Below are positions 1-64,000 of a stretch of DNA of 64,000 nucleotides, in pieces (the stretch's first letter is position 1; the number at the start of each line of letters is the position of its first letter). Both the position numbers and the translations under genes were made by a program. The notes beneath the pieces were generated by a model. It ran no database searches, was not told where the DNA came from, and saw nothing but the letters and a program-made list of their open reading frames with translations. The stretch comes from Pseudomonadota bacterium. Its GTDB lineage: Bacteria > Pseudomonadota > Gammaproteobacteria > Burkholderiales > Rhodocyclaceae. Location: positions 1 to 64,000 of the forward strand of contig JAGTRV010000006.1 in NCBI GenBank assembly GCA_018262245.1, written 5' to 3'.

Positions 1-2601
1 ATTGACCGCAGTATAGGTGCCGCTATGGCAGGTCGAACATTGCGCCGCCGTACCGCTGTGGTTCATCGCCGCCGGCTTGAACGCCACATAGTTGCCATGA
101 CAGCTGTCGCACTGCGCCGTCGTCGGAATATGCGAGGTCGGCTTGCCCAGTGCTGTCGATCCGTTGTGGCAGGTCGAACAGGAACCTGTCGCGGTCGCAC
201 TGTGTATGAATTTCGCCCCCGTCCAGGAGGTATAGCCCCCGGTATGACAGGTATCGCACTGCATGTTGGTCAGGACATGGGTCGTCGGCTTGGCCAAGGC
301 ATTGGCAAACAGGTAGCCCCCCCCGTGGCAGAGCGAGCAGTTACCCGGAGCGATCGGCCCCGTCGTACCGGTATGGCTCATCGTCGCCGGGCGGAAAGCA
401 TTGAAATTGCCGTGGCAGGTATCGCACTGCGCAGTCGTCGGGATGTGTGTCGTCGGCTTGCCCAAGGCCGTCGTGCCATTGTGGCAGGTCGAGCAGTTGC
501 CGGCGGCAGCGGGGCTGGCACTAGCATGGTTGAATACCTTGGTTGCCCAGCTGGCGGTCGAGGTGTGGCAGCTGTCGCACTGCGCCGTGGTGGAAACGTG
601 GCTGGCCGGCTTGATCTGCGCGTTAATCGCCACATACGCGCCACCATGACAGGTTGAGCAGGTTCCGGAATTAACCGTTGCCGCCGGCCCGGTCGTACCG
701 GTGTGATTCATCCGGGTTGGCGCAAAAGCGGTGAAATTGGTGTGGCACACGTCGCAGGCGGCGGTCGTCGGCAAGTGCGTTGCCGGCTTGCCGAGCGCAT
801 GGGTGCCATCGTGACAGCTGGTGGCGCAGGTGCCGCTACCGACCACCACGCCGGTATGCGAAAACGTCGTCGGTTTCCAGGCCGTCGTTCCGTGACAGGC
901 ATCGCAAGCCTGGGTGCCGGTTGGAATATGCGAAATCGGTCTGGCCTGCGCATTGACCGCCAGGTAGGCGCCACCATGGCAGGTAGCGCAGTTTCCGGCG
1001 GCGACCGGTCCGCTGGTACCCGCATGGCTCATGCTGGCCGGGGCGAATACCGAGAAACCAGTGTGGCAGGTCGAACATTGCGCCGTGGTCGGAATATGCG
1101 TTGTCGGCTTGGTCAGGGCATTGGCGTAAACATAAGCCCCACCGTGACACGAACGGCAATCCGTCAGGCCTGTGTGATCCATGGCCGCCGGACGGAATGA
1201 GGTGGTGTTCTTATGACAACTGGAGCATTGCGCCGTGGTCGGAATGTGGGTCGTCGGCATGCCCACGGCCGGGTTGTTGTTATGACAGCTCGAACAGTTG
1301 GTATCGGTGACCGCGTGATTCCAGGTCGCCGTCGCCCAGGTGCTGGTCGAACCGTGGCAGGTGTCGCACTGTGCGACGGTTGAACTGTGTGTAGCCGACT
1401 TGGTCTGGGCATTACTCGAAATGTACGTACCGCTGTGGCAAGTCGCGCAGTTTCCGGAGGCTGCCGGCCCCGTTGCGCCGGCGTGATTCATGCGCGCCGG
1501 GGCAAAAGCGCTAAAGCTGGTATGGCAGACGTCACACGAAGCGGTCGTTGGAATGTGAGCAGCGAATGCCTGCTTGCCCACCGCCGTGGTTCCATTGTGA
1601 CAGGTAGCGCAACGACCAGCCGCGGCCGGCGAGACGGTCGTGTGGTCAAACTTGGCGCCGAGCCAGGTAACGGTGGATTGATGGCAACCATCGCACTGGG
1701 CGCTCGTCGATACGTGAGTAGCCGGCTTGGCCAACGCGTTGACGGCGGTGTAACCGCCACTGTGGCAACTCGAACAGGCACCGCTTGTTCCCGAATGATC
1801 CATCCGCGCGCCAGCAAAGGACATGGTACTGGTATGACAGGTATCGCACTGCGCGGTGGTCGGAACATGACTCCTCGACTTGCCCACCGCACGCGAACCG
1901 TTGTGACAATCGGAACAGCGCCCGGTGACCGGCGGGCTTGCCACATGATCGAACACACTGGCAAACCAGGTGCTCGTTGAGGGGTGGCACTGGTCGCACT
2001 GTGCTGTCGTGGCGACGTGATTGGGCCCCTTGGTCTGCGCATTGGCAGAAACGAATGCCCCGTTGTGACACGAATTACACTGTCCGGCAGTACCGGCATG
2101 GTTCATGGCGGCGGGAGAAAACGCCGTCACGCTGGTGTGGCAACTGTTGCATGCCGCGTTGGTTGGCAGGTGAGTCACCGGCTTGGCGAGGCTGTTCGCC
2201 TCCGTGAAAATGCCGTTGTGGCAGCTGCTACAGGCGATCGTACTGACCACGTTATGGTCCATCCGCGCCGGCTGCCAGGCTATCGTGCCATGGCAGCTGT
2301 CGCAGGTCGCCGCAGCCGTCGGAATGTGCTTCAGCGACTTTCCTGGCGCACGCGTGCCGGCACCGGCATGACAAGTCGAACACACCTTCGGCGTTCCACG
2401 GAAAGTACCTGCGGTATGACACGACTCGCAGGGCACCATCTTGTGTGCGTTATCGAGAATGAAGCCCGTCTTCGCATGTTCGAAGACAAGACTCGGCACC
2501 GCCCCGCCCGATTCCGCCTGGCCAATAGCCTCACCCCACGCCCCCAACAGGAGCATGGCTAGCGGAACAAAAATCATCAGGAGGCGGCGCAGAAGATTCA
2601 T
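1..2601 (-). CDS. Giant multihaem c-type cytochrome (partial, runs off the left edge)
   Basis: The frame stays open from the ATG at 2601 to base 1, giving 867 residues with no stop, so the C-terminus lies outside the window. A purine-rich ribosome site (GAGAGGTGA, 2606-2614) precedes the start. Residues 1 to about 28 form a Sec signal peptide. I count 32 haem-attachment sites: 31 CXXCH and one CX3CH (CATSCH, 811-828). They sit in a repeating unit with paired haem sites, conserved THIPTTAQC-type segments and a His before each following pair, as in doubled-CXXCH cytochromes. The protein should be periplasmic or surface-exposed and act as a multihaem electron wire. It lies downstream of the 24-haem cytochrome on the same strand, with a possible terminator between them. 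Electron partner and acceptor are unknown. The family call is firm; the physiological role is inference. Confidence 0.9.
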   Translation of the reverse strand, partial: MNLLRRLLMIFVPLAMLLLGAWGEAIGQAESGGAVPSLVFEHAKTGFILDNAHKMVPCESCHTAGTFRGTPKVCSTCHAGAGTRAPGKSLKHIPTAAATCDSCHGTIAWQPARMDHNVVSTIACSSCHNGIFTEANSLAKPVTHLPTNAACNSCHTSVTAFSPAAMNHAGTAGQCNSCHNGAFVSANAQTKGPNHVATTAQCDQCHPSTSTWFASVFDHVASPPVTGRCSDCHNGSRAVGKSRSHVPTTAQCDTCHTSTMSFAGARMDHSGTSGACSSCHSGGYTAVNALAKPATHVSTSAQCDGCHQSTVTWLGAKFDHTTVSPAAAGRCATCHNGTTAVGKQAFAAHIPTTASCDVCHTSFSAFAPARMNHAGATGPAASGNCATCHSGTYISSNAQTKSATHSSTVAQCDTCHGSTSTWATATWNHAVTDTNCSSCHNNNPAVGMPTTHIPTTAQCSSCHKNTTSFRPAAMDHTGLTDCRSCHGGAYVYANALTKPTTHIPTTAQCSTCHTGFSVFAPASMSHAGTSGPVAAGNCATCHGGAYLAVNAQARPISHIPTGTQACDACHGTTAWKPTTFSHTGVVVGSGTCATSCHDGTHALGKPATHLPTTAACDVCHTNFTAFAPTRMNHTGTTGPAATVNSGTCSTCHGGAYVAINAQIKPASHVSTTAQCDSCHTSTASWATKVFNHASASPAAAGNCSTCHNGTTALGKPTTHIPTTAQCDTCHGNFNAFRPATMSHTGTTGPIAPGNCSLCHGGGYLFANALAKPTTHVLTNMQCDTCHTGGYTSWTGAKFIHSATATGSCSTCHNGSTALGKPTSHIPTTAQCDSCHGNYVAFKPAAMNHSGTAAQCSTCHSGTYTAVN

Positions 2602-2683
2602 TCAATCACCTCTCAAGCCAGCGGAAACGAAAAAAACAGTCATCGTTAAATCCATGCAGCGGCATTGGCCACCCATTTAGCAA

Positions 2684-2720
2684 AATCAATTTTGTGGGAA
2701 ATTATCACACAAAATTGATT
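2684..2720 (-). terminator. AT-rich hairpin after the 24-haem cytochrome gene (possible terminator or operator)
   Basis: Perfect 13-bp inverted repeat, AATCAATTTTGTG at 2684-2696 and its complement at 2708-2720, with an 11-nt loop. It begins 4 nt past the stop of the 24-haem gene and reads into TTTTG on the minus strand. The stem is AT-rich and lies 83 nt upstream of the giant cytochrome start, so it could instead be an operator for that gene. Confidence 0.5.
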
Positions 2721-2724
2721 CCAC

Positions 2725-4560
2725 CTATCGTTTGACATATTTCCAGTTCGACGAGACATGGCAGGTCTCGCACTGGATGCCGAAAGCGCCGTTATGAACG
2801 TCCTCGCGTCCATGACAACTGAAGCAGGACATCGAGGGCTTCACCGACTTCGTCTTCGACTCCCTGTGACAGTCCCTGCACTCGACCTTGGCATGCCCGC
2901 CATCGAGCTTGAAGCGCGTGATCGAATGGTCGAAATCCCAGGACTTCCAGGTGCCGGTGGTGTGACAGGTCTCGCATTCCCTGCCGTAGCCGCCCTTGTG
3001 CTTGTCGTCCTTTTCGTGACAGCCGTAGCAGGTCAGCGGCGCATCCCTGAACGCTGGCGTCAGGTGGCATTTCTTGCACTCGACCTTGGCATGGCTGGCG
3101 GTCAGCGGGAAACGTGACTTGTTGTGATCGAAAGGCACGTCCTTCCATTGCCGTTCGTCGTGGCAGCTCGCGCACTTTTCACCAAGCTGGCCTTTGTGCT
3201 TGTCGTCCTTCTTGTGACAGGCAATGCAGGTTTGCTCCAGCTTGAGCTTGCTGTAGATCGGCCCTTTTTCCGGCAGATGGCAGGCATCACACTTGGTTTC
3301 GCGGTGCTTGCCCTTGAGCAGATACTTGGTTTCCTTGTCGTGGTTGAAAATGCTGCTCTTCCACTCCTTGGCCGTGTGGCAGGTGCCGCACTTGTCCCCG
3401 TAGCGCCCCTTGTGCCCCTTTTCGTCATCGTTCTTGCGATGGCAGGCCACACACTCCATTTCCAGCTTCAACTTGGCATTGGGACCACTGACGCCGCCCT
3501 TGTGGCAGGTGTCGCACTTGGCGTCCTTGTGCTTGTCGCGGAGCGGAAACTTGGTGTCGTCGTGATCGAAGTTCGAGTTCTTCCAGCCACGCTCGTTGTG
3601 GCAGCTCTCGCACTTTTCGCCCAGATTGCCGCGGTGGCCTTTGTCCTGATCGTCCTTCTTGTGGCAGGCGATGCACTTGGTCGGCAGTTTCTGCTGCTGA
3701 TAGAGCAAACCCCTTTCCGGCAGGTGGCAGGTGTTGCACTTGGCCTGGCGATGCTTGCCCTTCAGGGCGTAATGGGTGTCGTGATCATGATCGAAATCGA
3801 TTTCCTTCCAGCCCTTGTCGTTGTGACAGGACTCGCACTTGGTGCCGTAACGGCCCTTGTGCCCTTTTTCCTGATCGATCTTCTTGTGGCAGCCGTTACA
3901 GGTTAGCGGCGTCTGCTGGTAAGTCTTGTCGGCGTGGCACTCCTTGCACTTGACGTCGGCATGCTTGCCACCGATCAGCGAGAACTTGGTTTTTTCGTGG
4001 TCGAAACGGGTTTCCGTCCACTTCTTCTCGTTATGGCAGGTCTCGCACTTGGTCCCGAGATGCCCTTTGTGCCCTTTTTCCTGGTCGTCCTTCTTGTGGC
4101 AGTCGTTGCACAACTTGGGCGCCTGGCGGTACTTCAGCTTGGCCTGGTGGCAACTCTCGCACTTGCTTTCCTTGTGCGCGCCGAGCAGCTTGAAATCGGT
4201 CCGGGCGTGATCGAATTTTTTCTTGTCGAGCGGCGCGATATTGGCATTCCGCCCCTTGTGGTCGGTATGGCAATTGCGGCAATTATTGTCGTCCAGACGG
4301 CCATGCAGGCGCGACTTGGTGCGAATGTCGGCCGCCACGTCCTTGTGGCAATCGAGGCAAAGCTTGGTCTGGGCCGCCTTGTCGAAACGCTGATGACATT
4401 GCTTGCACTCCTGCTCGTACTTGGCGTGGCCCGAAATAAGCTCACCGGGCATCAGGACCTTTTCGATCGTTTGTGCCGCAGCTGCACCGGCAAACACCAG
4501 TGCAGCGCAAAGAATCAGATACCTGATGAACTGATCAATACATGTGGACCGCAATGACAT
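2725..4560 (-). CDS. 24-haem c-type cytochrome (cytochrome c3-like)
   Basis: Predicted 611 residues. Start chosen at the ATG at 4560 because it gives a clean signal peptide (FIRYLILCAALVFAGAAAAQ); the frame stays open upstream but that part reads as an artefact over the neighbouring gene. The mature protein carries 24 CXXCH motifs, spaced in alternating units with repeated FDH and KGHKG segments that supply the distal His ligands. Lysine-rich linkers such as CHKKDDQEKGHKG recur about eight times, which indicates growth by internal duplication. It should be a periplasmic electron carrier. The start overlaps the end of the cytochrome b-like gene by 26 nt, so the two are probably translationally coupled, consistent with quinol-to-periplasm electron transfer. 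The terminal acceptor is unknown. Confidence 0.9.
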   Translation of the reverse strand: MSLRSTCIDQFIRYLILCAALVFAGAAAAQTIEKVLMPGELISGHAKYEQECKQCHQRFDKAAQTKLCLDCHKDVAADIRTKSRLHGRLDDNNCRNCHTDHKGRNANIAPLDKKKFDHARTDFKLLGAHKESKCESCHQAKLKYRQAPKLCNDCHKKDDQEKGHKGHLGTKCETCHNEKKWTETRFDHEKTKFSLIGGKHADVKCKECHADKTYQQTPLTCNGCHKKIDQEKGHKGRYGTKCESCHNDKGWKEIDFDHDHDTHYALKGKHRQAKCNTCHLPERGLLYQQQKLPTKCIACHKKDDQDKGHRGNLGEKCESCHNERGWKNSNFDHDDTKFPLRDKHKDAKCDTCHKGGVSGPNAKLKLEMECVACHRKNDDEKGHKGRYGDKCGTCHTAKEWKSSIFNHDKETKYLLKGKHRETKCDACHLPEKGPIYSKLKLEQTCIACHKKDDKHKGQLGEKCASCHDERQWKDVPFDHNKSRFPLTASHAKVECKKCHLTPAFRDAPLTCYGCHEKDDKHKGGYGRECETCHTTGTWKSWDFDHSITRFKLDGGHAKVECRDCHRESKTKSVKPSMSCFSCHGREDVHNGAFGIQCETCHVSSNWKYVKR

Positions 4561-5446
4561 GCACGACTCCACTGAAAACCAACAGGTAAAGAAAAGGAAC
4601 GTGGACGACGTGCCAATAGGAAAAGAGCTTTTCCCAAACGCTGAGTTGGGATGCCTTGACCACCGAATCGAGATAGCGGTCGATGCGTTCGCGCGCCGAC
4701 TGGTAGCTCGCCACGAAGGCCTGGCGATCCCCGCCCTGCTTGCGCCACTGGCGACGCAGAACGCTCTTCGCATCATCGCGAACGGTCCGCGCCAGGCGGC
4801 GACTCCGCCAGCGCAGGGTGATGAAGCGCCATGCCCGGGCGCCCAGACCACCTTGCTTGTCGAAGGCGGCATCCTGGAAGGCACGCAACCGTGGCTCGAT
4901 ATCGGGGCGCAAGGCAAAAATGCTGCCCATCGTGTCCGCGCTGGCCTTCAGGTCGGCCGAAACATCCGCCAGTGTCAAATGCTGGCCGTAAAGCCCGCGA
5001 TGGATATGGCGATAGATGAAGCGCCCGACCACCCCGCTCAAGGCGACCAGCAACATGGCGTACAGCGCCATGGCGCCATTCAGTGAACCGGTGCGAAAGG
5101 TCGAGTGAAACAAGACCAGCAATGGCCCCGTAATCCCGGCGATCATGTGAAACTTGAACCAGCCCTCCATGCTCCCCACGCGATCAAGCCAGGCAATACG
5201 CTTGCGCAAGGGATAAAGCAAAAGGCTCAGCATCAACAAACCGCCCACCAAACCGAGGTTATAGCCGAAGTCCGAACCGGCGTCGTAGAGCCCCCCGGTC
5301 CGAACCAGCCACGCCAGGAACAAAACCAACGCAACCAGCACAGAAATAGAACTCCGCCAGGCACCGCGAAATACCTTTTCGCTGGGGGTCTTGGCTTCAC
5401 CCTCCATCGAAATCACTGTCATCGGGCCAAGCGAACTTGCTGTCAT
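4535..5446 (-). CDS. Membrane cytochrome b-like protein
   Basis: 303 residues with about five membrane segments: roughly residues 33-50, 60-80, 95-120, 125-145 and 275-300. Histidines lie in or near them (KFHMIAG, LFHST, YRHIHRG, YWHVVHVP and the C-terminal VVHVIAVHMY), a pattern expected of a b-haem protein related to the cytochrome b561/ferric reductase-like transmembrane group. A basic, soluble middle part of about 100 residues separates segments 4 and 5. The gene overlaps the 24-haem cytochrome by 26 nt. I infer an inner-membrane electron entry module that passes electrons to the two multihaem cytochromes. Start 5446 is the longest; internal Met at residues 9 and 14 are alternatives. No exact family was recognised. 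Confidence 0.75.
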   Translation of the reverse strand: MTASSLGPMTVISMEGEAKTPSEKVFRGAWRSSISVLVALVLFLAWLVRTGGLYDAGSDFGYNLGLVGGLLMLSLLLYPLRKRIAWLDRVGSMEGWFKFHMIAGITGPLLVLFHSTFRTGSLNGAMALYAMLLVALSGVVGRFIYRHIHRGLYGQHLTLADVSADLKASADTMGSIFALRPDIEPRLRAFQDAAFDKQGGLGARAWRFITLRWRSRRLARTVRDDAKSVLRRQWRKQGGDRQAFVASYQSARERIDRYLDSVVKASQLSVWEKLFSYWHVVHVPFLYLLVFSGVVHVIAVHMY

Positions 5447-5491
5447 AGACTCGTACTATCCGGCTCGCATGGAGCCAAGTTTTGGTATCCC

Positions 5492-5515
5492 GCTGAAAAC
5501 AAGAGTTCTTTCAGC
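5492..5515. promoter_or_regulatory. Inverted repeat in the divergent cytochrome/GGDEF intergenic region
   Basis: GCTGAAA (5492-5498) and TTTCAGC (5509-5515) form a perfect 7-bp inverted repeat with a 10-nt spacer, 46 nt upstream of the cytochrome b-like start. The 162-bp region between the two divergent genes must hold both promoters. The repeat is a candidate operator; no protein can be assigned. Confidence 0.35.
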
Positions 5516-5608
5516 AACGACGCTGCGCGGGGTAAAATTTCACACAGATCAAAGAATACCAAAAAAATAATTCATTCAGGTACACAACATCAAGGTGAGC
5601 AAGGCCAC

Positions 5609-6574
5609 ATGAGCGACAAATCGAAGCAACCCGATCGATCGCTGCACCGTCCCGAAACCAGAGGCGCCCTCGGCGCCTTGCTGGGCTTTTTCGTCATCGC
5701 CGGCGCCGAATGTCAGCGGCTATGGCCGACCGGAACCAGCCTGATCTACCTCGCCATCTGCGCTCCGCTGCTGGCGATCTGGACAGCGCATCTGACCGGC
5801 TGGAAAGCGGCGCGCAACATGGCCGGAATGGCAATCGACCTGTCGATCTACACCCTCCTTGTCGCCAGCCTCGGGGCGCAATTCGGCTTCAGTCCGAACC
5901 CGAGTGGCACCCTGGCCTCGACGCTCCTCTTCTGGTCACCACTCATTGCGGCTTGGTGGGCCTGGCGATACCGCGCTTTCTCGATCAAGCTCTCGCTCAT
6001 ACTGGGGGTGTTCTTCGTCGTGCTGACCTGGCAGTTCGCAGATCAGCACCAACGTGTCCACGAGCACCTGATTCTCGCCTTGTGCCTGGTTTTCCTGATT
6101 CGCAAAATTGCCCGCCCGGCACCGAGCCCAAACTGGAGCTTTGATGCCCAGACCGGGCTCCCCTCACCGGAATGCTTCGAGGCGGAACTTGCCCACGTCG
6201 CAGCCATTTCCGACCGTTATCAGTTTCCGATGAGTCTGATCGGATGTCGTCTTCCGGCGGGTATTGGTGAGCAGATCACTGAACAGGCCGGTCGTTACGC
6301 AGTCGCCATCAGCGACCGCCTGCGCACGTCGGACACCGCCTGCCGATGGGACGAAACGACCTTCATGCTTCTGCTGCCGAACACCACGGAAATCCAGGCC
6401 GAGGCGGTCGCCCGGAGCATAATGGCGGCCACCGGAACGCCAAATATTGGAGAAGGCGCCCCTCTGGCTCCGGTCATCAGCATCATCCAGCACGCCGGCG
6501 GCGAAGATCCGATGAGCACGCTGACCGCACTTGAGCGCAAGCTATCGACCTTATCGGCATCATGTCCGACCTGA
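5609..6574 (+). CDS. Six-TM membrane protein with degenerate GGDEF domain
   Basis: 321 residues. Start set at the ATG at 5609 behind AAGGTGAG; the frame is open further upstream but without coding character. About six hydrophobic segments occupy residues 18-170. The rest resembles a GGDEF domain: DAQTGLP matches the usual DxLTGLP entry motif and the sequence ends in a typical GGDEF tail. However, the signature RxGGDEF is replaced by RWDETTF and the metal-binding DxDxFK segment is absent, so diguanylate cyclase activity is unlikely. It may act as a receptor or scaffold. The stop overlaps the next gene by 13 nt, suggesting coupled expression with the iron-sulfur oxidoreductase. Confidence 0.75.
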   Translation: MSDKSKQPDRSLHRPETRGALGALLGFFVIAGAECQRLWPTGTSLIYLAICAPLLAIWTAHLTGWKAARNMAGMAIDLSIYTLLVASLGAQFGFSPNPSGTLASTLLFWSPLIAAWWAWRYRAFSIKLSLILGVFFVVLTWQFADQHQRVHEHLILALCLVFLIRKIARPAPSPNWSFDAQTGLPSPECFEAELAHVAAISDRYQFPMSLIGCRLPAGIGEQITEQAGRYAVAISDRLRTSDTACRWDETTFMLLLPNTTEIQAEAVARSIMAATGTPNIGEGAPLAPVISIIQHAGGEDPMSTLTALERKLSTLSASCPT

Positions 6575-7857
6575 TTTTTTACCTCGTCCCCGTCTTGTTG
6601 ATCCTGATTCCAGGCGTACTGCATGTCCGCGCCAAACAAAAGGATTCCGAAGTCCATCACGCCGTCCTCAAGGAAGCACAGGACTCCGGGCTGACCGAAC
6701 CGCCATCGCTCCACCCGGTGGTGGACCTCTCGATCTGCATGGGCTCCGGTGCCTGCGCTCGCGCCTGCCCCGAAAAAGCGCTGGGCGTCATCAAGGGAAA
6801 AGGCGTCCTGATCAATCCGTCGCATTGCATTGGCCATGGCGCCTGCGCCCCGGCCTGCCCGGTCGGTGCGATCAAACTGGTTTTCGGCACAGCCAAGCGC
6901 GGCATGGATATTCCGCAGGTCAATCCCGAATTCGAAACGAACGTTCCGGGCATTTTCATCGCAGGTGAACTGGGTGGCATGGGCCTAATCCGCAACGCCA
7001 TCCGCCAGGGAACCCAGGCCATCCGGACCATCGTGACCCGGCCGCGCAACCAGGCCGACTACGATGTACTTATCGTCGGCGCCGGTCCGGCCGGCATCGC
7101 CGCCTCGCTGGCAGCCAAGGAAGCCGGGCTGAAATACATCACCGTCGAGCAGGAGGATTCCCTGGGCGGAACGACCTATCACTATCCACGCAACAAACTG
7201 GTCATGACCGCCCCGATGAATCTGCCACTGATCGGCGAAATCAAGGTTCGCGAGATCAGCAAGGAAGAGCTGATGGAAATCTGGACCGGCGTTCTCGATA
7301 AAGCCACCCCCAATATCCGGTTCAGCGAGCGCATGGAGCAAATTACGCCGGAGGCAGAACGTTTTAGCGTGCGCACCAATAAAGCCACCTACAGCACGGC
7401 CAGCATTCTTCTCGCCATGGGCCGACGCGGCACGCCGCGCAAACTCGGCGCCAGGGGCGAGGAACACCCCAAGGTGGTCTATCGGCTGATCGAGTCGGAG
7501 CAGTATCGCGGCAAACACATTCTGGTGGTCGGCGGAGGCGACAGTGCGCTGGAAGCGGCGCTCGACATCAGCAACGAACCGGGCACGACCGTCACGCTGA
7601 GCTATCGCGGCAAGGCTTTCGATCGCGTCAAGCCGAAGAACCGCACGCGACTGGCCGAAGCCATTGCGGACGGACGCATCGAGCAGATCCTGGAGAGCAC
7701 GGTAGAGGAAATCCACCCTGAATCCGTCACCCTCAAGCTTGGGGAGACAACGATCGAGCGTCGCAACGAAGGGATCATCGTCTGCGCAGGCGGCGAACTG
7801 CCGACGCCGATGCTGAAGAAAATCGGCATCCAGGTCGATACGCGCCACGGCGAGTAA
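6562..7857 (+). CDS. Membrane-anchored ferredoxin/flavin oxidoreductase (thioredoxin reductase-like)
   Basis: 431 residues. One N-terminal membrane segment (about 3-22) is followed by a two-cluster ferredoxin region (about 50-115) and a pyridine-nucleotide-disulfide reductase fold with two Rossmann motifs, VLIVGAGPAGIAA (about 165) and ILVVGGGDSALEAA (about 315). The CXXC redox pair of thioredoxin reductases is missing, as in YpdA-like proteins. In both ferredoxin motifs the second cysteine of CxxCxxCxxxCP is replaced: CMGSGACARACP has Ser and CIGHGACAPACP has His. The expected role is electron transfer between NAD(P)H, FAD and Fe-S centres, perhaps feeding the neighbouring cytochromes. Fold assignment is good; substrate unknown. 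Confidence 0.8.
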   Translation: MSDLIFYLVPVLLILIPGVLHVRAKQKDSEVHHAVLKEAQDSGLTEPPSLHPVVDLSICMGSGACARACPEKALGVIKGKGVLINPSHCIGHGACAPACPVGAIKLVFGTAKRGMDIPQVNPEFETNVPGIFIAGELGGMGLIRNAIRQGTQAIRTIVTRPRNQADYDVLIVGAGPAGIAASLAAKEAGLKYITVEQEDSLGGTTYHYPRNKLVMTAPMNLPLIGEIKVREISKEELMEIWTGVLDKATPNIRFSERMEQITPEAERFSVRTNKATYSTASILLAMGRRGTPRKLGARGEEHPKVVYRLIESEQYRGKHILVVGGGDSALEAALDISNEPGTTVTLSYRGKAFDRVKPKNRTRLAEAIADGRIEQILESTVEEIHPESVTLKLGETTIERRNEGIIVCAGGELPTPMLKKIGIQVDTRHGE

Positions 7858-7983
7858 TCACCCCTTCAAAAAACCTGGCACGCGCTCGCTTCTATTTACC
7901 TCGGCCCCAATAAGAGGGAAAATATTCCACGGACAATCCAAAGCCCTCATGGACCGCCAGCCGAAGCCGAGGAGCAGGAGAAA

Positions 7984-8238
7984 ATGGCAACCACCGCTGT
8001 ACTGCCTCCCTTTCCGGAGGACTGGATGCAAACCTTGGCCGAGAAGCAAAGGCAAGGGCGTAGAATACTGCCTGAATGCCAACCGCCATATCTGACCATG
8101 GATGGACCGATTCTGGTTGATCGACGTTCTCACCAGGACCGGCGCAAGCAGTCTGCCCCCGCCCCTTCTGCCAGCACGAACCTTCCGGACGATTCGGTGT
8201 CTCCTCTAGCCATTGTCCACACAAGCATATCCCGATGA
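7984..8238 (+). CDS. Small conserved-looking hypothetical protein
   Basis: 84 residues with no family I recognise. It is likely real because a strong ribosome site (GAGGAGCAGGAG) stands just before the ATG and its stop overlaps the start of the DUF6502 gene in an ATGA arrangement, so the two are translationally coupled. It contains a VDRRSHQDRRKQ segment resembling the DRRxxxDRR motif seen in many short proteobacterial proteins. It has no signal peptide or membrane segment and is probably cytoplasmic. It is the first gene of the cassette running to 11275. Confidence 0.6.
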   Translation: MATTAVLPPFPEDWMQTLAEKQRQGRRILPECQPPYLTMDGPILVDRRSHQDRRKQSAPAPSASTNLPDDSVSPLAIVHTSISR

Positions 8239-9080
8239 CTGAATCACCGTTGCGATCGGTATTACTCTCAGCAATGCACCGCGTGCTGGCACCGGTTGTG
8301 CGCGTCATGCTGGCGCATGAAATCACACTGCCGATGGCCATCGAACTGTTGAAGCGCGTTTTCGTCGAAGTGGCCGAACGTGACTTCAAACTCGACAACA
8401 AGGCATCAACCGACAGCCGGATCAACCTGATTACCGGTGTGCACCGCAAAGACGTGAAACGCTTGCGTGAACTGCCGGGTCTCGAAGCCAACCTGCCGCC
8501 AAAAGTATCACTCAGTTCGCAAATCGTTGCCGCCTGGCTGACCGGCCGGCAATGGGTCGATGCCGACAACCAGCCACGACCGCTCTCCCGACTCGGCGGA
8601 AACCATGGCACAGCCTCTTTCGAAGCGCTCGTTGCCAGCATCAGCCAGGACATTCGCCCGCGATCGGTGCTCGATGAATGGCTGCGCCTCGGGGTCGTCA
8701 CCATCAACGAAGCGGATGAGGTCGTGCTCGTCAGCAACGCCTTCATTCCCAAAGACGGCCTGAAAGAAAAACTGGCCTACTACGGCCACAACCTTGGCGA
8801 CCATGCTGCCGCTGCGGCGGATAACGTACTCGCTCAAAACAGCCCATGGTTCGAACGCAGCGTGCACCACGATGGCCTGAGCGAGGAACAGGTCGAGCGA
8901 CTCCGCGGTCGCGCCTCGGAACTCGGCATGCAGGTCCTTACCACCCTCCATACGATGGCCGAGCAGGATCATGCGCTTGACGAAAACAAAGCGCCAGGCA
9001 GCACGGGACAATCCAAACGATTCACTTGTGGTGTCTATTTTTACAGCACCGACGACCAAAACGTAACGCCTGAAAAATGA
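8235..9080 (+). CDS. DUF6502 family protein
   Basis: 281 residues, cytoplasmic, no membrane segment. The sequence (SAMHRVLAPVVRVMLAHEIT near the start, then ITGVHRKDVKRLRE at about 65-80, then VLDEWLRLGVV) matches the DUF6502 proteins as I know them, which carry a winged-helix-like N-terminal part and have no established function. A DNA-binding role is plausible but not shown. Start and stop both overlap neighbours by 4 nt, placing it firmly within the 7984-11275 transcription unit, just before the secreted DUF5666 protein. Confidence 0.7.
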   Translation: MTESPLRSVLLSAMHRVLAPVVRVMLAHEITLPMAIELLKRVFVEVAERDFKLDNKASTDSRINLITGVHRKDVKRLRELPGLEANLPPKVSLSSQIVAAWLTGRQWVDADNQPRPLSRLGGNHGTASFEALVASISQDIRPRSVLDEWLRLGVVTINEADEVVLVSNAFIPKDGLKEKLAYYGHNLGDHAAAAADNVLAQNSPWFERSVHHDGLSEEQVERLRGRASELGMQVLTTLHTMAEQDHALDENKAPGSTGQSKRFTCGVYFYSTDDQNVTPEK

Positions 9081-10432
9081 CACGACTGCTGCTTTCGCTC
9101 CTCATCGCCGCCCTTCCTTTTACCGCGCAGGCCAACCCCTTTTGCGTCGACCCGGAGCAACCGGGCAACAACCATCTGGCGAGAAGCGGCATTGGCGGGA
9201 TCGGCGGCACCGGTGCACCAGCCCAGTCACGCCAGGCAAAAAACGGCGAATCCTCAACCGGCAGCGGAGGCATTGGTGGAACCGGTTCGCCGGCCGTCGG
9301 TGGTGGCATCGGGGGAACCGGCATGCCTGTCGCCGATGGATCGACTGTCGGCATCGTCGGGGTCATCAGCGGCTTCGCGTCGGTTTGCGTCAATGGTCTC
9401 GAAGTTCATTTTGAACAAGGCGTTCCGGTCAGCGAAAACGGTGAAACATCGGGCTCCGACAAGCTCGCTGTCGGCCAGGTCGTCTCCATTGAGGCAGCCA
9501 GTTCAGCCAAGGGGCTGCAAGCCAGAAACATCATGGTCCTGAACGCGCTGGAAGGCCCGATCACCCACCTGCCTCGCGGCGGCAAGGCAATCCAGGTCCT
9601 CGGCCAAACCGTGGCAATCAACCCCGGCACCCGAATCGGCGGACCGGGCCTGGCCGTTGGCCAGATGGTCAAGGTCAGCGGCTTGAGCGGTGCGAACGGC
9701 GCGCTGTTTGCGACGCGGATTCAGGCAGCCCCCGGCTTGAAGCATGCCAGCGTGCTGGGCCCCGTCGTTCAGTCCAAGATCCATGGCGTTACCCTGAGTG
9801 CGCCGCTGGCATCAAACTCGGCACTGGTCAAAGGCAAATGGACGGGCAGCGAACTGGTGCCAACGACGGTGGCGGCGGATCCGACCTATCGTTTCAAAGG
9901 CACGGCCAGCCGAATTCTGCTGGAAGGTCTGGTTCAGGGATCGAATGGCCGAGGCGCAATTCGATCGGGCGACCTTGATTTCTCGGTCACGACAGTTCAA
10001 GCAAAATCCCTGCAATTGAATCAGCGCATCTTTGTCGATTTGCAGGTTGGCAAGAATGGACACCTCGAGGTTGATCATCTTGAGGTGGCAAATGTCGAGG
10101 GGCGTAAAGCGTTGGATAGCGCCCGCGTTGATTCTCGCAACAGCACGATGTCCTCTCGGGAAATTGCCAATCTCGGAACCTTGACTGAAAAGATCGAGAA
10201 GGCTGAGAGGGTTGAGCCGATCGAGAAGGTTGAGAAAGTCGAGAAGGTTGAGAAAGTCGAGAGGGTTGAGCCGGTCGAGAAGGTCGAGAAGGTCGAGAAG
10301 GTCGAGAAGGTCGAGAAGGTCGAGAAGGTCGAGAAGGTCGAGAAGGTCGAGAAGGTCGAGAAAGTCGAGAAAGTCGAGAAGGTCGAGAAGGTCGAGAAGC
10401 CTTCACGAATCGAGCGCCCGGAGAGGCACTAG
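9077..10432 (+). CDS. Secreted DUF5666-domain protein with GIGGTG motifs and an EKV repeat tail
   Basis: 451 residues with a Sec signal peptide (cleavage near AQA-NP, residue 19). After it come three GIGGTG-type glycine motifs (about 38-75), each followed by a residue and Pro. Residues 85-350 hold repeated small beta domains of the DUF5666 kind (for example GVISGFASVCVNG, LAVGQMVKVSG). The C-terminal 80 residues are a low-complexity run of VEK and VER/VEP triplets encoded by 9-bp tandem repeats. The protein should be exported; two Cys (residues 23 and about 102) could form a disulfide. The repeat tail predicts a charged, extended or coiled-coil stalk. Function is unknown. It overlaps the DUF6502 gene by 4 nt. 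Confidence 0.75.
   Translation: MTRLLLSLLIAALPFTAQANPFCVDPEQPGNNHLARSGIGGIGGTGAPAQSRQAKNGESSTGSGGIGGTGSPAVGGGIGGTGMPVADGSTVGIVGVISGFASVCVNGLEVHFEQGVPVSENGETSGSDKLAVGQVVSIEAASSAKGLQARNIMVLNALEGPITHLPRGGKAIQVLGQTVAINPGTRIGGPGLAVGQMVKVSGLSGANGALFATRIQAAPGLKHASVLGPVVQSKIHGVTLSAPLASNSALVKGKWTGSELVPTTVAADPTYRFKGTASRILLEGLVQGSNGRGAIRSGDLDFSVTTVQAKSLQLNQRIFVDLQVGKNGHLEVDHLEVANVEGRKALDSARVDSRNSTMSSREIANLGTLTEKIEKAERVEPIEKVEKVEKVEKVERVEPVEKVEKVEKVEKVEKVEKVEKVEKVEKVEKVEKVEKVEKVEKPSRIERPERH
10274..10399 (+). repeat. 9-bp in-frame tandem repeat (14 units) in the DUF5666 gene
   Basis: Fourteen consecutive units of GTCGAGAAG (Val-Glu-Lys), with only AAG/AAA third-base changes. Before them, from about 10190, lie degenerate units (GTT/GTC, AGG, CCG variants). 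Because the unit is 9 bp, copy-number change by slippage keeps the frame, so the tail length may vary between strains. Confidence 0.9.
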
Positions 10433-10450
10433 TTCATCACGCGCTTACCC

Positions 10451-11275
10451 ATGATGAAGCACGCTGCATGGTTTGTCCGGGTTAAAATTCGTCGACACAA
10501 AAATTCCAAGCGCATTTTGAAAATCAAATTACCTCTTCTTCTCTGCCTGCTCCCCGCACTCAACGCCCACGCGGATGAGGCTTTCACATTCAGCTCCGGT
10601 GTCGACTACTCGACCGGCAAATATGGTGCTGCCGATAAAACCGAGACCCTGAGCATTCCTCTGAGCGCGAAATACGAGTTTTCCGACTGGACACTGCGCG
10701 CAACAATTCCGTACATAGAGTCCACGGGGCCATCCAGCGTATCGGGGAGTGGTGCAGACCGAATCACCCTGAATAACGGGCAAGGTTCTCGCCATAAAGC
10801 GACCGGATTTGGCGATTTCGTAGTCGCCGCCAGCAATAGTGTTTTGGCCAGCGGGCCATGGCTAATCGATGTTGGCGCAAAAGTGAAATTTGCGACTGCG
10901 GACAAAAATGAAGGGCTGGGTACCGGAGAAAATGACTACTCCATTCAAACCGAGATCTATCGGACATTAGATCGCCATACGGTCTTTGGCACCCTGGGAT
11001 ACAAAAAAATGGGGGATCCAGAGGGATTAAACCTGAAGAATCCCTGGTTCACATCGGCCGGGTGGTCGTTTCGAGCTGCTCAGCCAACAGCCGTCGGCCT
11101 CAGCTACGACTATCGTCAAAAAATAACCGAGAACGGCGCCCCTCTCCGTGAAGTGACTGGCTTTGTCACGCACAAACTGGACCAACATTGGAAGATTCAA
11201 GCTTACGCGGTCACCGGTTTCTCAAAAGCGAGTCCAGATCTTGGGGCCGGAATTTTCGTCTTTTATTTGCATTAA
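10451..11275 (+). CDS. Outer-membrane beta-barrel protein
   Basis: 274 residues. A basic N-terminus and hydrophobic segment (IKLPLLLCLLPALNAHADE) form the signal peptide, with cleavage near residue 41; the true start may be an internal codon closer to it. The mature part alternates polar and aromatic residues in short strands (FTFSSGVDYSTGKYG, LSIPLSAKYEFSDWTLRATIPYIE, AVGLSYDYRQKI) and ends GAGIFVFYLH, as is typical of a barrel of about 10-12 strands with an aromatic C-terminus. It resembles small outer-membrane transporters found in phenol-degradation loci but I cannot name the family. It closes the 7984-11275 cassette, 18 nt after the DUF5666 gene, and may be its outer-membrane partner. 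Confidence 0.7.
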   Translation: MMKHAAWFVRVKIRRHKNSKRILKIKLPLLLCLLPALNAHADEAFTFSSGVDYSTGKYGAADKTETLSIPLSAKYEFSDWTLRATIPYIESTGPSSVSGSGADRITLNNGQGSRHKATGFGDFVVAASNSVLASGPWLIDVGAKVKFATADKNEGLGTGENDYSIQTEIYRTLDRHTVFGTLGYKKMGDPEGLNLKNPWFTSAGWSFRAAQPTAVGLSYDYRQKITENGAPLREVTGFVTHKLDQHWKIQAYAVTGFSKASPDLGAGIFVFYLH

Positions 11276-11286
11276 CAAACACGAGC

Positions 11287-11808
11287 CTACCGCGCACCCA
11301 ACCGGAAAGCCTGGGTAATCAGATTTGTTGCCTCCGGGCTATCCCAGTTGCGTGAGCCATAAATCCTCTTGATCACCCGCCCATCTGCATCAACCAAAAC
11401 GGTCAACGGCAATCGATCAGCGCGCAGAATTTTTTCCAGTACCAGATTTCGATCTATGTAATTCCGAAAAGTAATTCCGGCGCGCTTCAGGTAGGCGAGG
11501 GCCGCCGAACGATCATCATCGGTGGAGATGCCAATGATATTGATCTGCTTTCCGTCATAGCGCTTGGCCAACCTCTCCAGCGACCCCATTTCCTCTCGGC
11601 AAGGCCCACACCAGCTCGCCCAGACATTAATCAGCAATGGCTTGCCGCGAAATTGGGCGAGTTTTCCCGCGCCACTGGCCAAGTCGTTTAATGCGGCATC
11701 CGCCAACTGTTCGTCAATGACCTGCACTGAAGCATTCGCAGAATAGGCATTCTCAAAGAACACCAGCCCGGCAATACACATTAGAAATACCCGGAACATC
11801 TTGATCAT
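11287..11808 (-). CDS. TlpA-like periplasmic thioredoxin
   Basis: 173 residues from the ATG at 11808, which follows a G-rich stretch; an ATG at 11832 is possible. A signal peptide (FLMCIAGLVFFENAYSANA) exports it to the periplasm. The thioredoxin fold shows NVWASWCGPCREEM, the WCGPC redox centre typical of TlpA/ResA proteins, plus a cis-Pro in RLPLTVL. It should reduce disulfides in the periplasm, for example during cytochrome c maturation or in the exported proteins encoded nearby. It converges on the outer-membrane barrel gene with 11 nt between stops. Substrate unknown. Confidence 0.85.
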   Translation of the reverse strand: MIKMFRVFLMCIAGLVFFENAYSANASVQVIDEQLADAALNDLASGAGKLAQFRGKPLLINVWASWCGPCREEMGSLERLAKRYDGKQINIIGISTDDDRSAALAYLKRAGITFRNYIDRNLVLEKILRADRLPLTVLVDADGRVIKRIYGSRNWDSPEATNLITQAFRLGAR

Positions 11809-11986
11809 CAGCGCCCCCCCCAATACCTTCATTCGGCTGAATTTTAATCGATGCCGAACAGTTCCCCTTTCAATTGCCGGTCAGAAAAACACTTTCCCCA
11901 AGTGCACGGGTGCGACCAAACTGCCCGGCAGGCAAGGATTTCCGGGTGGATTTTCCGGGATAATTTGCCCATCTGCTATCACTGGC

Positions 11987-13063
11987 CTAGCTGAGTCGCC
12001 TTAGCGCCGCCTCGACCAGCCCGCCCATTTCGGAAGTGGAAACCAAACGGTCACCGGCCTGGAAAATATCCCTGGTCCGCGCGCCATTCGTCAATACCGT
12101 CTGGACCGCTGATTCGATCGCATCGGCCATGTCCGGCCGGCCCAAGCTATAGCGGAACATCATCGCTGCCGACAGAATCATGCCCAAGGGATTGGCAACT
12201 CCCTGCCCTGCAATGTCCGGCGCTGAACCATGGCAAGGCTCATACATCCCTTTGTCCTCGACATTGAGCGAGGCCGAAGGCAGCATGCCGATCGAACCGG
12301 TCAGCATCGCCGCTTCGTCCGAGAGAATGTCACCGAACATGTTGCCGGTGAGCAGGACATCAAACTGTTTCGGGTTCTTGACCAGTTGCATGGCCGCGTT
12401 GTCGACCAGCATGTGATCGAGAGTGACATCCGGGAAACGTTCGCCGACCTTGGTCACCACGTCGCGCCAGAGCTGCATGCACTCCAGCACATTCATCTTG
12501 TCGACGGACATCACCTTGCCACTCCGTTGGCGGGCAATCCTGAACGCCATTTCGGCGATCAGTGCGATCTCGGATTCGGAGTACTCCATGGTGTTGTAAC
12601 CGACGCGTTCGAACCCGGAGGTCCGTATCCCGCGCGGCTGGCCAAAATAGATATCGCCCGTCAGTTCCCGGACGATCATCATGTCGAGTCCGCTGACCAC
12701 CTCCGGGCGCAGCGTCGAGGCATTGGCCAGTTCCGGATAGACCTTGATCGGACGCAGATTGGCATTGAGCCCGAGATATTTCCTGATCCCCAGCAAACCG
12801 CGCTCGGGGCGCGACTCGGCCGGCAGTTTGTCCCACTTCGGGCCGCCGACGGCACCGAGCAGGATGGCATCGGCTTCGTCAGCCAGCCTCAAGGTTTCGA
12901 CCGGCAAGGGGCGCCCCGTCTGATCGTAGGCGGCGCCACCCAACAGCCCGTACTCATATTCGATTTTCAGGCCATGGATATCCTTCAGGGCATCGATCAC
13001 CCTGACGGCCTCGGCACAAATTTCGACACCGATGCCGTCCCCGGGAATTACACAGATTTTCAT
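11987..13063 (-). CDS. leuB: 3-isopropylmalate dehydrogenase
   Basis: 358 residues, full length for LeuB. Start taken as the ATG at 13063, giving the family's usual [12 protein letters not shown]; a GTG at 13075 is possible. It catalyses NAD-dependent oxidation and decarboxylation of 3-isopropylmalate in leucine synthesis. Diagnostic motifs include [15 protein letters not shown] (substrate-binding Arg), the [15 protein letters not shown] segment, KMNVLE and [14 protein letters not shown] (metal-binding Asp residues), and the [21 protein letters not shown] site. Cytoplasmic. It stands alone here, without leuC or leuD beside it, and shares no operon link with the envelope cluster: a strong terminator lies just upstream. 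Confidence 0.95.
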
Positions 13064-13078
13064 TTCACAACTCACAGC

Positions 13079-13105
13079 AAAAAAACGGGGGGCCTGAAGC
13101 CCCCC
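13079..13105 (-). terminator. Intrinsic terminator of the YCF48/RND/DUF1302/DUF1329 operon
   Basis: GGGGGGC (13087-13093) and GCCCCCC (13099-13105) form a 7-bp GC stem with a 5-nt loop. On the minus strand it is followed by a run of seven T (13085-13079). It lies about 80 nt past the DUF1329 stop and isolates leuB. A second hairpin, GAGAGTCG/CGACTCTC, is at 13117-13141. Confidence 0.9.
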
Positions 13106-13183
13106 TAAGGTTGGAGGAGAGTCGAACGCAGAACGACTCTCAACCGCAGAGACACCCGTTATCGGGGTACAGGACTATCTGGA

Positions 13184-14500
13184 TCAGTCACCGCCGCGCA
13201 GGTTCTGCACCTGGAAGAGTCCCGGCGGATTCTTCTTCGGATCGACCTGGCCCTTGAACTGACCGGTGGTGCAGTGCTTGGACTGCAGGTCGACCATGGA
13301 GAAGGCGTCATCGATACCGATACCAGCCCCCTTGTTGACCGGCAGGTGATGATCGGGGTGCGACTTGCCGACCATGAAGACCTTCCACAACTCGCCCTTG
13401 CGGTCGTAGATTTCGTTGGCACCGTTCAGGTTCTGCAACTGGACGTCCATGTAGAAGACGCGCTTGCTGACCGGATGGTTGGTATTGACCGGCGCCGCTT
13501 CGAGCACATAGACCTTGCGCAGCTGCCAGGTGCCTTCGGAGAAGCACTTGCCCTGACCGCCCATGTCGACATACTTGTAGCCATCGGCTTCAGCGGGCAT
13601 GTCGGTCGCCAACTTCAGCTCGTCGTGATTCCACATGGGCAACAGGACGTTCTTGGTGCCCTTGTAGGTCCACTTCATGTCGGAGACTCGGCCGTTGTAG
13701 CCCTCGAAGTCTTCGATCATCAGGTCGGAGCCGAGGAAGGCATCGGTCACCTGGCCCTGGGCCAGGCGGCGGACACGGCGCTGGAAGCCGAGGTAGAGGT
13801 AGGCATCGTCCAGCTTGGCATCATCCTCGAAGCGCTGGATCAGCAACTGGGTGTTCTTCAGGTCGCTGGGCTCGTGGGCCTTGGTGTAGATGGCGCGGAA
13901 AATGCCCGACGGGTTCGGCGTGAATTCCGGAATCGGCGCATCCTTGGTCCGGTGCATGAAGTTCAGGAAGTGGAAGTCCCACTTGATGGTCTTTTCCACC
14001 TGCCCGGTCTGCATGTTGCGGTACTTCCAGTAGAACGGCGAAATGACCGCGCCGTCGCCCCAGTTAACACCGTACTTGTAGTTCCAGGCCAGCTTCTCGC
14101 CAGCGCGTGCATCCTTGGCATCAGGCTCCTCCGGGAACGGGCGGCCGGCGACATAGCCGGTGATCATGTCACCCGGCTTGGCACCCAGCTTGGTCTTGTT
14201 CAGGTTGGCCTTGGTCGCGTCGGTGTAGTTCTTGTTGATGGCGAACTGCGTCGTGGCGCCGACCTTCATTTCAAACAGGCCATCCTTGATCAGCTTGTAC
14301 ACACCGGCGCCCAGCACATCCTTGAACTGGTCGGCGTTGGCCTTGTTGATCACGGTTCCGGCGGTCAGCCCCGGAAAGCTCGGCATGCCGGCCTTGTACG
14401 GGTTGAACGAGTTGTCGACATCCGCTTCGGTCGCGGCTTGCGCCACGCCCATCACACCGGCCGCCATCAGCGGCAGCATGGCAATCAAATGCTTTTTCAT
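13184..14500 (-). CDS. DUF1329 family periplasmic protein
   Basis: 438 residues with a clear signal peptide (MLPLMAAGVMGVAQAA). Sequence features fit DUF1329: PYKAGMPSFPGLTAGTVINKANAD early, the long beta-rich middle with YLGFQRRVRRLAQGQVTDAFLGSDLMIEDF, and a C-terminal segment with LPVNKGAGIGIDDAFSMVD. DUF1329 proteins are related in fold to the LolA/LolB lipoprotein carriers, which bind lipid in a half-barrel (family knowledge), so this may carry a hydrophobic ligand across the periplasm. It is the last gene of the operon, 22 nt after the DUF1302 gene, as commonly seen for this pair. Ligand unknown. Confidence 0.88.
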   Translation of the reverse strand: MKKHLIAMLPLMAAGVMGVAQAATEADVDNSFNPYKAGMPSFPGLTAGTVINKANADQFKDVLGAGVYKLIKDGLFEMKVGATTQFAINKNYTDATKANLNKTKLGAKPGDMITGYVAGRPFPEEPDAKDARAGEKLAWNYKYGVNWGDGAVISPFYWKYRNMQTGQVEKTIKWDFHFLNFMHRTKDAPIPEFTPNPSGIFRAIYTKAHEPSDLKNTQLLIQRFEDDAKLDDAYLYLGFQRRVRRLAQGQVTDAFLGSDLMIEDFEGYNGRVSDMKWTYKGTKNVLLPMWNHDELKLATDMPAEADGYKYVDMGGQGKCFSEGTWQLRKVYVLEAAPVNTNHPVSKRVFYMDVQLQNLNGANEIYDRKGELWKVFMVGKSHPDHHLPVNKGAGIGIDDAFSMVDLQSKHCTTGQFKGQVDPKKNPPGLFQVQNLRGGD

Positions 14501-14522
14501 ACTCTTTGTCTCCTCTGTTGGA

Positions 14523-16496
14523 TCAGAACTTGTAATTCAGGCGCAGGAAAATGTCGTTTTCCTTGAACGCGGCACCAATCGGGCCGGCGCGGAAGCGACC
14601 AAGGGGTTCCATGCCACCAAAACCACGCGAATAAGACGTCATCGCGTTGGCATCGCCGTTTGGCGCGGTAAATGGCGCAAACGGATTACAGGCACGGCAG
14701 TCATCGAAATTCCAGTGATCGCGCCCATCAGCCAGCTTGTAGTTGGCGCCAATGGTGATCTTCAGGTCGTTCGTGTAGTTCCACTCCACCTGCGGTGCAA
14801 TCGCCGTTGCTTTGGCGCGGAAGTCATGTGCCAGGATCAGTTGTGGGCTGACCGTACCGTTACGCAGGAAGCCCTTGATCAGCAGGGTGCCGATGAAGTT
14901 GTTTTCCCAATCCGGCATGCCGACCGGGCCGTACTGTTCCTGCTTCCACTCGTGGTTGAAGATATGCTGGTAGAACAACTGAGCCGAGATCAGGGTGGCC
15001 GAAGTTTCGCTGATGAACGGGATGAAGGTCGGACGGTCGACACCGATGACCGCACGGAAAACGTCGTTCTTGGAGTACAGCTGCTCACGCGAGGTGTTGG
15101 AGAACTCTTCACCCTGCGTATAGGCCGCTTCCATGCGAACGGCCGCACCGGCTGCCGGGATCTGGAAGTCCATCGAGCCACCAACCAGGTTGACACGTGG
15201 GAATTCCATGTCGAACGAGATCAGATACGGCCAGGCATTCTGGTATTGGCCGGTAAACGAGTTCGTTGCACGCTTCCCACCGTGCAACGACGGCAGTTGT
15301 GAACGATAGGTCAGCGCATTCAGCGAGAAGGACAGACCATCCATGGTCACACCTTCATACTTGGCACCCAGCTGGGTATTGGAGAGACTCCAGTCCGGCA
15401 GGTTCACGTCCTTCAGACCGATCTGACCAGGACCGAAGTTGGTGGCCAGCAAGGTACCCGGTCCAACGTTGGCGAAGTTGGCCACCGTACCGCCGTTGTC
15501 CCACAGGTTGGCCATGCCACGGAAGAAGCAGCCAGCATCGAGAATGACGTTTGGCGTGCCGCACTGACCGAGATTGTTCGGACGGAACTTGTCGAAGTTC
15601 CAGACGATCTGGAAGTTGCGATCCTGCATCCAGTCGCTGGCCCCCATGCGGTATTCCGCCTGGGCGATCCACATCGGGATGCGGATATCGGACAGTTCGT
15701 CGTAAATATTGTTGCGCGAGAAATCGACCGGGTTGATGACGTCGAGCACGCGGAACAGGTCGGTACGGCCCCAGACCACCTGCTGCTTACCGATCTTGAC
15801 GAAGAGATCCTTGCCGTCACCCAGGTTGAACGTCTTCTTGGCATACAGCTCGCGAATGAAGTCGAGACGGCTGTTGAATTCCGGCATTTCGAGCTCGGAC
15901 AGCTTCTTGTTTCCATAACCGCCGAAATCGCGACAGCCACGGCTGTCGATGTCGCAGGGACGTACCGGTACCGCGAAGCCAACGCCGCCGTCGGTGGCAT
16001 GCCAGCGATCACCGAGAACACGCAAGCCGCTGTTCGGATTATTGGCCCCATAGGAATCGACAAAAGCGTTACCGGCAGCCCCGGGGTAACCCAAGCCTGA
16101 AACCAGCGTATGGGTTACGGGACCAGCACCCCAAGGGCTGGTCACCAAACCGGCTGGCGTTGTCGACTGCGTCGTGATCGACCCACCCGCATCCTTGCCG
16201 TATTCGCTGCTGTTCATGCGATAAACGCCATCCCAGCTACCGCGCAGGATGCTGTGGATACCCCAGCCATCGCCGACCTTCTTGTCGAGTTCGGCCTGCA
16301 TGGTGTTGCGGAACTTGGCCAGACCGGTGTGCTCGCGCCTGACGGTGTGGTTTTCGTAAGTCAGATCGACCTGCCAGGGCGAGGATTCCTCGCCCATTGA
16401 AGGAAGTTCGTTGCCCCACGCCTGCGTTGCGAAGGAGGCGGTGAGCGCCACCGCCAGCAGCGACAGGCGCCTTCCCGTATTCAAGTTTGTCTCCAT
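14523..16496 (-). CDS. DUF1302 family outer-membrane-type protein
   Basis: 657 residues with a signal peptide (LSLLAVALTASFATQAWG). The hallmark segment KIGKQQVVWGRTDLFRVLD followed by VINPVDFSRNNIYDE and IPMWIAQAEYRMG identifies DUF1302. The protein is rich in short alternating strands and ends in FLRLNYKF, a typical aromatic barrel terminus, so an outer-membrane channel is likely. It stands between the RND transporter and the DUF1329 protein, the standard companions. I infer that it forms the outer-membrane part of an envelope-spanning route for a hydrophobic compound. The transported molecule is not known. Confidence 0.88.
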   Translation of the reverse strand: METNLNTGRRLSLLAVALTASFATQAWGNELPSMGEESSPWQVDLTYENHTVRREHTGLAKFRNTMQAELDKKVGDGWGIHSILRGSWDGVYRMNSSEYGKDAGGSITTQSTTPAGLVTSPWGAGPVTHTLVSGLGYPGAAGNAFVDSYGANNPNSGLRVLGDRWHATDGGVGFAVPVRPCDIDSRGCRDFGGYGNKKLSELEMPEFNSRLDFIRELYAKKTFNLGDGKDLFVKIGKQQVVWGRTDLFRVLDVINPVDFSRNNIYDELSDIRIPMWIAQAEYRMGASDWMQDRNFQIVWNFDKFRPNNLGQCGTPNVILDAGCFFRGMANLWDNGGTVANFANVGPGTLLATNFGPGQIGLKDVNLPDWSLSNTQLGAKYEGVTMDGLSFSLNALTYRSQLPSLHGGKRATNSFTGQYQNAWPYLISFDMEFPRVNLVGGSMDFQIPAAGAAVRMEAAYTQGEEFSNTSREQLYSKNDVFRAVIGVDRPTFIPFISETSATLISAQLFYQHIFNHEWKQEQYGPVGMPDWENNFIGTLLIKGFLRNGTVSPQLILAHDFRAKATAIAPQVEWNYTNDLKITIGANYKLADGRDHWNFDDCRACNPFAPFTAPNGDANAMTSYSRGFGGMEPLGRFRAGPIGAAFKENDIFLRLNYKF

Positions 16497-16562
16497 GGAT
16501 CTTAACCCCCAATGGTTGTTAGAAAAGTGCTTGCTGTTCCCCCCGGTCGAGCCGGAGTGTTG

Positions 16563-18953
16563 TTAATCGTTTTCCAGCACACCGTCTTCGTCGTAATGAA
16601 CTGCCGTCACAAACTTGGGTTTGAAGACGACGCACCACGACGGCACGATCAGCACAGCGGCGATCGCATTGACGATGAGCATGAAAGAAAGAAGGATTGC
16701 CGCGTCTGACTGGAAGCGCAGGTCGGACATGAAGATCCACATCACGACGCCGGCAATCAGCGTCACGGCGGTGAAACTGACGGCATAACCCGTCGTTGCC
16801 ACGGCAGTAATGGCTGCCTTTTTCATGTCGCGCAGATGGGCATACTCTTCACGGATGCGGTCCATGAAATAGACCGCGTAGTCGATACCGACCCCGACGC
16901 CGACCGCGATGACCGGCACGGTGTTCACGTTGATGCCGATGTTCAGGGCGCCCATGTAGGCATAGGTCATCAGGGTCGAGAACAGCATCGGCAGGATCAT
17001 CAGCCAGCCGGCGTGCAGCGAGCTGTAATAGATCATGACGATCAGGAAGGCGAGGATCATGACGGCCGGGATGATGATCATGTGGTCGGTATGCAGCGCC
17101 TGGTTACCGGCAGCAGTGACGCCGATGATGCCGCCACCCAGTTCGATGTGCAGACCGGGAACGTCCTTCTCGATCAGCTTGATGCCCTCTTCGGCCAGCG
17201 CCACGATGCGGTTGATCGTGTCGGCCTGATGGTCCTTGTAATAGAACACCATGTCGGCTTCGTTCTCGTCCGGCGTAATGAATTCCTTCAGGGCGCCGGG
17301 AATCGGGCTGGAGGCCATGTAGGCGAACATCAGACCGCCGATTTCGTCGGCACTGTCCGGCAACTGCATCCAGCGCGGATCGTCGTTGTGGGTCAGCTTG
17401 TTGACCACACGGACCACACCGGGCAAGGCCTTGGTGCCGCCCAGTTGCGGATCAGACAGCATGTGCGCCTGGAAGCGTTCGATGGCGGCCATGACATCCG
17501 GGCGCTTGATGCCACCCTTGTCGTCGGTACGGGCCACGACGTGCAGTTCCTCGGACCCCGGGAAGCGGGTGTTGATCGCCTTGGTCGACACGTTGTAGTC
17601 GTGGTCGCGATGGAGCAGCGGCGAGCCCGGCTCGGATTCGCCGAGCTGCACCTTGCCGACCAGATAGGTGCCGCCGATGGCGCCGATCAGGGTCAGAATC
17701 AGGATGGAACGCGCCCCGCCGTCGGTACCACCGGTCAGCGCCATGGCCTTGGCCAGGAAGTTGCGCACGCCTTCGTTGCCGTTCTCGTGCTTCTTCGGCG
17801 CCGGCAGGACAGTCAGGGCCAGCGGCACCATGAAGTGCACCGTGAAGATCACCGAGAAGCCCCAGAAACCAGCCGCCATACCAAGCTTGTGGTTGAACGG
17901 CGCAGCACCAAGGACGAGGACGGCAATGCCGACCGCATCGACGATGATGGCCAGCGAGCCGGGGCGGAACAAGGCATCGAGTGCATTGCGCGCGGCCTTC
18001 TTGCCATCATGGACGATGGCCAGTTCTTCGTAATAGCGCACCACCAGCTGGACACCGTGCGAGGTGGCCCGCGCCGCGATCAGGAAGGGAATCGGCAGCG
18101 ACAACGGTTCCAGATTGATGCCCATCGCCGCCATGAAGCCGAGGCCCCAGATCGACGACAGCGCAATGCCGAGCAGCGGCAGCGCGATGCCGTAGAAGCG
18201 GCGGAAATAGACAATGAGCAGCGTCGCCAGCAGGGCCAGCGTCCAGGCCATGATCTCGACGATCTGGTTCAGGTAGGTGTAGACCCAGCCCGTCAATACC
18301 GGATTACCGGTGACGTAGAGGTGATGACCCGGCTTGGCCAGCGTCTTGCGCACTTCCTGCAGGGCGGCGAAGGTGGTCGGATAATCGATGTCGCCTTCGT
18401 TGAGCTGCGCCTTGATCAGCGCTGCCTTCATGTCCGGCGAGACGAGCAGGCCGTAGATGGTCGGGTTGGCGATGACGTCCTTCTTCAACTGCTCCAGCTC
18501 GGCAACCGTGCGGGTCGGCTTCAGGGGATCGTAATAGGACTCGGAGGCGAAACCGCCCTGGTCATCGAGGAAGACCTTGCGCGCCGTGCGGTGCGTCAGG
18601 CTGTTGACCAGGTTGTGATTGACGCCGGGCAGGTTATCGATGCCCTGTGTGGCCTCGTGGATCAGCTTCAGCGTTTCATCGTTGAAGATGGTGCCCTGCT
18701 CGACTTCGACCGACATGACGATCATGTTGGCGCCGCCGAAGTTCTCCTTCAGGCGGTTGTAGACCTTGATGTAGCCGTGGTTCTGCGGCAGCAGGTCGGA
18801 GAAGTCGGTGAAGATGCGCAGCTTGGGCAGCGCGATACCGAACATGATCGTCACGGCCAGAACCAGCGCCAGCACGATCTTCGGGTTACGGAAAATCCAT
18901 TCCTCGCCCTGATGCAGGCGATGGGTGATGGAATGACGGATTTGGCTCACCAT
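16563..18953 (-). CDS. RND superfamily transporter (MmpL/HpnN-like)
   Basis: 796 residues. One membrane helix near residue 30, a large periplasmic domain to about 225, a block of five helices (about 230-400), a helix near 420, a second periplasmic domain, and a final block of five (about 640-780): the duplicated 6+6 arrangement of RND proteins. The length (about 800 rather than 1050) and the motif VIAVGVGVGIDYAVYFMDRIREE match the MmpL/HpnN/YdfJ type, driven by the proton gradient, rather than the tripartite AcrB type. Operon partners are a YCF48-like lipoprotein upstream and DUF1302/DUF1329 downstream. It probably moves a hydrophobic compound or lipid across the inner membrane; substrate and direction are not evident. 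Confidence 0.9.
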   Translation of the reverse strand: MVSQIRHSITHRLHQGEEWIFRNPKIVLALVLAVTIMFGIALPKLRIFTDFSDLLPQNHGYIKVYNRLKENFGGANMIVMSVEVEQGTIFNDETLKLIHEATQGIDNLPGVNHNLVNSLTHRTARKVFLDDQGGFASESYYDPLKPTRTVAELEQLKKDVIANPTIYGLLVSPDMKAALIKAQLNEGDIDYPTTFAALQEVRKTLAKPGHHLYVTGNPVLTGWVYTYLNQIVEIMAWTLALLATLLIVYFRRFYGIALPLLGIALSSIWGLGFMAAMGINLEPLSLPIPFLIAARATSHGVQLVVRYYEELAIVHDGKKAARNALDALFRPGSLAIIVDAVGIAVLVLGAAPFNHKLGMAAGFWGFSVIFTVHFMVPLALTVLPAPKKHENGNEGVRNFLAKAMALTGGTDGGARSILILTLIGAIGGTYLVGKVQLGESEPGSPLLHRDHDYNVSTKAINTRFPGSEELHVVARTDDKGGIKRPDVMAAIERFQAHMLSDPQLGGTKALPGVVRVVNKLTHNDDPRWMQLPDSADEIGGLMFAYMASSPIPGALKEFITPDENEADMVFYYKDHQADTINRIVALAEEGIKLIEKDVPGLHIELGGGIIGVTAAGNQALHTDHMIIIPAVMILAFLIVMIYYSSLHAGWLMILPMLFSTLMTYAYMGALNIGINVNTVPVIAVGVGVGIDYAVYFMDRIREEYAHLRDMKKAAITAVATTGYAVSFTAVTLIAGVVMWIFMSDLRFQSDAAILLSFMLIVNAIAAVLIVPSWCVVFKPKFVTAVHYDEDGVLEND

Positions 18954-18973
18954 GGTGTTGCTCGCTCCCTGGT

Positions 18974-19939
18974 CTATTTGTTATTGGCTGTGCCGACGGC
19001 ACGCAGCAGGCCACCGGGGCCGCCGATGACGATCGCCGCCTGGCCCGGCAGGGAGGCACCGCCGCCGAGGAACATCGGCAGCGGATCCGGATAAGGCACA
19101 TTGCGCCAGCTGTCGCCTTCGAGGCGGGCAATGACACCGCCGTTGCCGACGGCGAAAGGAGCACCGTCGTGCATGAACAGGCGGTTCAGGGAAGCCTGGG
19201 TGGCATTGACCTGTTTCTGCCAGGTCTGGCCGCCATCGCGGGTATGCAGCATCTGGCCGGCAATCCCGCTGACCCAGCCTTCGCGGGCATCGCGGAACAG
19301 CGCCGCGTAGGGATAGAAGTCGCCCGGAATCTTCGGCCCCTTCTTCCAGGTCGCACCGCCATCGTCGGACATCACCGTCAGGCCAAACTCGCCGAGTGCC
19401 ACCGCCTGCTTGTCGCTGACGAACTGGATGGTGGTGATCTGGGTGTCCTCGCCGAGGTCGGTGACCTGCCAGGTCCTGCCCCGGTCGGCACTGCCGGCGA
19501 TCACGGCATTGGTGCCAGCCACCCACCAGCCACCCTGCGGGCTGCAGGTCACGGCCAACGGCGTGCGCGGCTGCTCGAGCTTGGCCGATTGCCAGTTCTT
19601 GCCTTCGGCATCGGCCGACCACACCTTGTGATAATGGTCGATCGCAACAAAAGTCTTGTCAGCGCAAACCGCAATATCGACCAGCGAAGTCTGGCCGAGG
19701 GCCTGACGCTGCCAGCTTGCGCCCTTGTCGTTCGAAACCAGCGCGACACCGCTCTGGGTGCCGACGACGATAACCTTGTCATTGCTGGCAATGGCCTGGC
19801 TGACGTCGTAACGATGCACCGAGCGCTGACGCTCGGTGGCGATACCGGACATGTCCGGGGCTTGCGTGCAGGCCGACAGCAATGCGCCGGCCACCGCTAT
19901 GCCCAGCGGCAATTGTCGGGTGGCAAATATCCGCCCCAT
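18974..19939 (-). CDS. YCF48-like beta-propeller lipoprotein
   Basis: 321 residues behind a very strong ribosome site (TAAGGAGGAGG). The signal ends in LLSAC, a lipobox, so the mature protein is lipid-anchored at Cys24. The body contains about six repeats of the SxDxGxTW type (NDKGASWQRQ, ADRGRTWQV, DDGGATWKK, RDGGQTWQK), as in YCF48/HCF136-like propellers and BNR repeats. In plastids such proteins assist photosystem II assembly; here, with an RND transporter, DUF1302 and DUF1329, it more likely serves as an accessory or assembly factor of the transport complex. It is the first gene of the operon. Confidence 0.85.
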   Translation of the reverse strand: MGRIFATRQLPLGIAVAGALLSACTQAPDMSGIATERQRSVHRYDVSQAIASNDKVIVVGTQSGVALVSNDKGASWQRQALGQTSLVDIAVCADKTFVAIDHYHKVWSADAEGKNWQSAKLEQPRTPLAVTCSPQGGWWVAGTNAVIAGSADRGRTWQVTDLGEDTQITTIQFVSDKQAVALGEFGLTVMSDDGGATWKKGPKIPGDFYPYAALFRDAREGWVSGIAGQMLHTRDGGQTWQKQVNATQASLNRLFMHDGAPFAVGNGGVIARLEGDSWRNVPYPDPLPMFLGGGASLPGQAAIVIGGPGGLLRAVGTANNK

Positions 19940-20070
19940 AAAACCTCCTCCTTACCGGGCGACCGTTGTTGCGGCACACCCTTGATTTGCTCCGGCTTCC
20001 GCTTTTTCCGGGATTTATTGACATCCCGTGAATTGCAGAAAATCTCGATATTTTTTATTGATTCAATAAT

Positions 20071-20100
20071 GGCCGACACCGGCCAATACCGTCCAATACC
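20071..20100 (-). promoter_or_regulatory. Three tandem 10-bp repeats before the envelope transport operon
   Basis: Read on the minus strand: GGTATTGGAC, GGTATTGGCC and GGTGTCGGCC, three consecutive 10-bp units, one per helical turn, about 130 nt upstream of the YCF48-like start. The first 15 bases (GGTATTGGACGGTAT, plus coordinates 20086-20100) recur exactly at 54640-54654 before meta operon 2. A 7+1+7 palindrome, TTATTGATTCAATAA, follows at 20055-20069, and AATCTCGA at 20041-20048 matches part of the dmpB promoter. These are candidate binding sites; the protein is unknown. The rest of 19940-20188 shows no gene. Confidence 0.5.
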
Positions 20101-20188
20101 ATTTAGTCGTTTTTCTGATACCTGCCGGGTATCGGCCCGGCGCCGCCTGACGGGCCGGGGCTTGCACCCCGCCCGCCATGTCGAATGA

Positions 20189-20380
20189 CTAGCGCCCCAA
20201 GTCCTTTGCGGTCTTGCCGCCGATACCCCACTGGGCCTTGGGTACGTCCTGGATCCAGACCCGGGTGTTCTCCAGCGGAGCACCCAGCGCCTCGGACATG
20301 GCTGCGCTGACCTTTTCGATCAACAGCTTCTTTTGCTCGTCGGTCCGGCCTTCAATCAGGTAGATTTGTGCGAATGGCAT
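20189..20380 (-). CDS. dmpI: 4-oxalocrotonate tautomerase
   Basis: 63 residues, the exact size of the family. Start set at the ATG at 20380, behind GGAGG, so that Pro is residue 2 and becomes the N-terminal catalytic base after Met removal. The active-site Arg11 (EGRT) and Arg39 (TRVWI) equivalents are present and Trp stands at the Phe50 position (QWGIGG). It converts 2-hydroxymuconate to 2-oxo-3-hexenedioate in the dehydrogenase branch of meta cleavage, acting as a hexamer. It is the last gene of meta operon 1, 16 nt after dmpH. Confidence 0.93.
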   Translation of the reverse strand: MPFAQIYLIEGRTDEQKKLLIEKVSAAMSEALGAPLENTRVWIQDVPKAQWGIGGKTAKDLGR

Positions 20381-20396
20381 GTTTCCTCCGGCTTTC

Positions 20397-21185
20397 TCAG
20401 GCGAACTTGACGCTGGTGCTACCCAGCGACTGGATGCGCAGATTGACGTGATCACCTGCACTGACAGCAACTGCCTCGGTGACGCCGCCGGAAAGAATCA
20501 TCGTGCCGGCTGGAATCTCTTCGCCACGGGCGCCAAGATGGTTGGCCAGCATGGCGATGGCTGCCGCCGGATGGCCGAGTACGGCAGCGCCGGCGCCGAT
20601 GGCAACGGGTTCGCCGTTCTTTTCCATGACCACGCCCAGGGTACGCAGATCGAGACCGGCCACCGGCGTCATCTGGCCACCGAGCACGAAGCGCGAGGAC
20701 GAGCAGTTGTCGGCAATGACGCTCTTCAGGTCGAACTTGAAATCGCGGTAGCGCGAATCGATGATCTCGATGCCGGGCATGATGAAATCAGTCGCGGCCA
20801 GCACGGCACCGATATGACAGCCCGGGCCTTTCAGCGCCTTTTTCAGCACAAAGACGATTTCCGGCTCGACCTTCGGGTGGATCAGTTCCTTGATCTTGAT
20901 TTCACCGCCATCGGCGACACTGAAGTAATCGACAAGGAAGCCGAAACACGGGGTTTCGACGCCCATCTGCTTCATCTTGGCATGCGAAGTCAGGCCGGCT
21001 TTCAGGCCAACGACGCGATTGCCGCGGGCCAGTTTGCGGCGCAGAATTTCGTTCTGGATGGCGTAGGCGTCATCCCAGTCCATCTCGGGATGGGCGTCGG
21101 TGATCTTGACCACATCATGGGCTTGCAGCTCGGCGTTTTCGAGCAACTCGGCCAGTTGGCCGATGGTTTGTTGATTCAGTTTCAT
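20397..21185 (-). CDS. dmpH: 2-oxo-3-hexenedioate decarboxylase
   Basis: 262 residues, full length for DmpH/XylI. It decarboxylates 4-oxalocrotonate to 2-hydroxypenta-2,4-dienoate and works in complex with the hydratase DmpE. The metal-site segment [20 protein letters not shown] and the motif [13 protein letters not shown] identify the hydratase/decarboxylase superfamily. DmpH rather than DmpE is supported by its place next to dmpG and dmpI and by [11 protein letters not shown]. It overlaps dmpG by 4 nt. Cytoplasmic. Assignment between the two paralogues rests on context as well as sequence. Confidence 0.9.
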
Positions 21186-22213
21186 TTCAGCAATCCCCGT
21201 TCGCGTGCCATCGTGATGGCGGTATCTTCAATCATGTCTTCCTGCCCGCCGACCATGCCGCGCCGGCCCAGCTCGACCAGGATGTCGCGGGCCGGCACGC
21301 CGTACTTGGCCGAAGCACGCTTGGCAAACAGCAGGAAGGAGCCATAGACGCCGGCATAACCGAGCGTCAGCGCATCGCGGTCGATGCGGATCGGGAAGTC
21401 CATCATCGGCACGACCAGGTCTTCGGCGACGTCGGTGATCTTGGCGACATCCACCCCGGTCTCGATGCCCATCAGGCTGCACACGGCAATCAGCACTTCC
21501 ATCGGCGTGTTGCCGGCCCCGGCACCCAGACCCGCAGCCGCGGCGTCGATGCGGTTGGCCCCGACTTCGATGGCAGCGATCGAGTTGGCGACGCCCATGG
21601 CCAGGTTGTGGTGGCCATGGAAACCAAGTTCGGTTTCCGGCTTCAGCGCGGCACGCACGGCAGACAGGCGTTCCTTGACGCCTTCCGGCAGCAGGTGGCC
21701 GGCCGAGTCGGTGACGTAGATACAGTTGGCCCCGTAGGACTCCATCAGTTTGGCTTGCTTGACCAGGCCTTCGGCACTGTTCATGTGGGCCATCATCAGG
21801 AAACCGACGGTGTCCATGTCCAGCTTGCGGGCCATGGTGATGTGTTGTTCGGAGACGTCAGCCTCAGTACAGTGGGTGGCGACCCGGATGGTATTGACGC
21901 CGAGGTCACGCGCCATCTTCAGGTGATCGACAGTCCCGATACCCGGCAGCAGCAGGGCGGAGACCTTGGCGTTCTTCATCTTCGGGATGACGGCGCCGAG
22001 ATACTCTTCATCGGTATGGGCCGGGAAGCCGTAGTTGACCGAGGAACCACCGAGGCCATCGCCGTGGGTGACTTCGATCAGCGGCACGCCGGCGGCGTCG
22101 AGGCCGGTGGCGATGGCGGTCATCTGGTCGAGGGTCATCAGGTGACGCTTGGGATGCATGCCGTCACGCAGGGTCATGTCGTGGACGGTGACTTTTTTGC
22201 CTTTGAGGGTCAT
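21182..22213 (-). CDS. dmpG: 4-hydroxy-2-oxovalerate aldolase (copy 1)
   Basis: 343 residues. It splits 4-hydroxy-2-oxopentanoate into pyruvate and acetaldehyde and passes acetaldehyde through a tunnel to DmpF. The N-terminal [15 protein letters not shown] carries the catalytic His and metal-binding Asp of the HMG-CoA-lyase-like barrel, [15 protein letters not shown] gives the two metal-ligand His, and the C-terminal [16 protein letters not shown] is the DmpF-contact domain. It lies directly after dmpF in the operon. A second copy is at 59048-60127. Confidence 0.95.
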
Positions 22214-22233
22214 TTGTCTTTTCTCCTTATTCC

Positions 22234-23148
22234 TTAGGCGTGCACCGGCTCAAGCTTGAGCGTGCCCTTGATCATTTCTTCGGCGAACATTTCGGCGGTG
22301 CGGGCACCGGCGGCGGTCATGATGTCGAGGTTGCCGGCGTAGGTCGGCAGGAAGTCGCCGAGACCGGTGACTTCCATGTAGACGGAGACGCGGTTGCCGT
22401 CGAAGACCGGGCCGTTGACCAGGCGGTAGCCCGGCACGTACTTCTGGACTTCCTTGATCATGGCGTGGATGGATTCGGTGATCTTTTCCTGGTCCGGTGC
22501 GGTTTCGGTCAGGCAGTGCACGGTGTCGCGCATGACGAGCGGCGGTTCGGCCGGGTTGATGATGATGATGGCCTTGCCCTTCTTGGCGCCGCCAACCTTT
22601 TCGACGGCACCAGCGGTGGTGCGGGTGAATTCGTCGATGTTCTTGCGGGTGCCGGGGCCGGCGCTCTTCGAAGACACCGTGGCGACGATTTCGCCGTAGG
22701 CGACCGGCTGGACGCGGGAAACGGCAGCGACCATCGGAATGGTGGCCTGGCCACCGCAGGTGACCATGTTGACGTTCATCTCACGGCGACCAACGTGTTC
22801 CTTCAGATTGACCGGCGGCACGCAGAACGGGCCGATGGCGGCGGGGGTCAGGTCGATCATCAGGACGCCGAGGGCATTCAGCTTGCGGCTGTTCTCGGCA
22901 TGGACGTAGGCCGAGGTGGCATCGAAGGCGATCTGAACATTGTCTTCAAGGACGTGGGGCAGGAAACCATCGACCCCGGTGGCGCAGGTCTTCAGGCCCA
23001 TATCGGCGGCACGCTTGAGGCCTTCGGATTCAGGATCGATGCCGATCATCCAGACCGGTTCAAGGAAGGGACTGCGCTTCAGCTTGTAGAGCAGGTCGGT
23101 GCCGATATTGCCCGGGCCAATCAGGGCGCATTTGATTTTTTGGGTCAT
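22234..23148 (-). CDS. dmpF: Acetaldehyde dehydrogenase, acylating (copy 1)
   Basis: 304 residues from the ATG at 23148, giving the usual [19 protein letters not shown] Rossmann start. It converts acetaldehyde plus CoA and NAD to acetyl-CoA. The catalytic Cys is in [13 protein letters not shown] at about residue 130, and the C-terminal [16 protein letters not shown] is characteristic of the DmpF/MhpF family. It pairs with DmpG, which follows 20 nt downstream. A second copy is at 58134-59051. Confidence 0.95.
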
Positions 23149-23173
23149 CAATATTTTCCTTATTGATCGTTGT

Positions 23174-23968
23174 TCAGCAAATGGTGGAAACGATGCCGCC
23201 CTCGACGCGCAGCGCGGCACCGGTCGTCGCAGCCGCTCTCGCGCTGCAGACGTAGGCGACCAGCGCAGCCACTTCGGCCGGATCGATCATGCGTTTGATA
23301 ATTGAGGTCGGGCGCCCTTCGGCGAAGAAACGGCGTTCCATTTCATCGAGGCTGATGCCGGACTCGGCGGCCAGCTTGCCGAAGAATTCGCCAACACCTT
23401 CCGAGCGCGTCGGGCCGGGCAGCACGGCATTGACCGTGACACCGGTGCCGGCGCAGCTCTGGGCCAGACCGCGCGACACGGCGAGCTGGGCCGACTTGGT
23501 CATGCCGTAATGGACCATCTCGCCCGGCGTGTTGATGCCGGATTCGCTGGAGATGAACACGATACGTCCCCAGTTGGCCGCCTTCATGGCCGGCAGGTAA
23601 TGACGGGCCAGACGGACGCCGCTCATCACGTTGACGTCGAAAAAGCGCTGCCATTCGCTGTCAGGGATGGCGTCGAAGGGCACCGGATCGAAGATGCCGA
23701 GGTTGTTGACCAGAATGTCGGCCTGCGGACAGGCGTCGAACAGGAACTGGCAACCTTCCGCCGTGGACAAATCAGCCACCACGCCCTGTACGTCGGCGCC
23801 AGCCACCAGCGAACGCAGGCGGCCAAGCGCCGCATCGACACTTTTCTGGCTGCGACCGTTGATCACCACCCGGGCGCCTTCGCGAGCCAGCTCGGTGGCG
23901 ATGGCAAAGCCGATGCCGACGGTCGATCCGGAAACTACCGCAGTCTTCGATTTGATCTGGAAGTCCAT
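23174..23968 (-). CDS. Short-chain dehydrogenase/reductase in meta operon 1
   Basis: 264 residues from the ATG at 23968. Classical SDR features are complete: cofactor motif [13 protein letters not shown], the NNLG segment, Ser in VFISSESG, and YGMTK as the catalytic Tyr-xxx-Lys. It sits between dmpE and dmpF. SDR genes are not part of the core catechol pathway, so it may oxidise or reduce an alcohol or semialdehyde from substituted catechols; this is inference. Meta operon 2 has its own SDR (60124-60888), but that copy lacks the catalytic Lys. Confidence 0.88.
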
Positions 23969-23982
23969 GTCAGGCTGCCGGC

Positions 23983-24765
23983 TTAGACGAAACGGACCGA
24001 ACAACCGCCGATGCCGCCGATGGTCATGCGCAGGTTGTCGCCCTTGACCACCGGAACCATGGCGCCCATCGCACCGGACAGCACGATATCGCCGGCCTTC
24101 AGGGTGATGCCCAGCTTGCCCAGCGTGTTGGCCAGCCAGACCATGGCATTGACCGGGTGGCCCATCGTCGCGGCGCCAGCGCCGGTGACGACAATCTCGC
24201 CGTTCTTCTCGAGGACCATGCCGCACAGGCCAAGGTCGACATTGCTGATATCGACCAGTTGGTCGCCAAGCACGAAGACGCCGCAGGAAGCGTTGTCGGC
24301 CACGGTGTCCTGGATCTTGATCTTCCAGTCGGTAATACGCGAATCGACGATCTCGAAACAGGCCATGACGCCTTCGGTCGCCGCCAGCACATCGGCCGCC
24401 GTCACGCCCGGCCCTTTCAGATCCTTCTTGAGCAGGAAGGCAATTTCGCCCTCGGCTTTCGGCTGGATCAGCGAGCTCATCTCGATGGATTCGCCTTCGT
24501 TGTAGACCATGCCGTCGAGCAGGTAGCCGAAGTCCGGCTGATGCACGCCGAGCAGGTTCATGACCGGCTTGCTGGTGACGCCGATCTTCTTGCCGATGAC
24601 GCGTTCGCCCTTGGCCAGGCGGCGCGACAGCATCTGCTGCTGGATATGGTAGGCGTCCTCGATGGTGATGTCGAAGCCACGCGAAGTCAGCGGGCTGACC
24701 GTCTTGCCGGCAACCAGCGCTTCGTAGAGCTCGTCGCCGAGTTGGGTGATTTGCGATTGTTCCAT
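23983..24765 (-). CDS. dmpE: 2-hydroxypenta-2,4-dienoate hydratase (2-oxopent-4-enoate hydratase)
   Basis: 260 residues from the ATG at 24765. It adds water to 2-hydroxypentadienoate to give 4-hydroxy-2-oxovalerate. The motif QPKAEGEIAFLLKKDLKGPGV contains the metal-binding Glu pair, and the IEDAYHIQQQ and IVDSRITDWK segments match the hydratase branch. It is clearly related to DmpH at 20397-21185, as expected because the two enzymes are paralogues that form a complex. It is the only hydratase in the window, so meta operon 2 probably depends on it. Confidence 0.92.
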   Translation of the reverse strand: MEQSQITQLGDELYEALVAGKTVSPLTSRGFDITIEDAYHIQQQMLSRRLAKGERVIGKKIGVTSKPVMNLLGVHQPDFGYLLDGMVYNEGESIEMSSLIQPKAEGEIAFLLKKDLKGPGVTAADVLAATEGVMACFEIVDSRITDWKIKIQDTVADNASCGVFVLGDQLVDISNVDLGLCGMVLEKNGEIVVTGAGAATMGHPVNAMVWLANTLGKLGITLKAGDIVLSGAMGAMVPVVKGDNLRMTIGGIGGCSVRFV

Positions 24766-24787
24766 GATGGTTTCTCGTGCTCTTTCG

Positions 24788-25612
24788 TTATGCGGCCAGG
24801 AAATTGCTGACCAGCTGGTTGAAGTCGCGGTTGTGTTCAATCTGGACCCAGTGCCCGCAGCGCCCGAAAACATGCAGTTGCGAGTCGTCGATCCAGTGGT
24901 TCAGGGTCAAGGAATTGCTCAGCGGAATCACCCGGTCGTCACGACCATGGATGACCAGCGTCTTGTGCCTGAGCGCCCGGATATCGGCCTCGGCACTGGC
25001 CATCGCATCGACCCAGCGCTGGCGCGGGGCCGGGAACATGGCCGAAAACGATTCCTGAAAACCGGGCCGGATGCTGGCCTGATAACGCAGTTCGGCCAGC
25101 TCGTCGGTGACCAGACTGCGGTCGTAGGCAAAGATATCGAGCAGGCCACGCATGGCTTGCAATGACGGCTCATAGCCCCACGCCGCATCGAGTTCCGGCG
25201 TCAGTTCGAACGGCACGCCGACGCTGCCCATCAATACCAGCCGACGCACGCGCTGCGGGTGGCGGATGGCCAGCGCCAGTGCAATGGCGCCACCGAAGGA
25301 GTTGCCGATCAGGTCGGTCTGTTCGATGCCCAGTGCGTCAAGCAGACCGACTGCCTGATTGACCCAGCCATCGACACCGTATTCGATATCGGCCGGCCGC
25401 TCGGTATAGCCGAAGCCAACCATGTCCGGCGCGATGGCGCGGCAGGTCTTGGCCAGCTCCGGCAGAACCAGACGCCAGTTGGCCCATGCCGTCACCCCCG
25501 GGCCGGAGCCGTGGATGAGCAGCACCGGGGCCCCGCTACCGAGATCGTGATAGTTGGTTTCGATGCCGCCAGCGACGATGCGCTGGCCGATTTCAGGAGA
25601 GTTTGCCGACAT
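24788..25612 (-). CDS. dmpD: 2-hydroxymuconic semialdehyde hydrolase
   Basis: 274 residues, alpha/beta-hydrolase fold. It hydrolyses ring-cleavage semialdehydes, needed for ketones formed from 3-substituted catechols and optional for catechol itself. The oxyanion segment LIHGSGPGVTAW, the nucleophile elbow GNSFGG (Ser near residue 104), HGRDDRVIP (Asp) and GRCGHWVQIEH (His) complete the triad. It stands 22 nt upstream of dmpE and 12 nt after dmpC. No counterpart exists in meta operon 2. Confidence 0.93.
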   Translation of the reverse strand: MSANSPEIGQRIVAGGIETNYHDLGSGAPVLLIHGSGPGVTAWANWRLVLPELAKTCRAIAPDMVGFGYTERPADIEYGVDGWVNQAVGLLDALGIEQTDLIGNSFGGAIALALAIRHPQRVRRLVLMGSVGVPFELTPELDAAWGYEPSLQAMRGLLDIFAYDRSLVTDELAELRYQASIRPGFQESFSAMFPAPRQRWVDAMASAEADIRALRHKTLVIHGRDDRVIPLSNSLTLNHWIDDSQLHVFGRCGHWVQIEHNRDFNQLVSNFLAA

Positions 25613-25624
25613 GTTCGGATCGCC

Positions 25625-27079
25625 TTACAGCTTGATGCAGACGTTCTTGAGTTCGGTATAGAACTCAAGCGAATGCACGCCACCCTCGCGGCCGATACCG
25701 GACTGCTTGGCGCCACCGAACGGCGTGCGCAAGTCGCGCAGGAACCAGCTGTTCACCCAGACCAGGCCGGCTTCGATACGACCAGCAACGCGGTGAGCGC
25801 GATTGACGTCCTGCGTAAAGACCGAGGCGGCCAGACCGTAGGTCGTGTTGTTGGCGCGCTTGATCACTTCATCTTCGCTGTCGAACGGCATCACGGTCGT
25901 GCAAGGTCCGAAGATCTCTTCACGAACCACAGCGGCGTTGTCGTCGAGACCGGTCCAGATGGTCGGCTGCACCCAGGCACCGTTGGCCAGCTCGCCCGGC
26001 ATGTCGGGGATGCCACCACCGGTGACCACCGTGGCGCCCTCCTCGACGGCCTTCTTGTAATAGGACAAGACCTTGTTGCGGTGTTCCTGGCTGACCAATG
26101 GCCCCATGTTGGCGCTCGGGTCGCTCGGCACGCCGAGTTTGAGCTTTTCGGCACCGGCCTTCAGGGCTGCCACGAAGGTCTCGAAGAACGGGCGCTCGAC
26201 ATAGACACGCTCGGTGCCCAGGCAGACCTGGCCACAGTTCGAGAAGCAGGAGCGCAGCGTGGCTTCGATCGCGACATCCAGATTGGCGTCGGCAAAAACG
26301 ATGGCCGGGTTCTTGCCGCCCATTTCCAGCGATACCGGGCGGGCACCGTCGGCAGCGGCCTTCATGATCGCAGCACCGGTACGGGTCTCGCCAGTAAAGG
26401 TGATCGCATTCACATTCTGGTTGGTGGTCAGGAATTCGCCGGCCGAATTCGGCCCGAAACCATGCACGACGTTGTAGACGCCCTTCGGCACGCCGCAGGC
26501 ATTCATCACTTCGCCGAGCAGGGTGGCCGTCGACGGTGTTTCTTCCGACGGTTTGACGACGACCGTGTTGCCGCAGGCCAGCGCCGGACCAACCTTCCAG
26601 GTCATCAGCAGCAGCGGCAGGTTCCACGGGCAGACCACACCGACCACGCCCACCGGGCGACGGATCGCGTAGTTCAGCGCGCCCTTGCCATCCGGCGTCG
26701 CCATTTCGAAGAACTCGGTCGGCGCGTTCTTGATCACGTCGGCGAAAATCTTGAAATTGGCTGCGCCGCGCGGGATGTCGATGTGAGAAGCCAAGCTCTT
26801 CGGCTTGCCGGTATCGGCACATTCGGCTTCGAGGAATTCGTCGAAGCGACGGGTAATCTCGTCGGCCACCTTGTTCAGGATATCGGTGCGCTCGACCACG
26901 GTCATCTTGCCCCACGGGCCTTCCAGCGCATCGTGCGCTGCCTTGACCGCGGCATCAACCTCGGCCTTGCCGGCTTCATGCACCATGCCGATCAGCGAGT
27001 TGTCGAGCGGCGTCCGCTTCTCGAACTGCTTCCCTGTAGCAACGAACTCGCCGTTAATAAAATTCAGGATCTGTTTCAT
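25625..27079 (-). CDS. dmpC: 2-hydroxymuconic semialdehyde dehydrogenase (copy 1)
   Basis: 484 residues from the ATG at 27079, which gives the family start MKQILNFINGEF; the open frame upstream overlaps the HbpS-like gene and is not coding. It oxidises 2-hydroxymuconate semialdehyde to 2-hydroxymuconate with NAD. Aldehyde dehydrogenase motifs are intact: VVCPWNLPLLLMTWK, LEMGGKNP (catalytic Glu), FSNCGQVCLGTERVY (catalytic Cys) and the C-terminal PFGGAKQSGIGREGG. A close paralogue is at 56649-58118. Confidence 0.95.
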   Translation of the reverse strand: MKQILNFINGEFVATGKQFEKRTPLDNSLIGMVHEAGKAEVDAAVKAAHDALEGPWGKMTVVERTDILNKVADEITRRFDEFLEAECADTGKPKSLASHIDIPRGAANFKIFADVIKNAPTEFFEMATPDGKGALNYAIRRPVGVVGVVCPWNLPLLLMTWKVGPALACGNTVVVKPSEETPSTATLLGEVMNACGVPKGVYNVVHGFGPNSAGEFLTTNQNVNAITFTGETRTGAAIMKAAADGARPVSLEMGGKNPAIVFADANLDVAIEATLRSCFSNCGQVCLGTERVYVERPFFETFVAALKAGAEKLKLGVPSDPSANMGPLVSQEHRNKVLSYYKKAVEEGATVVTGGGIPDMPGELANGAWVQPTIWTGLDDNAAVVREEIFGPCTTVMPFDSEDEVIKRANNTTYGLAASVFTQDVNRAHRVAGRIEAGLVWVNSWFLRDLRTPFGGAKQSGIGREGGVHSLEFYTELKNVCIKL

Positions 27080-27101
27080 TCTGTCCTCTGTGGTTTTGTT
27101 G

Positions 27102-27530
27102 TCAGGCCAGCCCGATGGCCGCCAGCCCAGCCTTGGCACACTCTTCGTCCTCGGACTCCGAGGCGCCGGAAACACCGATACCGCCGATCCACTCGCTGCC
27201 CTCGCCGGGCACCGGCAGGCCACCGCCGAAAACGATCAGGCGCGGCTGGTTGGAGAAGCCGAACTTCATCCCGTCGTCGTGGCCAATCGCCCCCATCCAG
27301 GCCTTGGTCGGGAAGCCGAAGCTGGCCGCGGTGTAGGCTTTGTCGATGGCGATATTGATCGAGTGGATGAAGGCCCCCGGCTGGCGCAGGAAGGCCATCA
27401 GGTTGCCGCCGCGGTCGACGACCGCGACGTTGATCTTCCAGCCCTTGGCCGCCGCGAAAGCAACCGCCGCCGCACAAGCTGCGGAGGCTGCCTCGGCAGT
27501 GATCCCCGGCGTGCTGACGGCGACTTGCAT
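27102..27530 (-). CDS. GlcG/HbpS family haem-binding-like protein
   Basis: 142 residues matching the GlcG/HbpS (DUF336) fold: VAVVDRGGNLMAFLRQPGA in the middle, then AYTAASFGFPTKAW and GGGLPVPGEGSEWIGGIGVSGAS. Members occur often in aromatic meta-cleavage operons but their role there is not established; some bind haem or cofactors. The ATG overlaps the stop of dmpB (ATGA), so it is translated together with the dioxygenase, and a role in maintaining that enzyme or handling its product is possible. Cytoplasmic, no signal peptide. Confidence 0.85.
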   Translation of the reverse strand: MQVAVSTPGITAEAASAACAAAVAFAAAKGWKINVAVVDRGGNLMAFLRQPGAFIHSINIAIDKAYTAASFGFPTKAWMGAIGHDDGMKFGFSNQPRLIVFGGGLPVPGEGSEWIGGIGVSGASESEDEECAKAGLAAIGLA

Positions 27531-28456
27531 CAGGTCACCACCGTCAGGAAGCGATCGTTCAGCTTGCGGTCGTGATAGAACACGGCCGCACCGACTTCAT
27601 CCATCGTCCACTTCGTCGGCTTCTGATCCGGGTAGGCATAGTTACCGCCGCAGAAGGTTTCGAAGCGATTGCCGTTCGGGTCGAAGGCGTAGATGGTCGT
27701 GCCGCGGGTCACGCCATGGCGCGTCGGGCCGATGTCGATCGAAACGCGGTTCATCGACATCAAGTCTGCGGCGCGCAATACCTGCTCCCAGGTTTCGAGC
27801 AGGAAGGAAACGTGGTGCAGCTTGCCCGGTTCCGGATGACGGACGAAGGCGATGTCATGGGCCTTGGTCGAGCACGACAGCCAGATCGCCAGATCCTGGT
27901 TGTCGTCGAGCGCGATGTGCTCGACCAGGAAGAAGCCGAGCACGTCCTGGAAGATGGCCTGGGCCTTTTCGATGTCCGGCCCGTAGAGCAGGCAGTGGTC
28001 GAGGCGGATCGGGGCGATGCCCTTTTCGGCCGAGGCGCACCAGGCTTCCGGATTGAGTTCGCCCATGTCGTTGCCGATGGCGGTCTTTTGCGAATACAGC
28101 TCGATGTCGTGGCCAGTCGGCAGCGTGAAACGCACGCGCTCGCCGGTTTCCAGCAATTCGCCGGCCGGAATGCGCTTGGTGGCGACGCCGTAGGCGTTCA
28201 GATCCTTTTCCAGCTTGGCCAGCGTGGCATCGCTATCGACCTTGAAGGCGAAGAAGTCGATGCCGGCGCTATCGGCCTGGCGCAGGATCACGCTGTTGTG
28301 ATCGCGCTCTTCCCAAGTCTTGAAATAAACGCGGCCCTGGGCATCGCGACCGGTTTCGATCAAGCCCAACACCTTTGAATAGAAATCAACGCTTTCTGCC
28401 ATGTCGAGCACCCGCATCTGAATGTGCCCGGGACGAAGTACGCCTGTCATTGCCAT
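27530..28456 (-). CDS. dmpB: Catechol 2,3-dioxygenase (copy 1)
   Basis: 308 residues from the ATG at 28456 behind GAGGAG; the frame continues upstream but the family begins MAMTGVLRPGHIQ. It opens catechol next to the hydroxyls using Fe(II) and O2. The iron ligands are visible as RLDHCLLYGP (His about 153), KLHHVSFLL (His about 214) and NRFETFCGG (Glu about 266), the XylE/DmpB pattern. First gene of meta operon 1, divergent from gntR. A second copy at 55606-56541 is very similar. Confidence 0.95.
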   Translation of the reverse strand: MAMTGVLRPGHIQMRVLDMAESVDFYSKVLGLIETGRDAQGRVYFKTWEERDHNSVILRQADSAGIDFFAFKVDSDATLAKLEKDLNAYGVATKRIPAGELLETGERVRFTLPTGHDIELYSQKTAIGNDMGELNPEAWCASAEKGIAPIRLDHCLLYGPDIEKAQAIFQDVLGFFLVEHIALDDNQDLAIWLSCSTKAHDIAFVRHPEPGKLHHVSFLLETWEQVLRAADLMSMNRVSIDIGPTRHGVTRGTTIYAFDPNGNRFETFCGGNYAYPDQKPTKWTMDEVGAAVFYHDRKLNDRFLTVVT

Positions 28457-28518
28457 TTGTCTGCTCCTCTTTTTTAGATTTGATAACTGCACAAAATCCA
28501 TGCAATCGATTTAACGCA

Positions 28519-28547
28519 ACGATATTTACAACCAATCTCGATGTCAA
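28519..28547 (-). promoter_or_regulatory. Candidate sigma-70 promoter of meta operon 1
   Basis: On the minus strand, a perfect -35 TTGACA (28542-28547) and a -10-like TATCGT (28519-28524) are separated by 17 bp. Transcription would start about 55 nt before the dmpB ATG. The -35 element lies in the spacer of the AATCTCGA inverted repeat (28534-28564), which fits repression or control by a regulator bound there. Confidence 0.55.
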
Positions 28548-28564
28548 TATGTTTTCTCGAGATT
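28534..28564. promoter_or_regulatory. 8-bp inverted repeat over the dmpB -35 element (candidate operator)
   Basis: AATCTCGA (28534-28541) and TCGAGATT (28557-28564) are perfect inverted copies with a 15-nt spacer that contains TTGACA. The right half lies within AATCTCGAGAAAA (minus strand, 28552-28564), which is repeated exactly before dmpR at 34668-34680. The divergent GntR protein is a natural candidate to bind here, but this is inference. Confidence 0.55.
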
Positions 28565-28573
28565 TTTAAATAC

Positions 28574-28597
28574 ACCCGACAATTGCTGTTATCGGGT
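28574..28597. promoter_or_regulatory. Inverted repeat upstream of gntR
   Basis: ACCCGA (28574-28579) and TCGGGT (28592-28597) with a 12-nt spacer, 42 nt before the gntR ATG. A candidate autoregulatory site. No other gene is seen in 28457-28638. Confidence 0.35.
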
Positions 28598-28638
28598 TAA
28601 AATTTTCCTGTCCGTTTCCTGTCAGCTATTCAAATACC

Positions 28639-29346
28639 ATGAACAACAATGTCGTCGCCGAAGGCCTGGCCGAACCCAAGACCCTGGTCGAATCCGCCTA
28701 TCGCGCCCTGCGCCGGGACATCATCGAAGGCAACCTCGCCCCCGGTGAAAAGCTCCGCGTCGAGCACCTCAAGGACAACTACGGGGTCGGCGCCGGCACA
28801 CTGCGTGAGGCGCTTTCCCTGCTCATCTCCGACGCCCTGGTTGTCAGCCAGGGCCAGCGCGGTTTCCGCGTCGCCCCGGTCTCGCTGGCCGACTTCGAAG
28901 ACATTGCCCAGACCCGCGTGATGCTCGAATGCGAGGCCCTGCGCCAGTCGATCGCGATGGGCGACGATGCCTGGGAAGCCGACCTCGTTGCTGCCTTTCA
29001 CCGCCTGGCCAAGGCCGAGGAAAAGCGGATCGGCAGCGAAGCCCGCGAGGAATGGGAAGAGCGCAACCGGATCTTTCACGAAGTCCTGATCGCGGCCTGC
29101 CCCTCCCGCTGGCTCAAACATTTCCTGTCCATCCTCTATTTCCAGGCCGAACGCTATCGGCGCCTGTCGCTCTACCTGCAACCGATTCCGCGCGATATTC
29201 ATGTCGAACATGAGGCCTTGCTCCACGCCGCCATCAACCGCGAGGCGGACAAGGCTGCAGCCATCCTGTCCGAGCACATCCTGCTGACTTTCCGCTCGGT
29301 ACAGGCCATTCCGGCTGAACAACTGAACGCCAAACTGCGGGCATGA
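28639..29346 (+). CDS. GntR family regulator (FCD/FadR subgroup)
   Basis: 235 residues. The N-terminal winged helix-turn-helix (AYRALRRDIIEGNLAPGEKLRVEHLKDNYG) and the recognition segment GAGTLREALSLL define GntR; the all-helical C-terminal half from about residue 90 (LADFEDIAQTRVMLECEALR) is an FCD ligand domain, which usually binds small carboxylates via a metal. It is divergent from dmpB and converges on dmpQ with 12 nt between stops, so it sits between the phenol hydroxylase and meta operons. It probably controls meta operon 1 in response to a pathway acid; ligand and sign of control are inference. Confidence 0.9.
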   Translation: MNNNVVAEGLAEPKTLVESAYRALRRDIIEGNLAPGEKLRVEHLKDNYGVGAGTLREALSLLISDALVVSQGQRGFRVAPVSLADFEDIAQTRVMLECEALRQSIAMGDDAWEADLVAAFHRLAKAEEKRIGSEAREEWEERNRIFHEVLIAACPSRWLKHFLSILYFQAERYRRLSLYLQPIPRDIHVEHEALLHAAINREADKAAAILSEHILLTFRSVQAIPAEQLNAKLRA

Positions 29347-29358
29347 CCGTTTCGGCCG

Positions 29359-29697
29359 CTACGCTGCGGCCGCCACCGCCTGTGTCGCCGACGTCCGGCA
29401 GACGTTTTTCGCCATCTTGCCGAGCACCCGCAGGGTAATGTCACTGGCCGGCTTTACACGGCAGGCCAGCACCCGGCCTGCCGCCTCGTCCTCGACACTG
29501 ACGTAATCGCGACTCATCACCCGTTTGACGTAGTCGCCCGAGGTGATTTCCACCTTGCACACGCCGCACCCGCCCCCCCGGCAACCGACCGGAATGCCCT
29601 TCTTGCCAAGGCGCTCCATGCCCACCAGCAAGGATTCGTTGGGTGAGCAACGAAAGGTCTCGCCGGTTTCCTCGATCAGCACGTTGAAATAGATCAT
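29359..29697 (-). CDS. dmpQ: Plant-type [2Fe-2S] ferredoxin (XylT/DmpQ-like)
   Basis: 112 residues from the ATG at 29697. The cluster motif CRGGGCGVC (C-x4-C-x2-C) with a later Cys in VLACRVK is that of chloroplast-type ferredoxins. XylT/DmpQ proteins reactivate catechol 2,3-dioxygenase by re-reducing its iron after inactivation by substituted catechols. Here the gene is the last of the phenol hydroxylase operon, 17 nt after dmpP, rather than next to dmpB, from which gntR separates it. Confidence 0.88.
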   Translation of the reverse strand: MIYFNVLIEETGETFRCSPNESLLVGMERLGKKGIPVGCRGGGCGVCKVEITSGDYVKRVMSRDYVSVEDEAAGRVLACRVKPASDITLRVLGKMAKNVCRTSATQAVAAAA

Positions 29698-29714
29698 GGC
29701 TGCTCCGTCGATGG

Positions 29715-30776
29715 TCAGATGTTCTTGAACAGCGGGCTTTTCAGTTGTTGCGAGGCATCGGCCGCGGAGAAGAATTTCTCCATGTAGATGTCCCGCTCGA
29801 ACAGCCGGCCCTGGATCAAGGTCGTGATGCAGGCTTCGATCATGGCTGGTGGCCCGCACAGGTAAGCCTTGTGGCCACGGAAGTCATTATCGAAATGCGC
29901 CTTGGCCGCCTCGTGCACAAAGCCGCGCGAGCCCGACCAATCGGAGCCAGCCGGTTCATCGGACAGCGATGGTACGTAGTTGAAGTTCGGGTATTTCGCG
30001 GCGAGCTCCCGGAACTCGGCGTCGTAATACAACTCGGCGCGGCTGCGCTGGCCATAAACGAGGGTGATTGGCAGGGAGCAGCCTTCGCTGAGCAGGTCCT
30101 CGATCATCGATTTCGGACTGGACAGACCGGAACCGCCTGCCATGAAGATCAACGGGACATTGGCCGACTTCTTGACGAAGAAACGACCATAGGGACCGGT
30201 GAATTTCAGCCGGTCTCCGACGGCCAACTGCTCGTGCAGCCAGGTGGTGACCTGACCGCCCGGCACAATGCGCACGTTCAGCTCGACGATGTCGCCGGTC
30301 TGCGGCGAATTGGCCAGCGAGAAGGCGCGCGTCTGGCCACCCAGGGCATCGACTTCCAGATTGACGTACTGGCCGGCCTGGAACTTCATCGGCCGGTCCA
30401 GCTTGAGCCAGATGCCCTTGATGGTCGGCGTCAGGGTTTCGATACGGACCACCTCGCCGCTGTAATCCTTGACCGGCAGGTTTTCGGAATCGGGATCGTC
30501 CTCGATCTCGGCTTCGATCACCACGTCGGATTCGAGACGGGCACAGCAGGCCAGGCATTTACCTTCCTCACGCTCGAAATCCATCAACGCGAAGGTCGAC
30601 GCCTCGCCCTGATCGACTTCGCCATCCGTGACCTGCACCTTGCAGGTCGCGCACAGGCCGTGACAGCAGGCGTGCGGCAGGTAGATGCCGGCGCGCAGCG
30701 CAGCGTCGAGAATGGTCTGCCCATCCTCAACCTCGATGGTCTGGCCGAGCGGTTCAATGGTCAGTTCGTAAGCCAT
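29715..30776 (-). CDS. dmpP: Phenol hydroxylase reductase (P5)
   Basis: 353 residues. It transfers electrons from NADH through FAD and a [2Fe-2S] cluster to the DmpN di-iron site. The N-terminal ferredoxin domain shows CCHGLCATC with a fourth Cys in GKCLACCARL near residue 75; the FAD domain has TRAFSLANSP; the NAD domain has FMAGGSGLSSPKSMI and the C-terminal YLCGPPAMIEA. It follows dmpO by 12 nt. Confidence 0.96.
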   Translation of the reverse strand: MAYELTIEPLGQTIEVEDGQTILDAALRAGIYLPHACCHGLCATCKVQVTDGEVDQGEASTFALMDFEREEGKCLACCARLESDVVIEAEIEDDPDSENLPVKDYSGEVVRIETLTPTIKGIWLKLDRPMKFQAGQYVNLEVDALGGQTRAFSLANSPQTGDIVELNVRIVPGGQVTTWLHEQLAVGDRLKFTGPYGRFFVKKSANVPLIFMAGGSGLSSPKSMIEDLLSEGCSLPITLVYGQRSRAELYYDAEFRELAAKYPNFNYVPSLSDEPAGSDWSGSRGFVHEAAKAHFDNDFRGHKAYLCGPPAMIEACITTLIQGRLFERDIYMEKFFSAADASQQLKSPLFKNI

Positions 30777-30788
30777 GACGCCCCCGGC

Positions 30789-31145
30789 TCAGAAACAGGT
30801 GCCGTTGCCGTTCAGGCCCGGGGTTTGCAAGCGCAGCGCATCCTTGTGCTTGATACCCTGCTCGGCAAGCGTCTTGTTGAAATCCGGCTGGAACGGCTGG
30901 CCGGACTTGAGCCAGACGGCCTTGCTGAAGTCGACCTTGGCCCAGTCGGCGTGACGGCCGTAAGCAAACGTCAGGTTCTTCTCGACCAGATCGGAAAACT
31001 TGGTATTCGGCGACACCGAAAAAGCGAGCGGCGCAACAAACAGAAAATGGTCATCCCAACCAACGAAGAGCAGTTGGTTACCATGAAATTTGTCCTGAGT
31101 ATCGGCGGCAGGATATTGATAATCGTAGAGGGCTGTGACAGCCAT
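30789..31145 (-). CDS. dmpO: Phenol hydroxylase subunit P4
   Basis: 118 residues. The sequence AVTALYDYQYPAADTQDKFHGNQLLFVGWDDH is characteristic of the P4 (gamma) subunit, which binds the large oxygenase subunits and is needed for activity, perhaps through metal insertion. It lies between dmpN and dmpP, the canonical order. Confidence 0.95.
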   Translation of the reverse strand: MAVTALYDYQYPAADTQDKFHGNQLLFVGWDDHFLFVAPLAFSVSPNTKFSDLVEKNLTFAYGRHADWAKVDFSKAVWLKSGQPFQPDFNKTLAEQGIKHKDALRLQTPGLNGNGTCF

Positions 31146-31203
31146 GTTTGTCTCCTAAATTTTTGTCCGGAGGGCAAAGCTGCCCTCCGTTGATACTGAT
31201 TGA

Positions 31204-32757
31204 TCAGGTGTTCTGGGTTGCCGCGCCACGCCAAGCAGCAAAGTTCGCCTGGTCGCTGGAGCCTTCGTAATCGCCGGTGTCCTTGGCATCGATGTGGCAC
31301 CATTCGAGATACTTGGCCACCGGATTGAATCCTTCGGCCGTCGGATCGGTACCCTCCGGCCAGCAATTGCCCTGATAAAGCTGATATACCGGCAACCAGG
31401 CCTGGATGTACTTCTCCGGCTCGTCGTCGAAGATGTGCTTACAGCCGTCCGAGCAGGTGTGGTACTTCTCACCTTGGAACTCCGACTCGCGATAGCAGAT
31501 CTTGGTCGGGTCGTCCGGCTCGGTAAAGAGCATCGGAATCTGGCAGACCTGGCACAGCATGGGCAGCGTATTGGCGAAGAAGCGCTCGCCCTTGTCGGCG
31601 CGTTCGCGCAGCTCGTCGAAACGCGGACGGTAGTACTTGTCGAAAGTGTTCGGGTATTTCGCCGACAACCAGTCCATCTCCTCGGCATCGGGCAGCCAGG
31701 TGTGCAGGCCCATCGCATGCGAGTGGGTGCACAAGGTCAGCCACAGCTGGTGCGACTGATGCTCCTTGTCGACCGTGCATTGGGCGATGCAGTCCGGGAC
31801 CTTGATGCCGTACTTGGCCAGGTCGTTGAACAGCGCGCCGCCGTTCTGCTCGAAGTAGATTTCCCAGGCTTCCTTCCAGCTCATCACGCGCTTCGGCAGC
31901 ATGTAGTCCATCATCGTGGAGACCAGGCTCAGCACGCGGATACCGCGCCAGGCCCACTTGTCGATCCACTTCTGGACGATGGGCAGGTTGTCCGGGTCCT
32001 GTTCGAGCATGAACTTGATGCACTCGAGGCCCAGCGTCATGTGGCGGGCTTCGTCGGACTGGGCCGAGAAACCGAAGGTCACCGTCGCCATGTCGCCGTT
32101 GTAGGCAGCACCGGACATGAAGGGCACGAACAACAGGTTGGTCAGCACGTATTCGAAGGAGAAGCCGATGGCGATCATCCATTCGAAGGGGCCGGCGCTG
32201 AAGGCGTCGTCGAAGAAGGACTTGGGCACCGACAGGTACCAGAGGCGTTCGATCTGGTGGCTTGCGCCGGCATGGAAGCCTTCGTAGAACTTGTTGTAGT
32301 TCGACAGGGCGTGGATCTGGGTCTGGGCATGACGCACTTCGTCGATCGACTGCATCAGGCAGGCAACGCGGGGGCCAACGCCGGGGAAATTACGGCCGGC
32401 TGCAGCGAAACCACGGTGGGCCATATACTCCAGCGGCGAAATGCCGGTCAGGAACAGTTTGACGGCACTCAGATAGCGCGCATCGGTAATCCCGAGGTGG
32501 CCGTTGTTCTGGGCGAAGGCGTCGAGCACGGCGTACAGCTTGCGCTCCTTTTCAGCCTGGTATTTCCAGTAGGCATCCATGGTCAGGCGGAAGGGGTCTT
32601 CCCACTTGTCCCAGTCGTGCACCTTGATGCCCTCGAAGGTGGCTTGCGGAAATACCTTGTCCTTCGGCTGGTAGGTGGTTTCCCAATCCAGGCCGCGTGT
32701 CATGTGGGCGTACTTTTCCTTCAGGCCCAGCTTTTTCTTGTTGGCTTTCATGTCCAT
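31204..32757 (-). CDS. dmpN: Phenol hydroxylase large oxygenase subunit P3
   Basis: 517 residues, the catalytic alpha subunit. It hydroxylates phenol to catechol with O2. Both halves of the carboxylate-bridged di-iron site are visible: Glu110 with Glu140-xx-His143 (DEVRHAQ) and Glu202 with Glu236-xx-His239 (DEARHMT). The C-terminal CQVCQIPMLF and CSDGCKHIFDDEP supply the conserved zinc-binding cysteines. Cytoplasmic, acting with DmpL and DmpO as the oxygenase. Confidence 0.97.
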   Translation of the reverse strand: MDMKANKKKLGLKEKYAHMTRGLDWETTYQPKDKVFPQATFEGIKVHDWDKWEDPFRLTMDAYWKYQAEKERKLYAVLDAFAQNNGHLGITDARYLSAVKLFLTGISPLEYMAHRGFAAAGRNFPGVGPRVACLMQSIDEVRHAQTQIHALSNYNKFYEGFHAGASHQIERLWYLSVPKSFFDDAFSAGPFEWMIAIGFSFEYVLTNLLFVPFMSGAAYNGDMATVTFGFSAQSDEARHMTLGLECIKFMLEQDPDNLPIVQKWIDKWAWRGIRVLSLVSTMMDYMLPKRVMSWKEAWEIYFEQNGGALFNDLAKYGIKVPDCIAQCTVDKEHQSHQLWLTLCTHSHAMGLHTWLPDAEEMDWLSAKYPNTFDKYYRPRFDELRERADKGERFFANTLPMLCQVCQIPMLFTEPDDPTKICYRESEFQGEKYHTCSDGCKHIFDDEPEKYIQAWLPVYQLYQGNCWPEGTDPTAEGFNPVAKYLEWCHIDAKDTGDYEGSSDQANFAAWRGAATQNT

Positions 32758-32771
32758 GAGAGTCTCCTTGC

Positions 32772-33041
32772 TCAGTTTTTCCAGGCCAGCGTCAGCTGGT
32801 CATCGTCCTCGTCCAGATAACCGGAGAGTGTGATCAGGTTGACCTGCAGCTCCTGCAGGTCGAAATCGCGGCCAATGCGTTCCTCAATGGATTCGCGCTT
32901 GATGACCAGGCTGCCTTCGGCATTGATCTTGACCATGGCCGGCTGCTCGTCGAGCACGGCATGCGGGTTGTCGGCGAGGATCGATTCGACGATCGGACGG
33001 GTGTCCTCGTTGGTTTGAAAAGCGATGAATACGGTAGACAT
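32772..33041 (-). CDS. dmpM: Phenol hydroxylase effector protein P2
   Basis: 89 residues, no cofactor motif. MSTVFIAFQTNEDTRPIVESI and the C-terminal NLITLSGYLDEDDDQLTLAWK are typical of the MmoB/DmpM coupling proteins, which dock on the oxygenase and regulate substrate access to the di-iron site. It sits between dmpL and dmpN, 14 nt before dmpN. Confidence 0.96.
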   Translation of the reverse strand: MSTVFIAFQTNEDTRPIVESILADNPHAVLDEQPAMVKINAEGSLVIKRESIEERIGRDFDLQELQVNLITLSGYLDEDDDQLTLAWKN

Positions 33042-33049
33042 GGATACTC

Positions 33050-34039
33050 CTACACAGCCAGGCCAAGCTTGGCGCAGCGGGCATTGAATTCGGACGTGAG
33101 TTCGGCCAGCAGATCGTCGGCCTTGTCGCCGAAGGCACGCTTGGCGATCGGGGCCAGGGCCTTGAGCGTGGCGGCGCGGTACTGCTCAACCCATTCGCTC
33201 AGTTGAGCCTTGTTCTCGGGCGATTCGGCAGCGGCGACCTTGATCTGGGCATCCACCCACTTGGCGGTTTCAGTGGACCATTCGGCCATGAAGCGCGTCA
33301 TCATCGAGATCGCCGTACCCCCGTTGGCCGAGAACTCGGCATCCAGATAGTCGTAGAGCATCGGGTTGAGCAGGCCTTCGAGCACCAGGTTCTGGGCGAC
33401 GAAGATTTCAAACCAGTCCTGCAGGACCAGCAGGTTCTCGACATGCTGGCGCATCGGTTGCCAGGTGGCGCCGGACATCCAGGCTTCCTTGGCGGCATCG
33501 AGGGCGTCCGGGCCGTCGAGCACGAGACCGATGCGGGTCAGGTACTGGGCGACGCCGAGGTGGTCCATGGCGTGATAGAGGCAAGGCTGGGTGATGACCG
33601 TACCGTAGCCATAGGCCGCGATATAGGAATTACCCATGTTGCCGCCCCACTCGACATGGCGCATCGGCACCAGCACATCGAGCGCGGTCTGCTTCAGGTC
33701 GGCCGGGATCAGTTCGGCCAGGCCGCGGTCCTCGATCATCTCGAAGCTCGACTCGGTGGCATCCTGCTGCCGGGCACGAGCGATCGTGTAGGCACCGTAG
33801 TAGAACTGGCGCGGATCCTTCAGCGCATACCAGTCCTTCATCTGGATCTTGGTGCGTTTCTTGTCGAACAGCACATGGTCGGCATCCCAGCTCGGCCGGT
33901 AATGGAAGATGTGTTCCTGCTGGATGTTGTAGCTGCCTTCCTGATAACGGCTGGCCGGCTTGTCGCCGAAGCGCTCGACCAGGTGATCGAAGGTATGGCG
34001 CAAAGGCTTGATTGCCACGGTACGCAGATCAATCTGCAT
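33050..34039 (-). CDS. dmpL: Phenol hydroxylase beta subunit P1
   Basis: 329 residues. A catalytically silent relative of DmpN that forms the structural half of the oxygenase heterodimer. The opening IDLRTVAIKPLRHTFDHL and the HVEWGGNMGNSYIAAYGYGT segment identify the TmoE/DmpL family; metal-ligand motifs are absent as expected. It is followed by dmpM after 8 nt. Confidence 0.96.
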   Translation of the reverse strand: MQIDLRTVAIKPLRHTFDHLVERFGDKPASRYQEGSYNIQQEHIFHYRPSWDADHVLFDKKRTKIQMKDWYALKDPRQFYYGAYTIARARQQDATESSFEMIEDRGLAELIPADLKQTALDVLVPMRHVEWGGNMGNSYIAAYGYGTVITQPCLYHAMDHLGVAQYLTRIGLVLDGPDALDAAKEAWMSGATWQPMRQHVENLLVLQDWFEIFVAQNLVLEGLLNPMLYDYLDAEFSANGGTAISMMTRFMAEWSTETAKWVDAQIKVAAAESPENKAQLSEWVEQYRAATLKALAPIAKRAFGDKADDLLAELTSEFNARCAKLGLAV

Positions 34040-34080
34040 GTAGGTCTCCTCTCGTTATTCCCGCTGGCGGGATGGTGTGT

Positions 34081-34350
34081 TCAGACTGCGTCTTCAAAAC
34101 CCTGGCGCGAGGCATCGTTCAACCGGGAAACCCAGTCGCCCTGATCCGAAGTTGCCGGATCGAGCACAATGACTTCGTTGGCCAGACAAAACTCGTGGAA
34201 AGCGGGTTCCGGCAACATCAGCTCGACAGCCAGTTCCGGATCGCCGATCGAAAACTCGAATTCGATGAAGCCATTCGGACGACGCTTGCAGATGCGAACG
34301 TAACGACGCCCTGCATCAAACGTGCTGCCTTGCCTCTCTTCTTGCCCCAT
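34081..34350 (-). CDS. dmpK: Phenol hydroxylase assembly protein P0
   Basis: 89 residues from the ATG at 34350 behind AGGAGAG. The RYVRICKRRPNGFIEFEFSIGDPELAVELMLP core is that of DmpK, an auxiliary protein needed to form active phenol hydroxylase, probably by assisting iron loading of DmpN, and not needed in the mature enzyme. First gene of the operon, about 40 nt downstream of the predicted start of transcription from the sigma-54 promoter. Confidence 0.92.
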   Translation of the reverse strand: MGQEERQGSTFDAGRRYVRICKRRPNGFIEFEFSIGDPELAVELMLPEPAFHEFCLANEVIVLDPATSDQGDWVSRLNDASRQGFEDAV

Positions 34351-34401
34351 CGCTTCTCTCCTGAAAACTGCGCAGCGCATCTCGCTACAGGGCTTCTCTT
34401 A

Positions 34402-34417
34402 ATCAAGGAGCGTGCCA
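34402..34417 (-). promoter_or_regulatory. Sigma-54 (-24/-12) promoter of the phenol hydroxylase operon
   Basis: On the minus strand TGGCAC (34417-34412), a 5-nt spacer, then TTGAT (34406-34402), very close to the consensus TGGCACN5TTGCW. Transcription should start near 34391, 41 nt before dmpK. It is driven by DmpR bound upstream. The whole gap 34351-34787 (437 nt) holds this promoter, a DmpR-type site, inverted repeats and the dmpR promoter, but no gene. Confidence 0.88.
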
Positions 34418-34513
34418 CTTTGATAAGCATCTGTTTTTATTGAGATCACAAAAATACGACGCTTGTTTTGCTGCAGTGCATGATTACGATCCGATGAATT
34501 GATTTCGTTCTGG

Positions 34514-34529
34514 TTAATCAAATGATCAA
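34514..34529. promoter_or_regulatory. DmpR-type upstream activating sequence
   Basis: TTAATCAAATGATCAA is a near-palindrome differing at two positions from the TTGATCAATTGATCAA site I recall for DmpR/XylR-class activators. Its centre lies about 130 bp upstream of the predicted transcription start, the usual distance for enhancer sites of this class. A clear second site was not found; the neighbouring 34484-34499 is only weakly similar. Confidence 0.65.
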
Positions 34530-34560
34530 CTCCCGGGCGCAGCTACTGCATACGTACGGA

Positions 34561-34628
34561 GTGCAGTCCGGGCAGCCGGTGAACCACCCCGGGCATCAGC
34601 AAAAAGTGAACGTCGGCGGGGACTGCAC
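34561..34628. repeat. Spaced inverted repeat in the dmpK-dmpR intergenic region
   Basis: GTGCAGTCC (34561-34569) and GGACTGCAC (34620-34628) are perfect 9-bp inverted copies 50 bp apart; a third partial copy ACTGCA lies at 34545-34550. They flank the likely dmpR upstream region. No protein is known to me for this sequence. Confidence 0.45.
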
Positions 34629-34667
34629 GCACGAGCAATAACCCACAGAAAAGAGAAACCGTGGAAT

Positions 34668-34685
34668 AATCTCGAGAAAAAATAT
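34668..34685 (+). promoter_or_regulatory. Box before dmpR shared with the dmpB promoter
   Basis: AATCTCGAGAAAA at 34668-34680 plus ATAT at 34682-34685 matches the minus strand of 28564-28547 at 17 of 18 positions. It lies about 103 nt before the dmpR start. A common regulator of dmpR and meta operon 1/gntR is implied. Confidence 0.55.
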
Positions 34686-34787
34686 CATCTACCGGAGCAG
34701 ACCATTCCGCGGTAAACCGGCAGGCGTTAACACCAGAAATAGCCGGATTGCCCCCAGCGAAGGGGTTAGCGGTGACAGAGAGACAAG

Positions 34788-36464
34788 ATGACCACCATTC
34801 AGTACCCCGAGTCGAATGACCTGCGCAATCTGGTCAAGTTTTGCGAAAAGGATGGAACGATCTGGCTGGCCGAGAACCGCATGGTCCTCATGCATACCTC
34901 GGCACTCGGCGCCTTGCGCCGCGAACTGGTCGGCTCGGTTGGCAAGGAACACGCCCGCCGCCTGCTGACCCGCATGGGCTACGCCGCCGGTGTCTGCGAT
35001 GCCGAACTGGCCAAGCGCATCCGCGGCAACCTGTCGATGCAGGACGCCTTCTTCACCGGCCCGCAACTGCACATGCTCGAAGGCATCGTGCGCGTCACCC
35101 CGGTGCACATGAACCTCGATTTCGACAAGGGCACCTTCTCCGGCGAGTTCCTGTGGGAGAACTCCTGGGAGCAGGACATCCACCTGCGCGAACTGGGCCA
35201 GTCCGACGAGCCCGTCTGCTGGTCGCAGATCGGCTATGCCTCGGGCTACACCTCGGCCTTCATGGGGCGTTTCATCCTGTTCAAGGAAATTGAATGCGTG
35301 GCCTGCGGCCACAACAACTGCCGCATCGTCGGCAAGCCGCTGGAAGAATGGGAAGACGCCGAGCAGCACGCCAGCTATTTCGAATCCGATTCGATGCTCA
35401 ACCATCTGCTGGAACTGCGCCACCAGGTCGACTACCTGCGCACCACCATTTCGCAGCAGACCCAGACGCCCCAGCTGGTGGGCAATTCCAAGGGCTTCCA
35501 GCATGCCTATGACCTCGTCACCCGCGCCTCGGGTACCCAGGTCACCGTGCTGCTGCTCGGTGAAACCGGCGTCGGCAAGGAACGCTTCGCCCGCACACTT
35601 CACCAAATGAGCAACCGCAAGCAGGGGCCGTTCGTCGCGGTCAATTGCGCGGCCATGCCCAATGACCTGATCGAATCCGAATTGTTCGGCGTCGAGAAAG
35701 GCGCTTTCACCGGCGCCCATACCTCGCGCATGGGCAAGTTCGAGCGGGCGGACGGTGGCACCCTGTTCCTCGACGAGATCGGCGAACTGCCGCTCGCCGC
35801 CCAGGCCAAGCTGCTGCGCGTGCTGCAGGAAGGCGAGATCGAACGCCTGGGCGACGACCGGGTACGCAAACTGAACATCCGCCTCGTCGCTGCCACCAAC
35901 GTCGACCTGCAGGCCGCCGTCAAGGCCGGGCGTTTCCGCTCCGATCTCTTTTACCGGCTGAGTGTCTATCCGATCCAGATCCCGCCGCTGCGTGAACGTA
36001 TCGCCGACATCCCGCTGCTGATCGAAGCCATGCTCGCCCGCTTCAGCACGCTCTATGAAAAGAAGCTGCTCGGCGTCAGCGACAAGGCGATGCAGGCCAT
36101 CAAGCGCTATCAGTGGCCGGGCAATGTGCGCGAACTGGAAAACATGATCGAGCGCGGCATGATCCTCGCCCCCAACGGCGGCTGGATCGAACAGGAACAC
36201 CTGTTCGCCAATGTCGCCGAAAGCGATTTCAGCGAAGCGCAGATCACCCAGACCGGCAGTCTGGAGCGAAAACAGGAACCCGGTGCCCCGGATAGCCTGA
36301 TCGAAGCCATTTTCAGCAGCGGCATTGGTTTCGAGGAACTGGGAAACCAGCTGATCAACGAGGCCGTCAAACGCGCTGACGGCAACCTGGCCGGCGCGGC
36401 CCGAACGCTAGGCATCACCCGGCCGCAACTGCAATATCGCCTGAAAAAGAAGGATGGCGTCTGA
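34788..36464 (+). CDS. dmpR: Sigma-54-dependent phenol-responsive activator
   Basis: 558 residues, the architecture of DmpR/MopR/XylR: an N-terminal aromatic sensor domain (1-160), a V4R region ending with the Cys pattern [10 protein letters not shown], a linker (210-235), an AAA+ domain (235-470) with Walker A GETGVGKE, the sigma-54 contact loop GAFTGA and FLDEIGELP, and a C-terminal Fis-type helix-turn-helix ([20 protein letters not shown]). Phenol binding relieves repression by the sensor domain and allows ATP-driven activation of the -24/-12 promoter before dmpK. It is divergent from dmpK, as in known phenol loci. Confidence 0.95.
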
Positions 36465-36477
36465 CGGAGCGGCAGAC

Positions 36478-37380
36478 ATGGAATTCAGGCAACTCAAATA
36501 CTTCATCGCCGTCGCCGAGGAACTCAACATCGGTCGCGCCGCGACCCGCCTGCACATTTCGCAGCCGCCGCTGACCCGGCAAATCCAGCAGCTCGAGGAA
36601 GAATTCGGCACCCAGCTTTTCCTGCGCACGGCGCGCGGCGTCGAACTGACCCAGGCCGGCGAAATGCTGCTGCGCGATGCCCGCAACATCCGCGACCTGA
36701 TGCAGCAGGCGCTCGAGCGCGTCCGCGAGGCCGGCCAGGGCAAGCGCGGCAAGATGGACATTGGCATTTTCGGCTCGGGCATCCTCGACGTCATTCCAAA
36801 AGTCCTGCACGCCTTCCGCGCCAGCCACCCGGACGTGCAGATCGCCCTGCACCAGATGAGCAAGAAAGAGCAGATCGAAGCCCTGCGCCAGCACCGCATC
36901 ATGGCCGGCTTCAACCGCATGCTGGCGCCCTTGCCCGACATTTCGTCGGAGCCGGTCATGCTCGAAAGCATCGTGGTTGCCGTCAACGAAAAGCATCCCC
37001 TGGCGGCCAAGGCGGCCATCCTGCTCAAGGAACTGGCCGGCCAGCCGCTGATCCTCTTCCCCAGCGGCGCGCGCCCCAGCTTCATCGACAAGGTGTGGTC
37101 GCTGTGTGCCAACGAAGGCTTCGAACCCAACGTCGCCCAGGAAGTCGGCGATGCCCCGACCAGTGTCGCCCTGGTCGCCGCCGGCTTCGGCCTCAGCCTG
37201 GTTCCCGAAGCCGCCACCAGCCTGAGCGTTCCCGGCGTCGTCTACCGCCGCCTGGCCAACGCCCCGGAGGCCGTCGTCGATCTCAGCTGCATCTACCGCA
37301 CGGATGAAACTTCACCGATTTTGCGTGCGTTTTTGCAGACGATACGGGAGTTCAGGGCGAAGAACGAGGGGCGGCACTGA
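36478..37380 (+). CDS. LysR family transcriptional regulator
   Basis: 300 residues from the ATG at 36478. The helix-turn-helix is FIAVAEELNIGRAATRLHISQPPLTRQIQQLEE, as in CatM/BenM-like members of the family, and the remainder is a periplasmic-binding-like effector domain starting with KMDIGIFGSG. It lies 13 nt after dmpR on the same strand, so the two are probably co-transcribed. It may adjust the phenol or catechol genes in response to a pathway intermediate; a second aromatic regulator of this type occurs in other phenol loci. Target and effector unproven. Confidence 0.9.
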   Translation: MEFRQLKYFIAVAEELNIGRAATRLHISQPPLTRQIQQLEEEFGTQLFLRTARGVELTQAGEMLLRDARNIRDLMQQALERVREAGQGKRGKMDIGIFGSGILDVIPKVLHAFRASHPDVQIALHQMSKKEQIEALRQHRIMAGFNRMLAPLPDISSEPVMLESIVVAVNEKHPLAAKAAILLKELAGQPLILFPSGARPSFIDKVWSLCANEGFEPNVAQEVGDAPTSVALVAAGFGLSLVPEAATSLSVPGVVYRRLANAPEAVVDLSCIYRTDETSPILRAFLQTIREFRAKNEGRH

Positions 37381-37385
37381 GCAAT

Positions 37386-37528
37386 GTGACCGAAAGCGGT
37401 GTTTGTTGAGCCCCTGATCAACCATCACAGGAATTCATAACGCGCGGCCAACCGGGGTCAGCAATCGGTTAGATCCTGCTCCCCACGGCAAGCGTGCCAA
37501 ACGATGTTTGGCCTGTCGCTTCGGTCAC
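37386..37528. repeat. Spaced inverted repeat between the LysR and kinase genes
   Basis: GTGACCGAA (37386-37394) and TTCGGTCAC (37520-37528) are inverted copies, extended to 12 bp if one bulged base is allowed, and flank about 125 bp. Inside is a tight hairpin GCCAAAC-GAT-GTTTGGC (37496-37512). No gene fits between; possibly the kinase promoter region or a small repeat relic. Confidence 0.3.
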
Positions 37529-37565
37529 CAGTATTTCCACAAATACAGTTGTTACAATCCAAGGC

Positions 37566-39737
37566 ATGACCTGGCCAAAAACAGCAAAGCCCTCTGATGC
37601 TTCCCCAATCGACCCGGCCAGGGTATCGCTTAAAATCGTCAGTATTTATGCGCTCGTCGCCAGTCTCTGGATATTGGCCACCGACAGAATCGTTGCCTGG
37701 CAATTCAACGATGTGACACAGCTCACTCTGGCAAGCATCGTGAAGGGGCTGTTGTTCATTGCATTAACGTCGATACTTCTTCAAAGCCTGATTCGTTCGC
37801 TACTCGAGAAAGCTCAGAGCGCAACTTCACGAGAACGACAGATTTCCCATGAGCAGCAAGTCATCCTTGATAGCGCTCTGGTCGGAATCGTCAAGGTGAG
37901 ACAGCGAACCTTTCTCTGGGTCAATCACACCTTCGAGAAGATTACCGGCTATGAGGCCGACGAACTGCTCGGAATGCCAACGTCGCAGCTCTATTTTGAC
38001 CAGGACGAATACCAGGCGATTGCTGCCAAAGCGGGCCCAGCGATGCTTGATCAGGGCAGTTTTCGTGGCGAGTGCCGATTGTTACGCAAGAACGGCGAGG
38101 TTATCTGGGTTGAGTTTTCAAGTGCATTTCTCGACGTACAAACCGGTGATTCGATCGGCACCTTTTCTGACATTACCGAGCGCAAGCAAAAAGAGACGGA
38201 ACTTCTTGAAAAAAAGCGCCAACTGGCACTTGTAATTGCCGGTTCTGATCAAGGTTTCTGGGATTGGCAACTGGACTCCAATACCTTTACGGTCAGCCCG
38301 CGATTTGAAACGATGCTCGGCTATGAGCCAGGCGAGATGACATTGGCGCCCGAACAATGGGGCAAATATGTCAACGAGGAAGACCTGATCAAGGCACATG
38401 CATCAGTACAAAGCCACTTGGCGGGAAAGTCCAAAAACCACGAAGTCCCGTTGAGAATGGCCGGCACCCATACGGACATCACAGAGCGCAAACGCCTGGA
38501 ATCCGAAGTCAGCGCCTACAGTGATCACCTTGAGCATCTGGTCGATAGCCGGACCCAGGAATTGGCAAAGGCCAAGGCTGTCGCTGAGGCAGGCAGTCGA
38601 GCCAAGAGTATCTTCCTGGCCAATATGAGCCACGAACTGCGCACGCCGATGAACGCGATCATCGGAATGACAGGCATAGTGCTGCGCCAGGCCCAAAATC
38701 CGAAAATCAAGGATCAGATGGGCAAAATTGATCGAGCCGCCAAGCATTTGCTCAGCGTTATCAATGACGTTCTGGATCTTTCGAAGATTGAGGCTGAACG
38801 TCTAAGCCTGGAGCAAAACGACTTGTTGCTCGGTGACGTGATGGCGAGCCTTTTGAGCCTTGTAGAGCACAGCGCCATCGAGAAAGGCGTGCAATTACAG
38901 ATAGAACTGCCGCCAGCGCTGAGCAAACTCCCCCTGCAGGGGGATGCCATGCGCCTGAACCAGATCCTGCTCAACCTGACGGGAAATGCGCTCAAGTTCA
39001 CCGAAAAGGGAAGTATCACGCTGCGCGTGATGCCAATAGAAGAAAACTCAAGCGATGTTTTACTACGCTTCGAAGTTCAGGACACGGGCATTGGCATTTC
39101 TGCGGAGGACCTGAAACGACTCTTCACCGCCTTTGAACAAGCCGACAGTTCAAAGACCCGAAAATATGGTGGCACGGGATTGGGGTTGGCGATCAGCAAG
39201 CAACTTGCATTACTGATGGGCGGAGACATTGGCGTTGAGAGTTTGCCTGAGGCAGGAAGCACCTTCTGGTTCACCGCCCGCTTCGGCAAGTCAAAAAACT
39301 CACCCGGACCAAGCCCCTTATTAACGGGCGACTCCCCTGAAACCAGAATCAAGACCCAGTTTGCTGGAGCCAGGATTTTGCTGGCCGAAGATGAGCCCAT
39401 AAATCAGGAGGTTTCACGGGAGTTGTTGGAGGAGGCAGGACTTCAGGTCGATATTGCTGTGGATGGTGAAGAAGCACTCTTGATGGTCAAGCATGAGTCC
39501 TACGACCTGATTTTGATGGACATCCAGATGCCAAAACTGAACGGCATAGATGCCACACGCGCTATTCGAACCTTGCCAGGTCGTAAAGAGGTACCCATAT
39601 TGGCCATGACCGCGAATGCTTTCGATGAGGATCGGCAGGCGTGTATTGAGGCGGGAATGAACGATCACATCGGTAAGCCAGTTGATCCAAATGTACTGTT
39701 CGAAACCTTGCTCAAATGGTTGGTGAAAACCAGATAG
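37566..39737 (+). CDS. Hybrid sensor histidine kinase with two PAS domains
   Basis: 723 residues from the ATG at 37566; a GTG at 37494 would add 24 residues. Two membrane helices near residues 22-40 and 52-74 enclose a short periplasmic loop. Then come PAS (about 95-205, ending SDITERK), a second PAS (about 205-320, ending TDITERK), a HisKA domain with NMSHELRTPMNAIIG, an ATPase domain with LNLTGNALKFTEKG and TGLGLAISKQLA, and a C-terminal receiver domain (LLAEDEPINQ; phospho-Asp in ILMDIQMPKLNG). No HPt or output domain is present, so phosphoryl transfer goes to a partner encoded elsewhere. Signal unknown. Codon use here is less GC-rich than in the flanking dmp and nos genes. Confidence 0.9.
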   Translation: MTWPKTAKPSDASPIDPARVSLKIVSIYALVASLWILATDRIVAWQFNDVTQLTLASIVKGLLFIALTSILLQSLIRSLLEKAQSATSRERQISHEQQVILDSALVGIVKVRQRTFLWVNHTFEKITGYEADELLGMPTSQLYFDQDEYQAIAAKAGPAMLDQGSFRGECRLLRKNGEVIWVEFSSAFLDVQTGDSIGTFSDITERKQKETELLEKKRQLALVIAGSDQGFWDWQLDSNTFTVSPRFETMLGYEPGEMTLAPEQWGKYVNEEDLIKAHASVQSHLAGKSKNHEVPLRMAGTHTDITERKRLESEVSAYSDHLEHLVDSRTQELAKAKAVAEAGSRAKSIFLANMSHELRTPMNAIIGMTGIVLRQAQNPKIKDQMGKIDRAAKHLLSVINDVLDLSKIEAERLSLEQNDLLLGDVMASLLSLVEHSAIEKGVQLQIELPPALSKLPLQGDAMRLNQILLNLTGNALKFTEKGSITLRVMPIEENSSDVLLRFEVQDTGIGISAEDLKRLFTAFEQADSSKTRKYGGTGLGLAISKQLALLMGGDIGVESLPEAGSTFWFTARFGKSKNSPGPSPLLTGDSPETRIKTQFAGARILLAEDEPINQEVSRELLEEAGLQVDIAVDGEEALLMVKHESYDLILMDIQMPKLNGIDATRAIRTLPGRKEVPILAMTANAFDEDRQACIEAGMNDHIGKPVDPNVLFETLLKWLVKTR

Positions 39738-39761
39738 CGCTTTTGCTGGCCAGTGGCGGCG

Positions 39762-39782
39762 GCTGATCGGCCTGCGATCAGC
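39762..39782. terminator. Hairpin between convergent genes
   Basis: GCTGATC (39762-39768) and GATCAGC (39776-39782) with a 7-nt loop, 24 nt past the kinase stop and before the convergent stop at 39878. There is no T-run, so it is only a candidate terminator. The rest of 39738-39877 shows nothing else. Confidence 0.45.
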
Positions 39783-39877
39783 GAACCACCAGCCAGGGAC
39801 GCCCCTCTGCATCGCCTTCGGTCACCTGAGCATTTTGGCGGCATGAGCTCAGAAGGCTGGCAGCGGCTGATGATCAG

Positions 39878-42085
39878 TCAACCGTATCGGTGGATCAGCC
39901 AGGCCTCGAGTTCTGCCGTCGGCAACGGGCGAGCAAACAGAAATCCCTGCAACACGTCGCAGCCAATATCCGCCAGGAACTGCTGCTGCGCTTCGGTTTC
40001 GACGCCTTCGGCAACGACCGACAAGCCGAGCCGACGGGCCAGGGTGACCACAGCGCTGGCCACCGCTGCGTCGCTTTCCGATTCCGGCAGGTGCCGGACA
40101 AAACTGCGGTCCAGTTTGAGGACATTGAGCGGCAGGGTACGCAGCATGGCGAGTGACGAATGGCCAGTGCCGAAATCGTCCATGGCGACCTGGATGCCCC
40201 GGTCGCGCAGGCGTTGCAGGACTTCTACGGCGCCTTCCGGGTGGGCCATCGCGGCAGACTCGGTAATCTCCAGTTCGATCCACTCGTTGGCAGCGCCAGC
40301 CGCGCTCATAATGCGCTCCAGGCGGTCGGCCAGGTCCGTGGCGTGAAACTGGCGGGGCGACAGGTTGACCGCCATGCGCGGTACCGCGATGCCTTGCTGG
40401 CGCCACGCGACGATCTGGCGCGCCGCTTCGGCCAACGCCCATTCACCGAGTTCGGTGATGATGCCGGCCTCTTCGGCCAGCGGGATGAATTCGACCGGCG
40501 AAACCAGCCCGCGTTCCGGATGGCGCCAGCGCAGCAGCGCTTCGACGCCGGCCAGACGGCCGTCAGCGGAGCGGATCTGCGGCTGGTAAAAAAGTTCGAG
40601 CTGATGGCGAGCCACGGCGCGGCGTAAATCGCTTTCCAGCGCCAGGCGCTGGCTGGCCCGCCGGTTCATCGCTTCGTCGTAGAAGCGGAAGGTATTGCGC
40701 CCGGCTGCCTTGGCGGCATACATCGCCGCATCGGCATTGCGCAGCAGGCTTTCGATATCGTTGCCATCGTCGGGATAGAGCGCCAGCCCAAGACTGGCGG
40801 CAACGTCGATATCGCGGCCACCGGCATGCACCGGCGGCGCCAGTGCGGCGAGGATTCGGCCGGCGATGCCGCCAGCCGCCTCGGCGTTACCCATCCCTTC
40901 GAGCAGCATCACGAACTCGTCGCCGGCTAGCCGGGCCAGGGTGTCGGCGCCGCGGCAGACCGCCCCCAGGCGCTTGGCGACTTCGATCAGGACGGCATCG
41001 CCGGCGGCATGGCCGAGGCTGTCGTTGACCAGCTTGAAACGGTCCAGGTCAATGAAACAGATGGCGAAGCCGTTGCCGCGGTCAGCCCGGGCCAGGGCCT
41101 GGTGCAGCCGGTCGTCGAACAGGCTGCGATTGGGCAGGTTGGTCAATGAGTCGTGGTTGGCCAGGAAGGCAAGCTGGCCCTCGGCCTCCTTTCTGGCAGT
41201 GACATCATTGAGGACGCCGACGTAATGCGAAACGCTGTTCGCATCGCCGCGCACCGGCGACAGGAACAGTTCGATCCACTGCTGCGAACCGTCGCCGCGC
41301 TGGCGCGACAGGGTCGTGTAGCCGTCACGGCCTTCGGCAATGGCGCTGCGGATGACCGCGAAGCCGTCGTCGTCCCCGGTGCACAGGCAGGGCTGGCCGA
41401 GCACCTTGTCGCGTGGCGTGCCGAGGATCTGCGAGAAGGCGGCGTTGATGTAGATCAGCCGGCAGTCGTCGGGAGCGGCGGCGGCAATGAAGATGCCGTT
41501 GACGCTGGATTCGATGGCCCGGTCGCGCAGGGCGATGGCGCGTTTGTCGGCGTGGATGTAGGTGTCGAGAGTCAGCCCGAGATCGAGCATGACGACCTTG
41601 AGCAGCGCATCGAAAGTCGGGACGAAAGTGGCGAACTCCTCGCCACTGGCCGCCCAGGTCGCCTGCAGCATGTCGGAAAGATACCTGCGGAAGGCACCGA
41701 CATACCATTTGGGGGTCAGGCCGATGCGGGCATGGGTCATGCCGACGCGTAAACGGCCGTCGACGTAGGCATCGCCGTAATCGCCATCGGTCAGGCTGGC
41801 AAAGTATCGGCCATGGGCAGCCTTCAGCCGGGCAACGGTGGCCTCGTCGGGAAGCAGGGCAGCCAGTTCCGGCAGCTGGCGCAGGTATTCGTAGAAGCCG
41901 TCGGCAAAACCGTTATGGGCCGCCGCCAGCTTGCCGCGGATGCTGCGCAAGCGTTCGGCATCGGCGTCGGTCAGCTCCAGAAAGGCCTTGCGCGCCTCGA
42001 TCTCGGCAGCATCGATACCCATTTCGGCGGCAATGTCGTCCACTGCACTGGCCATCAGCGTTTGCGTTTCCTGTCGGCAATTCAT
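39878..42085 (-). CDS. Globin-coupled PAS-GGDEF-EAL protein (cyclic-di-GMP turnover)
   Basis: 735 residues. The N-terminal 160 residues are a sensor globin with a probable proximal His118 ([21 protein letters not shown]) and a distal-side Tyr in GFYEYL. A PAS domain (about 185-300) follows, then GGDEF with LAGDEF in place of GGDEF (one Gly changed to Ala; DLDRFK intact) and a complete EAL domain ([36 protein letters not shown]). Haem would sense O2 or NO and control cyclic-di-GMP synthesis or breakdown. The gene begins inside the last codons of the CZB chemoreceptor gene (ATGA overlap), linking gas sensing to chemotaxis next to the nos operon. Confidence 0.9.
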
Positions 42086-43194
42086 GGCGCGACCACACGC
42101 CCCGGGCCTTGGGCCAGGATGCGCTCCATGCCGGCCATGACCGTCAGGTTGGCTTCTTCCATTCGGGTCAGGGCGGCAAGGGCACCGGTAAAGTCGCCGC
42201 TGCGGTAGCGCTCGACGGCCTGTCGGGCCTGGTCATGCACTGCCTTGTGCGGCGCTTCCATTTCGCGGTAGCCGGGCAGGCGTGAAAACTCGGCCCGGCC
42301 TTCGCCCTCGTAATACCATTGGCCAAGACGGCATTCGGTTTCGTCCGGCAGATCGGCCGGCTTCAGATCGGACAAGCCGAGCATCACCTTGTACACCTCG
42401 AGCTTCAGGGTCAGCTCCTCGATATTGGCCAGTTCGGCGTTGGCCAGCCGCGACGACGAAGCGATGCTGTCCTGCATGTGCTGGGACAGGCCGAGCAGGC
42501 GCTGCATGCTGCGCATGGCCGATTCGCTTTCGGCGCTCTGGCTGGCGGCACTACCCGCCCCGATGTCCATGATCGCCTTGGCCTGGCCGGTTTCCTGCTG
42601 GATGCCGGCAACCAGCCCACCGATTTCCGTGGTTGCCTTGGCGGTTCGCTCGGCCAGTTTGCGCACTTCGTCGGCGACCACGGCAAAACCGCGTCCCGCT
42701 TCGCCGGCCCGCGCCGCCTCGATGGCGGCGTTCAGTGCCAGCAGGTTGGTCTGTTCGGCAATTTCCTTGATCAGCTGGACGATGCCGCCGATTTCTCCGG
42801 CCCGCTTTGAAAGGTCTTCAACACTGTCGCCGGCGGCGCTGATGCGCTCGAACATGGCATGCAGGTTGGTGGCGATTTTCTCGAAGGCCGAGCGATTGGA
42901 GTCGGACTCGGTGGCCGCCGTCAGCGCCTTGGCGGAATCCTCGTTCAACTGGCTGGACAGCCCGGAAAACGACAGGCGGATGCCGGCGAGGGATTCGCCG
43001 AAGCGGGGAATGTTGCCGAGCACGCCATCGAGCAGCGCCTGGCGTTTGCGCAGTTCATGCTGCTCATTCTCCGACTGGGCGAGGCGGGCCTGGGTGTCCG
43101 CCAGTTCCGCCTGCAGCGCCGCCGAACGTGCCTGCAGGGCGGCATTGTCGGCCTGCGCCGCGGCCAGCTGGCGTTTGGTTTGGCTTCCGAACAT
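42082..43194 (-). CDS. Soluble chemoreceptor with C-terminal CZB-type domain
   Basis: 370 residues with no membrane segment, so cytoplasmic. A coiled-coil N-terminus (10-50) precedes a methyl-accepting signalling domain with the invariant hairpin [21 protein letters not shown]. The C-terminal 120 residues resemble the zinc-binding CZB domain: [12 protein letters not shown] with two later His ([10 protein letters not shown]). The first Zn-ligand His of the usual KLDH segment is replaced (KLEVYK), so metal binding may be altered. Translationally coupled to the globin GGDEF-EAL gene downstream. Likely a redox or metal input to chemotaxis. Confidence 0.88.
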
Positions 43195-43222
43195 GGGCTT
43201 GTCCTTTTCTCTGGAGGGTCAA

Positions 43223-43235
43223 TAGTTGAGTAATT
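43223..43235 (-). promoter_or_regulatory. 13-bp motif shared with the nos-linked kinase promoter
   Basis: CAATAGTTGAGTA (plus strand) lies 29-41 nt before the CZB chemoreceptor start and occurs exactly again at 53528-53540 before the NarX-like kinase. In both cases it is followed by an A/T-rich stretch and GTAT. Candidate binding site for a shared regulator. Confidence 0.45.
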
Positions 43236-43280
43236 TACTTGGGTATTTACACGGCGCCCATGACAAGAATCAAATTATAC

Positions 43281-43592
43281 TTATTTCAGCGACAGCACCC
43301 AGGCGGCCAGACGCTTGGCTTCGTCTTCGGTCACATTGTTCGGCGGCATGGGGATTTCGCCCCAGGAGCCCTTGCCACCAGCCTTGATCTTGGCGGCCAG
43401 CCTGGCCGGGGCAGCCTTGTCGTCCTTGTACTTGGCGGCGACTTCCTTGTAACCAGGGCCGACCAGCTTCTTGTCGACCGTATGGCAAGACAGGCAGTTC
43501 TTGGATTTGGCCAGCGGCAGTTCGTCGGCGGCATGGGCTTGGCCAAGCGTCACCAGGGCGGCGGCAATCAGGGCGGCATTGAGGATTTTCAT
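43281..43592 (-). CDS. Small class I cytochrome c (c551/c8-like)
   Basis: 103 residues from the ATG at 43592. Signal peptide (LNAALIAAALVTLGQAHA) then a mature domain of about 80 residues with one CLSCH haem site and the axial Met in GEIPMPPN, as in cytochrome c551. It should be a soluble periplasmic electron carrier. As the last gene of the nos run, 83 nt after nosL, it is a good candidate electron donor to nitrous oxide reductase. Confidence 0.9.
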   Translation of the reverse strand: MKILNAALIAAALVTLGQAHAADELPLAKSKNCLSCHTVDKKLVGPGYKEVAAKYKDDKAAPARLAAKIKAGGKGSWGEIPMPPNNVTEDEAKRLAAWVLSLK

Positions 43593-43675
43593 GGTGCACT
43601 CCGTTTCGTTACGTTGAGGGAAAAATGGATCGAGCCAGGCTCGGGGTTGCGGGTCCTGTCTTTGTCGACAGTGAC

Positions 43676-44206
43676 CTACATCTTTTCGTCGTGGCTGGTG
43701 CCGCCGCTCAGGTCGACCATGTCGATGCTGACCTGGGCAAAAGGCAACACCTTGCCCCCGTACTGTTCGGCAAACTTGCGGGCATCGGCCTCGCGGGCAA
43801 AGGATGGAACAGTCGGTCCCATCGAACCGCGGCGCGGGCTGCCAACGACATAGAAGGCAGTTTTGGCATCGATCCATTGGCCTTCGGGCCGGGTCCAGTC
43901 GGCCTTGCCCATATCCTGGGTGTAGACGGCGACGACACGCTTCTTCTGTTCCGGACGCAGCAGGATGGAGAACATCTCGCGGGTGTCGCAGAAGAAATCC
44001 GGTTCGCCCTGATCGTAATGAATCTGCGCCTTGGGGCCGGGGAAATCGAGCAGGATCATGCCGTCCAGCGAGCAGGAAGTATCGGCGGCGATTTCGCGGG
44101 CTTGTGCCGGCTTGGCCGGCTCGCCGCAGGCCGTCAGCAGCAGCGCACCGAGCAGGAGGGGCAGGAGTCGGATTGCGGTCTGCCGACTGGTATTGCGTTG
44201 TTTCAT
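43676..44206 (-). CDS. nosL: NosL copper chaperone lipoprotein
   Basis: 176 residues. The signal ends LLTAC, so it is a lipoprotein. NosL delivers Cu(I) for assembly of the CuZ centre of NosZ. The family's TSCSLDGMIL segment (Cys, Met copper-binding candidates) and the FFCDTREMF and YVVGSPRRGSMGP blocks are present. It overlaps nosY by 4 nt. Confidence 0.93.
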   Translation of the reverse strand: MKQRNTSRQTAIRLLPLLLGALLLTACGEPAKPAQAREIAADTSCSLDGMILLDFPGPKAQIHYDQGEPDFFCDTREMFSILLRPEQKKRVVAVYTQDMGKADWTRPEGQWIDAKTAFYVVGSPRRGSMGPTVPSFAREADARKFAEQYGGKVLPFAQVSIDMVDLSGGTSHDEKM

Positions 44207-45024
44207 TTGAACCTCCAGGCCGCCACACCGAGTGGGGCAATGATCCAGAACACCATGGCGCTGCCGAGCAGCCAGGGGTTGGCCAGGGTTTCGGGGAAGA
44301 CCGTGGCCAGGCCGTAGAGGCGCTGGACGTCTTCGAAACCGAAAATGTTGAGAATGCGGAAAATGTCGGCCGGGTTCAGCATCAGCAACACCGGGAAGAA
44401 ATTCAGGTTCAGCTTGCCCTCGCTGATCACCAGCAGGCCGAGCAGCAGCAGGTCATAGACCAGTACGTAGAAGAACCACAGGGCGATGGCGATGCCGCTC
44501 GCCCGCATGCGGTCTTCGGCCAGCACCGAGACCATGACCGCCAGGCTCAGGAAACACAGGCTCAACAGGAAGGCGCTGAGCACGAAGCCGCCGTAATGAA
44601 ACAGCGCGGCGCTGCCCAACTGGTAGAACAGCAGCAGGCCGGCCAGCCCGAAACCGGCAACGGTGGCGACACCGAGGGCGCCGGCCAGGCCGGTGAATTT
44701 GCCGAGCAGTACTTCGAAGCGGGTAATCGGCATCGACAGCAGCAAGTCGAGCGAGCCGCGTTCGCGCTCGGCGACGATGGCATCGTAGCCGAGGATCAAG
44801 GCAATCAGGGGCACCAGGTAAATGACCAGACTGACCAGGCTGGCGATCGTGACGTCGATGCTGCGCCAGCCGACCGCGCCCTGCTGGGCGGCACCGAAAT
44901 AGGCAATGACCAGCGCGAACACCGTGAATACGGCGGCGACGGCGAGCACCCAGCGGTTGCGCAGGCGATCGCGGAACTCCTTGCCGGCGATGACGCCGAT
45001 CTGGCCGAATTCGATGGCGCTCAT
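44203..45024 (-). CDS. nosY: NosY ABC transporter permease
   Basis: 273 residues from the ATG at 45024. Six membrane helices (about 25-45, 60-82, 105-130, 145-170, 178-205, 250-270) with the ERERGSLDLLLSMPITR motif of ABC-2 type NosY proteins. It pairs with the NosF ATPase and with NosD to supply a sulfur species for the CuZ cluster. The gene starts 109 nt after nosF, an unusually wide gap for this operon that contains palindromes. Confidence 0.93.
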   Translation of the reverse strand: MSAIEFGQIGVIAGKEFRDRLRNRWVLAVAAVFTVFALVIAYFGAAQQGAVGWRSIDVTIASLVSLVIYLVPLIALILGYDAIVAERERGSLDLLLSMPITRFEVLLGKFTGLAGALGVATVAGFGLAGLLLFYQLGSAALFHYGGFVLSAFLLSLCFLSLAVMVSVLAEDRMRASGIAIALWFFYVLVYDLLLLGLLVISEGKLNLNFFPVLLMLNPADIFRILNIFGFEDVQRLYGLATVFPETLANPWLLGSAMVFWIIAPLGVAAWRFK

Positions 45025-45051
45025 GGTGCTGCTCCGAGCAGTAAGCAGGGG

Positions 45052-45068
45052 CCCGGGCAACGCCCGGG
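45052..45068. repeat. GC-rich palindromes in the nosF-nosY gap
   Basis: CCCGGGC-AAC-GCCCGGG (45052-45068) and a nearby CGCCCGCGAGTGGGCG stem (about 45071-45087) lie within the 109-nt gap between nosF and nosY. They could slow transcription or protect mRNA segments; they also resemble short extragenic palindromes. Confidence 0.45.
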
Positions 45069-45133
45069 ATGCGCACGCCCGCGAGTGGGCGGCTGGGCAA
45101 CATGTTTTTGCGGGTAAGCCTGATTGGCGGTTG

Positions 45134-46057
45134 TCATGTTGCCTCTTCCTCCGCATAGCCGAGGAAGATGTCTTCCAGGGAAGGTTCATGGACGTCGATG
45201 TCGCGAATGCTCGGGCCGGCCGCGGTCAAGGCAGCCAGCAAGGCCATTTTCTTTTGCCGAGGACAGGCGAAACGGGCGATACCGTCGATCGTTTCGACCG
45301 GACCGATGTTCAGGGAGGCGAGCGTGGTCATCAGAAGTTTGTCATCGCCGGGCCGGAAGCTGACGCGCAGCGTCAGCGGCAGATTCTGGCCCTGGCGCAG
45401 TGCATGTACGGTGCCCAGCGCCTGAATGCGGCCGTTGCGCATCAGGGCCAGGCGGTCGACGCGTTGTTGGATCTCGGCCAGGATGTGCGAGGTCAACACG
45501 ACGGTGACGCCGCCCTGGCGCAATTCGGCCAGGATGCGATAGAACTCGAGGATGCCCTGCGGATCGAGACCGTTGGTCGGCTCGTCGAGGAACAACAGGC
45601 GTGGCGAGCCGAGCAGGGCCTGGGCAAAACCGAGGCGCTGGCGCATGCCCTTCGAGTAGTTGCGCACCCGCTGCCCGGCGGCGCCGACCAGCCCGACCTT
45701 CTCGAGCAAGGCCGGGCTGGTGCTGCGATCAACGCCTTTCAGCCGGGCGAAGAAGTGCAGGGTTTCCAGGCCGGTCAGGTTGTCGTACAGGGCAAGGCTT
45801 TCCGGCAGGTAGCCGATACCGCGGCGCACGTCGCGGAAGGCGGCGCCATGGACGCTCCGGCCGCCGATTCGGATTTCGCCGCTGCTCGCCGGCAGCAGGC
45901 CGAGCATCATCTTGAACAGGGTCGTCTTGCCGGCGCCGTTGTGGCCGATCAGGCCGAACAGTTCGCCGCTGCCCACCGTCAGGTCGACGCCGTCCACGGC
46001 TTTGACCGCGCCGTAGGCCTTGTGCACGTTGCGGATTTCAATGAGCTTGTCGGTCAA
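45134..46057 (-). CDS. nosF: NosF ABC transporter ATPase
   Basis: 307 residues. Walker A GHNGAGKTT near residue 40, signature NYSKGMRQRLG, Walker B LLFLDEPTNGLDP and the switch His in LTSHILAE are all intact. It energises NosY for CuZ maturation. The start overlaps the end of nosD by 20 nt. Confidence 0.95.
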   Translation of the reverse strand: MTDKLIEIRNVHKAYGAVKAVDGVDLTVGSGELFGLIGHNGAGKTTLFKMMLGLLPASSGEIRIGGRSVHGAAFRDVRRGIGYLPESLALYDNLTGLETLHFFARLKGVDRSTSPALLEKVGLVGAAGQRVRNYSKGMRQRLGFAQALLGSPRLLFLDEPTNGLDPQGILEFYRILAELRQGGVTVVLTSHILAEIQQRVDRLALMRNGRIQALGTVHALRQGQNLPLTLRVSFRPGDDKLLMTTLASLNIGPVETIDGIARFACPRQKKMALLAALTAAGPSIRDIDVHEPSLEDIFLGYAEEEAT

Positions 46058-47291
46058 TCCACTGGCTCCAGTCAGGGTTCAAGGGTTGCATGCGCGGCTT
46101 TTTGTCGACGATGCTCGGGCTGCGCAGCAGCGGGAACTGGCGGGCGATCAGGCGCAGGCTGTGCACCGCCGGGCTGTTCAGCAACAACTTGACCAGCGGG
46201 TATTTCCAGGTCAGCCGGTCGACCAGGTCGTTGGCCTCGTAGGGCACGTCGCCGAAGCCGTCACCGTTGGCATCCCAGCCGGCATAGTTGCTCCAGTAAT
46301 TGCCTTTCTGCTTGCCCCAGAGTTCGTCGTGGGTCGCGACATAGCGCACCTGTTCGCGATTCTGGATGAAGTCGTTGCCGTCCACATCGTTGTGGATCGA
46401 ACCGGCCCAGACGTGGGCGCCGACCCGGTTGCCGATCACCCGGTTGCCCTTCAGCACGTTGTACTCGGCGTCATAGATGAAGAAGCCGCGACCGTTGCCG
46501 GCGACCACGTTGTTCTCAATCACCGAATCCTGGATGGTGCGCAGCATGATGCCGTGGTCGGTGTTGCCCCAGGCCCGGTTGTTGCGCACCGTCTGGCGGC
46601 GCACTTCCATCAGGGCGAGGCCGCCGCGGTTCAGGTAACTCTCGTTGTCTTCCCACAGGTTGTCGTTGGAATTCATGTAGTGCGTGCCGTAGCGCAGGTG
46701 GTGCATGCTGTTGCCGCGAAACACTGCGTGGTGCGAAACATCGACATAGATGCCGTCGCGGGCGAAGCTGATGTGGTTGCCGATGATCCGGGCGCCGGTC
46801 GTGTTGTAGAGCTGGATGCCGTTGCCGCGCCGGGCCGACGACAGATCGCGCTTGCTGGTGATCAGGTTGTTGCTGACTTCGGGGTCTTTCAGCTTTTCGA
46901 GCCAGACCCCGAACAGGTTGTAGACCAGCGCGTTGTTGCGCACGGCAATGCGGTGCGAGCCCGGCTCGACGTAGATGCCGGCATTCTGGGCGGTCAGGTC
47001 GGCACCGCTGTCGCGGACGATAAAGCCTTCGATCAGCACATCCGGCGACTTGACCCGGATCACGTCGCCGCTTTCGCCGCCGGACAGCGTCGGGCGGTCG
47101 ACGCCGATCAGGCGCAGCGGCTTGTCGATGATCAGATGCTCTTCATAGTAGCCACGCTGCACGCGCACCGTATCGCCGGCTTTGGCCGCCTGCACCGCCG
47201 CAGCGATCGAGGCGCCGGGCGCGACCTGCCATTCGGCGGCCGAGAGCGGCCAACTGATGAGCAGGAGCAGCGCGACGGCGAAGGTTTTCAT
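46038..47291 (-). CDS. nosD: NosD periplasmic copper-centre maturation protein
   Basis: 417 residues from the ATG at 47291, placed 14 nt after the nosR stop; an upstream start at 47315 overlapping nosR is possible. Signal peptide KTFAVALLLLISWPLSAA. The protein is a right-handed beta-helix of CASH/PbH1 repeats (for example SNNLITSKRDL, NHISFARDGIYVD, NRVIGNRVGAHVWAGS), as known for NosD, which works with NosFY in assembling the CuZ site of NosZ. Confidence 0.95.
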   Translation of the reverse strand: MKTFAVALLLLISWPLSAAEWQVAPGASIAAAVQAAKAGDTVRVQRGYYEEHLIIDKPLRLIGVDRPTLSGGESGDVIRVKSPDVLIEGFIVRDSGADLTAQNAGIYVEPGSHRIAVRNNALVYNLFGVWLEKLKDPEVSNNLITSKRDLSSARRGNGIQLYNTTGARIIGNHISFARDGIYVDVSHHAVFRGNSMHHLRYGTHYMNSNDNLWEDNESYLNRGGLALMEVRRQTVRNNRAWGNTDHGIMLRTIQDSVIENNVVAGNGRGFFIYDAEYNVLKGNRVIGNRVGAHVWAGSIHNDVDGNDFIQNREQVRYVATHDELWGKQKGNYWSNYAGWDANGDGFGDVPYEANDLVDRLTWKYPLVKLLLNSPAVHSLRLIARQFPLLRSPSIVDKKPRMQPLNPDWSQWIDRQAH

Positions 47292-47304
47292 GGCCGGAGC
47301 GATA

Positions 47305-49458
47305 TCAGCGAACAACCTTGATCGGAATGTAGTAGCCGTCGTCGCCGATCGGCGTCAGTGCTATCCCTGCCTTGGTCCGCCGGCGGCGCTCCTGGGAAAG
47401 TGGCGGACAGGTGTGATCGTCGTAGTAGAGGATCTGGCATTCCAGACAAAGCAGGCATTCGCGCTGGTCGATGCGGCCATCATCGGCGATGGCCAGCGAA
47501 CCGCAACCTTTCTGGCAGGCGTGGCAGGTCGTGCATTCGTCCTTGCGCTTCAGCTTGATGAAACGGAAGGTGGTCGGAATCGCCAGGCCGGCGCCGAGCG
47601 GGCACAGGTATTTGCAGAACGGCCGCTCGACGAACAGGCCGGCGACAAAGAGCAATGCCCAGTAAGTCACGAAAGGCCAGGCCCGGTGCCAGACGCCGCC
47701 GACCAGGAAGGTCGACTTGAAGGGCTCGATCTCGGCCATCTTCTCGGCGGTGCCGATGTCGTAGAAGGACACCGCAATCAGCACCACGAAAATGCCGTAC
47801 TTCAGCCAGCGCAGACGGTTGTGCCAGACCATCGGCAGGTGGAACTGGAAGCGCTTCAGTCCTAGTGCGCCGGCGATCTTGAACGACAGTTCGGACAGCG
47901 AGCCGTAGGGGCACAGCCAGCCGCAGAACAGGCCGCGGCCCCAGATGAACAGAACGGCTGCGATGAACCACCAGAAGATGAAGATCAGCGGGTCGGACAG
48001 GAACAACTCCCAGCGCCATTGATAGACCAGCGAATGCAGCCAGGTCATGACGTGGGTGATGCTCGGCTGGGCCAGACCGTAGAAGCCGACGAAGCCGATG
48101 CTGGCGGTCCACGTCAGATACTTGGGAATGCTGACCCAGCGCTTGTCCTTGCGCGTCGCCCGGCGGACCAGCTTGTCGCGCATGGCGTAGAGGCCGGCGG
48201 TGGCGGCCAGTAGCAGTACAAAAAGCGCGATTTCCAGCTTCTTGCCCCGCCATACCTGCACCCAGGTCGGGTCGGGACGCATCACGGTCGGTCGGCCGCC
48301 TTCCAGATAGCGCTCGGGCAGCCAGTATTCGCGCTCGAAATTGGCGAAGGTCTTGCTGCCGCTTTCCTTATCCACCTTGTTGGCCAGGAAAACCAGGCTC
48401 CACGGATAGGCGGCGCTGAAGCCGCCACCGCGCAGGATGAAAATCCCCGATTCCTTGTAGGCCGGGGCACCGGCGGCGGCAACGCTGTAAAGATTCTGGT
48501 AGTCGGTGTCGCGAAAAGTGTGGCTGTCCAGCTCCTGGGCAACCTGGATGCGGTCATAGATGCCGCCACGCACGAAGCCAGACCCTTTGAAGGAAGCCGT
48601 ACCATTGGCAACGATGAAAATCGCGTGTTCGTCCGGCTTCAAATCCGCCATCAGGCGCTTCCAAGCCGCTTCACCAAGGATGCTGCGGCCGACCATCGGC
48701 GCATTCAGATAGCCAAAATAAAGATCGATATACGGTTGGCCGCGGGAATCGATTCCCAACTCGTCCGGCTGGACGGTCAAGTGCTGGACGCTGCCTTCGT
48801 CGAGCAAGGTTTTCCAGTCGGCAAGACCGGACTGTGCAGTAAAGCGGGCCGCGGGTCGCGGGACCGCCTTGACGATGCCGACTTGTTTGGCGATCGCATA
48901 GGCGCTGCGCATCACCACCTGGTTTTCGGCAATCACCGTCACGGTGGCGCCGCTGATCGCATTGAGGCCAATCCGGTCGTCCCCGGCCGACGATTTGCCG
49001 ATTTCCACCTTGGCGCCAGCGAACTTGCCCACGTACTGGGCGATGAATTTGGTCAGCTCCCCCTCAGGGATGCCGACCAGCAGGATCGGCTCACTGTGCT
49101 TGAGGATGCGCACGCCACTGATGATCCCCTGCGGATACATGCCGATCAGCGTCACCACCGGCTTGCCGGAATAGGCCGGAATATCGACGATGTCGGTGGA
49201 CAGGAAGACATAGCCAAGCAACTGGCGACCCGGACCGCTGCCGCGATAGGCCTCGACATAGCTCGGCCGGCCTTTGCGCAACGAGAAGGTTTCGGCACCG
49301 GGCATCACCTCCCGGCACGGCGCGTAGGCACAAAGATCGGGATCGGTGTTCAACTGCGCCGGCAGCGGGGCATCGTAGGAACCGGCATGACCGGAGAGCG
49401 ACCAGCACAGGGTCAACAACAGGGGCAGGAGACCTGCCAGAAAACGAGGCAACTTCAT
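47305..49458 (-). CDS. nosR: NosR, membrane iron-sulfur flavoprotein for N2O reduction
   Basis: 717 residues, full length. Signal sequence, then a periplasmic FMN-binding domain (SGATVTV, covalent FMN on Thr), followed by membrane helices (about 410-650) with two CxxxCP motifs (CGWLCPYG, CKYLCPLG), and a C-terminal 2[4Fe-4S] ferredoxin domain (CTTCHACQKGC, CLLCLECQ). It is thought to feed electrons from quinol toward NosZ. Presence of nosR beside a Tat-exported NosZ is the clade I arrangement. Confidence 0.96.
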   Translation of the reverse strand: MKLPRFLAGLLPLLLTLCWSLSGHAGSYDAPLPAQLNTDPDLCAYAPCREVMPGAETFSLRKGRPSYVEAYRGSGPGRQLLGYVFLSTDIVDIPAYSGKPVVTLIGMYPQGIISGVRILKHSEPILLVGIPEGELTKFIAQYVGKFAGAKVEIGKSSAGDDRIGLNAISGATVTVIAENQVVMRSAYAIAKQVGIVKAVPRPAARFTAQSGLADWKTLLDEGSVQHLTVQPDELGIDSRGQPYIDLYFGYLNAPMVGRSILGEAAWKRLMADLKPDEHAIFIVANGTASFKGSGFVRGGIYDRIQVAQELDSHTFRDTDYQNLYSVAAAGAPAYKESGIFILRGGGFSAAYPWSLVFLANKVDKESGSKTFANFEREYWLPERYLEGGRPTVMRPDPTWVQVWRGKKLEIALFVLLLAATAGLYAMRDKLVRRATRKDKRWVSIPKYLTWTASIGFVGFYGLAQPSITHVMTWLHSLVYQWRWELFLSDPLIFIFWWFIAAVLFIWGRGLFCGWLCPYGSLSELSFKIAGALGLKRFQFHLPMVWHNRLRWLKYGIFVVLIAVSFYDIGTAEKMAEIEPFKSTFLVGGVWHRAWPFVTYWALLFVAGLFVERPFCKYLCPLGAGLAIPTTFRFIKLKRKDECTTCHACQKGCGSLAIADDGRIDQRECLLCLECQILYYDDHTCPPLSQERRRRTKAGIALTPIGDDGYYIPIKVVR

Positions 49459-49533
49459 GATTCAGCCATAGGTGAGGGGAGCAACGGGTGGGAGGGAGTC
49501 CCGCCGCCCCCCTCGGGGAGGAACTTTGGCCGA

Positions 49534-51456
49534 TCAGGCCTCGACAATCATGCGACCGCGCATTTCCAGATGGAGGGCATGGCAGAAGTGGGTGCAGTAG
49601 TACCAGAACACCCCGGGCCGTTCGACCTTGAAGGTCACCGACTTGGTTTCCTGCGGGCCGACGATCATGCAGATATCGTGGCCTTCGATGGCGAAGCCGT
49701 GGTGCAGGTCTTCCACCTTGTCGTGGTTGGTCAGGATGACAGTGACTTCGTCCCCTTTGCTGACAACGAACTCGCTGGGCGTGAAGGTCGGCGCCACCGA
49801 CATGATGCGCACCGTGACCTTGTTGCCGTTGCGCTTGATGCCGGTATCGTCAAAGCCCTTGACGTGAATCGGTGAGTCTTCCAGGGTGTAGATCTGCTTG
49901 GTCTTGATGATGTCGCGGCGAATGATGATCGCGTCGTGTGGTTCCGGATGGGCGGTGTGGTCCGCCAGCAGCACCATCTTGTCGCCGCTGATGTCGATCA
50001 GTTGTTCGGTCTCGACGTGCACCGGACCGACCGGCAGGAAACGGTCTTTCGAGAACTTGTTGCCGGACATGAAATAGACGCCATCGGCTTCCTTGGTCTC
50101 GCCCATCGAGGCATAGCTGTGGCCCGGCTGGTAATGAACGTCGATCCGGTCAAGCACGACCTTGACCTGTTTGTCGCCCTTGTACTGGGCAATGGCCGCG
50201 GCGACATTCCATTTCACGACCTGGCTGTCGAGGAATAGCGAGGTATAGGCATTGCCCTTGTTGTCGAAGCCGGTATGCAAGGGGCCAAGGCCGATTTCCG
50301 GTTCGCCGACGACGCAGTCCTGAGTGTCCTTGATTTCGCCGTCGAACCACTTCAGGACCAGCGCATGCTCGATCACGGTGGCGGTCGGCGACAGCTTGCC
50401 GGCGCAGACGTAGTACTTGCCGTCCGGCGAAATATTGACGCCGTGCGGGTTCTTGGGCACAGGAACGTAACAGGTCAGGGCCGTCTTCGGATCCTTGTTG
50501 GCATCGCGGGTGCCATCGATGACCGGCACCTTGGATGTCCCGATCGTAAAACTCTTGCCGGCCTTGACGGCCGCTTCGATGCGCTCAACGTTGAAGAAGA
50601 TGCAGGCATCCTTCTCGGCCGACATCATGTCGGCAAAGACCAGACCGTTTTCGGTGTTGTAGCAGTTCAGGGCCGCCAGCTTGCCGTCGTAGGAGGTGGC
50701 GCAGAGGTCCATGTTGCCGTCAATCTTGACCTGCCAGCGAATTTCCATGCTTTCGGAGTCGACGCAGGTCAGCAGGCAGCCATAGCCGGCCGGGTTCTGC
50801 CAGTCCTTGGGCGTATTGGGCAGCGGCACGTGGAATTCGGCGCCACAGAATACCCGCGTGGTGTGGTTGATACTGGCATCGACCGGATCGCGTTTGTCCG
50901 GGAAAATGCCGTGGAAACCCTGAACATTGGGAATTTCGGTGATCTTGTCGGTTTCCAGATAGTCGCCGCGGATACGAGCCAGGCGATTATTGATCTTGTC
51001 GTTGATCCAGAAATACTTGCCGTCGTAGGTACCGTCAGCGTATGAACCGTGCACGTGGTGGGTGTCGCCGGTGTGGTACTTGAGGCTGCCATCGGCCTTG
51101 GTGCCGAGAATCTTCTTCGATTCGTTGGTAATGCCCCAGCCCGACATCGGGTCCATATTGAACACCGGGATACGCTTCAGCGTCCGGCCGGACGGCACGC
51201 CCATGATACGGGCTTCGCCCGAGTGGCCGCCGCTGGAAACCAGATAATAATCATCGAGTTGCCCCGGCTTCACCTCGACCTTGCTGTGGGCGTCGGCGCT
51301 GACCGGCTTGGCTGCGGATGCGGGTTGGCCCTGCTCGGCCTTGTTGCAGCCGGCCAAGCCCAGGCCGACCCCGGCCATGCCCGCGATACCGGCGGTGTTG
51401 AGGAACTTGCGGCGGTTGTTGTCTAGCGGCGTTTTGCTCTTGCTGTCTTCTGACAT
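49534..51456 (-). CDS. nosZ: Nitrous oxide reductase, clade I type
   Basis: 640 residues. A twin-arginine signal (NNRRKFLNTAGIAG) exports the folded enzyme. The N-terminal seven-bladed propeller carries CuZ histidines, for example in DTHHVHG; the C-terminal cupredoxin domain has the CuA site CTHFCHALHLEM. It reduces N2O to N2 in the periplasm. Tat export and the linked nosR place it in clade I. First nos gene, with GGAG before the ATG and a 136-nt gap to the response-regulator gene upstream. Confidence 0.97.
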   Translation of the reverse strand: MSEDSKSKTPLDNNRRKFLNTAGIAGMAGVGLGLAGCNKAEQGQPASAAKPVSADAHSKVEVKPGQLDDYYLVSSGGHSGEARIMGVPSGRTLKRIPVFNMDPMSGWGITNESKKILGTKADGSLKYHTGDTHHVHGSYADGTYDGKYFWINDKINNRLARIRGDYLETDKITEIPNVQGFHGIFPDKRDPVDASINHTTRVFCGAEFHVPLPNTPKDWQNPAGYGCLLTCVDSESMEIRWQVKIDGNMDLCATSYDGKLAALNCYNTENGLVFADMMSAEKDACIFFNVERIEAAVKAGKSFTIGTSKVPVIDGTRDANKDPKTALTCYVPVPKNPHGVNISPDGKYYVCAGKLSPTATVIEHALVLKWFDGEIKDTQDCVVGEPEIGLGPLHTGFDNKGNAYTSLFLDSQVVKWNVAAAIAQYKGDKQVKVVLDRIDVHYQPGHSYASMGETKEADGVYFMSGNKFSKDRFLPVGPVHVETEQLIDISGDKMVLLADHTAHPEPHDAIIIRRDIIKTKQIYTLEDSPIHVKGFDDTGIKRNGNKVTVRIMSVAPTFTPSEFVVSKGDEVTVILTNHDKVEDLHHGFAIEGHDICMIVGPQETKSVTFKVERPGVFWYYCTHFCHALHLEMRGRMIVEA

Positions 51457-51592
51457 TCGGTGCTCCGTGGTGGATTCATCAGTGTTTCGATGATCTACGC
51501 CGGGCCGATTGTTGTATGTCGGATAAGTCCCACAAGGCGCTGCTGATTTCTTGATTCAGCGCGTTTCTTGAAGTTAGATCAAAAAGTTCGAC

Positions 51593-52234
51593 TCAGAGCG
51601 TGGTCAGACCGTGCAGCAGCGCGAACCTGACCAAACCCGGCAGATCGCCGATGCCGAGTTTCTGCATCATGCGGCTGCGATAGGTGTCCACCGTTTTCGG
51701 CGAGATATTGAGCTGGTGGGCGATGTCGATACCCGAACGGCCTTCGACCAGCAATTGCAGGATTTCCCGCTCGCGCTGGCTGAGGGACTCCAGCGGGCTT
51801 TCCACGGCGCGTTTCCGTACATAGTCGTCAACCACCGATTCGGTGATCATCTGGCTCAAGTAGCGCCGCCCGCTATGCACCATGCGTACGGCATCGACCA
51901 CTTCATTGCCGGCCGATTCCTTGCGCAGATAACCCTGGGCCCCCGCCTGGAGTGCCCGGAAAACGTGTTCGACGGTAGAGTGCATCGACAGCATGACAAT
52001 CTTTGCTGTCTCCTGCTTCTCCATGATCTGGGCAGTGGCCTCGATGCCGTTCAGAAGCGGCATGGCAAGGTCCATCAGCACGACGTCCGGTTTCAAGCGA
52101 ATAGCGGCCTCGACTGCCTCGCGGCCATCAGCCACTTCACCGATGACGCGAATGTCCGACTGGTTTTCAAGCAGCAGGCGTAAACCGTCGCGAACCACGG
52201 CGTGGTCGTCGGCGATCAGAACGGTAATGGTCAT
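51593..52234 (-). CDS. NarL/FixJ-type response regulator
   Basis: 213 residues from the ATG at 52234. Receiver domain with DD at residues 9-10, phospho-Asp in VVLMDLAMPLLNG and Lys in GYLRKES; C-terminal LuxR-type helix-turn-helix (LSQREREILQLLVEGRSGIDIAHQLNISPKTVDTY). It overlaps its kinase gene by 4 nt and stands directly before nosZ on the same strand, so control of N2O respiration or the surrounding genes is likely but unproven. Confidence 0.93.
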   Translation of the reverse strand: MTITVLIADDHAVVRDGLRLLLENQSDIRVIGEVADGREAVEAAIRLKPDVVLMDLAMPLLNGIEATAQIMEKQETAKIVMLSMHSTVEHVFRALQAGAQGYLRKESAGNEVVDAVRMVHSGRRYLSQMITESVVDDYVRKRAVESPLESLSQREREILQLLVEGRSGIDIAHQLNISPKTVDTYRSRMMQKLGIGDLPGLVRFALLHGLTTL

Positions 52235-53430
52235 GCGGCCTCCGGATGGCTGGTTGGAATCGTTACGACAACGCTGCTGCCACGGTCGTCGCCGGGGGTG
52301 ATGCGCATCACACCGCCAATCGTGCGTGCCCGTTCGGCCATGATGGCCAGCCCCCAACCGCTGCCTGCCGCTGGCTGGAGCAGCCGCGCCGGTGCGATGC
52401 CGATACCGTTGTCGCAGACCTTCAGCTCGATGCCTGTCGATGCCCGGGTCAGGGAAACGGAGACTTCGGTGGCGTGGGCATGTTTGGCAACGTTGATCAA
52501 CGCTTCCTGAGCAATGCGAAATAGCGTGGTCTCGACTTTGCCCGGCAAGCGGGAAAGATTGTCGCTGGCGGCATACCGAAAAGAAATGCCGGTACGCCCG
52601 GAAAACTCCTCACCATGCCAGCGCAGCGCGGTATTCAGTCCATACTGTTCCAGCAGCGCAGGATGCAATTCCTCCATGACGCCGCGCACAGTCTCTGTCG
52701 TTTGCGCCACCAAGACCAGGGCATCTCTGATTCGGCCCTGGGCAGCAGGCAGCACCGCCGATGGCAATTGATCGGAAAGCAAGGATAGGTGGAGATTCAG
52801 GCTCATGTTCAATGCTGAAAGATTCTGCCCGATACGGTCATGTAACTCGGTGGCCAAGGCTTTGCGCTCGGCATCCTGGACGGTCACCAGCTGCTTGCTC
52901 AGTGCCTCGAGGCGCTGAGTGTAGTCAATGATTGTTGCTTCCGCTTCCTTCCGCTCGGCAACTTCGATTTGCAGTTTCTCGTTGGCTGCCCGCAGGGCGA
53001 TGGTGCGCTCCTCAACCTGTCTTTCAAGCTCCCTGCTATTTTCGAGCCGACCTGCTTCGAGGGTTCGGCGTACCCATTCCAAACCAAGGGCAACCCATAT
53101 CAGCAGCGAAATGGCCAGACGATTGGCCTGTCCATACCAGGCAACCCCTTCGCTCGGATGCAGCAGCACTTTGACGCCCGCCAGCACTGGCCCGAGTATG
53201 GCAATCGACACCAGCACCTGGTTTTTTGCGCCGACGCCAATCGCGAACAAAGCCACCAGCAGGTAAAGAAATGGCACCGCCAGGCCCAGGGGGGTATGCA
53301 AGTCGAGGGCGAAGATCAAGGCCATTGAGATGGCGATCACCAGGTTGATCAGCGCGTGGGTCCAGTGGCGTGGCATCGGCGTTAAACGAAACAAACCAGC
53401 ATTGTTTTGGGGTTCCCTGTCACTGTTCAT
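52231..53430 (-). CDS. NarX/UhpB-type sensor histidine kinase
   Basis: 399 residues from the ATG at 53430; a TTG at 53550 is possible but weak. An N-terminal MASE-like region of about four membrane helices (roughly 25-125) is followed by a coiled coil, a HisKA_3 dimerisation domain with ATELHDRIGQNLSALNM (phospho-His) and an ATPase domain with IAQEALINVAKHA and GWGLAIMAERA. Only membrane-embedded sensing seems possible, since no large periplasmic domain exists. Partner of the response regulator downstream. Confidence 0.88.
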   Translation of the reverse strand: MNSDREPQNNAGLFRLTPMPRHWTHALINLVIAISMALIFALDLHTPLGLAVPFLYLLVALFAIGVGAKNQVLVSIAILGPVLAGVKVLLHPSEGVAWYGQANRLAISLLIWVALGLEWVRRTLEAGRLENSRELERQVEERTIALRAANEKLQIEVAERKEAEATIIDYTQRLEALSKQLVTVQDAERKALATELHDRIGQNLSALNMSLNLHLSLLSDQLPSAVLPAAQGRIRDALVLVAQTTETVRGVMEELHPALLEQYGLNTALRWHGEEFSGRTGISFRYAASDNLSRLPGKVETTLFRIAQEALINVAKHAHATEVSVSLTRASTGIELKVCDNGIGIAPARLLQPAAGSGWGLAIMAERARTIGGVMRITPGDDRGSSVVVTIPTSHPEAA

Positions 53431-53527
53431 TGGCACGTGGTTGCTCGCCAGCTTGTCATGCAGCACCTGAAGGAGCGGCACGTCGGTTGGCTTTGGGCAA
53501 ACCAAAGGGGACTGCAAACGACCATGA

Positions 53528-53540
53528 CAATAGTTGAGTA
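53528..53540 (-). promoter_or_regulatory. 13-bp motif shared with the CZB chemoreceptor promoter
   Basis: CAATAGTTGAGTA (plus strand), identical to 43223-43235, lies about 100 nt before the kinase start. A looser relative, AGTCAACTA, is at 53641-53649 on the other side of this divergent region. Confidence 0.45.
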
Positions 53541-53599
53541 TTTTGATCAAGTATATTCAGTATAGCAGCAAGCGTCGACGTGATCATCGGCGCTGATTT

Positions 53600-53640
53600 G
53601 TGATGGAGATCAAATCCGCGCCGTAGAAGCTGAGTAATAT
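53600..53640 (+). promoter_or_regulatory. FNR/Dnr-type class II promoter of the DUF3079 operon
   Basis: GTGATGGAGATCAA (53600-53613) matches the FNR consensus TTGAT-N4-ATCAA at 9 of 10 specified bases. A TAATAT -10 element lies at 53635-53640. With a start near 53647-53648 the box centre falls at about -41.5, the classic class II position. This predicts induction under low oxygen or by NO via a CRP/FNR protein. Confidence 0.7.
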
Positions 53641-53693
53641 AGTCAACTAATATCCGGCTGAAACCTGGCTGGAATCATGGCGAGGTCGCGAAA

Positions 53694-53936
53694 ATGAGCA
53701 GCAAGCCGGGATTTTTCAAATCAGCCGAAATGGCCAAAAAGTTTCCCCTGAATCCGAAACATCCGGAGCGAACCTGTTGGGGCTGCGATAAATACTGCTC
53801 AGTGAATTCCCTGCAATGCGGCAATGGCTCTGGCCGTACCCAGCATCCCGCCGAAATGCTCGGCGAGGACTGGTACCAGTGGGGCGACTGGGGCATCGTT
53901 GCCGACGATTCGCCGGCCGATGAAAAGGCGGATTGA
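53694..53936 (+). CDS. DUF3079 family protein
   Basis: 80 residues. The segment MAKKFPLNPKHPERTCWGCDKYC is the DUF3079 hallmark; the CWGCDKYC cysteines and a later Cys/His set suggest metal binding (inference). The family is small and of unknown function. An internal ATG at residue 13 gives the shorter version common in databases as I recall them. First gene of a three-gene unit behind an FNR-type box; the next gene starts 3 nt after its stop. Confidence 0.85.
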   Translation: MSSKPGFFKSAEMAKKFPLNPKHPERTCWGCDKYCSVNSLQCGNGSGRTQHPAEMLGEDWYQWGDWGIVADDSPADEKAD

Positions 53937-53939
53937 GCG

Positions 53940-54131
53940 ATGGCCGGTTCCTGGGGTTGCCCGCATGAATTGAACGGCGTGTGCCAGAAGGTGAACAAGC
54001 TTCCGTGCGACCCGGGAATGAAAGGCTGCGTGCTGCATGGCAGATATGTGTTCGCGAATGCCGAGAAAAATGAGCGCCTGCGCGAAAAACAGGCACGGCA
54101 ATCAAAAATCGATGGAGCGGATCATGAATGA
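53940..54131 (+). CDS. Small cysteine-rich protein
   Basis: 63 residues. MAGSWGCPHELNGVCQKVNKLPCDPGMKGC holds four Cys and a His in the first 30 residues, a likely metal or cluster site, followed by a charged helix. I recognise it as a conserved hypothetical type seen next to DUF3079 genes, without known function. It overlaps the PAS gene by 8 nt, so expression is coupled. Confidence 0.8.
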   Translation: MAGSWGCPHELNGVCQKVNKLPCDPGMKGCVLHGRYVFANAEKNERLREKQARQSKIDGADHE

Positions 54132-54555
54132 AGACTCGCGACAAGTTTCCCCGCTGGCCGAGCTGATACTCGAACAAACCGCCGACGCGCTCATTTATTC
54201 CAATCGTCAGGGCGTCATCGAGCGATGGAACAAGGCAGCCACGATCCTGTTTGGCTACCAAGGTGACGAGGCCAACGGACAGAGCCTCGACTTGATTATC
54301 CCGGAGGAGCTGCGGGCCGCCCACTGGCGTGGCTTCGAAGCGGCAGTCATGCGAGGCACCACGCGCCTGCACGGCCGGCCGACGCTGACCCGGGCCAAGC
54401 ACCAATCTGGCGCCCGGCTATACGTCGAGATGAGCTTTTCGCTGGTCACCGACGAACTCGGCAAGGTCCTCGGTTCGGTCGCCATGGCCAGGGACGCGAC
54501 GGAGAGAGTGCAGCGCGAGAAGGCCACGGCGAAAGCCGGCGAGCCGACTGGCTAG
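54124..54555 (+). CDS. Stand-alone PAS-domain protein
   Basis: 143 residues from the ATG at 54124. A single PAS domain (about 10-130) with YSNRQGVIERWNKAATILFGYQGDEANGQ and the PAC tail GSVAMARDATERVQRE. No kinase, cyclase or DNA-binding output is present, so it may pass a signal by protein contact. It overlaps the Cys-rich gene and is the third gene of the FNR-controlled unit; a redox or gas-sensing role fits the setting but is inference. Confidence 0.85.
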   Translation: MNEDSRQVSPLAELILEQTADALIYSNRQGVIERWNKAATILFGYQGDEANGQSLDLIIPEELRAAHWRGFEAAVMRGTTRLHGRPTLTRAKHQSGARLYVEMSFSLVTDELGKVLGSVAMARDATERVQREKATAKAGEPTG

Positions 54556-54639
54556 GCCGTTACCCCGTGATCGGCGGCACGAACTTCCTCCAATAGCCAG
54601 CCAAGACATACCTTTTCCGTATCACCAAGCAATTCCAAC

Positions 54640-54673
54640 GGTATTGGACGGTATCACACGCATCACGTTTAAT
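54640..54673 (+). promoter_or_regulatory. Candidate promoter and operator of meta operon 2
   Basis: GGTATTGGACGGTAT (54640-54654) is the 15-mer also found before the envelope transport operon (20086-20100). It overlaps a possible -35 TTGGAC (54644-54649) with TTTAAT (54668-54673) as -10, spacing 18. GTATCAC occurs twice, at 54619 and 54651, 32 bp apart. The regulator is unknown. Confidence 0.5.
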
Positions 54674-54724
54674 TGATCTGAACATCCCCGGGAGCCGTCC
54701 GACGCTTTCCCGGGACGATCAATT
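54671..54724 (+). promoter_or_regulatory. Nested inverted repeats in the leader of meta operon 2
   Basis: Outer arms AATTGATC (54671-54678) and GATCAATT (54717-54724), inner arms CCCGGGA (54687-54693) and TCCCGGG (54708-54714), all perfect. If transcription starts just upstream this would be a strong RNA hairpin ending a few bases before the ribosome site AGGTGAG; it could equally be a DNA operator. Confidence 0.5.
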
Positions 54725-54738
54725 TCAGGTGAGTGGCG

Positions 54739-55539
54739 ATGCAAATACCCAACAACCAGTTCAAGAGCGCTCTGCGCGCCGGCCGCGACCAGATCGGGCT
54801 GTGGCTCGGCCTGGGCGAGACTTTCAGCGCCGAAATCTGCGCCGGGGCAGGTTTTGACTGGCTGCTGATCGACGCCGAACACGGCCCCAACGACCTGCGC
54901 AGCATCCTGTCGCAATTGCAGGCGCTGGCGCCCTACCCGACCCAGCCGGTGGTCCGCCCGCCACAGGGCGATCATGTGCTGATCAAGCAACTGCTGGAAA
55001 CCGGCGTCCAGACCCTGCTTATTCCGATGGTCGAATCGGCCGAACAGGCTCGCGGGCTGGTCGAGGCCATGCGCTATCCGCCGGCCGGCATTCGCGGCGT
55101 CGGCAGCGCGCTGGCCCGAGCCTCGCGCTGGGGCCGCATCGACAACTATGCCCATCTGGCCAATGACCAGATGTGCCTGCTGGTGCAGGTCGAGACGCGG
55201 GCCGGCTACGAACAACTCGACAGCATCCTGGCGGTCGACGGGGTGGATGGGGTGTTTTTCGGCTCGGCCGACCTCGCCGCTTCCTACGGCTATCTCGGCC
55301 AGTCGACGCACCCGGAAATCGTCGCCGCCATCGAGGATGGCCTGCACCGCACACGAACAGCCGGCAAGGCCGGCGGCGTGCTGTGCAGCGACCGGGAGCT
55401 CAACACCCGCTACATGGGTGCCGGCGCCAACTTTGTCGCGGTCGGCATCGATGCGCTGCTGCTCACCGCAGCGACCACGGCGCTATGCCGGAGCTACAAG
55501 CCGGAGGCATTTCCAGCCGGCATCCCCGGTTCGTATTAG
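54739..55539 (+). CDS. HpcH/HpaI family class II aldolase
   Basis: 266 residues from the ATG at 54739; a GTG at 54733 is possible. Family motifs are clear: [64 protein letters not shown] (metal Glu) and [14 protein letters not shown] (metal Asp). Such enzymes cleave 4-hydroxy-2-oxoacids to pyruvate and an aldehyde. As the first gene of meta operon 2, which also encodes DmpG, it may handle longer or substituted hydroxy-oxoacids, for example from alkylcatechols; this is inference. Confidence 0.9.
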
Positions 55540-55605
55540 GCAGACAGATTCAAAAACCAAAGCCATCGACGAATGGCCCATTTGATAACCAAAGGAGTGT
55601 AGACA

Positions 55606-56541
55606 ATGGCAATGACAGGCGTTTTACGTCCCGGACACGGGGCGATCCGGGTTCTTGATCTCGAGGAGGCAGTCCACCACTACCGCGACATTCTCGGCAT
55701 GGTGGAAACCGGGCGCGATGCGCAGGGGCGGGTTTATCTGAAATGCTGGGACGAGCGCGACCACAACAGCGTCGTGCTGCGCCAGGCGGACCGCGCCGGA
55801 CTCGATTTCTTCGGCTTCAAGGTGCGCGACAAGGCAACCCTGGACAAGATGGAAGCCGATCTACGCGCCTATGGCCTGAAGACCGAGCGCATCCCGGCCG
55901 GCGAAATGCTGGAAACCGGCGAGCGCGTCCGCTTCGAAATTCCGTCCGGCCACCTGATCGAACTCTATGCCGAGAAAAAAGCGGTCGGCAACGGTCTGCA
56001 GGTACAGAACCCGGCCCCGTGGACCAAGGCATCGGAAAACGGCATCGCGCCGGTTCGCCTCGACCACTGCCTGCTCTATGGACCGAACATCGCCGAAGTG
56101 CAGAAGATTTTCACCGACGTGCTCGGTTTCTACCTGGTCGAGCGCGTGCTCGCTCCGGATAACGAAGCCAACGCCGCGATCTGGCTCTCCTGCTCGCACA
56201 AGGTGCATGACATCGCCTTCGTCGAACACCCGGAGCCGGGCAAGCTGCATCACCTGTCCTTCCTGCTCGACACCTGGGAAGAAGTGCTGCGCGCCAGCGA
56301 CATCATGTCGATGAACAACGTGCCGATCGACATCGGCCCGACCCGCCACGGCATCACCCGCGGCTGCACCATCTACGCCTTTGACCCGTCCGGCAACCGT
56401 TTCGAGACCTTCATGGGCGGCTACCAGCCCTATCCCGATTATGAGCCGACGACCTGGACTTTCGACGGCCTGGGTGCCGGCGGCGGCCTGGACTACCCGC
56501 AACGCAAGCTGCACGAAACCTTCCTCACTGTCGTGACCTGA
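55606..56541 (+). CDS. Catechol 2,3-dioxygenase (copy 2)
   Basis: 311 residues with a strong ribosome site (AAAGGAG). Iron ligands are conserved: RLDHCLLYGP, KLHHLSFLL and NRFETFMGG. It is closely similar to the copy at 27530-28456 along its whole length, including the MAMTGVLRPGH start and FLTVVT end, but has a glycine-rich insertion near the C-terminus (DGLGAGGGLDY). Two ring-cleavage enzymes in one locus often differ in preference for substituted catechols; that difference is inference here. Confidence 0.94.
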   Translation: MAMTGVLRPGHGAIRVLDLEEAVHHYRDILGMVETGRDAQGRVYLKCWDERDHNSVVLRQADRAGLDFFGFKVRDKATLDKMEADLRAYGLKTERIPAGEMLETGERVRFEIPSGHLIELYAEKKAVGNGLQVQNPAPWTKASENGIAPVRLDHCLLYGPNIAEVQKIFTDVLGFYLVERVLAPDNEANAAIWLSCSHKVHDIAFVEHPEPGKLHHLSFLLDTWEEVLRASDIMSMNNVPIDIGPTRHGITRGCTIYAFDPSGNRFETFMGGYQPYPDYEPTTWTFDGLGAGGGLDYPQRKLHETFLTVVT

Positions 56542-56648
56542 GTTTTCTCGGCGGCCGGCCAACGCCGGTCGCCCTTTGACTTTCCACCGCAACGCGCAGT
56601 CATCGACTGGCGAAGGATGCGCACGCCTTTCATTTTCCGGAACTCGCC

Positions 56649-58118
56649 ATGAGCCAACCGCAAAAAATCCACCACTTCATCAACGGCGAATTCACCGCTT
56701 CGCCCGATGCCCGCTATTTCGACAAGCGTTCGCCGGTTGACGGCAGCGTCATCGCCCACATCGCCGAAGCCGGCCAGGCCGATGTCGATGCCGCCGTCAC
56801 CGCTGCCCGTGCTGCGCTGAAGGGTGAATGGGGCAAGCTGAGCACCGACCAGCGTGTCGACCTGCTCTATGGCGTGGCCAACGAAATCACCCGCCGCTTC
56901 GATGATTTTGTCGCCGCCGAAATGGCCGATACCGGCCAGCCGTCGCACGTCCAGACGCACGTCTTCATTCCGCGCGGTGCCGCCAACTTCAAAATTTTCG
57001 CCGACGTGATCAAGAACGTCGCCGCCGAATCCTTCCGCATGGCGACGCCGGACGGCAAGGGGGCGCTGAACTACGCCATCCGTAACCCCAAGGGCGTGAT
57101 CGGCGTCATCTCGCCGTGGAACGCCCCCTTCCTGCTCATGACCTGGAAGGTCGGCCCGGCGCTGGCCTGCGGCAACACCGTGGTGGTCAAACCCTCCGAG
57201 GAAACGCCGCTGACCGCCACGCTACTCGGCGAAGTGATGAACTCGGTCGGCATTCCCAAGGGCGTCTATAACGTGATCAACGGCTTTGGCCCCGATTCGG
57301 CCGGCGAATACCTGACCCAGCATTCGGGCGTCGATGCCATCACCTTCACCGGCGAAACCCGCACCGGCACGGCGATCATGAAGGCGGCGGCGGAAGGCAT
57401 GCGCGACGTGTCCTTCGAACTGGGCGGCAAGAATGCCGGCATCGTTTTCGCCGACTGCAATTTTGACGCGGCCGTCGAAGGCATCTTCCGTTCCGCCTTC
57501 CTGAACACCGGGCAGGTTTGCCTCGGCACCGAGCGCGTCTATGTCGAGCGCCCGATCTTCGAACGTTTCGTGCAGGCGCTGAAAGCCAAGGTCGAAGGCG
57601 TCCGCTACGGCCGCCCGGAAGACCACACCAGCACCTACGGCCCGCTGATCAGCCAGGAGCACCGCGACAAGGTGCTCTCCTATTACCGGAAGGCCATCAC
57701 CGAAGGCGCCACGCTGATCACCGGTGGTGGCGCGCCCGACATGCCGGCCGATCTGGCCGGTGGCAGCTGGGTCCAGCCAACCATCTGGACCGGCCTGCCG
57801 GAAACCGCCGCCGTGGTGCGCGAGGAAATCTTCGGCCCGTGCTGCCATATCCGCCCGTTCGACAGCGAGGACGAGGTGATCGCCCTGGCCAACGACAACG
57901 ACTACGGCCTGGCCACCACGATCTGGACCGAGAACCTGTCGCGCGCCCACCGGGTTGCCGAACGGGTCGAGGTTGGCGTCACCTGGGTGAACAGCTGGTT
58001 CCTGCGCGATCTGCGCACGCCGTTCGGCGGCTCCAAGCAATCCGGCATCGGCCGCGAAGGCGGCGTCCATTCGCTCGAGTTCTATACCGAAATCCGCAAC
58101 GTCTGCATCAAGCTATAA
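56649..58118 (+). CDS. 2-hydroxymuconic semialdehyde dehydrogenase (copy 2)
   Basis: 489 residues. Same family as the copy at 25625-27079, with catalytic Glu in FELGGKNAG, catalytic Cys in NTGQVCLGTERVY and the C-terminal PFGGSKQSGIGREGGVHSLEFYTE block. It feeds the dehydrogenase branch leading to the fused tautomerase downstream. The 107-nt gap before it shows no gene. Confidence 0.94.
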   Translation: MSQPQKIHHFINGEFTASPDARYFDKRSPVDGSVIAHIAEAGQADVDAAVTAARAALKGEWGKLSTDQRVDLLYGVANEITRRFDDFVAAEMADTGQPSHVQTHVFIPRGAANFKIFADVIKNVAAESFRMATPDGKGALNYAIRNPKGVIGVISPWNAPFLLMTWKVGPALACGNTVVVKPSEETPLTATLLGEVMNSVGIPKGVYNVINGFGPDSAGEYLTQHSGVDAITFTGETRTGTAIMKAAAEGMRDVSFELGGKNAGIVFADCNFDAAVEGIFRSAFLNTGQVCLGTERVYVERPIFERFVQALKAKVEGVRYGRPEDHTSTYGPLISQEHRDKVLSYYRKAITEGATLITGGGAPDMPADLAGGSWVQPTIWTGLPETAAVVREEIFGPCCHIRPFDSEDEVIALANDNDYGLATTIWTENLSRAHRVAERVEVGVTWVNSWFLRDLRTPFGGSKQSGIGREGGVHSLEFYTEIRNVCIKL

Positions 58119-58133
58119 ACCCAAGAGGCCACC

Positions 58134-59051
58134 ATGAAAAAAATACGATGCGCTCTGATCGGCTCCGGCAACATCGGCACCGATCTGATCTACAAGATCC
58201 AGCGCTCCACTGTGCTCGAACCGGTGTGGATGGTTGGCATCGACCCCGAATCGGAAGGCCTGGCCCGCGCCCGCGAGATGGGCCTGAAAACCACCGCCGC
58301 TGGGGTCGACGGCTTGCTGCCGCACGTGCTCGACGACAACATCCAGATCGCCTTCGACGCCACCTCGGCCTACGTCCATGCCGAGAATTCACGCAAGCTG
58401 AACGCGCTGGGCGTGATGATGATCGACCTGACGCCCGCCGCCATCGGCCCACTCTGCGTGCCGCCGGTGAACCTGCGCGAGCATGCCGAGAAGGTGGAGA
58501 TGAACGTCAACATGATCTCCTGCGCCGGGCAGGCGACCATCCCCATCGTCAATGCCGTGTCGCGCGTGCAGTCCGTCGGCTATGGCGAGATCGTCGCCAG
58601 CCTGGCCTCGAAATCCATCGGCCCCGGCACCCGCGCCAATCTGGACGAATTCACCTACACCACCTCGAACGCCATTGAGATCGTCGGCGGCGCCCGCAAG
58701 GGCAAGGCGCTGGCCATCATCAACCCGGCCGAACCGCCGATGATGATGCGCAACACCATCTCCTGCCTGACCGACGAGGAGCCGGACGAGCCGCGCATCA
58801 TCGAATCGGTACTGGCGATGATCAAGGAAGTACAGAAGTACGTGCCGGGCTACCGGCTGGTCAACGGCCCTCTGTTCGACGGCAAGCGCGTCACCGTCTT
58901 CATGGAAGTGGCCGGCCTCGGCGACTACCTGCCCAAGTACGCCGGCAACCTCGACATCATGACGGCGGCCGCCACGCGCACCGCCGAAATGTTCGCCGAG
59001 GAAATCCTGGCCGGCACCATCCAGCTCAAGCCCGTGGAGGTGGCAGCATGA
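58134..59051 (+). CDS. Acetaldehyde dehydrogenase, acylating (copy 2)
   Basis: 305 residues, close to the copy at 22234-23148. [15 protein letters not shown] is the NAD site, [13 protein letters not shown] holds the catalytic Cys, and [16 protein letters not shown] is conserved. It overlaps the aldolase gene by 4 nt, as fits a DmpG-DmpF channelling complex. Confidence 0.94.
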
Positions 59052-60127
59052 GTCAGAATGATCTCAACGTCAGCAATCTGAAAGGCCGCAAGGTCACCGT
59101 TCACGACATGTGCCTGCGCGACGGCATGCACGCCAAGCGCGAGCAGATGTCCATCGAGCAGATGGTGAAGATCGCCACCGCGCTCGATGAGGCCGGCGTG
59201 CCCTACATCCAGGTCACCCACGGCGCCGGGCTGGGCGGCAATTCGCTGCAACACGGCTTCGCGCCGCACAGCAACGAGGAATACCTGACCGCCGTATGCA
59301 GCGCGGTCAAACGCACCAAGGTCTCGGTGCTGCTGCTGCCCGGCCTCGGCACCATGCGCGAACTGCAATCGGCCTACGACTGCGGCGCGCGCAGCGTGCA
59401 CGTCGCGACTCATTGCACCGAGGCCGACACCTCGCCACAGCACATCGCCTTCGCCCGCAAGCTGGGCATGGACAGCACCGGCTTTCTGATGATGGCCCAC
59501 CTCAACACGCCGGAAGGCCTGGCCCAGCAGGGCAAGCTGATGGAATCCTACGGCGCGCAGACGGTGTACATCACCGACTCGGCCGGCTACATGCTGCCGG
59601 CCGACGTCAAGGCACGGGTCAGCGCGCTGCGCGATGTACTGAAGGCTGAAACCGAGATCGGCTTCCACGGCCACCACAACATGGGCATGGGCATCGCCAA
59701 CTCGATCGCCGCCATCGAGGCCGGGGCCAGCCGCATCGACGCTTCCGTCGGCGGGCTGGGCGCGGGGGCCGGCAACACGCCGCTCGAAGCCTTTGTCGCT
59801 GTCTGCGAGCGGATGGGCATCGAAACCGGCTGCGACCTGTTCAAGCTGATGGACATGGCCGAGGACATCATCTTCCCGCTGATGGACCACATCGTCCGCG
59901 TTGACCGCTCGTCGCTGACCCTGGGTTTTGCCGGCGTCTATTCCACCTTCCTGCTGCACGCCAACCGGGCCTCCCAGCGCTTCGGCATTCCGGCCCGCGA
60001 CATCCTGGTCGAACTCGGCCGCAAGAAGATGATCGGCGGCCAGGAAGACATGATCATCGACACCGCGATGACCATGGCCAAGGAGCGCGGCCTGCTCAAG
60101 GATGCCACCGCAGGAGTCGCACCATGA
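59048..60127 (+). CDS. 4-hydroxy-2-oxovalerate aldolase (copy 2)
   Basis: 359 residues, paralogue of 21182-22213 with a longer N-terminus and C-terminus. [15 protein letters not shown] and [15 protein letters not shown] carry the catalytic and metal-binding residues; [16 protein letters not shown] is the partner-contact region. Its stop overlaps the SDR start by 4 nt. Confidence 0.94.
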
Positions 60128-60888
60128 AGCCCTACGCGGATCGAGACGAGTGCGCCATTCTGGTTGGGGCCACCGGCGCCTTCGGCACTGCCATCACCCA
60201 GCGCCTGCTCGCTGCCGGGCTCGGCGTCATCGCCGTGGCCCGCTCGGCCGACAGCCTGCAGGCGATGACCGCGCAACATCCTGGCGTCCGTGCCTGCGTT
60301 GCCGACATCGCCAGCGACTCAGCCATCGCCGCCATCGCTGGCGCCATCGACAAGCCGGTCCGCATGGTCGTCCATGGCCCAGGCGTGGCCGTCGCCGGCG
60401 GCATCCTGACCGCGCCGACCGAATCGATGGTCGATGCCGTCAATATCAAGGTCGGCGGCCTGCTGCGTCTGGTCCGGGCAGCCGATGCCCGTCTTTCTGC
60501 CGGTTCGCGCATCGTCGCCATCGGCGGCCACTATGGGCTGGAGCCGACCGCCTACGCCGCGGCGGCCGGGGTCGCCAACGCCGCCATCCTCAACGTTGTC
60601 CGCCAGCTGAGCCTGGGCTACGGCCCGCGCGGCATTACCGCCCACACCATCGTGCCCGGCCCGGCCGACACCGACCGCCTGCGCCGCGTCGCCGCCACCC
60701 GCGCCGAGCAGCGCGGCTGCAGCACCGACGAGGTGCTCGATGAAATGCGCGCCGAGTCATCGCTCGGCATCCTCAGCACGCCGGACCAGATCGCCTGGGC
60801 GGTGACCCTGCTGCTCGCCCCGGAAGCCGATGCGATGACCGGCTCCAGCCTGATGCTCGACGCCGGCCGCCGGCGCGGCCTGCCCTAA
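60124..60888 (+). CDS. SDR-family protein with degraded active site
   Basis: 254 residues. The fold is recognisable from [16 protein letters not shown] (cofactor motif), the [11 protein letters not shown] helix and the [11 protein letters not shown] segment. The catalytic triad is not: the Ser region reads IGGHYG and the Tyr-xxx-Lys site reads YAAAAG, so Lys and probably Ser are lost. Normal dehydrogenase activity is doubtful; it may bind NAD(P) or a pathway intermediate or have another reaction. It is coupled by 4-nt overlap to the aldolase gene and not closely similar to the intact SDR of meta operon 1. Confidence 0.85.
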
Positions 60889-60903
60889 CCCACGGAGAAA
60901 AAA

Positions 60904-61338
60904 ATGCCTGTCGCCAACCTGCACGTCCTCACCGGCCACCCGCGCGAAAACCTCAAAAGCTGGATTCGCGAAACCTCGCATGCCCTGTCGGAAATTCTCG
61001 CCGCCCCCATGGATCGGCTCGAAGTCTGGGTCACCGAAATCGACCCTGATCTGTGGGGCATCTGTGGCGACCCCGCCAGCGAAGTGCTCGCGCACACCCC
61101 GCGGCGAGAGGCGGAAATGCCCTTCATCCGGATGATCCTGATGGAAGGCCGCACGGTCGAACAACTGCACCGCGTGATCGCCGAACTGACCGCCATCACC
61201 GCCCGCCTGATGGATGTCGATGCGGAGCGCATCCGGGTGCACATCGAACACGCCCACCCCGACCGCTGGGGCATCGGCGGTGTACCGGCCAGCATCCGTC
61301 GCGCCGCCGAACTCGCCGCGCGCCGGGAAAACGGCTGA
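60904..61338 (+). CDS. Fused double-domain 4-oxalocrotonate tautomerase
   Basis: 144 residues, twice the size of DmpI. Two tautomerase domains in tandem: 2-67 and 73-138, joined by a short linker. The first half has the N-terminal Pro2 but His12 and Glu40 where 4-OT has Arg11 and Arg39; the second half has Arg83 and Arg111 but its Pro73 is internal and cannot be a free amine. Both have Trp at the Phe50 place. Fused 4-OTs are a known subgroup. It ends meta operon 2, 15 nt after the SDR, and should isomerise 2-hydroxymuconate or a substituted form. Confidence 0.88.
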   Translation: MPVANLHVLTGHPRENLKSWIRETSHALSEILAAPMDRLEVWVTEIDPDLWGICGDPASEVLAHTPRREAEMPFIRMILMEGRTVEQLHRVIAELTAITARLMDVDAERIRVHIEHAHPDRWGIGGVPASIRRAAELAARRENG

Positions 61339-61465
61339 TCCGCCCAGCCTGTGCGGCAAAACGAGGAAAACTAAACCAAAGTCTAATAGGCCGCTTGCCC
61401 TGCTTCATTTAGTCTCGTTTCCGGTCCCAAGGGTGCTGAGTGGAACTCGCCCATGGCCGCGCATA

Positions 61466-61491
61466 GTGCCGTCTGCAGGAAATGACGGCAC
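61466..61491. other. Hairpin downstream of meta operon 2
   Basis: GTGCCGTC (61466-61473) and GACGGCAC (61484-61491) with a 10-nt loop, about 130 nt past the tautomerase stop and 67 nt before the chemoreceptor. No T-run follows, so terminator and operator are both possible. A second small hairpin TCGCGC-AACA-GCGCGA is at 61524-61539. The gap 61339-61557 holds no gene. Confidence 0.4.
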
Positions 61492-61557
61492 AAAATTCAA
61501 CGTAATAAATAACGATTTGCTTTTCGCGCAACAGCGCGATATTCACCAAAAGGGGCA

Positions 61558-63162
61558 GTGAGATTGAACGGTATCGGCGGGCTTTTCAGCGAGGGACGCT
61601 GGTCGCTGCGGCAGCGATTTTCCCTGGCCATCGGCGTCATCATTGCGGTGGCACTGGTCACCGCCTACGGCAACCGGCTGATGGGAAAAGCCGCCACCTT
61701 CCACTTCCTGGAACGCAACCACATGGAGCTGGCGCTGCGCATCGATGCCGCACTCGGCAACGTGGAGCAGGCGGCAAAGAACGCCGCTGATACCCGGCTG
61801 GAAGATCTTGTCGGTCGCCTTCGCGATGCTCGCCTCCTGGCGGTGCGCGCCGATAACGAAGTGTTCGGCATCGAGCAACAGCTGCTGCGCTGGTTGGGAT
61901 TCGGTCCCCTGATCGATCTGCCGCAAAAGGACATTGTTGACGTCGACGGCATGCTGGCCATCATTGCCGGATCGCCGGTCCAGTCCGGCCCGGTGCCCGT
62001 CGAGCTGGCGGAAAAGCTTCGCCCGGGCATGGATGCCGTGATGCAGAACTCGCGGGCATTCGCCCCGCTCACGTCGGAAGCCGCAACCTTCATCAAGGTC
62101 TCGGTCTCCCTGCTCACCCTGTCCTGTTCCCTGCTGTTGATTCTGACCGCCGTTGCGCTGCGGCGGCGAACGCTCAAGCCGCTGGCGCTGGCCGTCACCA
62201 CGGCGCAACAGGTGGCCTCCGGCGATCTGACGGCGCAGACCGACGTGGTCGGCCAGGATGAATCCGCCAAGCTGATGCGAGCGCTCGGCCACATGAGCGA
62301 GAGCCTGTCGCTGCTGGTCAACGATGCACGGCGGGATGCCCATCTGATTGCCGAAACGGCCAGCACGGTGCGCCAGCAATCGGAAACCGGCGCCGAAAAG
62401 ATGCGTGACCAGAGCGACGATGTGGCGGCCATTTCCAGCACGATCGAGCAACTGGCAACCAGCATTGCCTCGGTTTCCGACCGGGCGAGCGAAGTCAGGG
62501 CCCTCTCAGACGAAAGCTTGCACAGCAGCAGGGATGGCTGGCGGAATATGGGACAGCTCAATGCCAATATTCAGGAAATCCAGAACGCCGTCGAGGAAAT
62601 ACGCAGCACGACCGAAGCCTTCATGCGCAATACCGGATCGATTTCGGTACTGACCCAGCAAGTGAAGGCGATTGCGGAACAAACCAATCTGCTCGCCCTG
62701 AATGCGGCCATCGAGGCTGCCCGCGCTGGTGAGTCGGGACGCGGCTTTGCCGTGGTCGCCGACGAGGTGCGCAAGCTGGCCGAGCAGTCGGGCCGCTCGG
62801 GCATGGACATCGAAAACCTGACCAAACTGCTGGCCGAGAATTCCCTGTCGGTATCGAAATCGGTCGAGCGCGGCGTCGAAACCTTGCAGCACAGCCAGGA
62901 AAACATGAGCAGGACACTGGGTGCGCTGGGCACGGCCATCGAGCGGGTCGAAGCGGCCAGCCTGGGCGTGGATGAGATCAGCCTGTCGGTCAAGGAACAG
63001 GCGTCCGCCTCCAACAACATCGCCCGCAACATGGAAAATATCGCTGCCGGCCTGGAGGCGACATCGGCCAGCCTGGGCATCAGCCTCGATGCGGCCCGGG
63101 GGCTCGATCAACTGGCCGAACGGCTCAAATCATCGGTCGGCTCGTTCAAGGTCCAGGGCTGA
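61558..63162 (+). CDS. Transmembrane methyl-accepting chemotaxis protein
   Basis: 534 residues, GTG start at 61558 behind AGGGG. Membrane helices near 18-38 and 178-202 enclose a periplasmic sensor of about 140 residues with no family I recognise. HAMP follows (203-255), then the signalling domain with [34 protein letters not shown]. Its place directly after meta operon 2 suggests taxis toward an aromatic substrate, as seen for other receptors linked to catabolic genes; ligand unproven. Confidence 0.92.
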
Positions 63163-63179
63163 CGCAAGGCCGACAAGCT

Positions 63180-63806
63180 TCATTGCGGTTTCAGGCGCTG
63201 GATGGCCAGCGCCAATTCGGCGACCGACTTGATGTGCATCTTGGCCATCACGTTGTGCCGGTGCACCTTGACGGTGCTTTCGGTCACGTCCAGATCCTGC
63301 GCGATGCATTTGTTCAGCTTGCCCTGGGCCACGGCAAACAGGATCTGCTTCTCGCGCGGCGTCAGGGTTTCGAAGCGGGCGCGCAGGTCGGCCACTTCCA
63401 TGCGCTCCTGCGAACTGGCACTGACCCGTGACAGGGCCACCGAGATGGCCTGCAACAGGTCGGTATCGTTGAACGGCTTGTTCAGGAAATCGATGGCGCC
63501 GGCTTTCATCGCCCGCACGGCCAGCGGTACGTCGCCATGGCCGGTAATGAAGATGATCGGAATTTCCCGGGCGTGTTCGGCCAGCCTTTCCTGCAGCGCC
63601 AGCCCGTCCATTTCCGGCATGCGCACATCGAGGACGATGCAGGCGAAATCGCTGAGCTTGTCCCGCGCCAGGAATTCGAGCGGGGAAGCGAAGACCTCGA
63701 CGGCCATGCCGGCCGAGCGAATCAGGCTGCTCAGGGATTCCCGGATCGAGGCATCGTCATCGACGACGTAGACGGTGGGGACGAGCGACGCAGTGTGGTT
63801 TGTCAT
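63180..63806 (-). CDS. FixJ-family response regulator
   Basis: 208 residues. Receiver domain with VYVVDDDASIRESL, phospho-Asp in IVLDVRMPEMDG, the FixJ-type FITGHGDVPLAVRAMKAGA and KPF; LuxR-type DNA-binding domain (LTPREKQILFAVAQGKLNKCIAQDLDVTESTVKVHRHNVM). Most like FixJ/TodT/StyR-type regulators, some of which control aromatic degradation. Its start overlaps the kinase stop (ATGA). It converges on the chemoreceptor gene. Confidence 0.93.
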   Translation of the reverse strand: MTNHTASLVPTVYVVDDDASIRESLSSLIRSAGMAVEVFASPLEFLARDKLSDFACIVLDVRMPEMDGLALQERLAEHAREIPIIFITGHGDVPLAVRAMKAGAIDFLNKPFNDTDLLQAISVALSRVSASSQERMEVADLRARFETLTPREKQILFAVAQGKLNKCIAQDLDVTESTVKVHRHNVMAKMHIKSVAELALAIQRLKPQ

Positions 63807-64000
63807 GGTTGGACCGGAATATTGAACACGAAATGAGCGCCACCGGCGGCCTCAGGGACCAGCCGCAGGCGCCCGCCGTGGTTTTCGACGATGGATCGGC
63901 TGATGGCCAGGCCCATGCCCAGGCCACGGCTTTTGGTCGAGAACAGGGCATCGAAGATCTTCGCCGCCTTGTCGGGCGGGATGCCCGGGCCGGTATCGCT
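63803..64000 (-). CDS. Sensor histidine kinase (C-terminal end only)
   Basis: 65 residues visible, with the 5' part beyond the right edge. The fragment SDTGPGIPPDKAAKIFDALFSTK followed by GLGMGLAISRSIVENHGG is the ATP-binding lid and G2 box of a FixL/NtrB-type kinase. It ends VFNIPVQP and its stop overlaps the response regulator start by 4 nt, so it is the cognate kinase. Confidence 0.9.
   Translation of the reverse strand, partial: SDTGPGIPPDKAAKIFDALFSTKSRGLGMGLAISRSIVENHGGRLRLVPEAAGGAHFVFNIPVQP

Follow-up and report, generated by a model that had tools for sequence, protein, structure and literature searches.

A putative AmeABCD-type envelope transporter in the predicted phenol and meta-cleavage regulon of a Rhodocyclaceae bacterium

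Here we describe a four-gene cassette that probably (we would give it about 60%) encodes a tetrapartite envelope transporter of the AmeABCD type belonging to the phenol/meta-cleavage regulon, judging from sequence. At the promoter lie a bipartite LysR-type operator, shared in the genome only with a second meta-cleavage operon, and an AphS-type repressor box. The link between such a cassette and the phenol regulon has been predicted before: the composition of AmeABCD (PMC6394551) and a prediction of AphT/AphS control for Dechloromonas aromatica, made in 2019 (PMC6449761), have both been published. Added here are the fixed two-part geometry of the operator, family-wide counts, the co-occurrence of operator and regulator, and a wider view of cassette exchange.

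Organization of the cassette

The window (the whole stretch of 64,000 nucleotides analysed) belongs to a 3.78-Mb assembly that is 84% complete. The cassette consists of four minus-strand genes (19939–13184) separated by gaps of about 20–66 bp, and these genes and a strong terminator are present as the first-pass annotation had described them. That annotation also placed the cassette just downstream of meta operon 1, and indeed the last gene of this operon, for 4-oxalocrotonate tautomerase (4-OT; stop near 20189), lies about 250 bp upstream on the same strand.

13087–13105, minus strand: intrinsic terminator of the cassette (8-bp stem with 7 G-C pairs, 3-nt loop, T7 tail)
13184–14500, minus strand: DUF1329 protein, putative periplasmic LolA-like shuttle, AmeB-type (PF07044, E=8.3e-75; PF17131 LolA_like, E=1.2e-13)
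14523–16496, minus strand: DUF1302 protein, predicted outer-membrane barrel, AmeA-type (PF06980, E=1.9e-47)
16563–18953, minus strand: RND/MmpL HAE3-type transporter, AmeD-type (PF03176, E=1.1e-32; TIGR00921, E=8.5e-49, below cut-off)
18974–19939, minus strand: YCF48-like (PSII_BNR) lipoprotein, AmeC-type (PF14870, E=5.6e-18; lipobox LSAC, Cys24)
20189–28501, minus strand: meta operon 1 (C23O, semialdehyde dehydrogenase, hydrolase, hydratase/decarboxylase, lower pathway, 4-OT)
54733–60888, plus strand: meta operon 2 (HpaI-type aldolase, catechol 2,3-dioxygenase, semialdehyde dehydrogenase, acetaldehyde dehydrogenase, hydroxyoxovalerate aldolase and SDR, by Pfam)

The four families gathered in one cassette, and their location in a catabolic gene cluster, are those of AmeABCD from Castellaniella defragrans 65Phen (DUF1302, DUF1329, COG4447/YCF48 and an HAE3 RND protein), a monoterpene exporter described in 2018 (PMC6394551). 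The two differ in that phenol/meta genes adjoin the cassette here and monoterpene genes there, and in that the gene order here is C-D-A-B.

Right after the cassette terminator starts a leuB-type gene (11987–13075), a second copy of which, 68% identical, sits on another contig (G000:C75). Elsewhere in the window are a DUF5666 protein (9077–10432) with a long repetitive C-terminal tail rich in lysine and glutamate (KVEKVE), and a Protoglobin-GGDEF-EAL protein (39878–42085) near the nos gene region (about 45–51 kb).

Architecture of the cassette promoter

The 15-mer GGTATTGGACGGTAT is found at 20100–20086 (minus strand) and 54640–54654 (plus strand), oriented alike towards the genes that follow. 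Its occurrence otherwise in the window only before meta operon 2, reported earlier, was borne out, and the whole 3.78-Mb assembly holds no third exact copy. With a chance expectation of 0.05 (458-bp region against the window), the shared 15-mer by itself is weak evidence; it is the comparison of genomes that makes the motif real. The full operator reads ATACC-N5-GGTAT-N17-GGTATTGGACGGTAT, a bipartite LysR-type site of which the 15-mer forms the promoter-proximal half.

20040–20053, minus strand: AphS/BphS-type repressor box AAATATCGAGATTT, 0 mismatches to AAATmTCGAkATTT (PMC6449761)
20066–20071, minus strand: candidate -10 element CATTAT, proposed from conservation
20086–20100, minus strand: proximal half of the operator, GGTATTGGACGGTAT
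20118–20132, minus strand: distal half of the operator, ATACC-N5-GGTAT (equivalent to ATAC-N7-GTAT, T-N11-A), 0 mismatches
54608–54654, plus strand: second bipartite operator copy, before meta operon 2

A search with the 15-mer alone, degenerate at two positions, covered 61 genus genomes and previously collected loci, after which the upstream sequence was inspected. In 32 distinct instances from the genus, the distal half preceded the 15-mer by exactly 32 bp. Seven pattern matches that did not have a distal half were set aside, one of them at the window site, where a third repeat overlaps. Across the family, 41 of 299 genomes, representing 20 genera, carry the operator, mostly in two copies each, and a reversed control pattern gave no match among the same 299 genomes. 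The source genome has exactly two full operators free of mismatches, one before the cassette and one before meta operon 2, and in relatives the 15-mer is kept upstream of the YCF48 gene while its flanks have diverged.

When the 32 operators were aligned, conservation further downstream was best at +29 to +34, which read [CT]A[TA]A[GT]T. Because this element occupies the place of a -10 box, we infer a transcription start near 20059, which would centre the operator halves near -66 (distal) and -34 (proximal), the usual geometry of LysR-type activators. We take the distal half, ATAC-N7-GTAT, to be a box of the BenM/CatM type; the T-N11-A spacing expected of the AphT regulon is likewise present at the cassette promoter. 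The term ATAC-N7-GTAT appears in a paper on CatM and BenM (PMC6628147). A simple consensus scan found no sigma-54 -24/-12 sites before the cassette, and a sigma-70 scan found no promoter there; the -10-like element came only from the operator alignment.

The AphS-type box (20053–20040), a palindrome of the kind that marks promoters of the AphS regulon, is the sole match in the window at two mismatches or fewer and spans about +6 to +19 from the proposed start. It recurs at many cassettes of the genus and is absent from those sites before operon 2 that were inspected. A PAS-domain protein (54037–54555) is encoded immediately ahead of the operon 2 operator; among the loci searched, no site other than that of the window (L003) has it.

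Candidate regulators and their co-occurrence with the operator

Three regulator genes in the window could correspond to AphS, AphR and AphT.

28639–29346, plus strand: GntR/FCD regulator, candidate AphS (PF00392 and PF07729)
34788–36464, plus strand: XylR/DmpR-type (AphR) sigma-54 activator gene (PF06505, PF02830, PF00158)
36454–37380, plus strand: LysR-type regulator (CbnR/BenM/CatM type), probable AphT orthologue (PF00126/PF03466)

The LysR gene overlaps the end of the upstream DmpR/XylR-type gene. The solved structures nearest to its product are CbnR (1ixc, E=3.9e-60) and BenM (E=2e-50), and also CatM; the window encodes a CatR/ClcR-type LysR protein together with aromatic genes, as in the AphT regulon. 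The GntR protein is a candidate AphS by family and context, and the interval separating its gene from the divergent C23O gene contains a weak AphS-like box at 28552, with 3 mismatches. A two-component regulator (TodT/StyR-like) had also been considered and was dropped because of the T-N11-A geometry and the presence of a CbnR-type gene.

An orthologue of the LysR gene was detected in 17 of the 19 genus genomes that have the operator versus 3 of the 42 that do not (Fisher p = 3e-10, with kinship among the genomes ignored). The exceptions are two operator genomes in which no LysR orthologue was detected and three LysR genomes lacking an exact operator. In distant genera, an orthologue with 57–65% identity is divergent beside operator 1, operator 2 precedes a lower meta operon, and most of these genera show matches to a distant cassette after operator 1. 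At two such loci (L164 and L165) Pfam identifies DUF1302, DUF1329, YCF48 and MMPL genes in that order, the products being about 25% identical to those of the window.

The arrangement resembles the AphT/AphS/AphR regulon of D. aromatica RCB in the contents of its two operons and in the predicted regulators. There, AphT was predicted to control an operon of an HpaI-type (COG3836) aldolase, aphB, aphC and a COG1028 gene, and a second one, COG4447-COG1033-PF07044-DUF1302, predicted to be under AphS too; in Azoarcus BH72, distant homologues of the four cassette genes were placed under AphT (PMC6449761).

Gene neighbourhood in relatives

Eighty relatives were found via DUF1329, 62 of which had the whole cassette with 3 kb or more of flanking sequence on one side. 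Of these 62, 56 have a gene of the meta pathway or for phenol hydroxylase within 5 kb and 50 have one within 1 kb, leaving six with no aromatic gene inside 5 kb. Among 16 genomes in which the locus was truncated or no meta gene was nearby, 13 still encode a C23O homologue; none was found in the other three, by a single absence test. The first-pass annotation had named the same operon in relatives lacking the aromatic genes and the shared motif as a finding that would speak against its proposal; relatives with the cassette and no aromatic genes were mostly not encountered. In Zoogloea oleivorans, DUF1302 and DUF1329 genes have been drawn in a phenol hydroxylase cluster (PMC7012976).

The position of the cassette varies: it may follow 4-OT, sit between phenol hydroxylase and C23O (Thauera) or come after hydroxyoxovalerate aldolase (Polynucleobacter). 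Mapped onto the RND tree, these arrangements require 14 changes, against a minimum of 7, which argues that the association with aromatic genes survived rearrangement. As a control, 11 genus regions with distant DUF1329 paralogues contained no meta genes, some of these contigs being short. Two genus genomes (L189 and L190) have close cassettes, with RND proteins 80% identical, and no meta genes in the region examined.

Features of the cassette proteins

The YCF48-like protein has a lipobox (LSAC) at Cys24, and a simple regular expression finds a lipobox in 44 of 58 homologues. For the RND protein the best family match is TIGR00921 (HAE3), at 166 bits and below the cut-off of 351.9; by sequence it is a related but divergent branch of HAE3. 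Ser298-His299 in TM4 and Asp691-Tyr692 in TM10 are invariant in 58/58 homologues, and the TM4 Ser-His pair is also present in the distant RND homologue of L165. MmpL3 has Asp-Tyr at both the TM4 and the TM10 position. Since Ser-His stands where MmpL3 has Asp-Tyr in TM4, this lineage may relay protons from one side only. The protein is like HpnN and MmpL3 in being an inner-membrane RND transporter of hydrophobic molecules by type, with weak sequence matches, and unlike these HAE3/MmpL proteins in its TM4 pair. To our knowledge, neither HpnN nor MmpL3 has a dedicated LolA-like shuttle and barrel encoded with it in one cassette.

The AlphaFold2 (AF2) model of the DUF1329 protein (pLDDT 84) has a LolA fold and falls within the LolA superfamily, with Foldseek matches to LolA3 (9tp6) and a DUF1329 protein (4z48) at E values of 1e-13 or better. 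The DUF1302 protein is modelled by AF2 as a barrel (pLDDT 79) that Foldseek matches to porins and TonB receptors and not to TolC, and its C-terminal Phe is found in 59/59 homologues. On the strength of this predicted porin/TonB-like fold a continuous channel of the HAE1 type was rejected, and no Pfam domain of a TolC-like channel or membrane fusion protein was found in the cassette.

Proposed mechanism and alternatives

Membership of the cassette in an aromatic regulon, as earlier proposed, has strong sequence support that goes far past the shared 15-mer: the bipartite LysR-type operator, the AphS box, the regulator co-occurrence and the conserved gene neighbourhoods. We propose that the distal half of the operator serves as the binding site of the AphT-like LysR protein, which, with a ring-cleavage metabolite bound, would engage the proximal half and so activate transcription; until substrate is present, the AphS-like GntR protein would block transcription. 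The proton-driven RND protein may then pick up hydrophobic aromatics or products of the pathway out of the inner membrane and hand them to the DUF1329 shuttle, which would deliver them to the DUF1302 barrel, the YCF48 lipoprotein serving as an assembly part; the envelope would thereby be protected during growth on aromatics.

The most likely job of the cassette would be to export hydrophobic aromatics or products of the pathway. Export of apolar compounds is favoured because deletion of ameABCD lowered monoterpene tolerance and raised Nile Red accumulation (PMC6394551). Two points count against it. In Pseudomonas putida, PP_0765, PP_0766, PP_2018 and PP_2019 (DUF1302 and DUF1329 proteins plus one periplasmic and one efflux-transport component) were proposed to form a transport system, and the DUF1302/DUF1329 and RND homologues are required for growth on Tween 20, a role that is not plainly efflux (PMC10866462); unlike the window cassette, these genes are split across two loci and tied to Tween 20 growth. 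The other point concerns the substrate itself: phenol is fairly water-soluble. A functional parallel is the EtpR-controlled putative solvent efflux cluster of Aromatoleum aromaticum EbN1, induced with p-ethylphenol catabolism (PMC4630880), which unlike the cassette is under sigma-54 control and is likened to it by description and not by protein families.

The cassette might instead move membrane lipids, with the RND protein and the LolA-like shuttle repairing or stiffening the outer membrane during aromatic growth. The HAE3 family search does name HpnN (hopanoids) and BstA (sterols), as weak matches, and DUF1329 has a LolA fold; we nevertheless consider this unlikely, as the cassettes adjoin substrate-specific catabolic genes and AmeABCD affected tolerance of apolar monoterpenes and dye accumulation (PMC6394551). 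Somewhat less probable still is import of poorly soluble substrates such as alkylphenols, in which barrel and shuttle would work inward to feed the pathway. Co-regulation with catabolism would suit import, but all RND proteins of known direction that we are aware of export. The Tween 20 requirement in P. putida (PMC10866462) would suit it as well, against which the characterised relative, AmeABCD, acts as an exporter (PMC6394551). That the cassette is only a neighbour, its motif a chance or inherited repeat and its expression read-through from meta operon 1, would fit the chance expectation of 0.05 for the 15-mer alone, the same-strand position behind that operon and several relatives with a cassette close behind 4-OT and no bipartite operator, but is highly improbable given an operator conserved at fixed spacing in 20 genera and tied to a LysR gene, with an AphS box downstream.

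Cassette exchange and significance

Depending on the genus, the same AphT operator precedes one or the other of two cassettes that are only about 25% identical and differ in gene order. It is conceivable, though we hold this tentatively, that the role of envelope exporter was retained under one regulator–operator pair even as one exporter replaced another. If so, shuttle-type export (from RND protein to LolA-like carrier to barrel, with no continuous channel) would be a required companion of phenol meta-cleavage and a distinct class of envelope transport. A widespread transporter would gain a defined regulator, operator and metabolic trigger, which would make its substrate and direction directly testable, with a bearing on the solvent tolerance of bacteria used in phenol clean-up.
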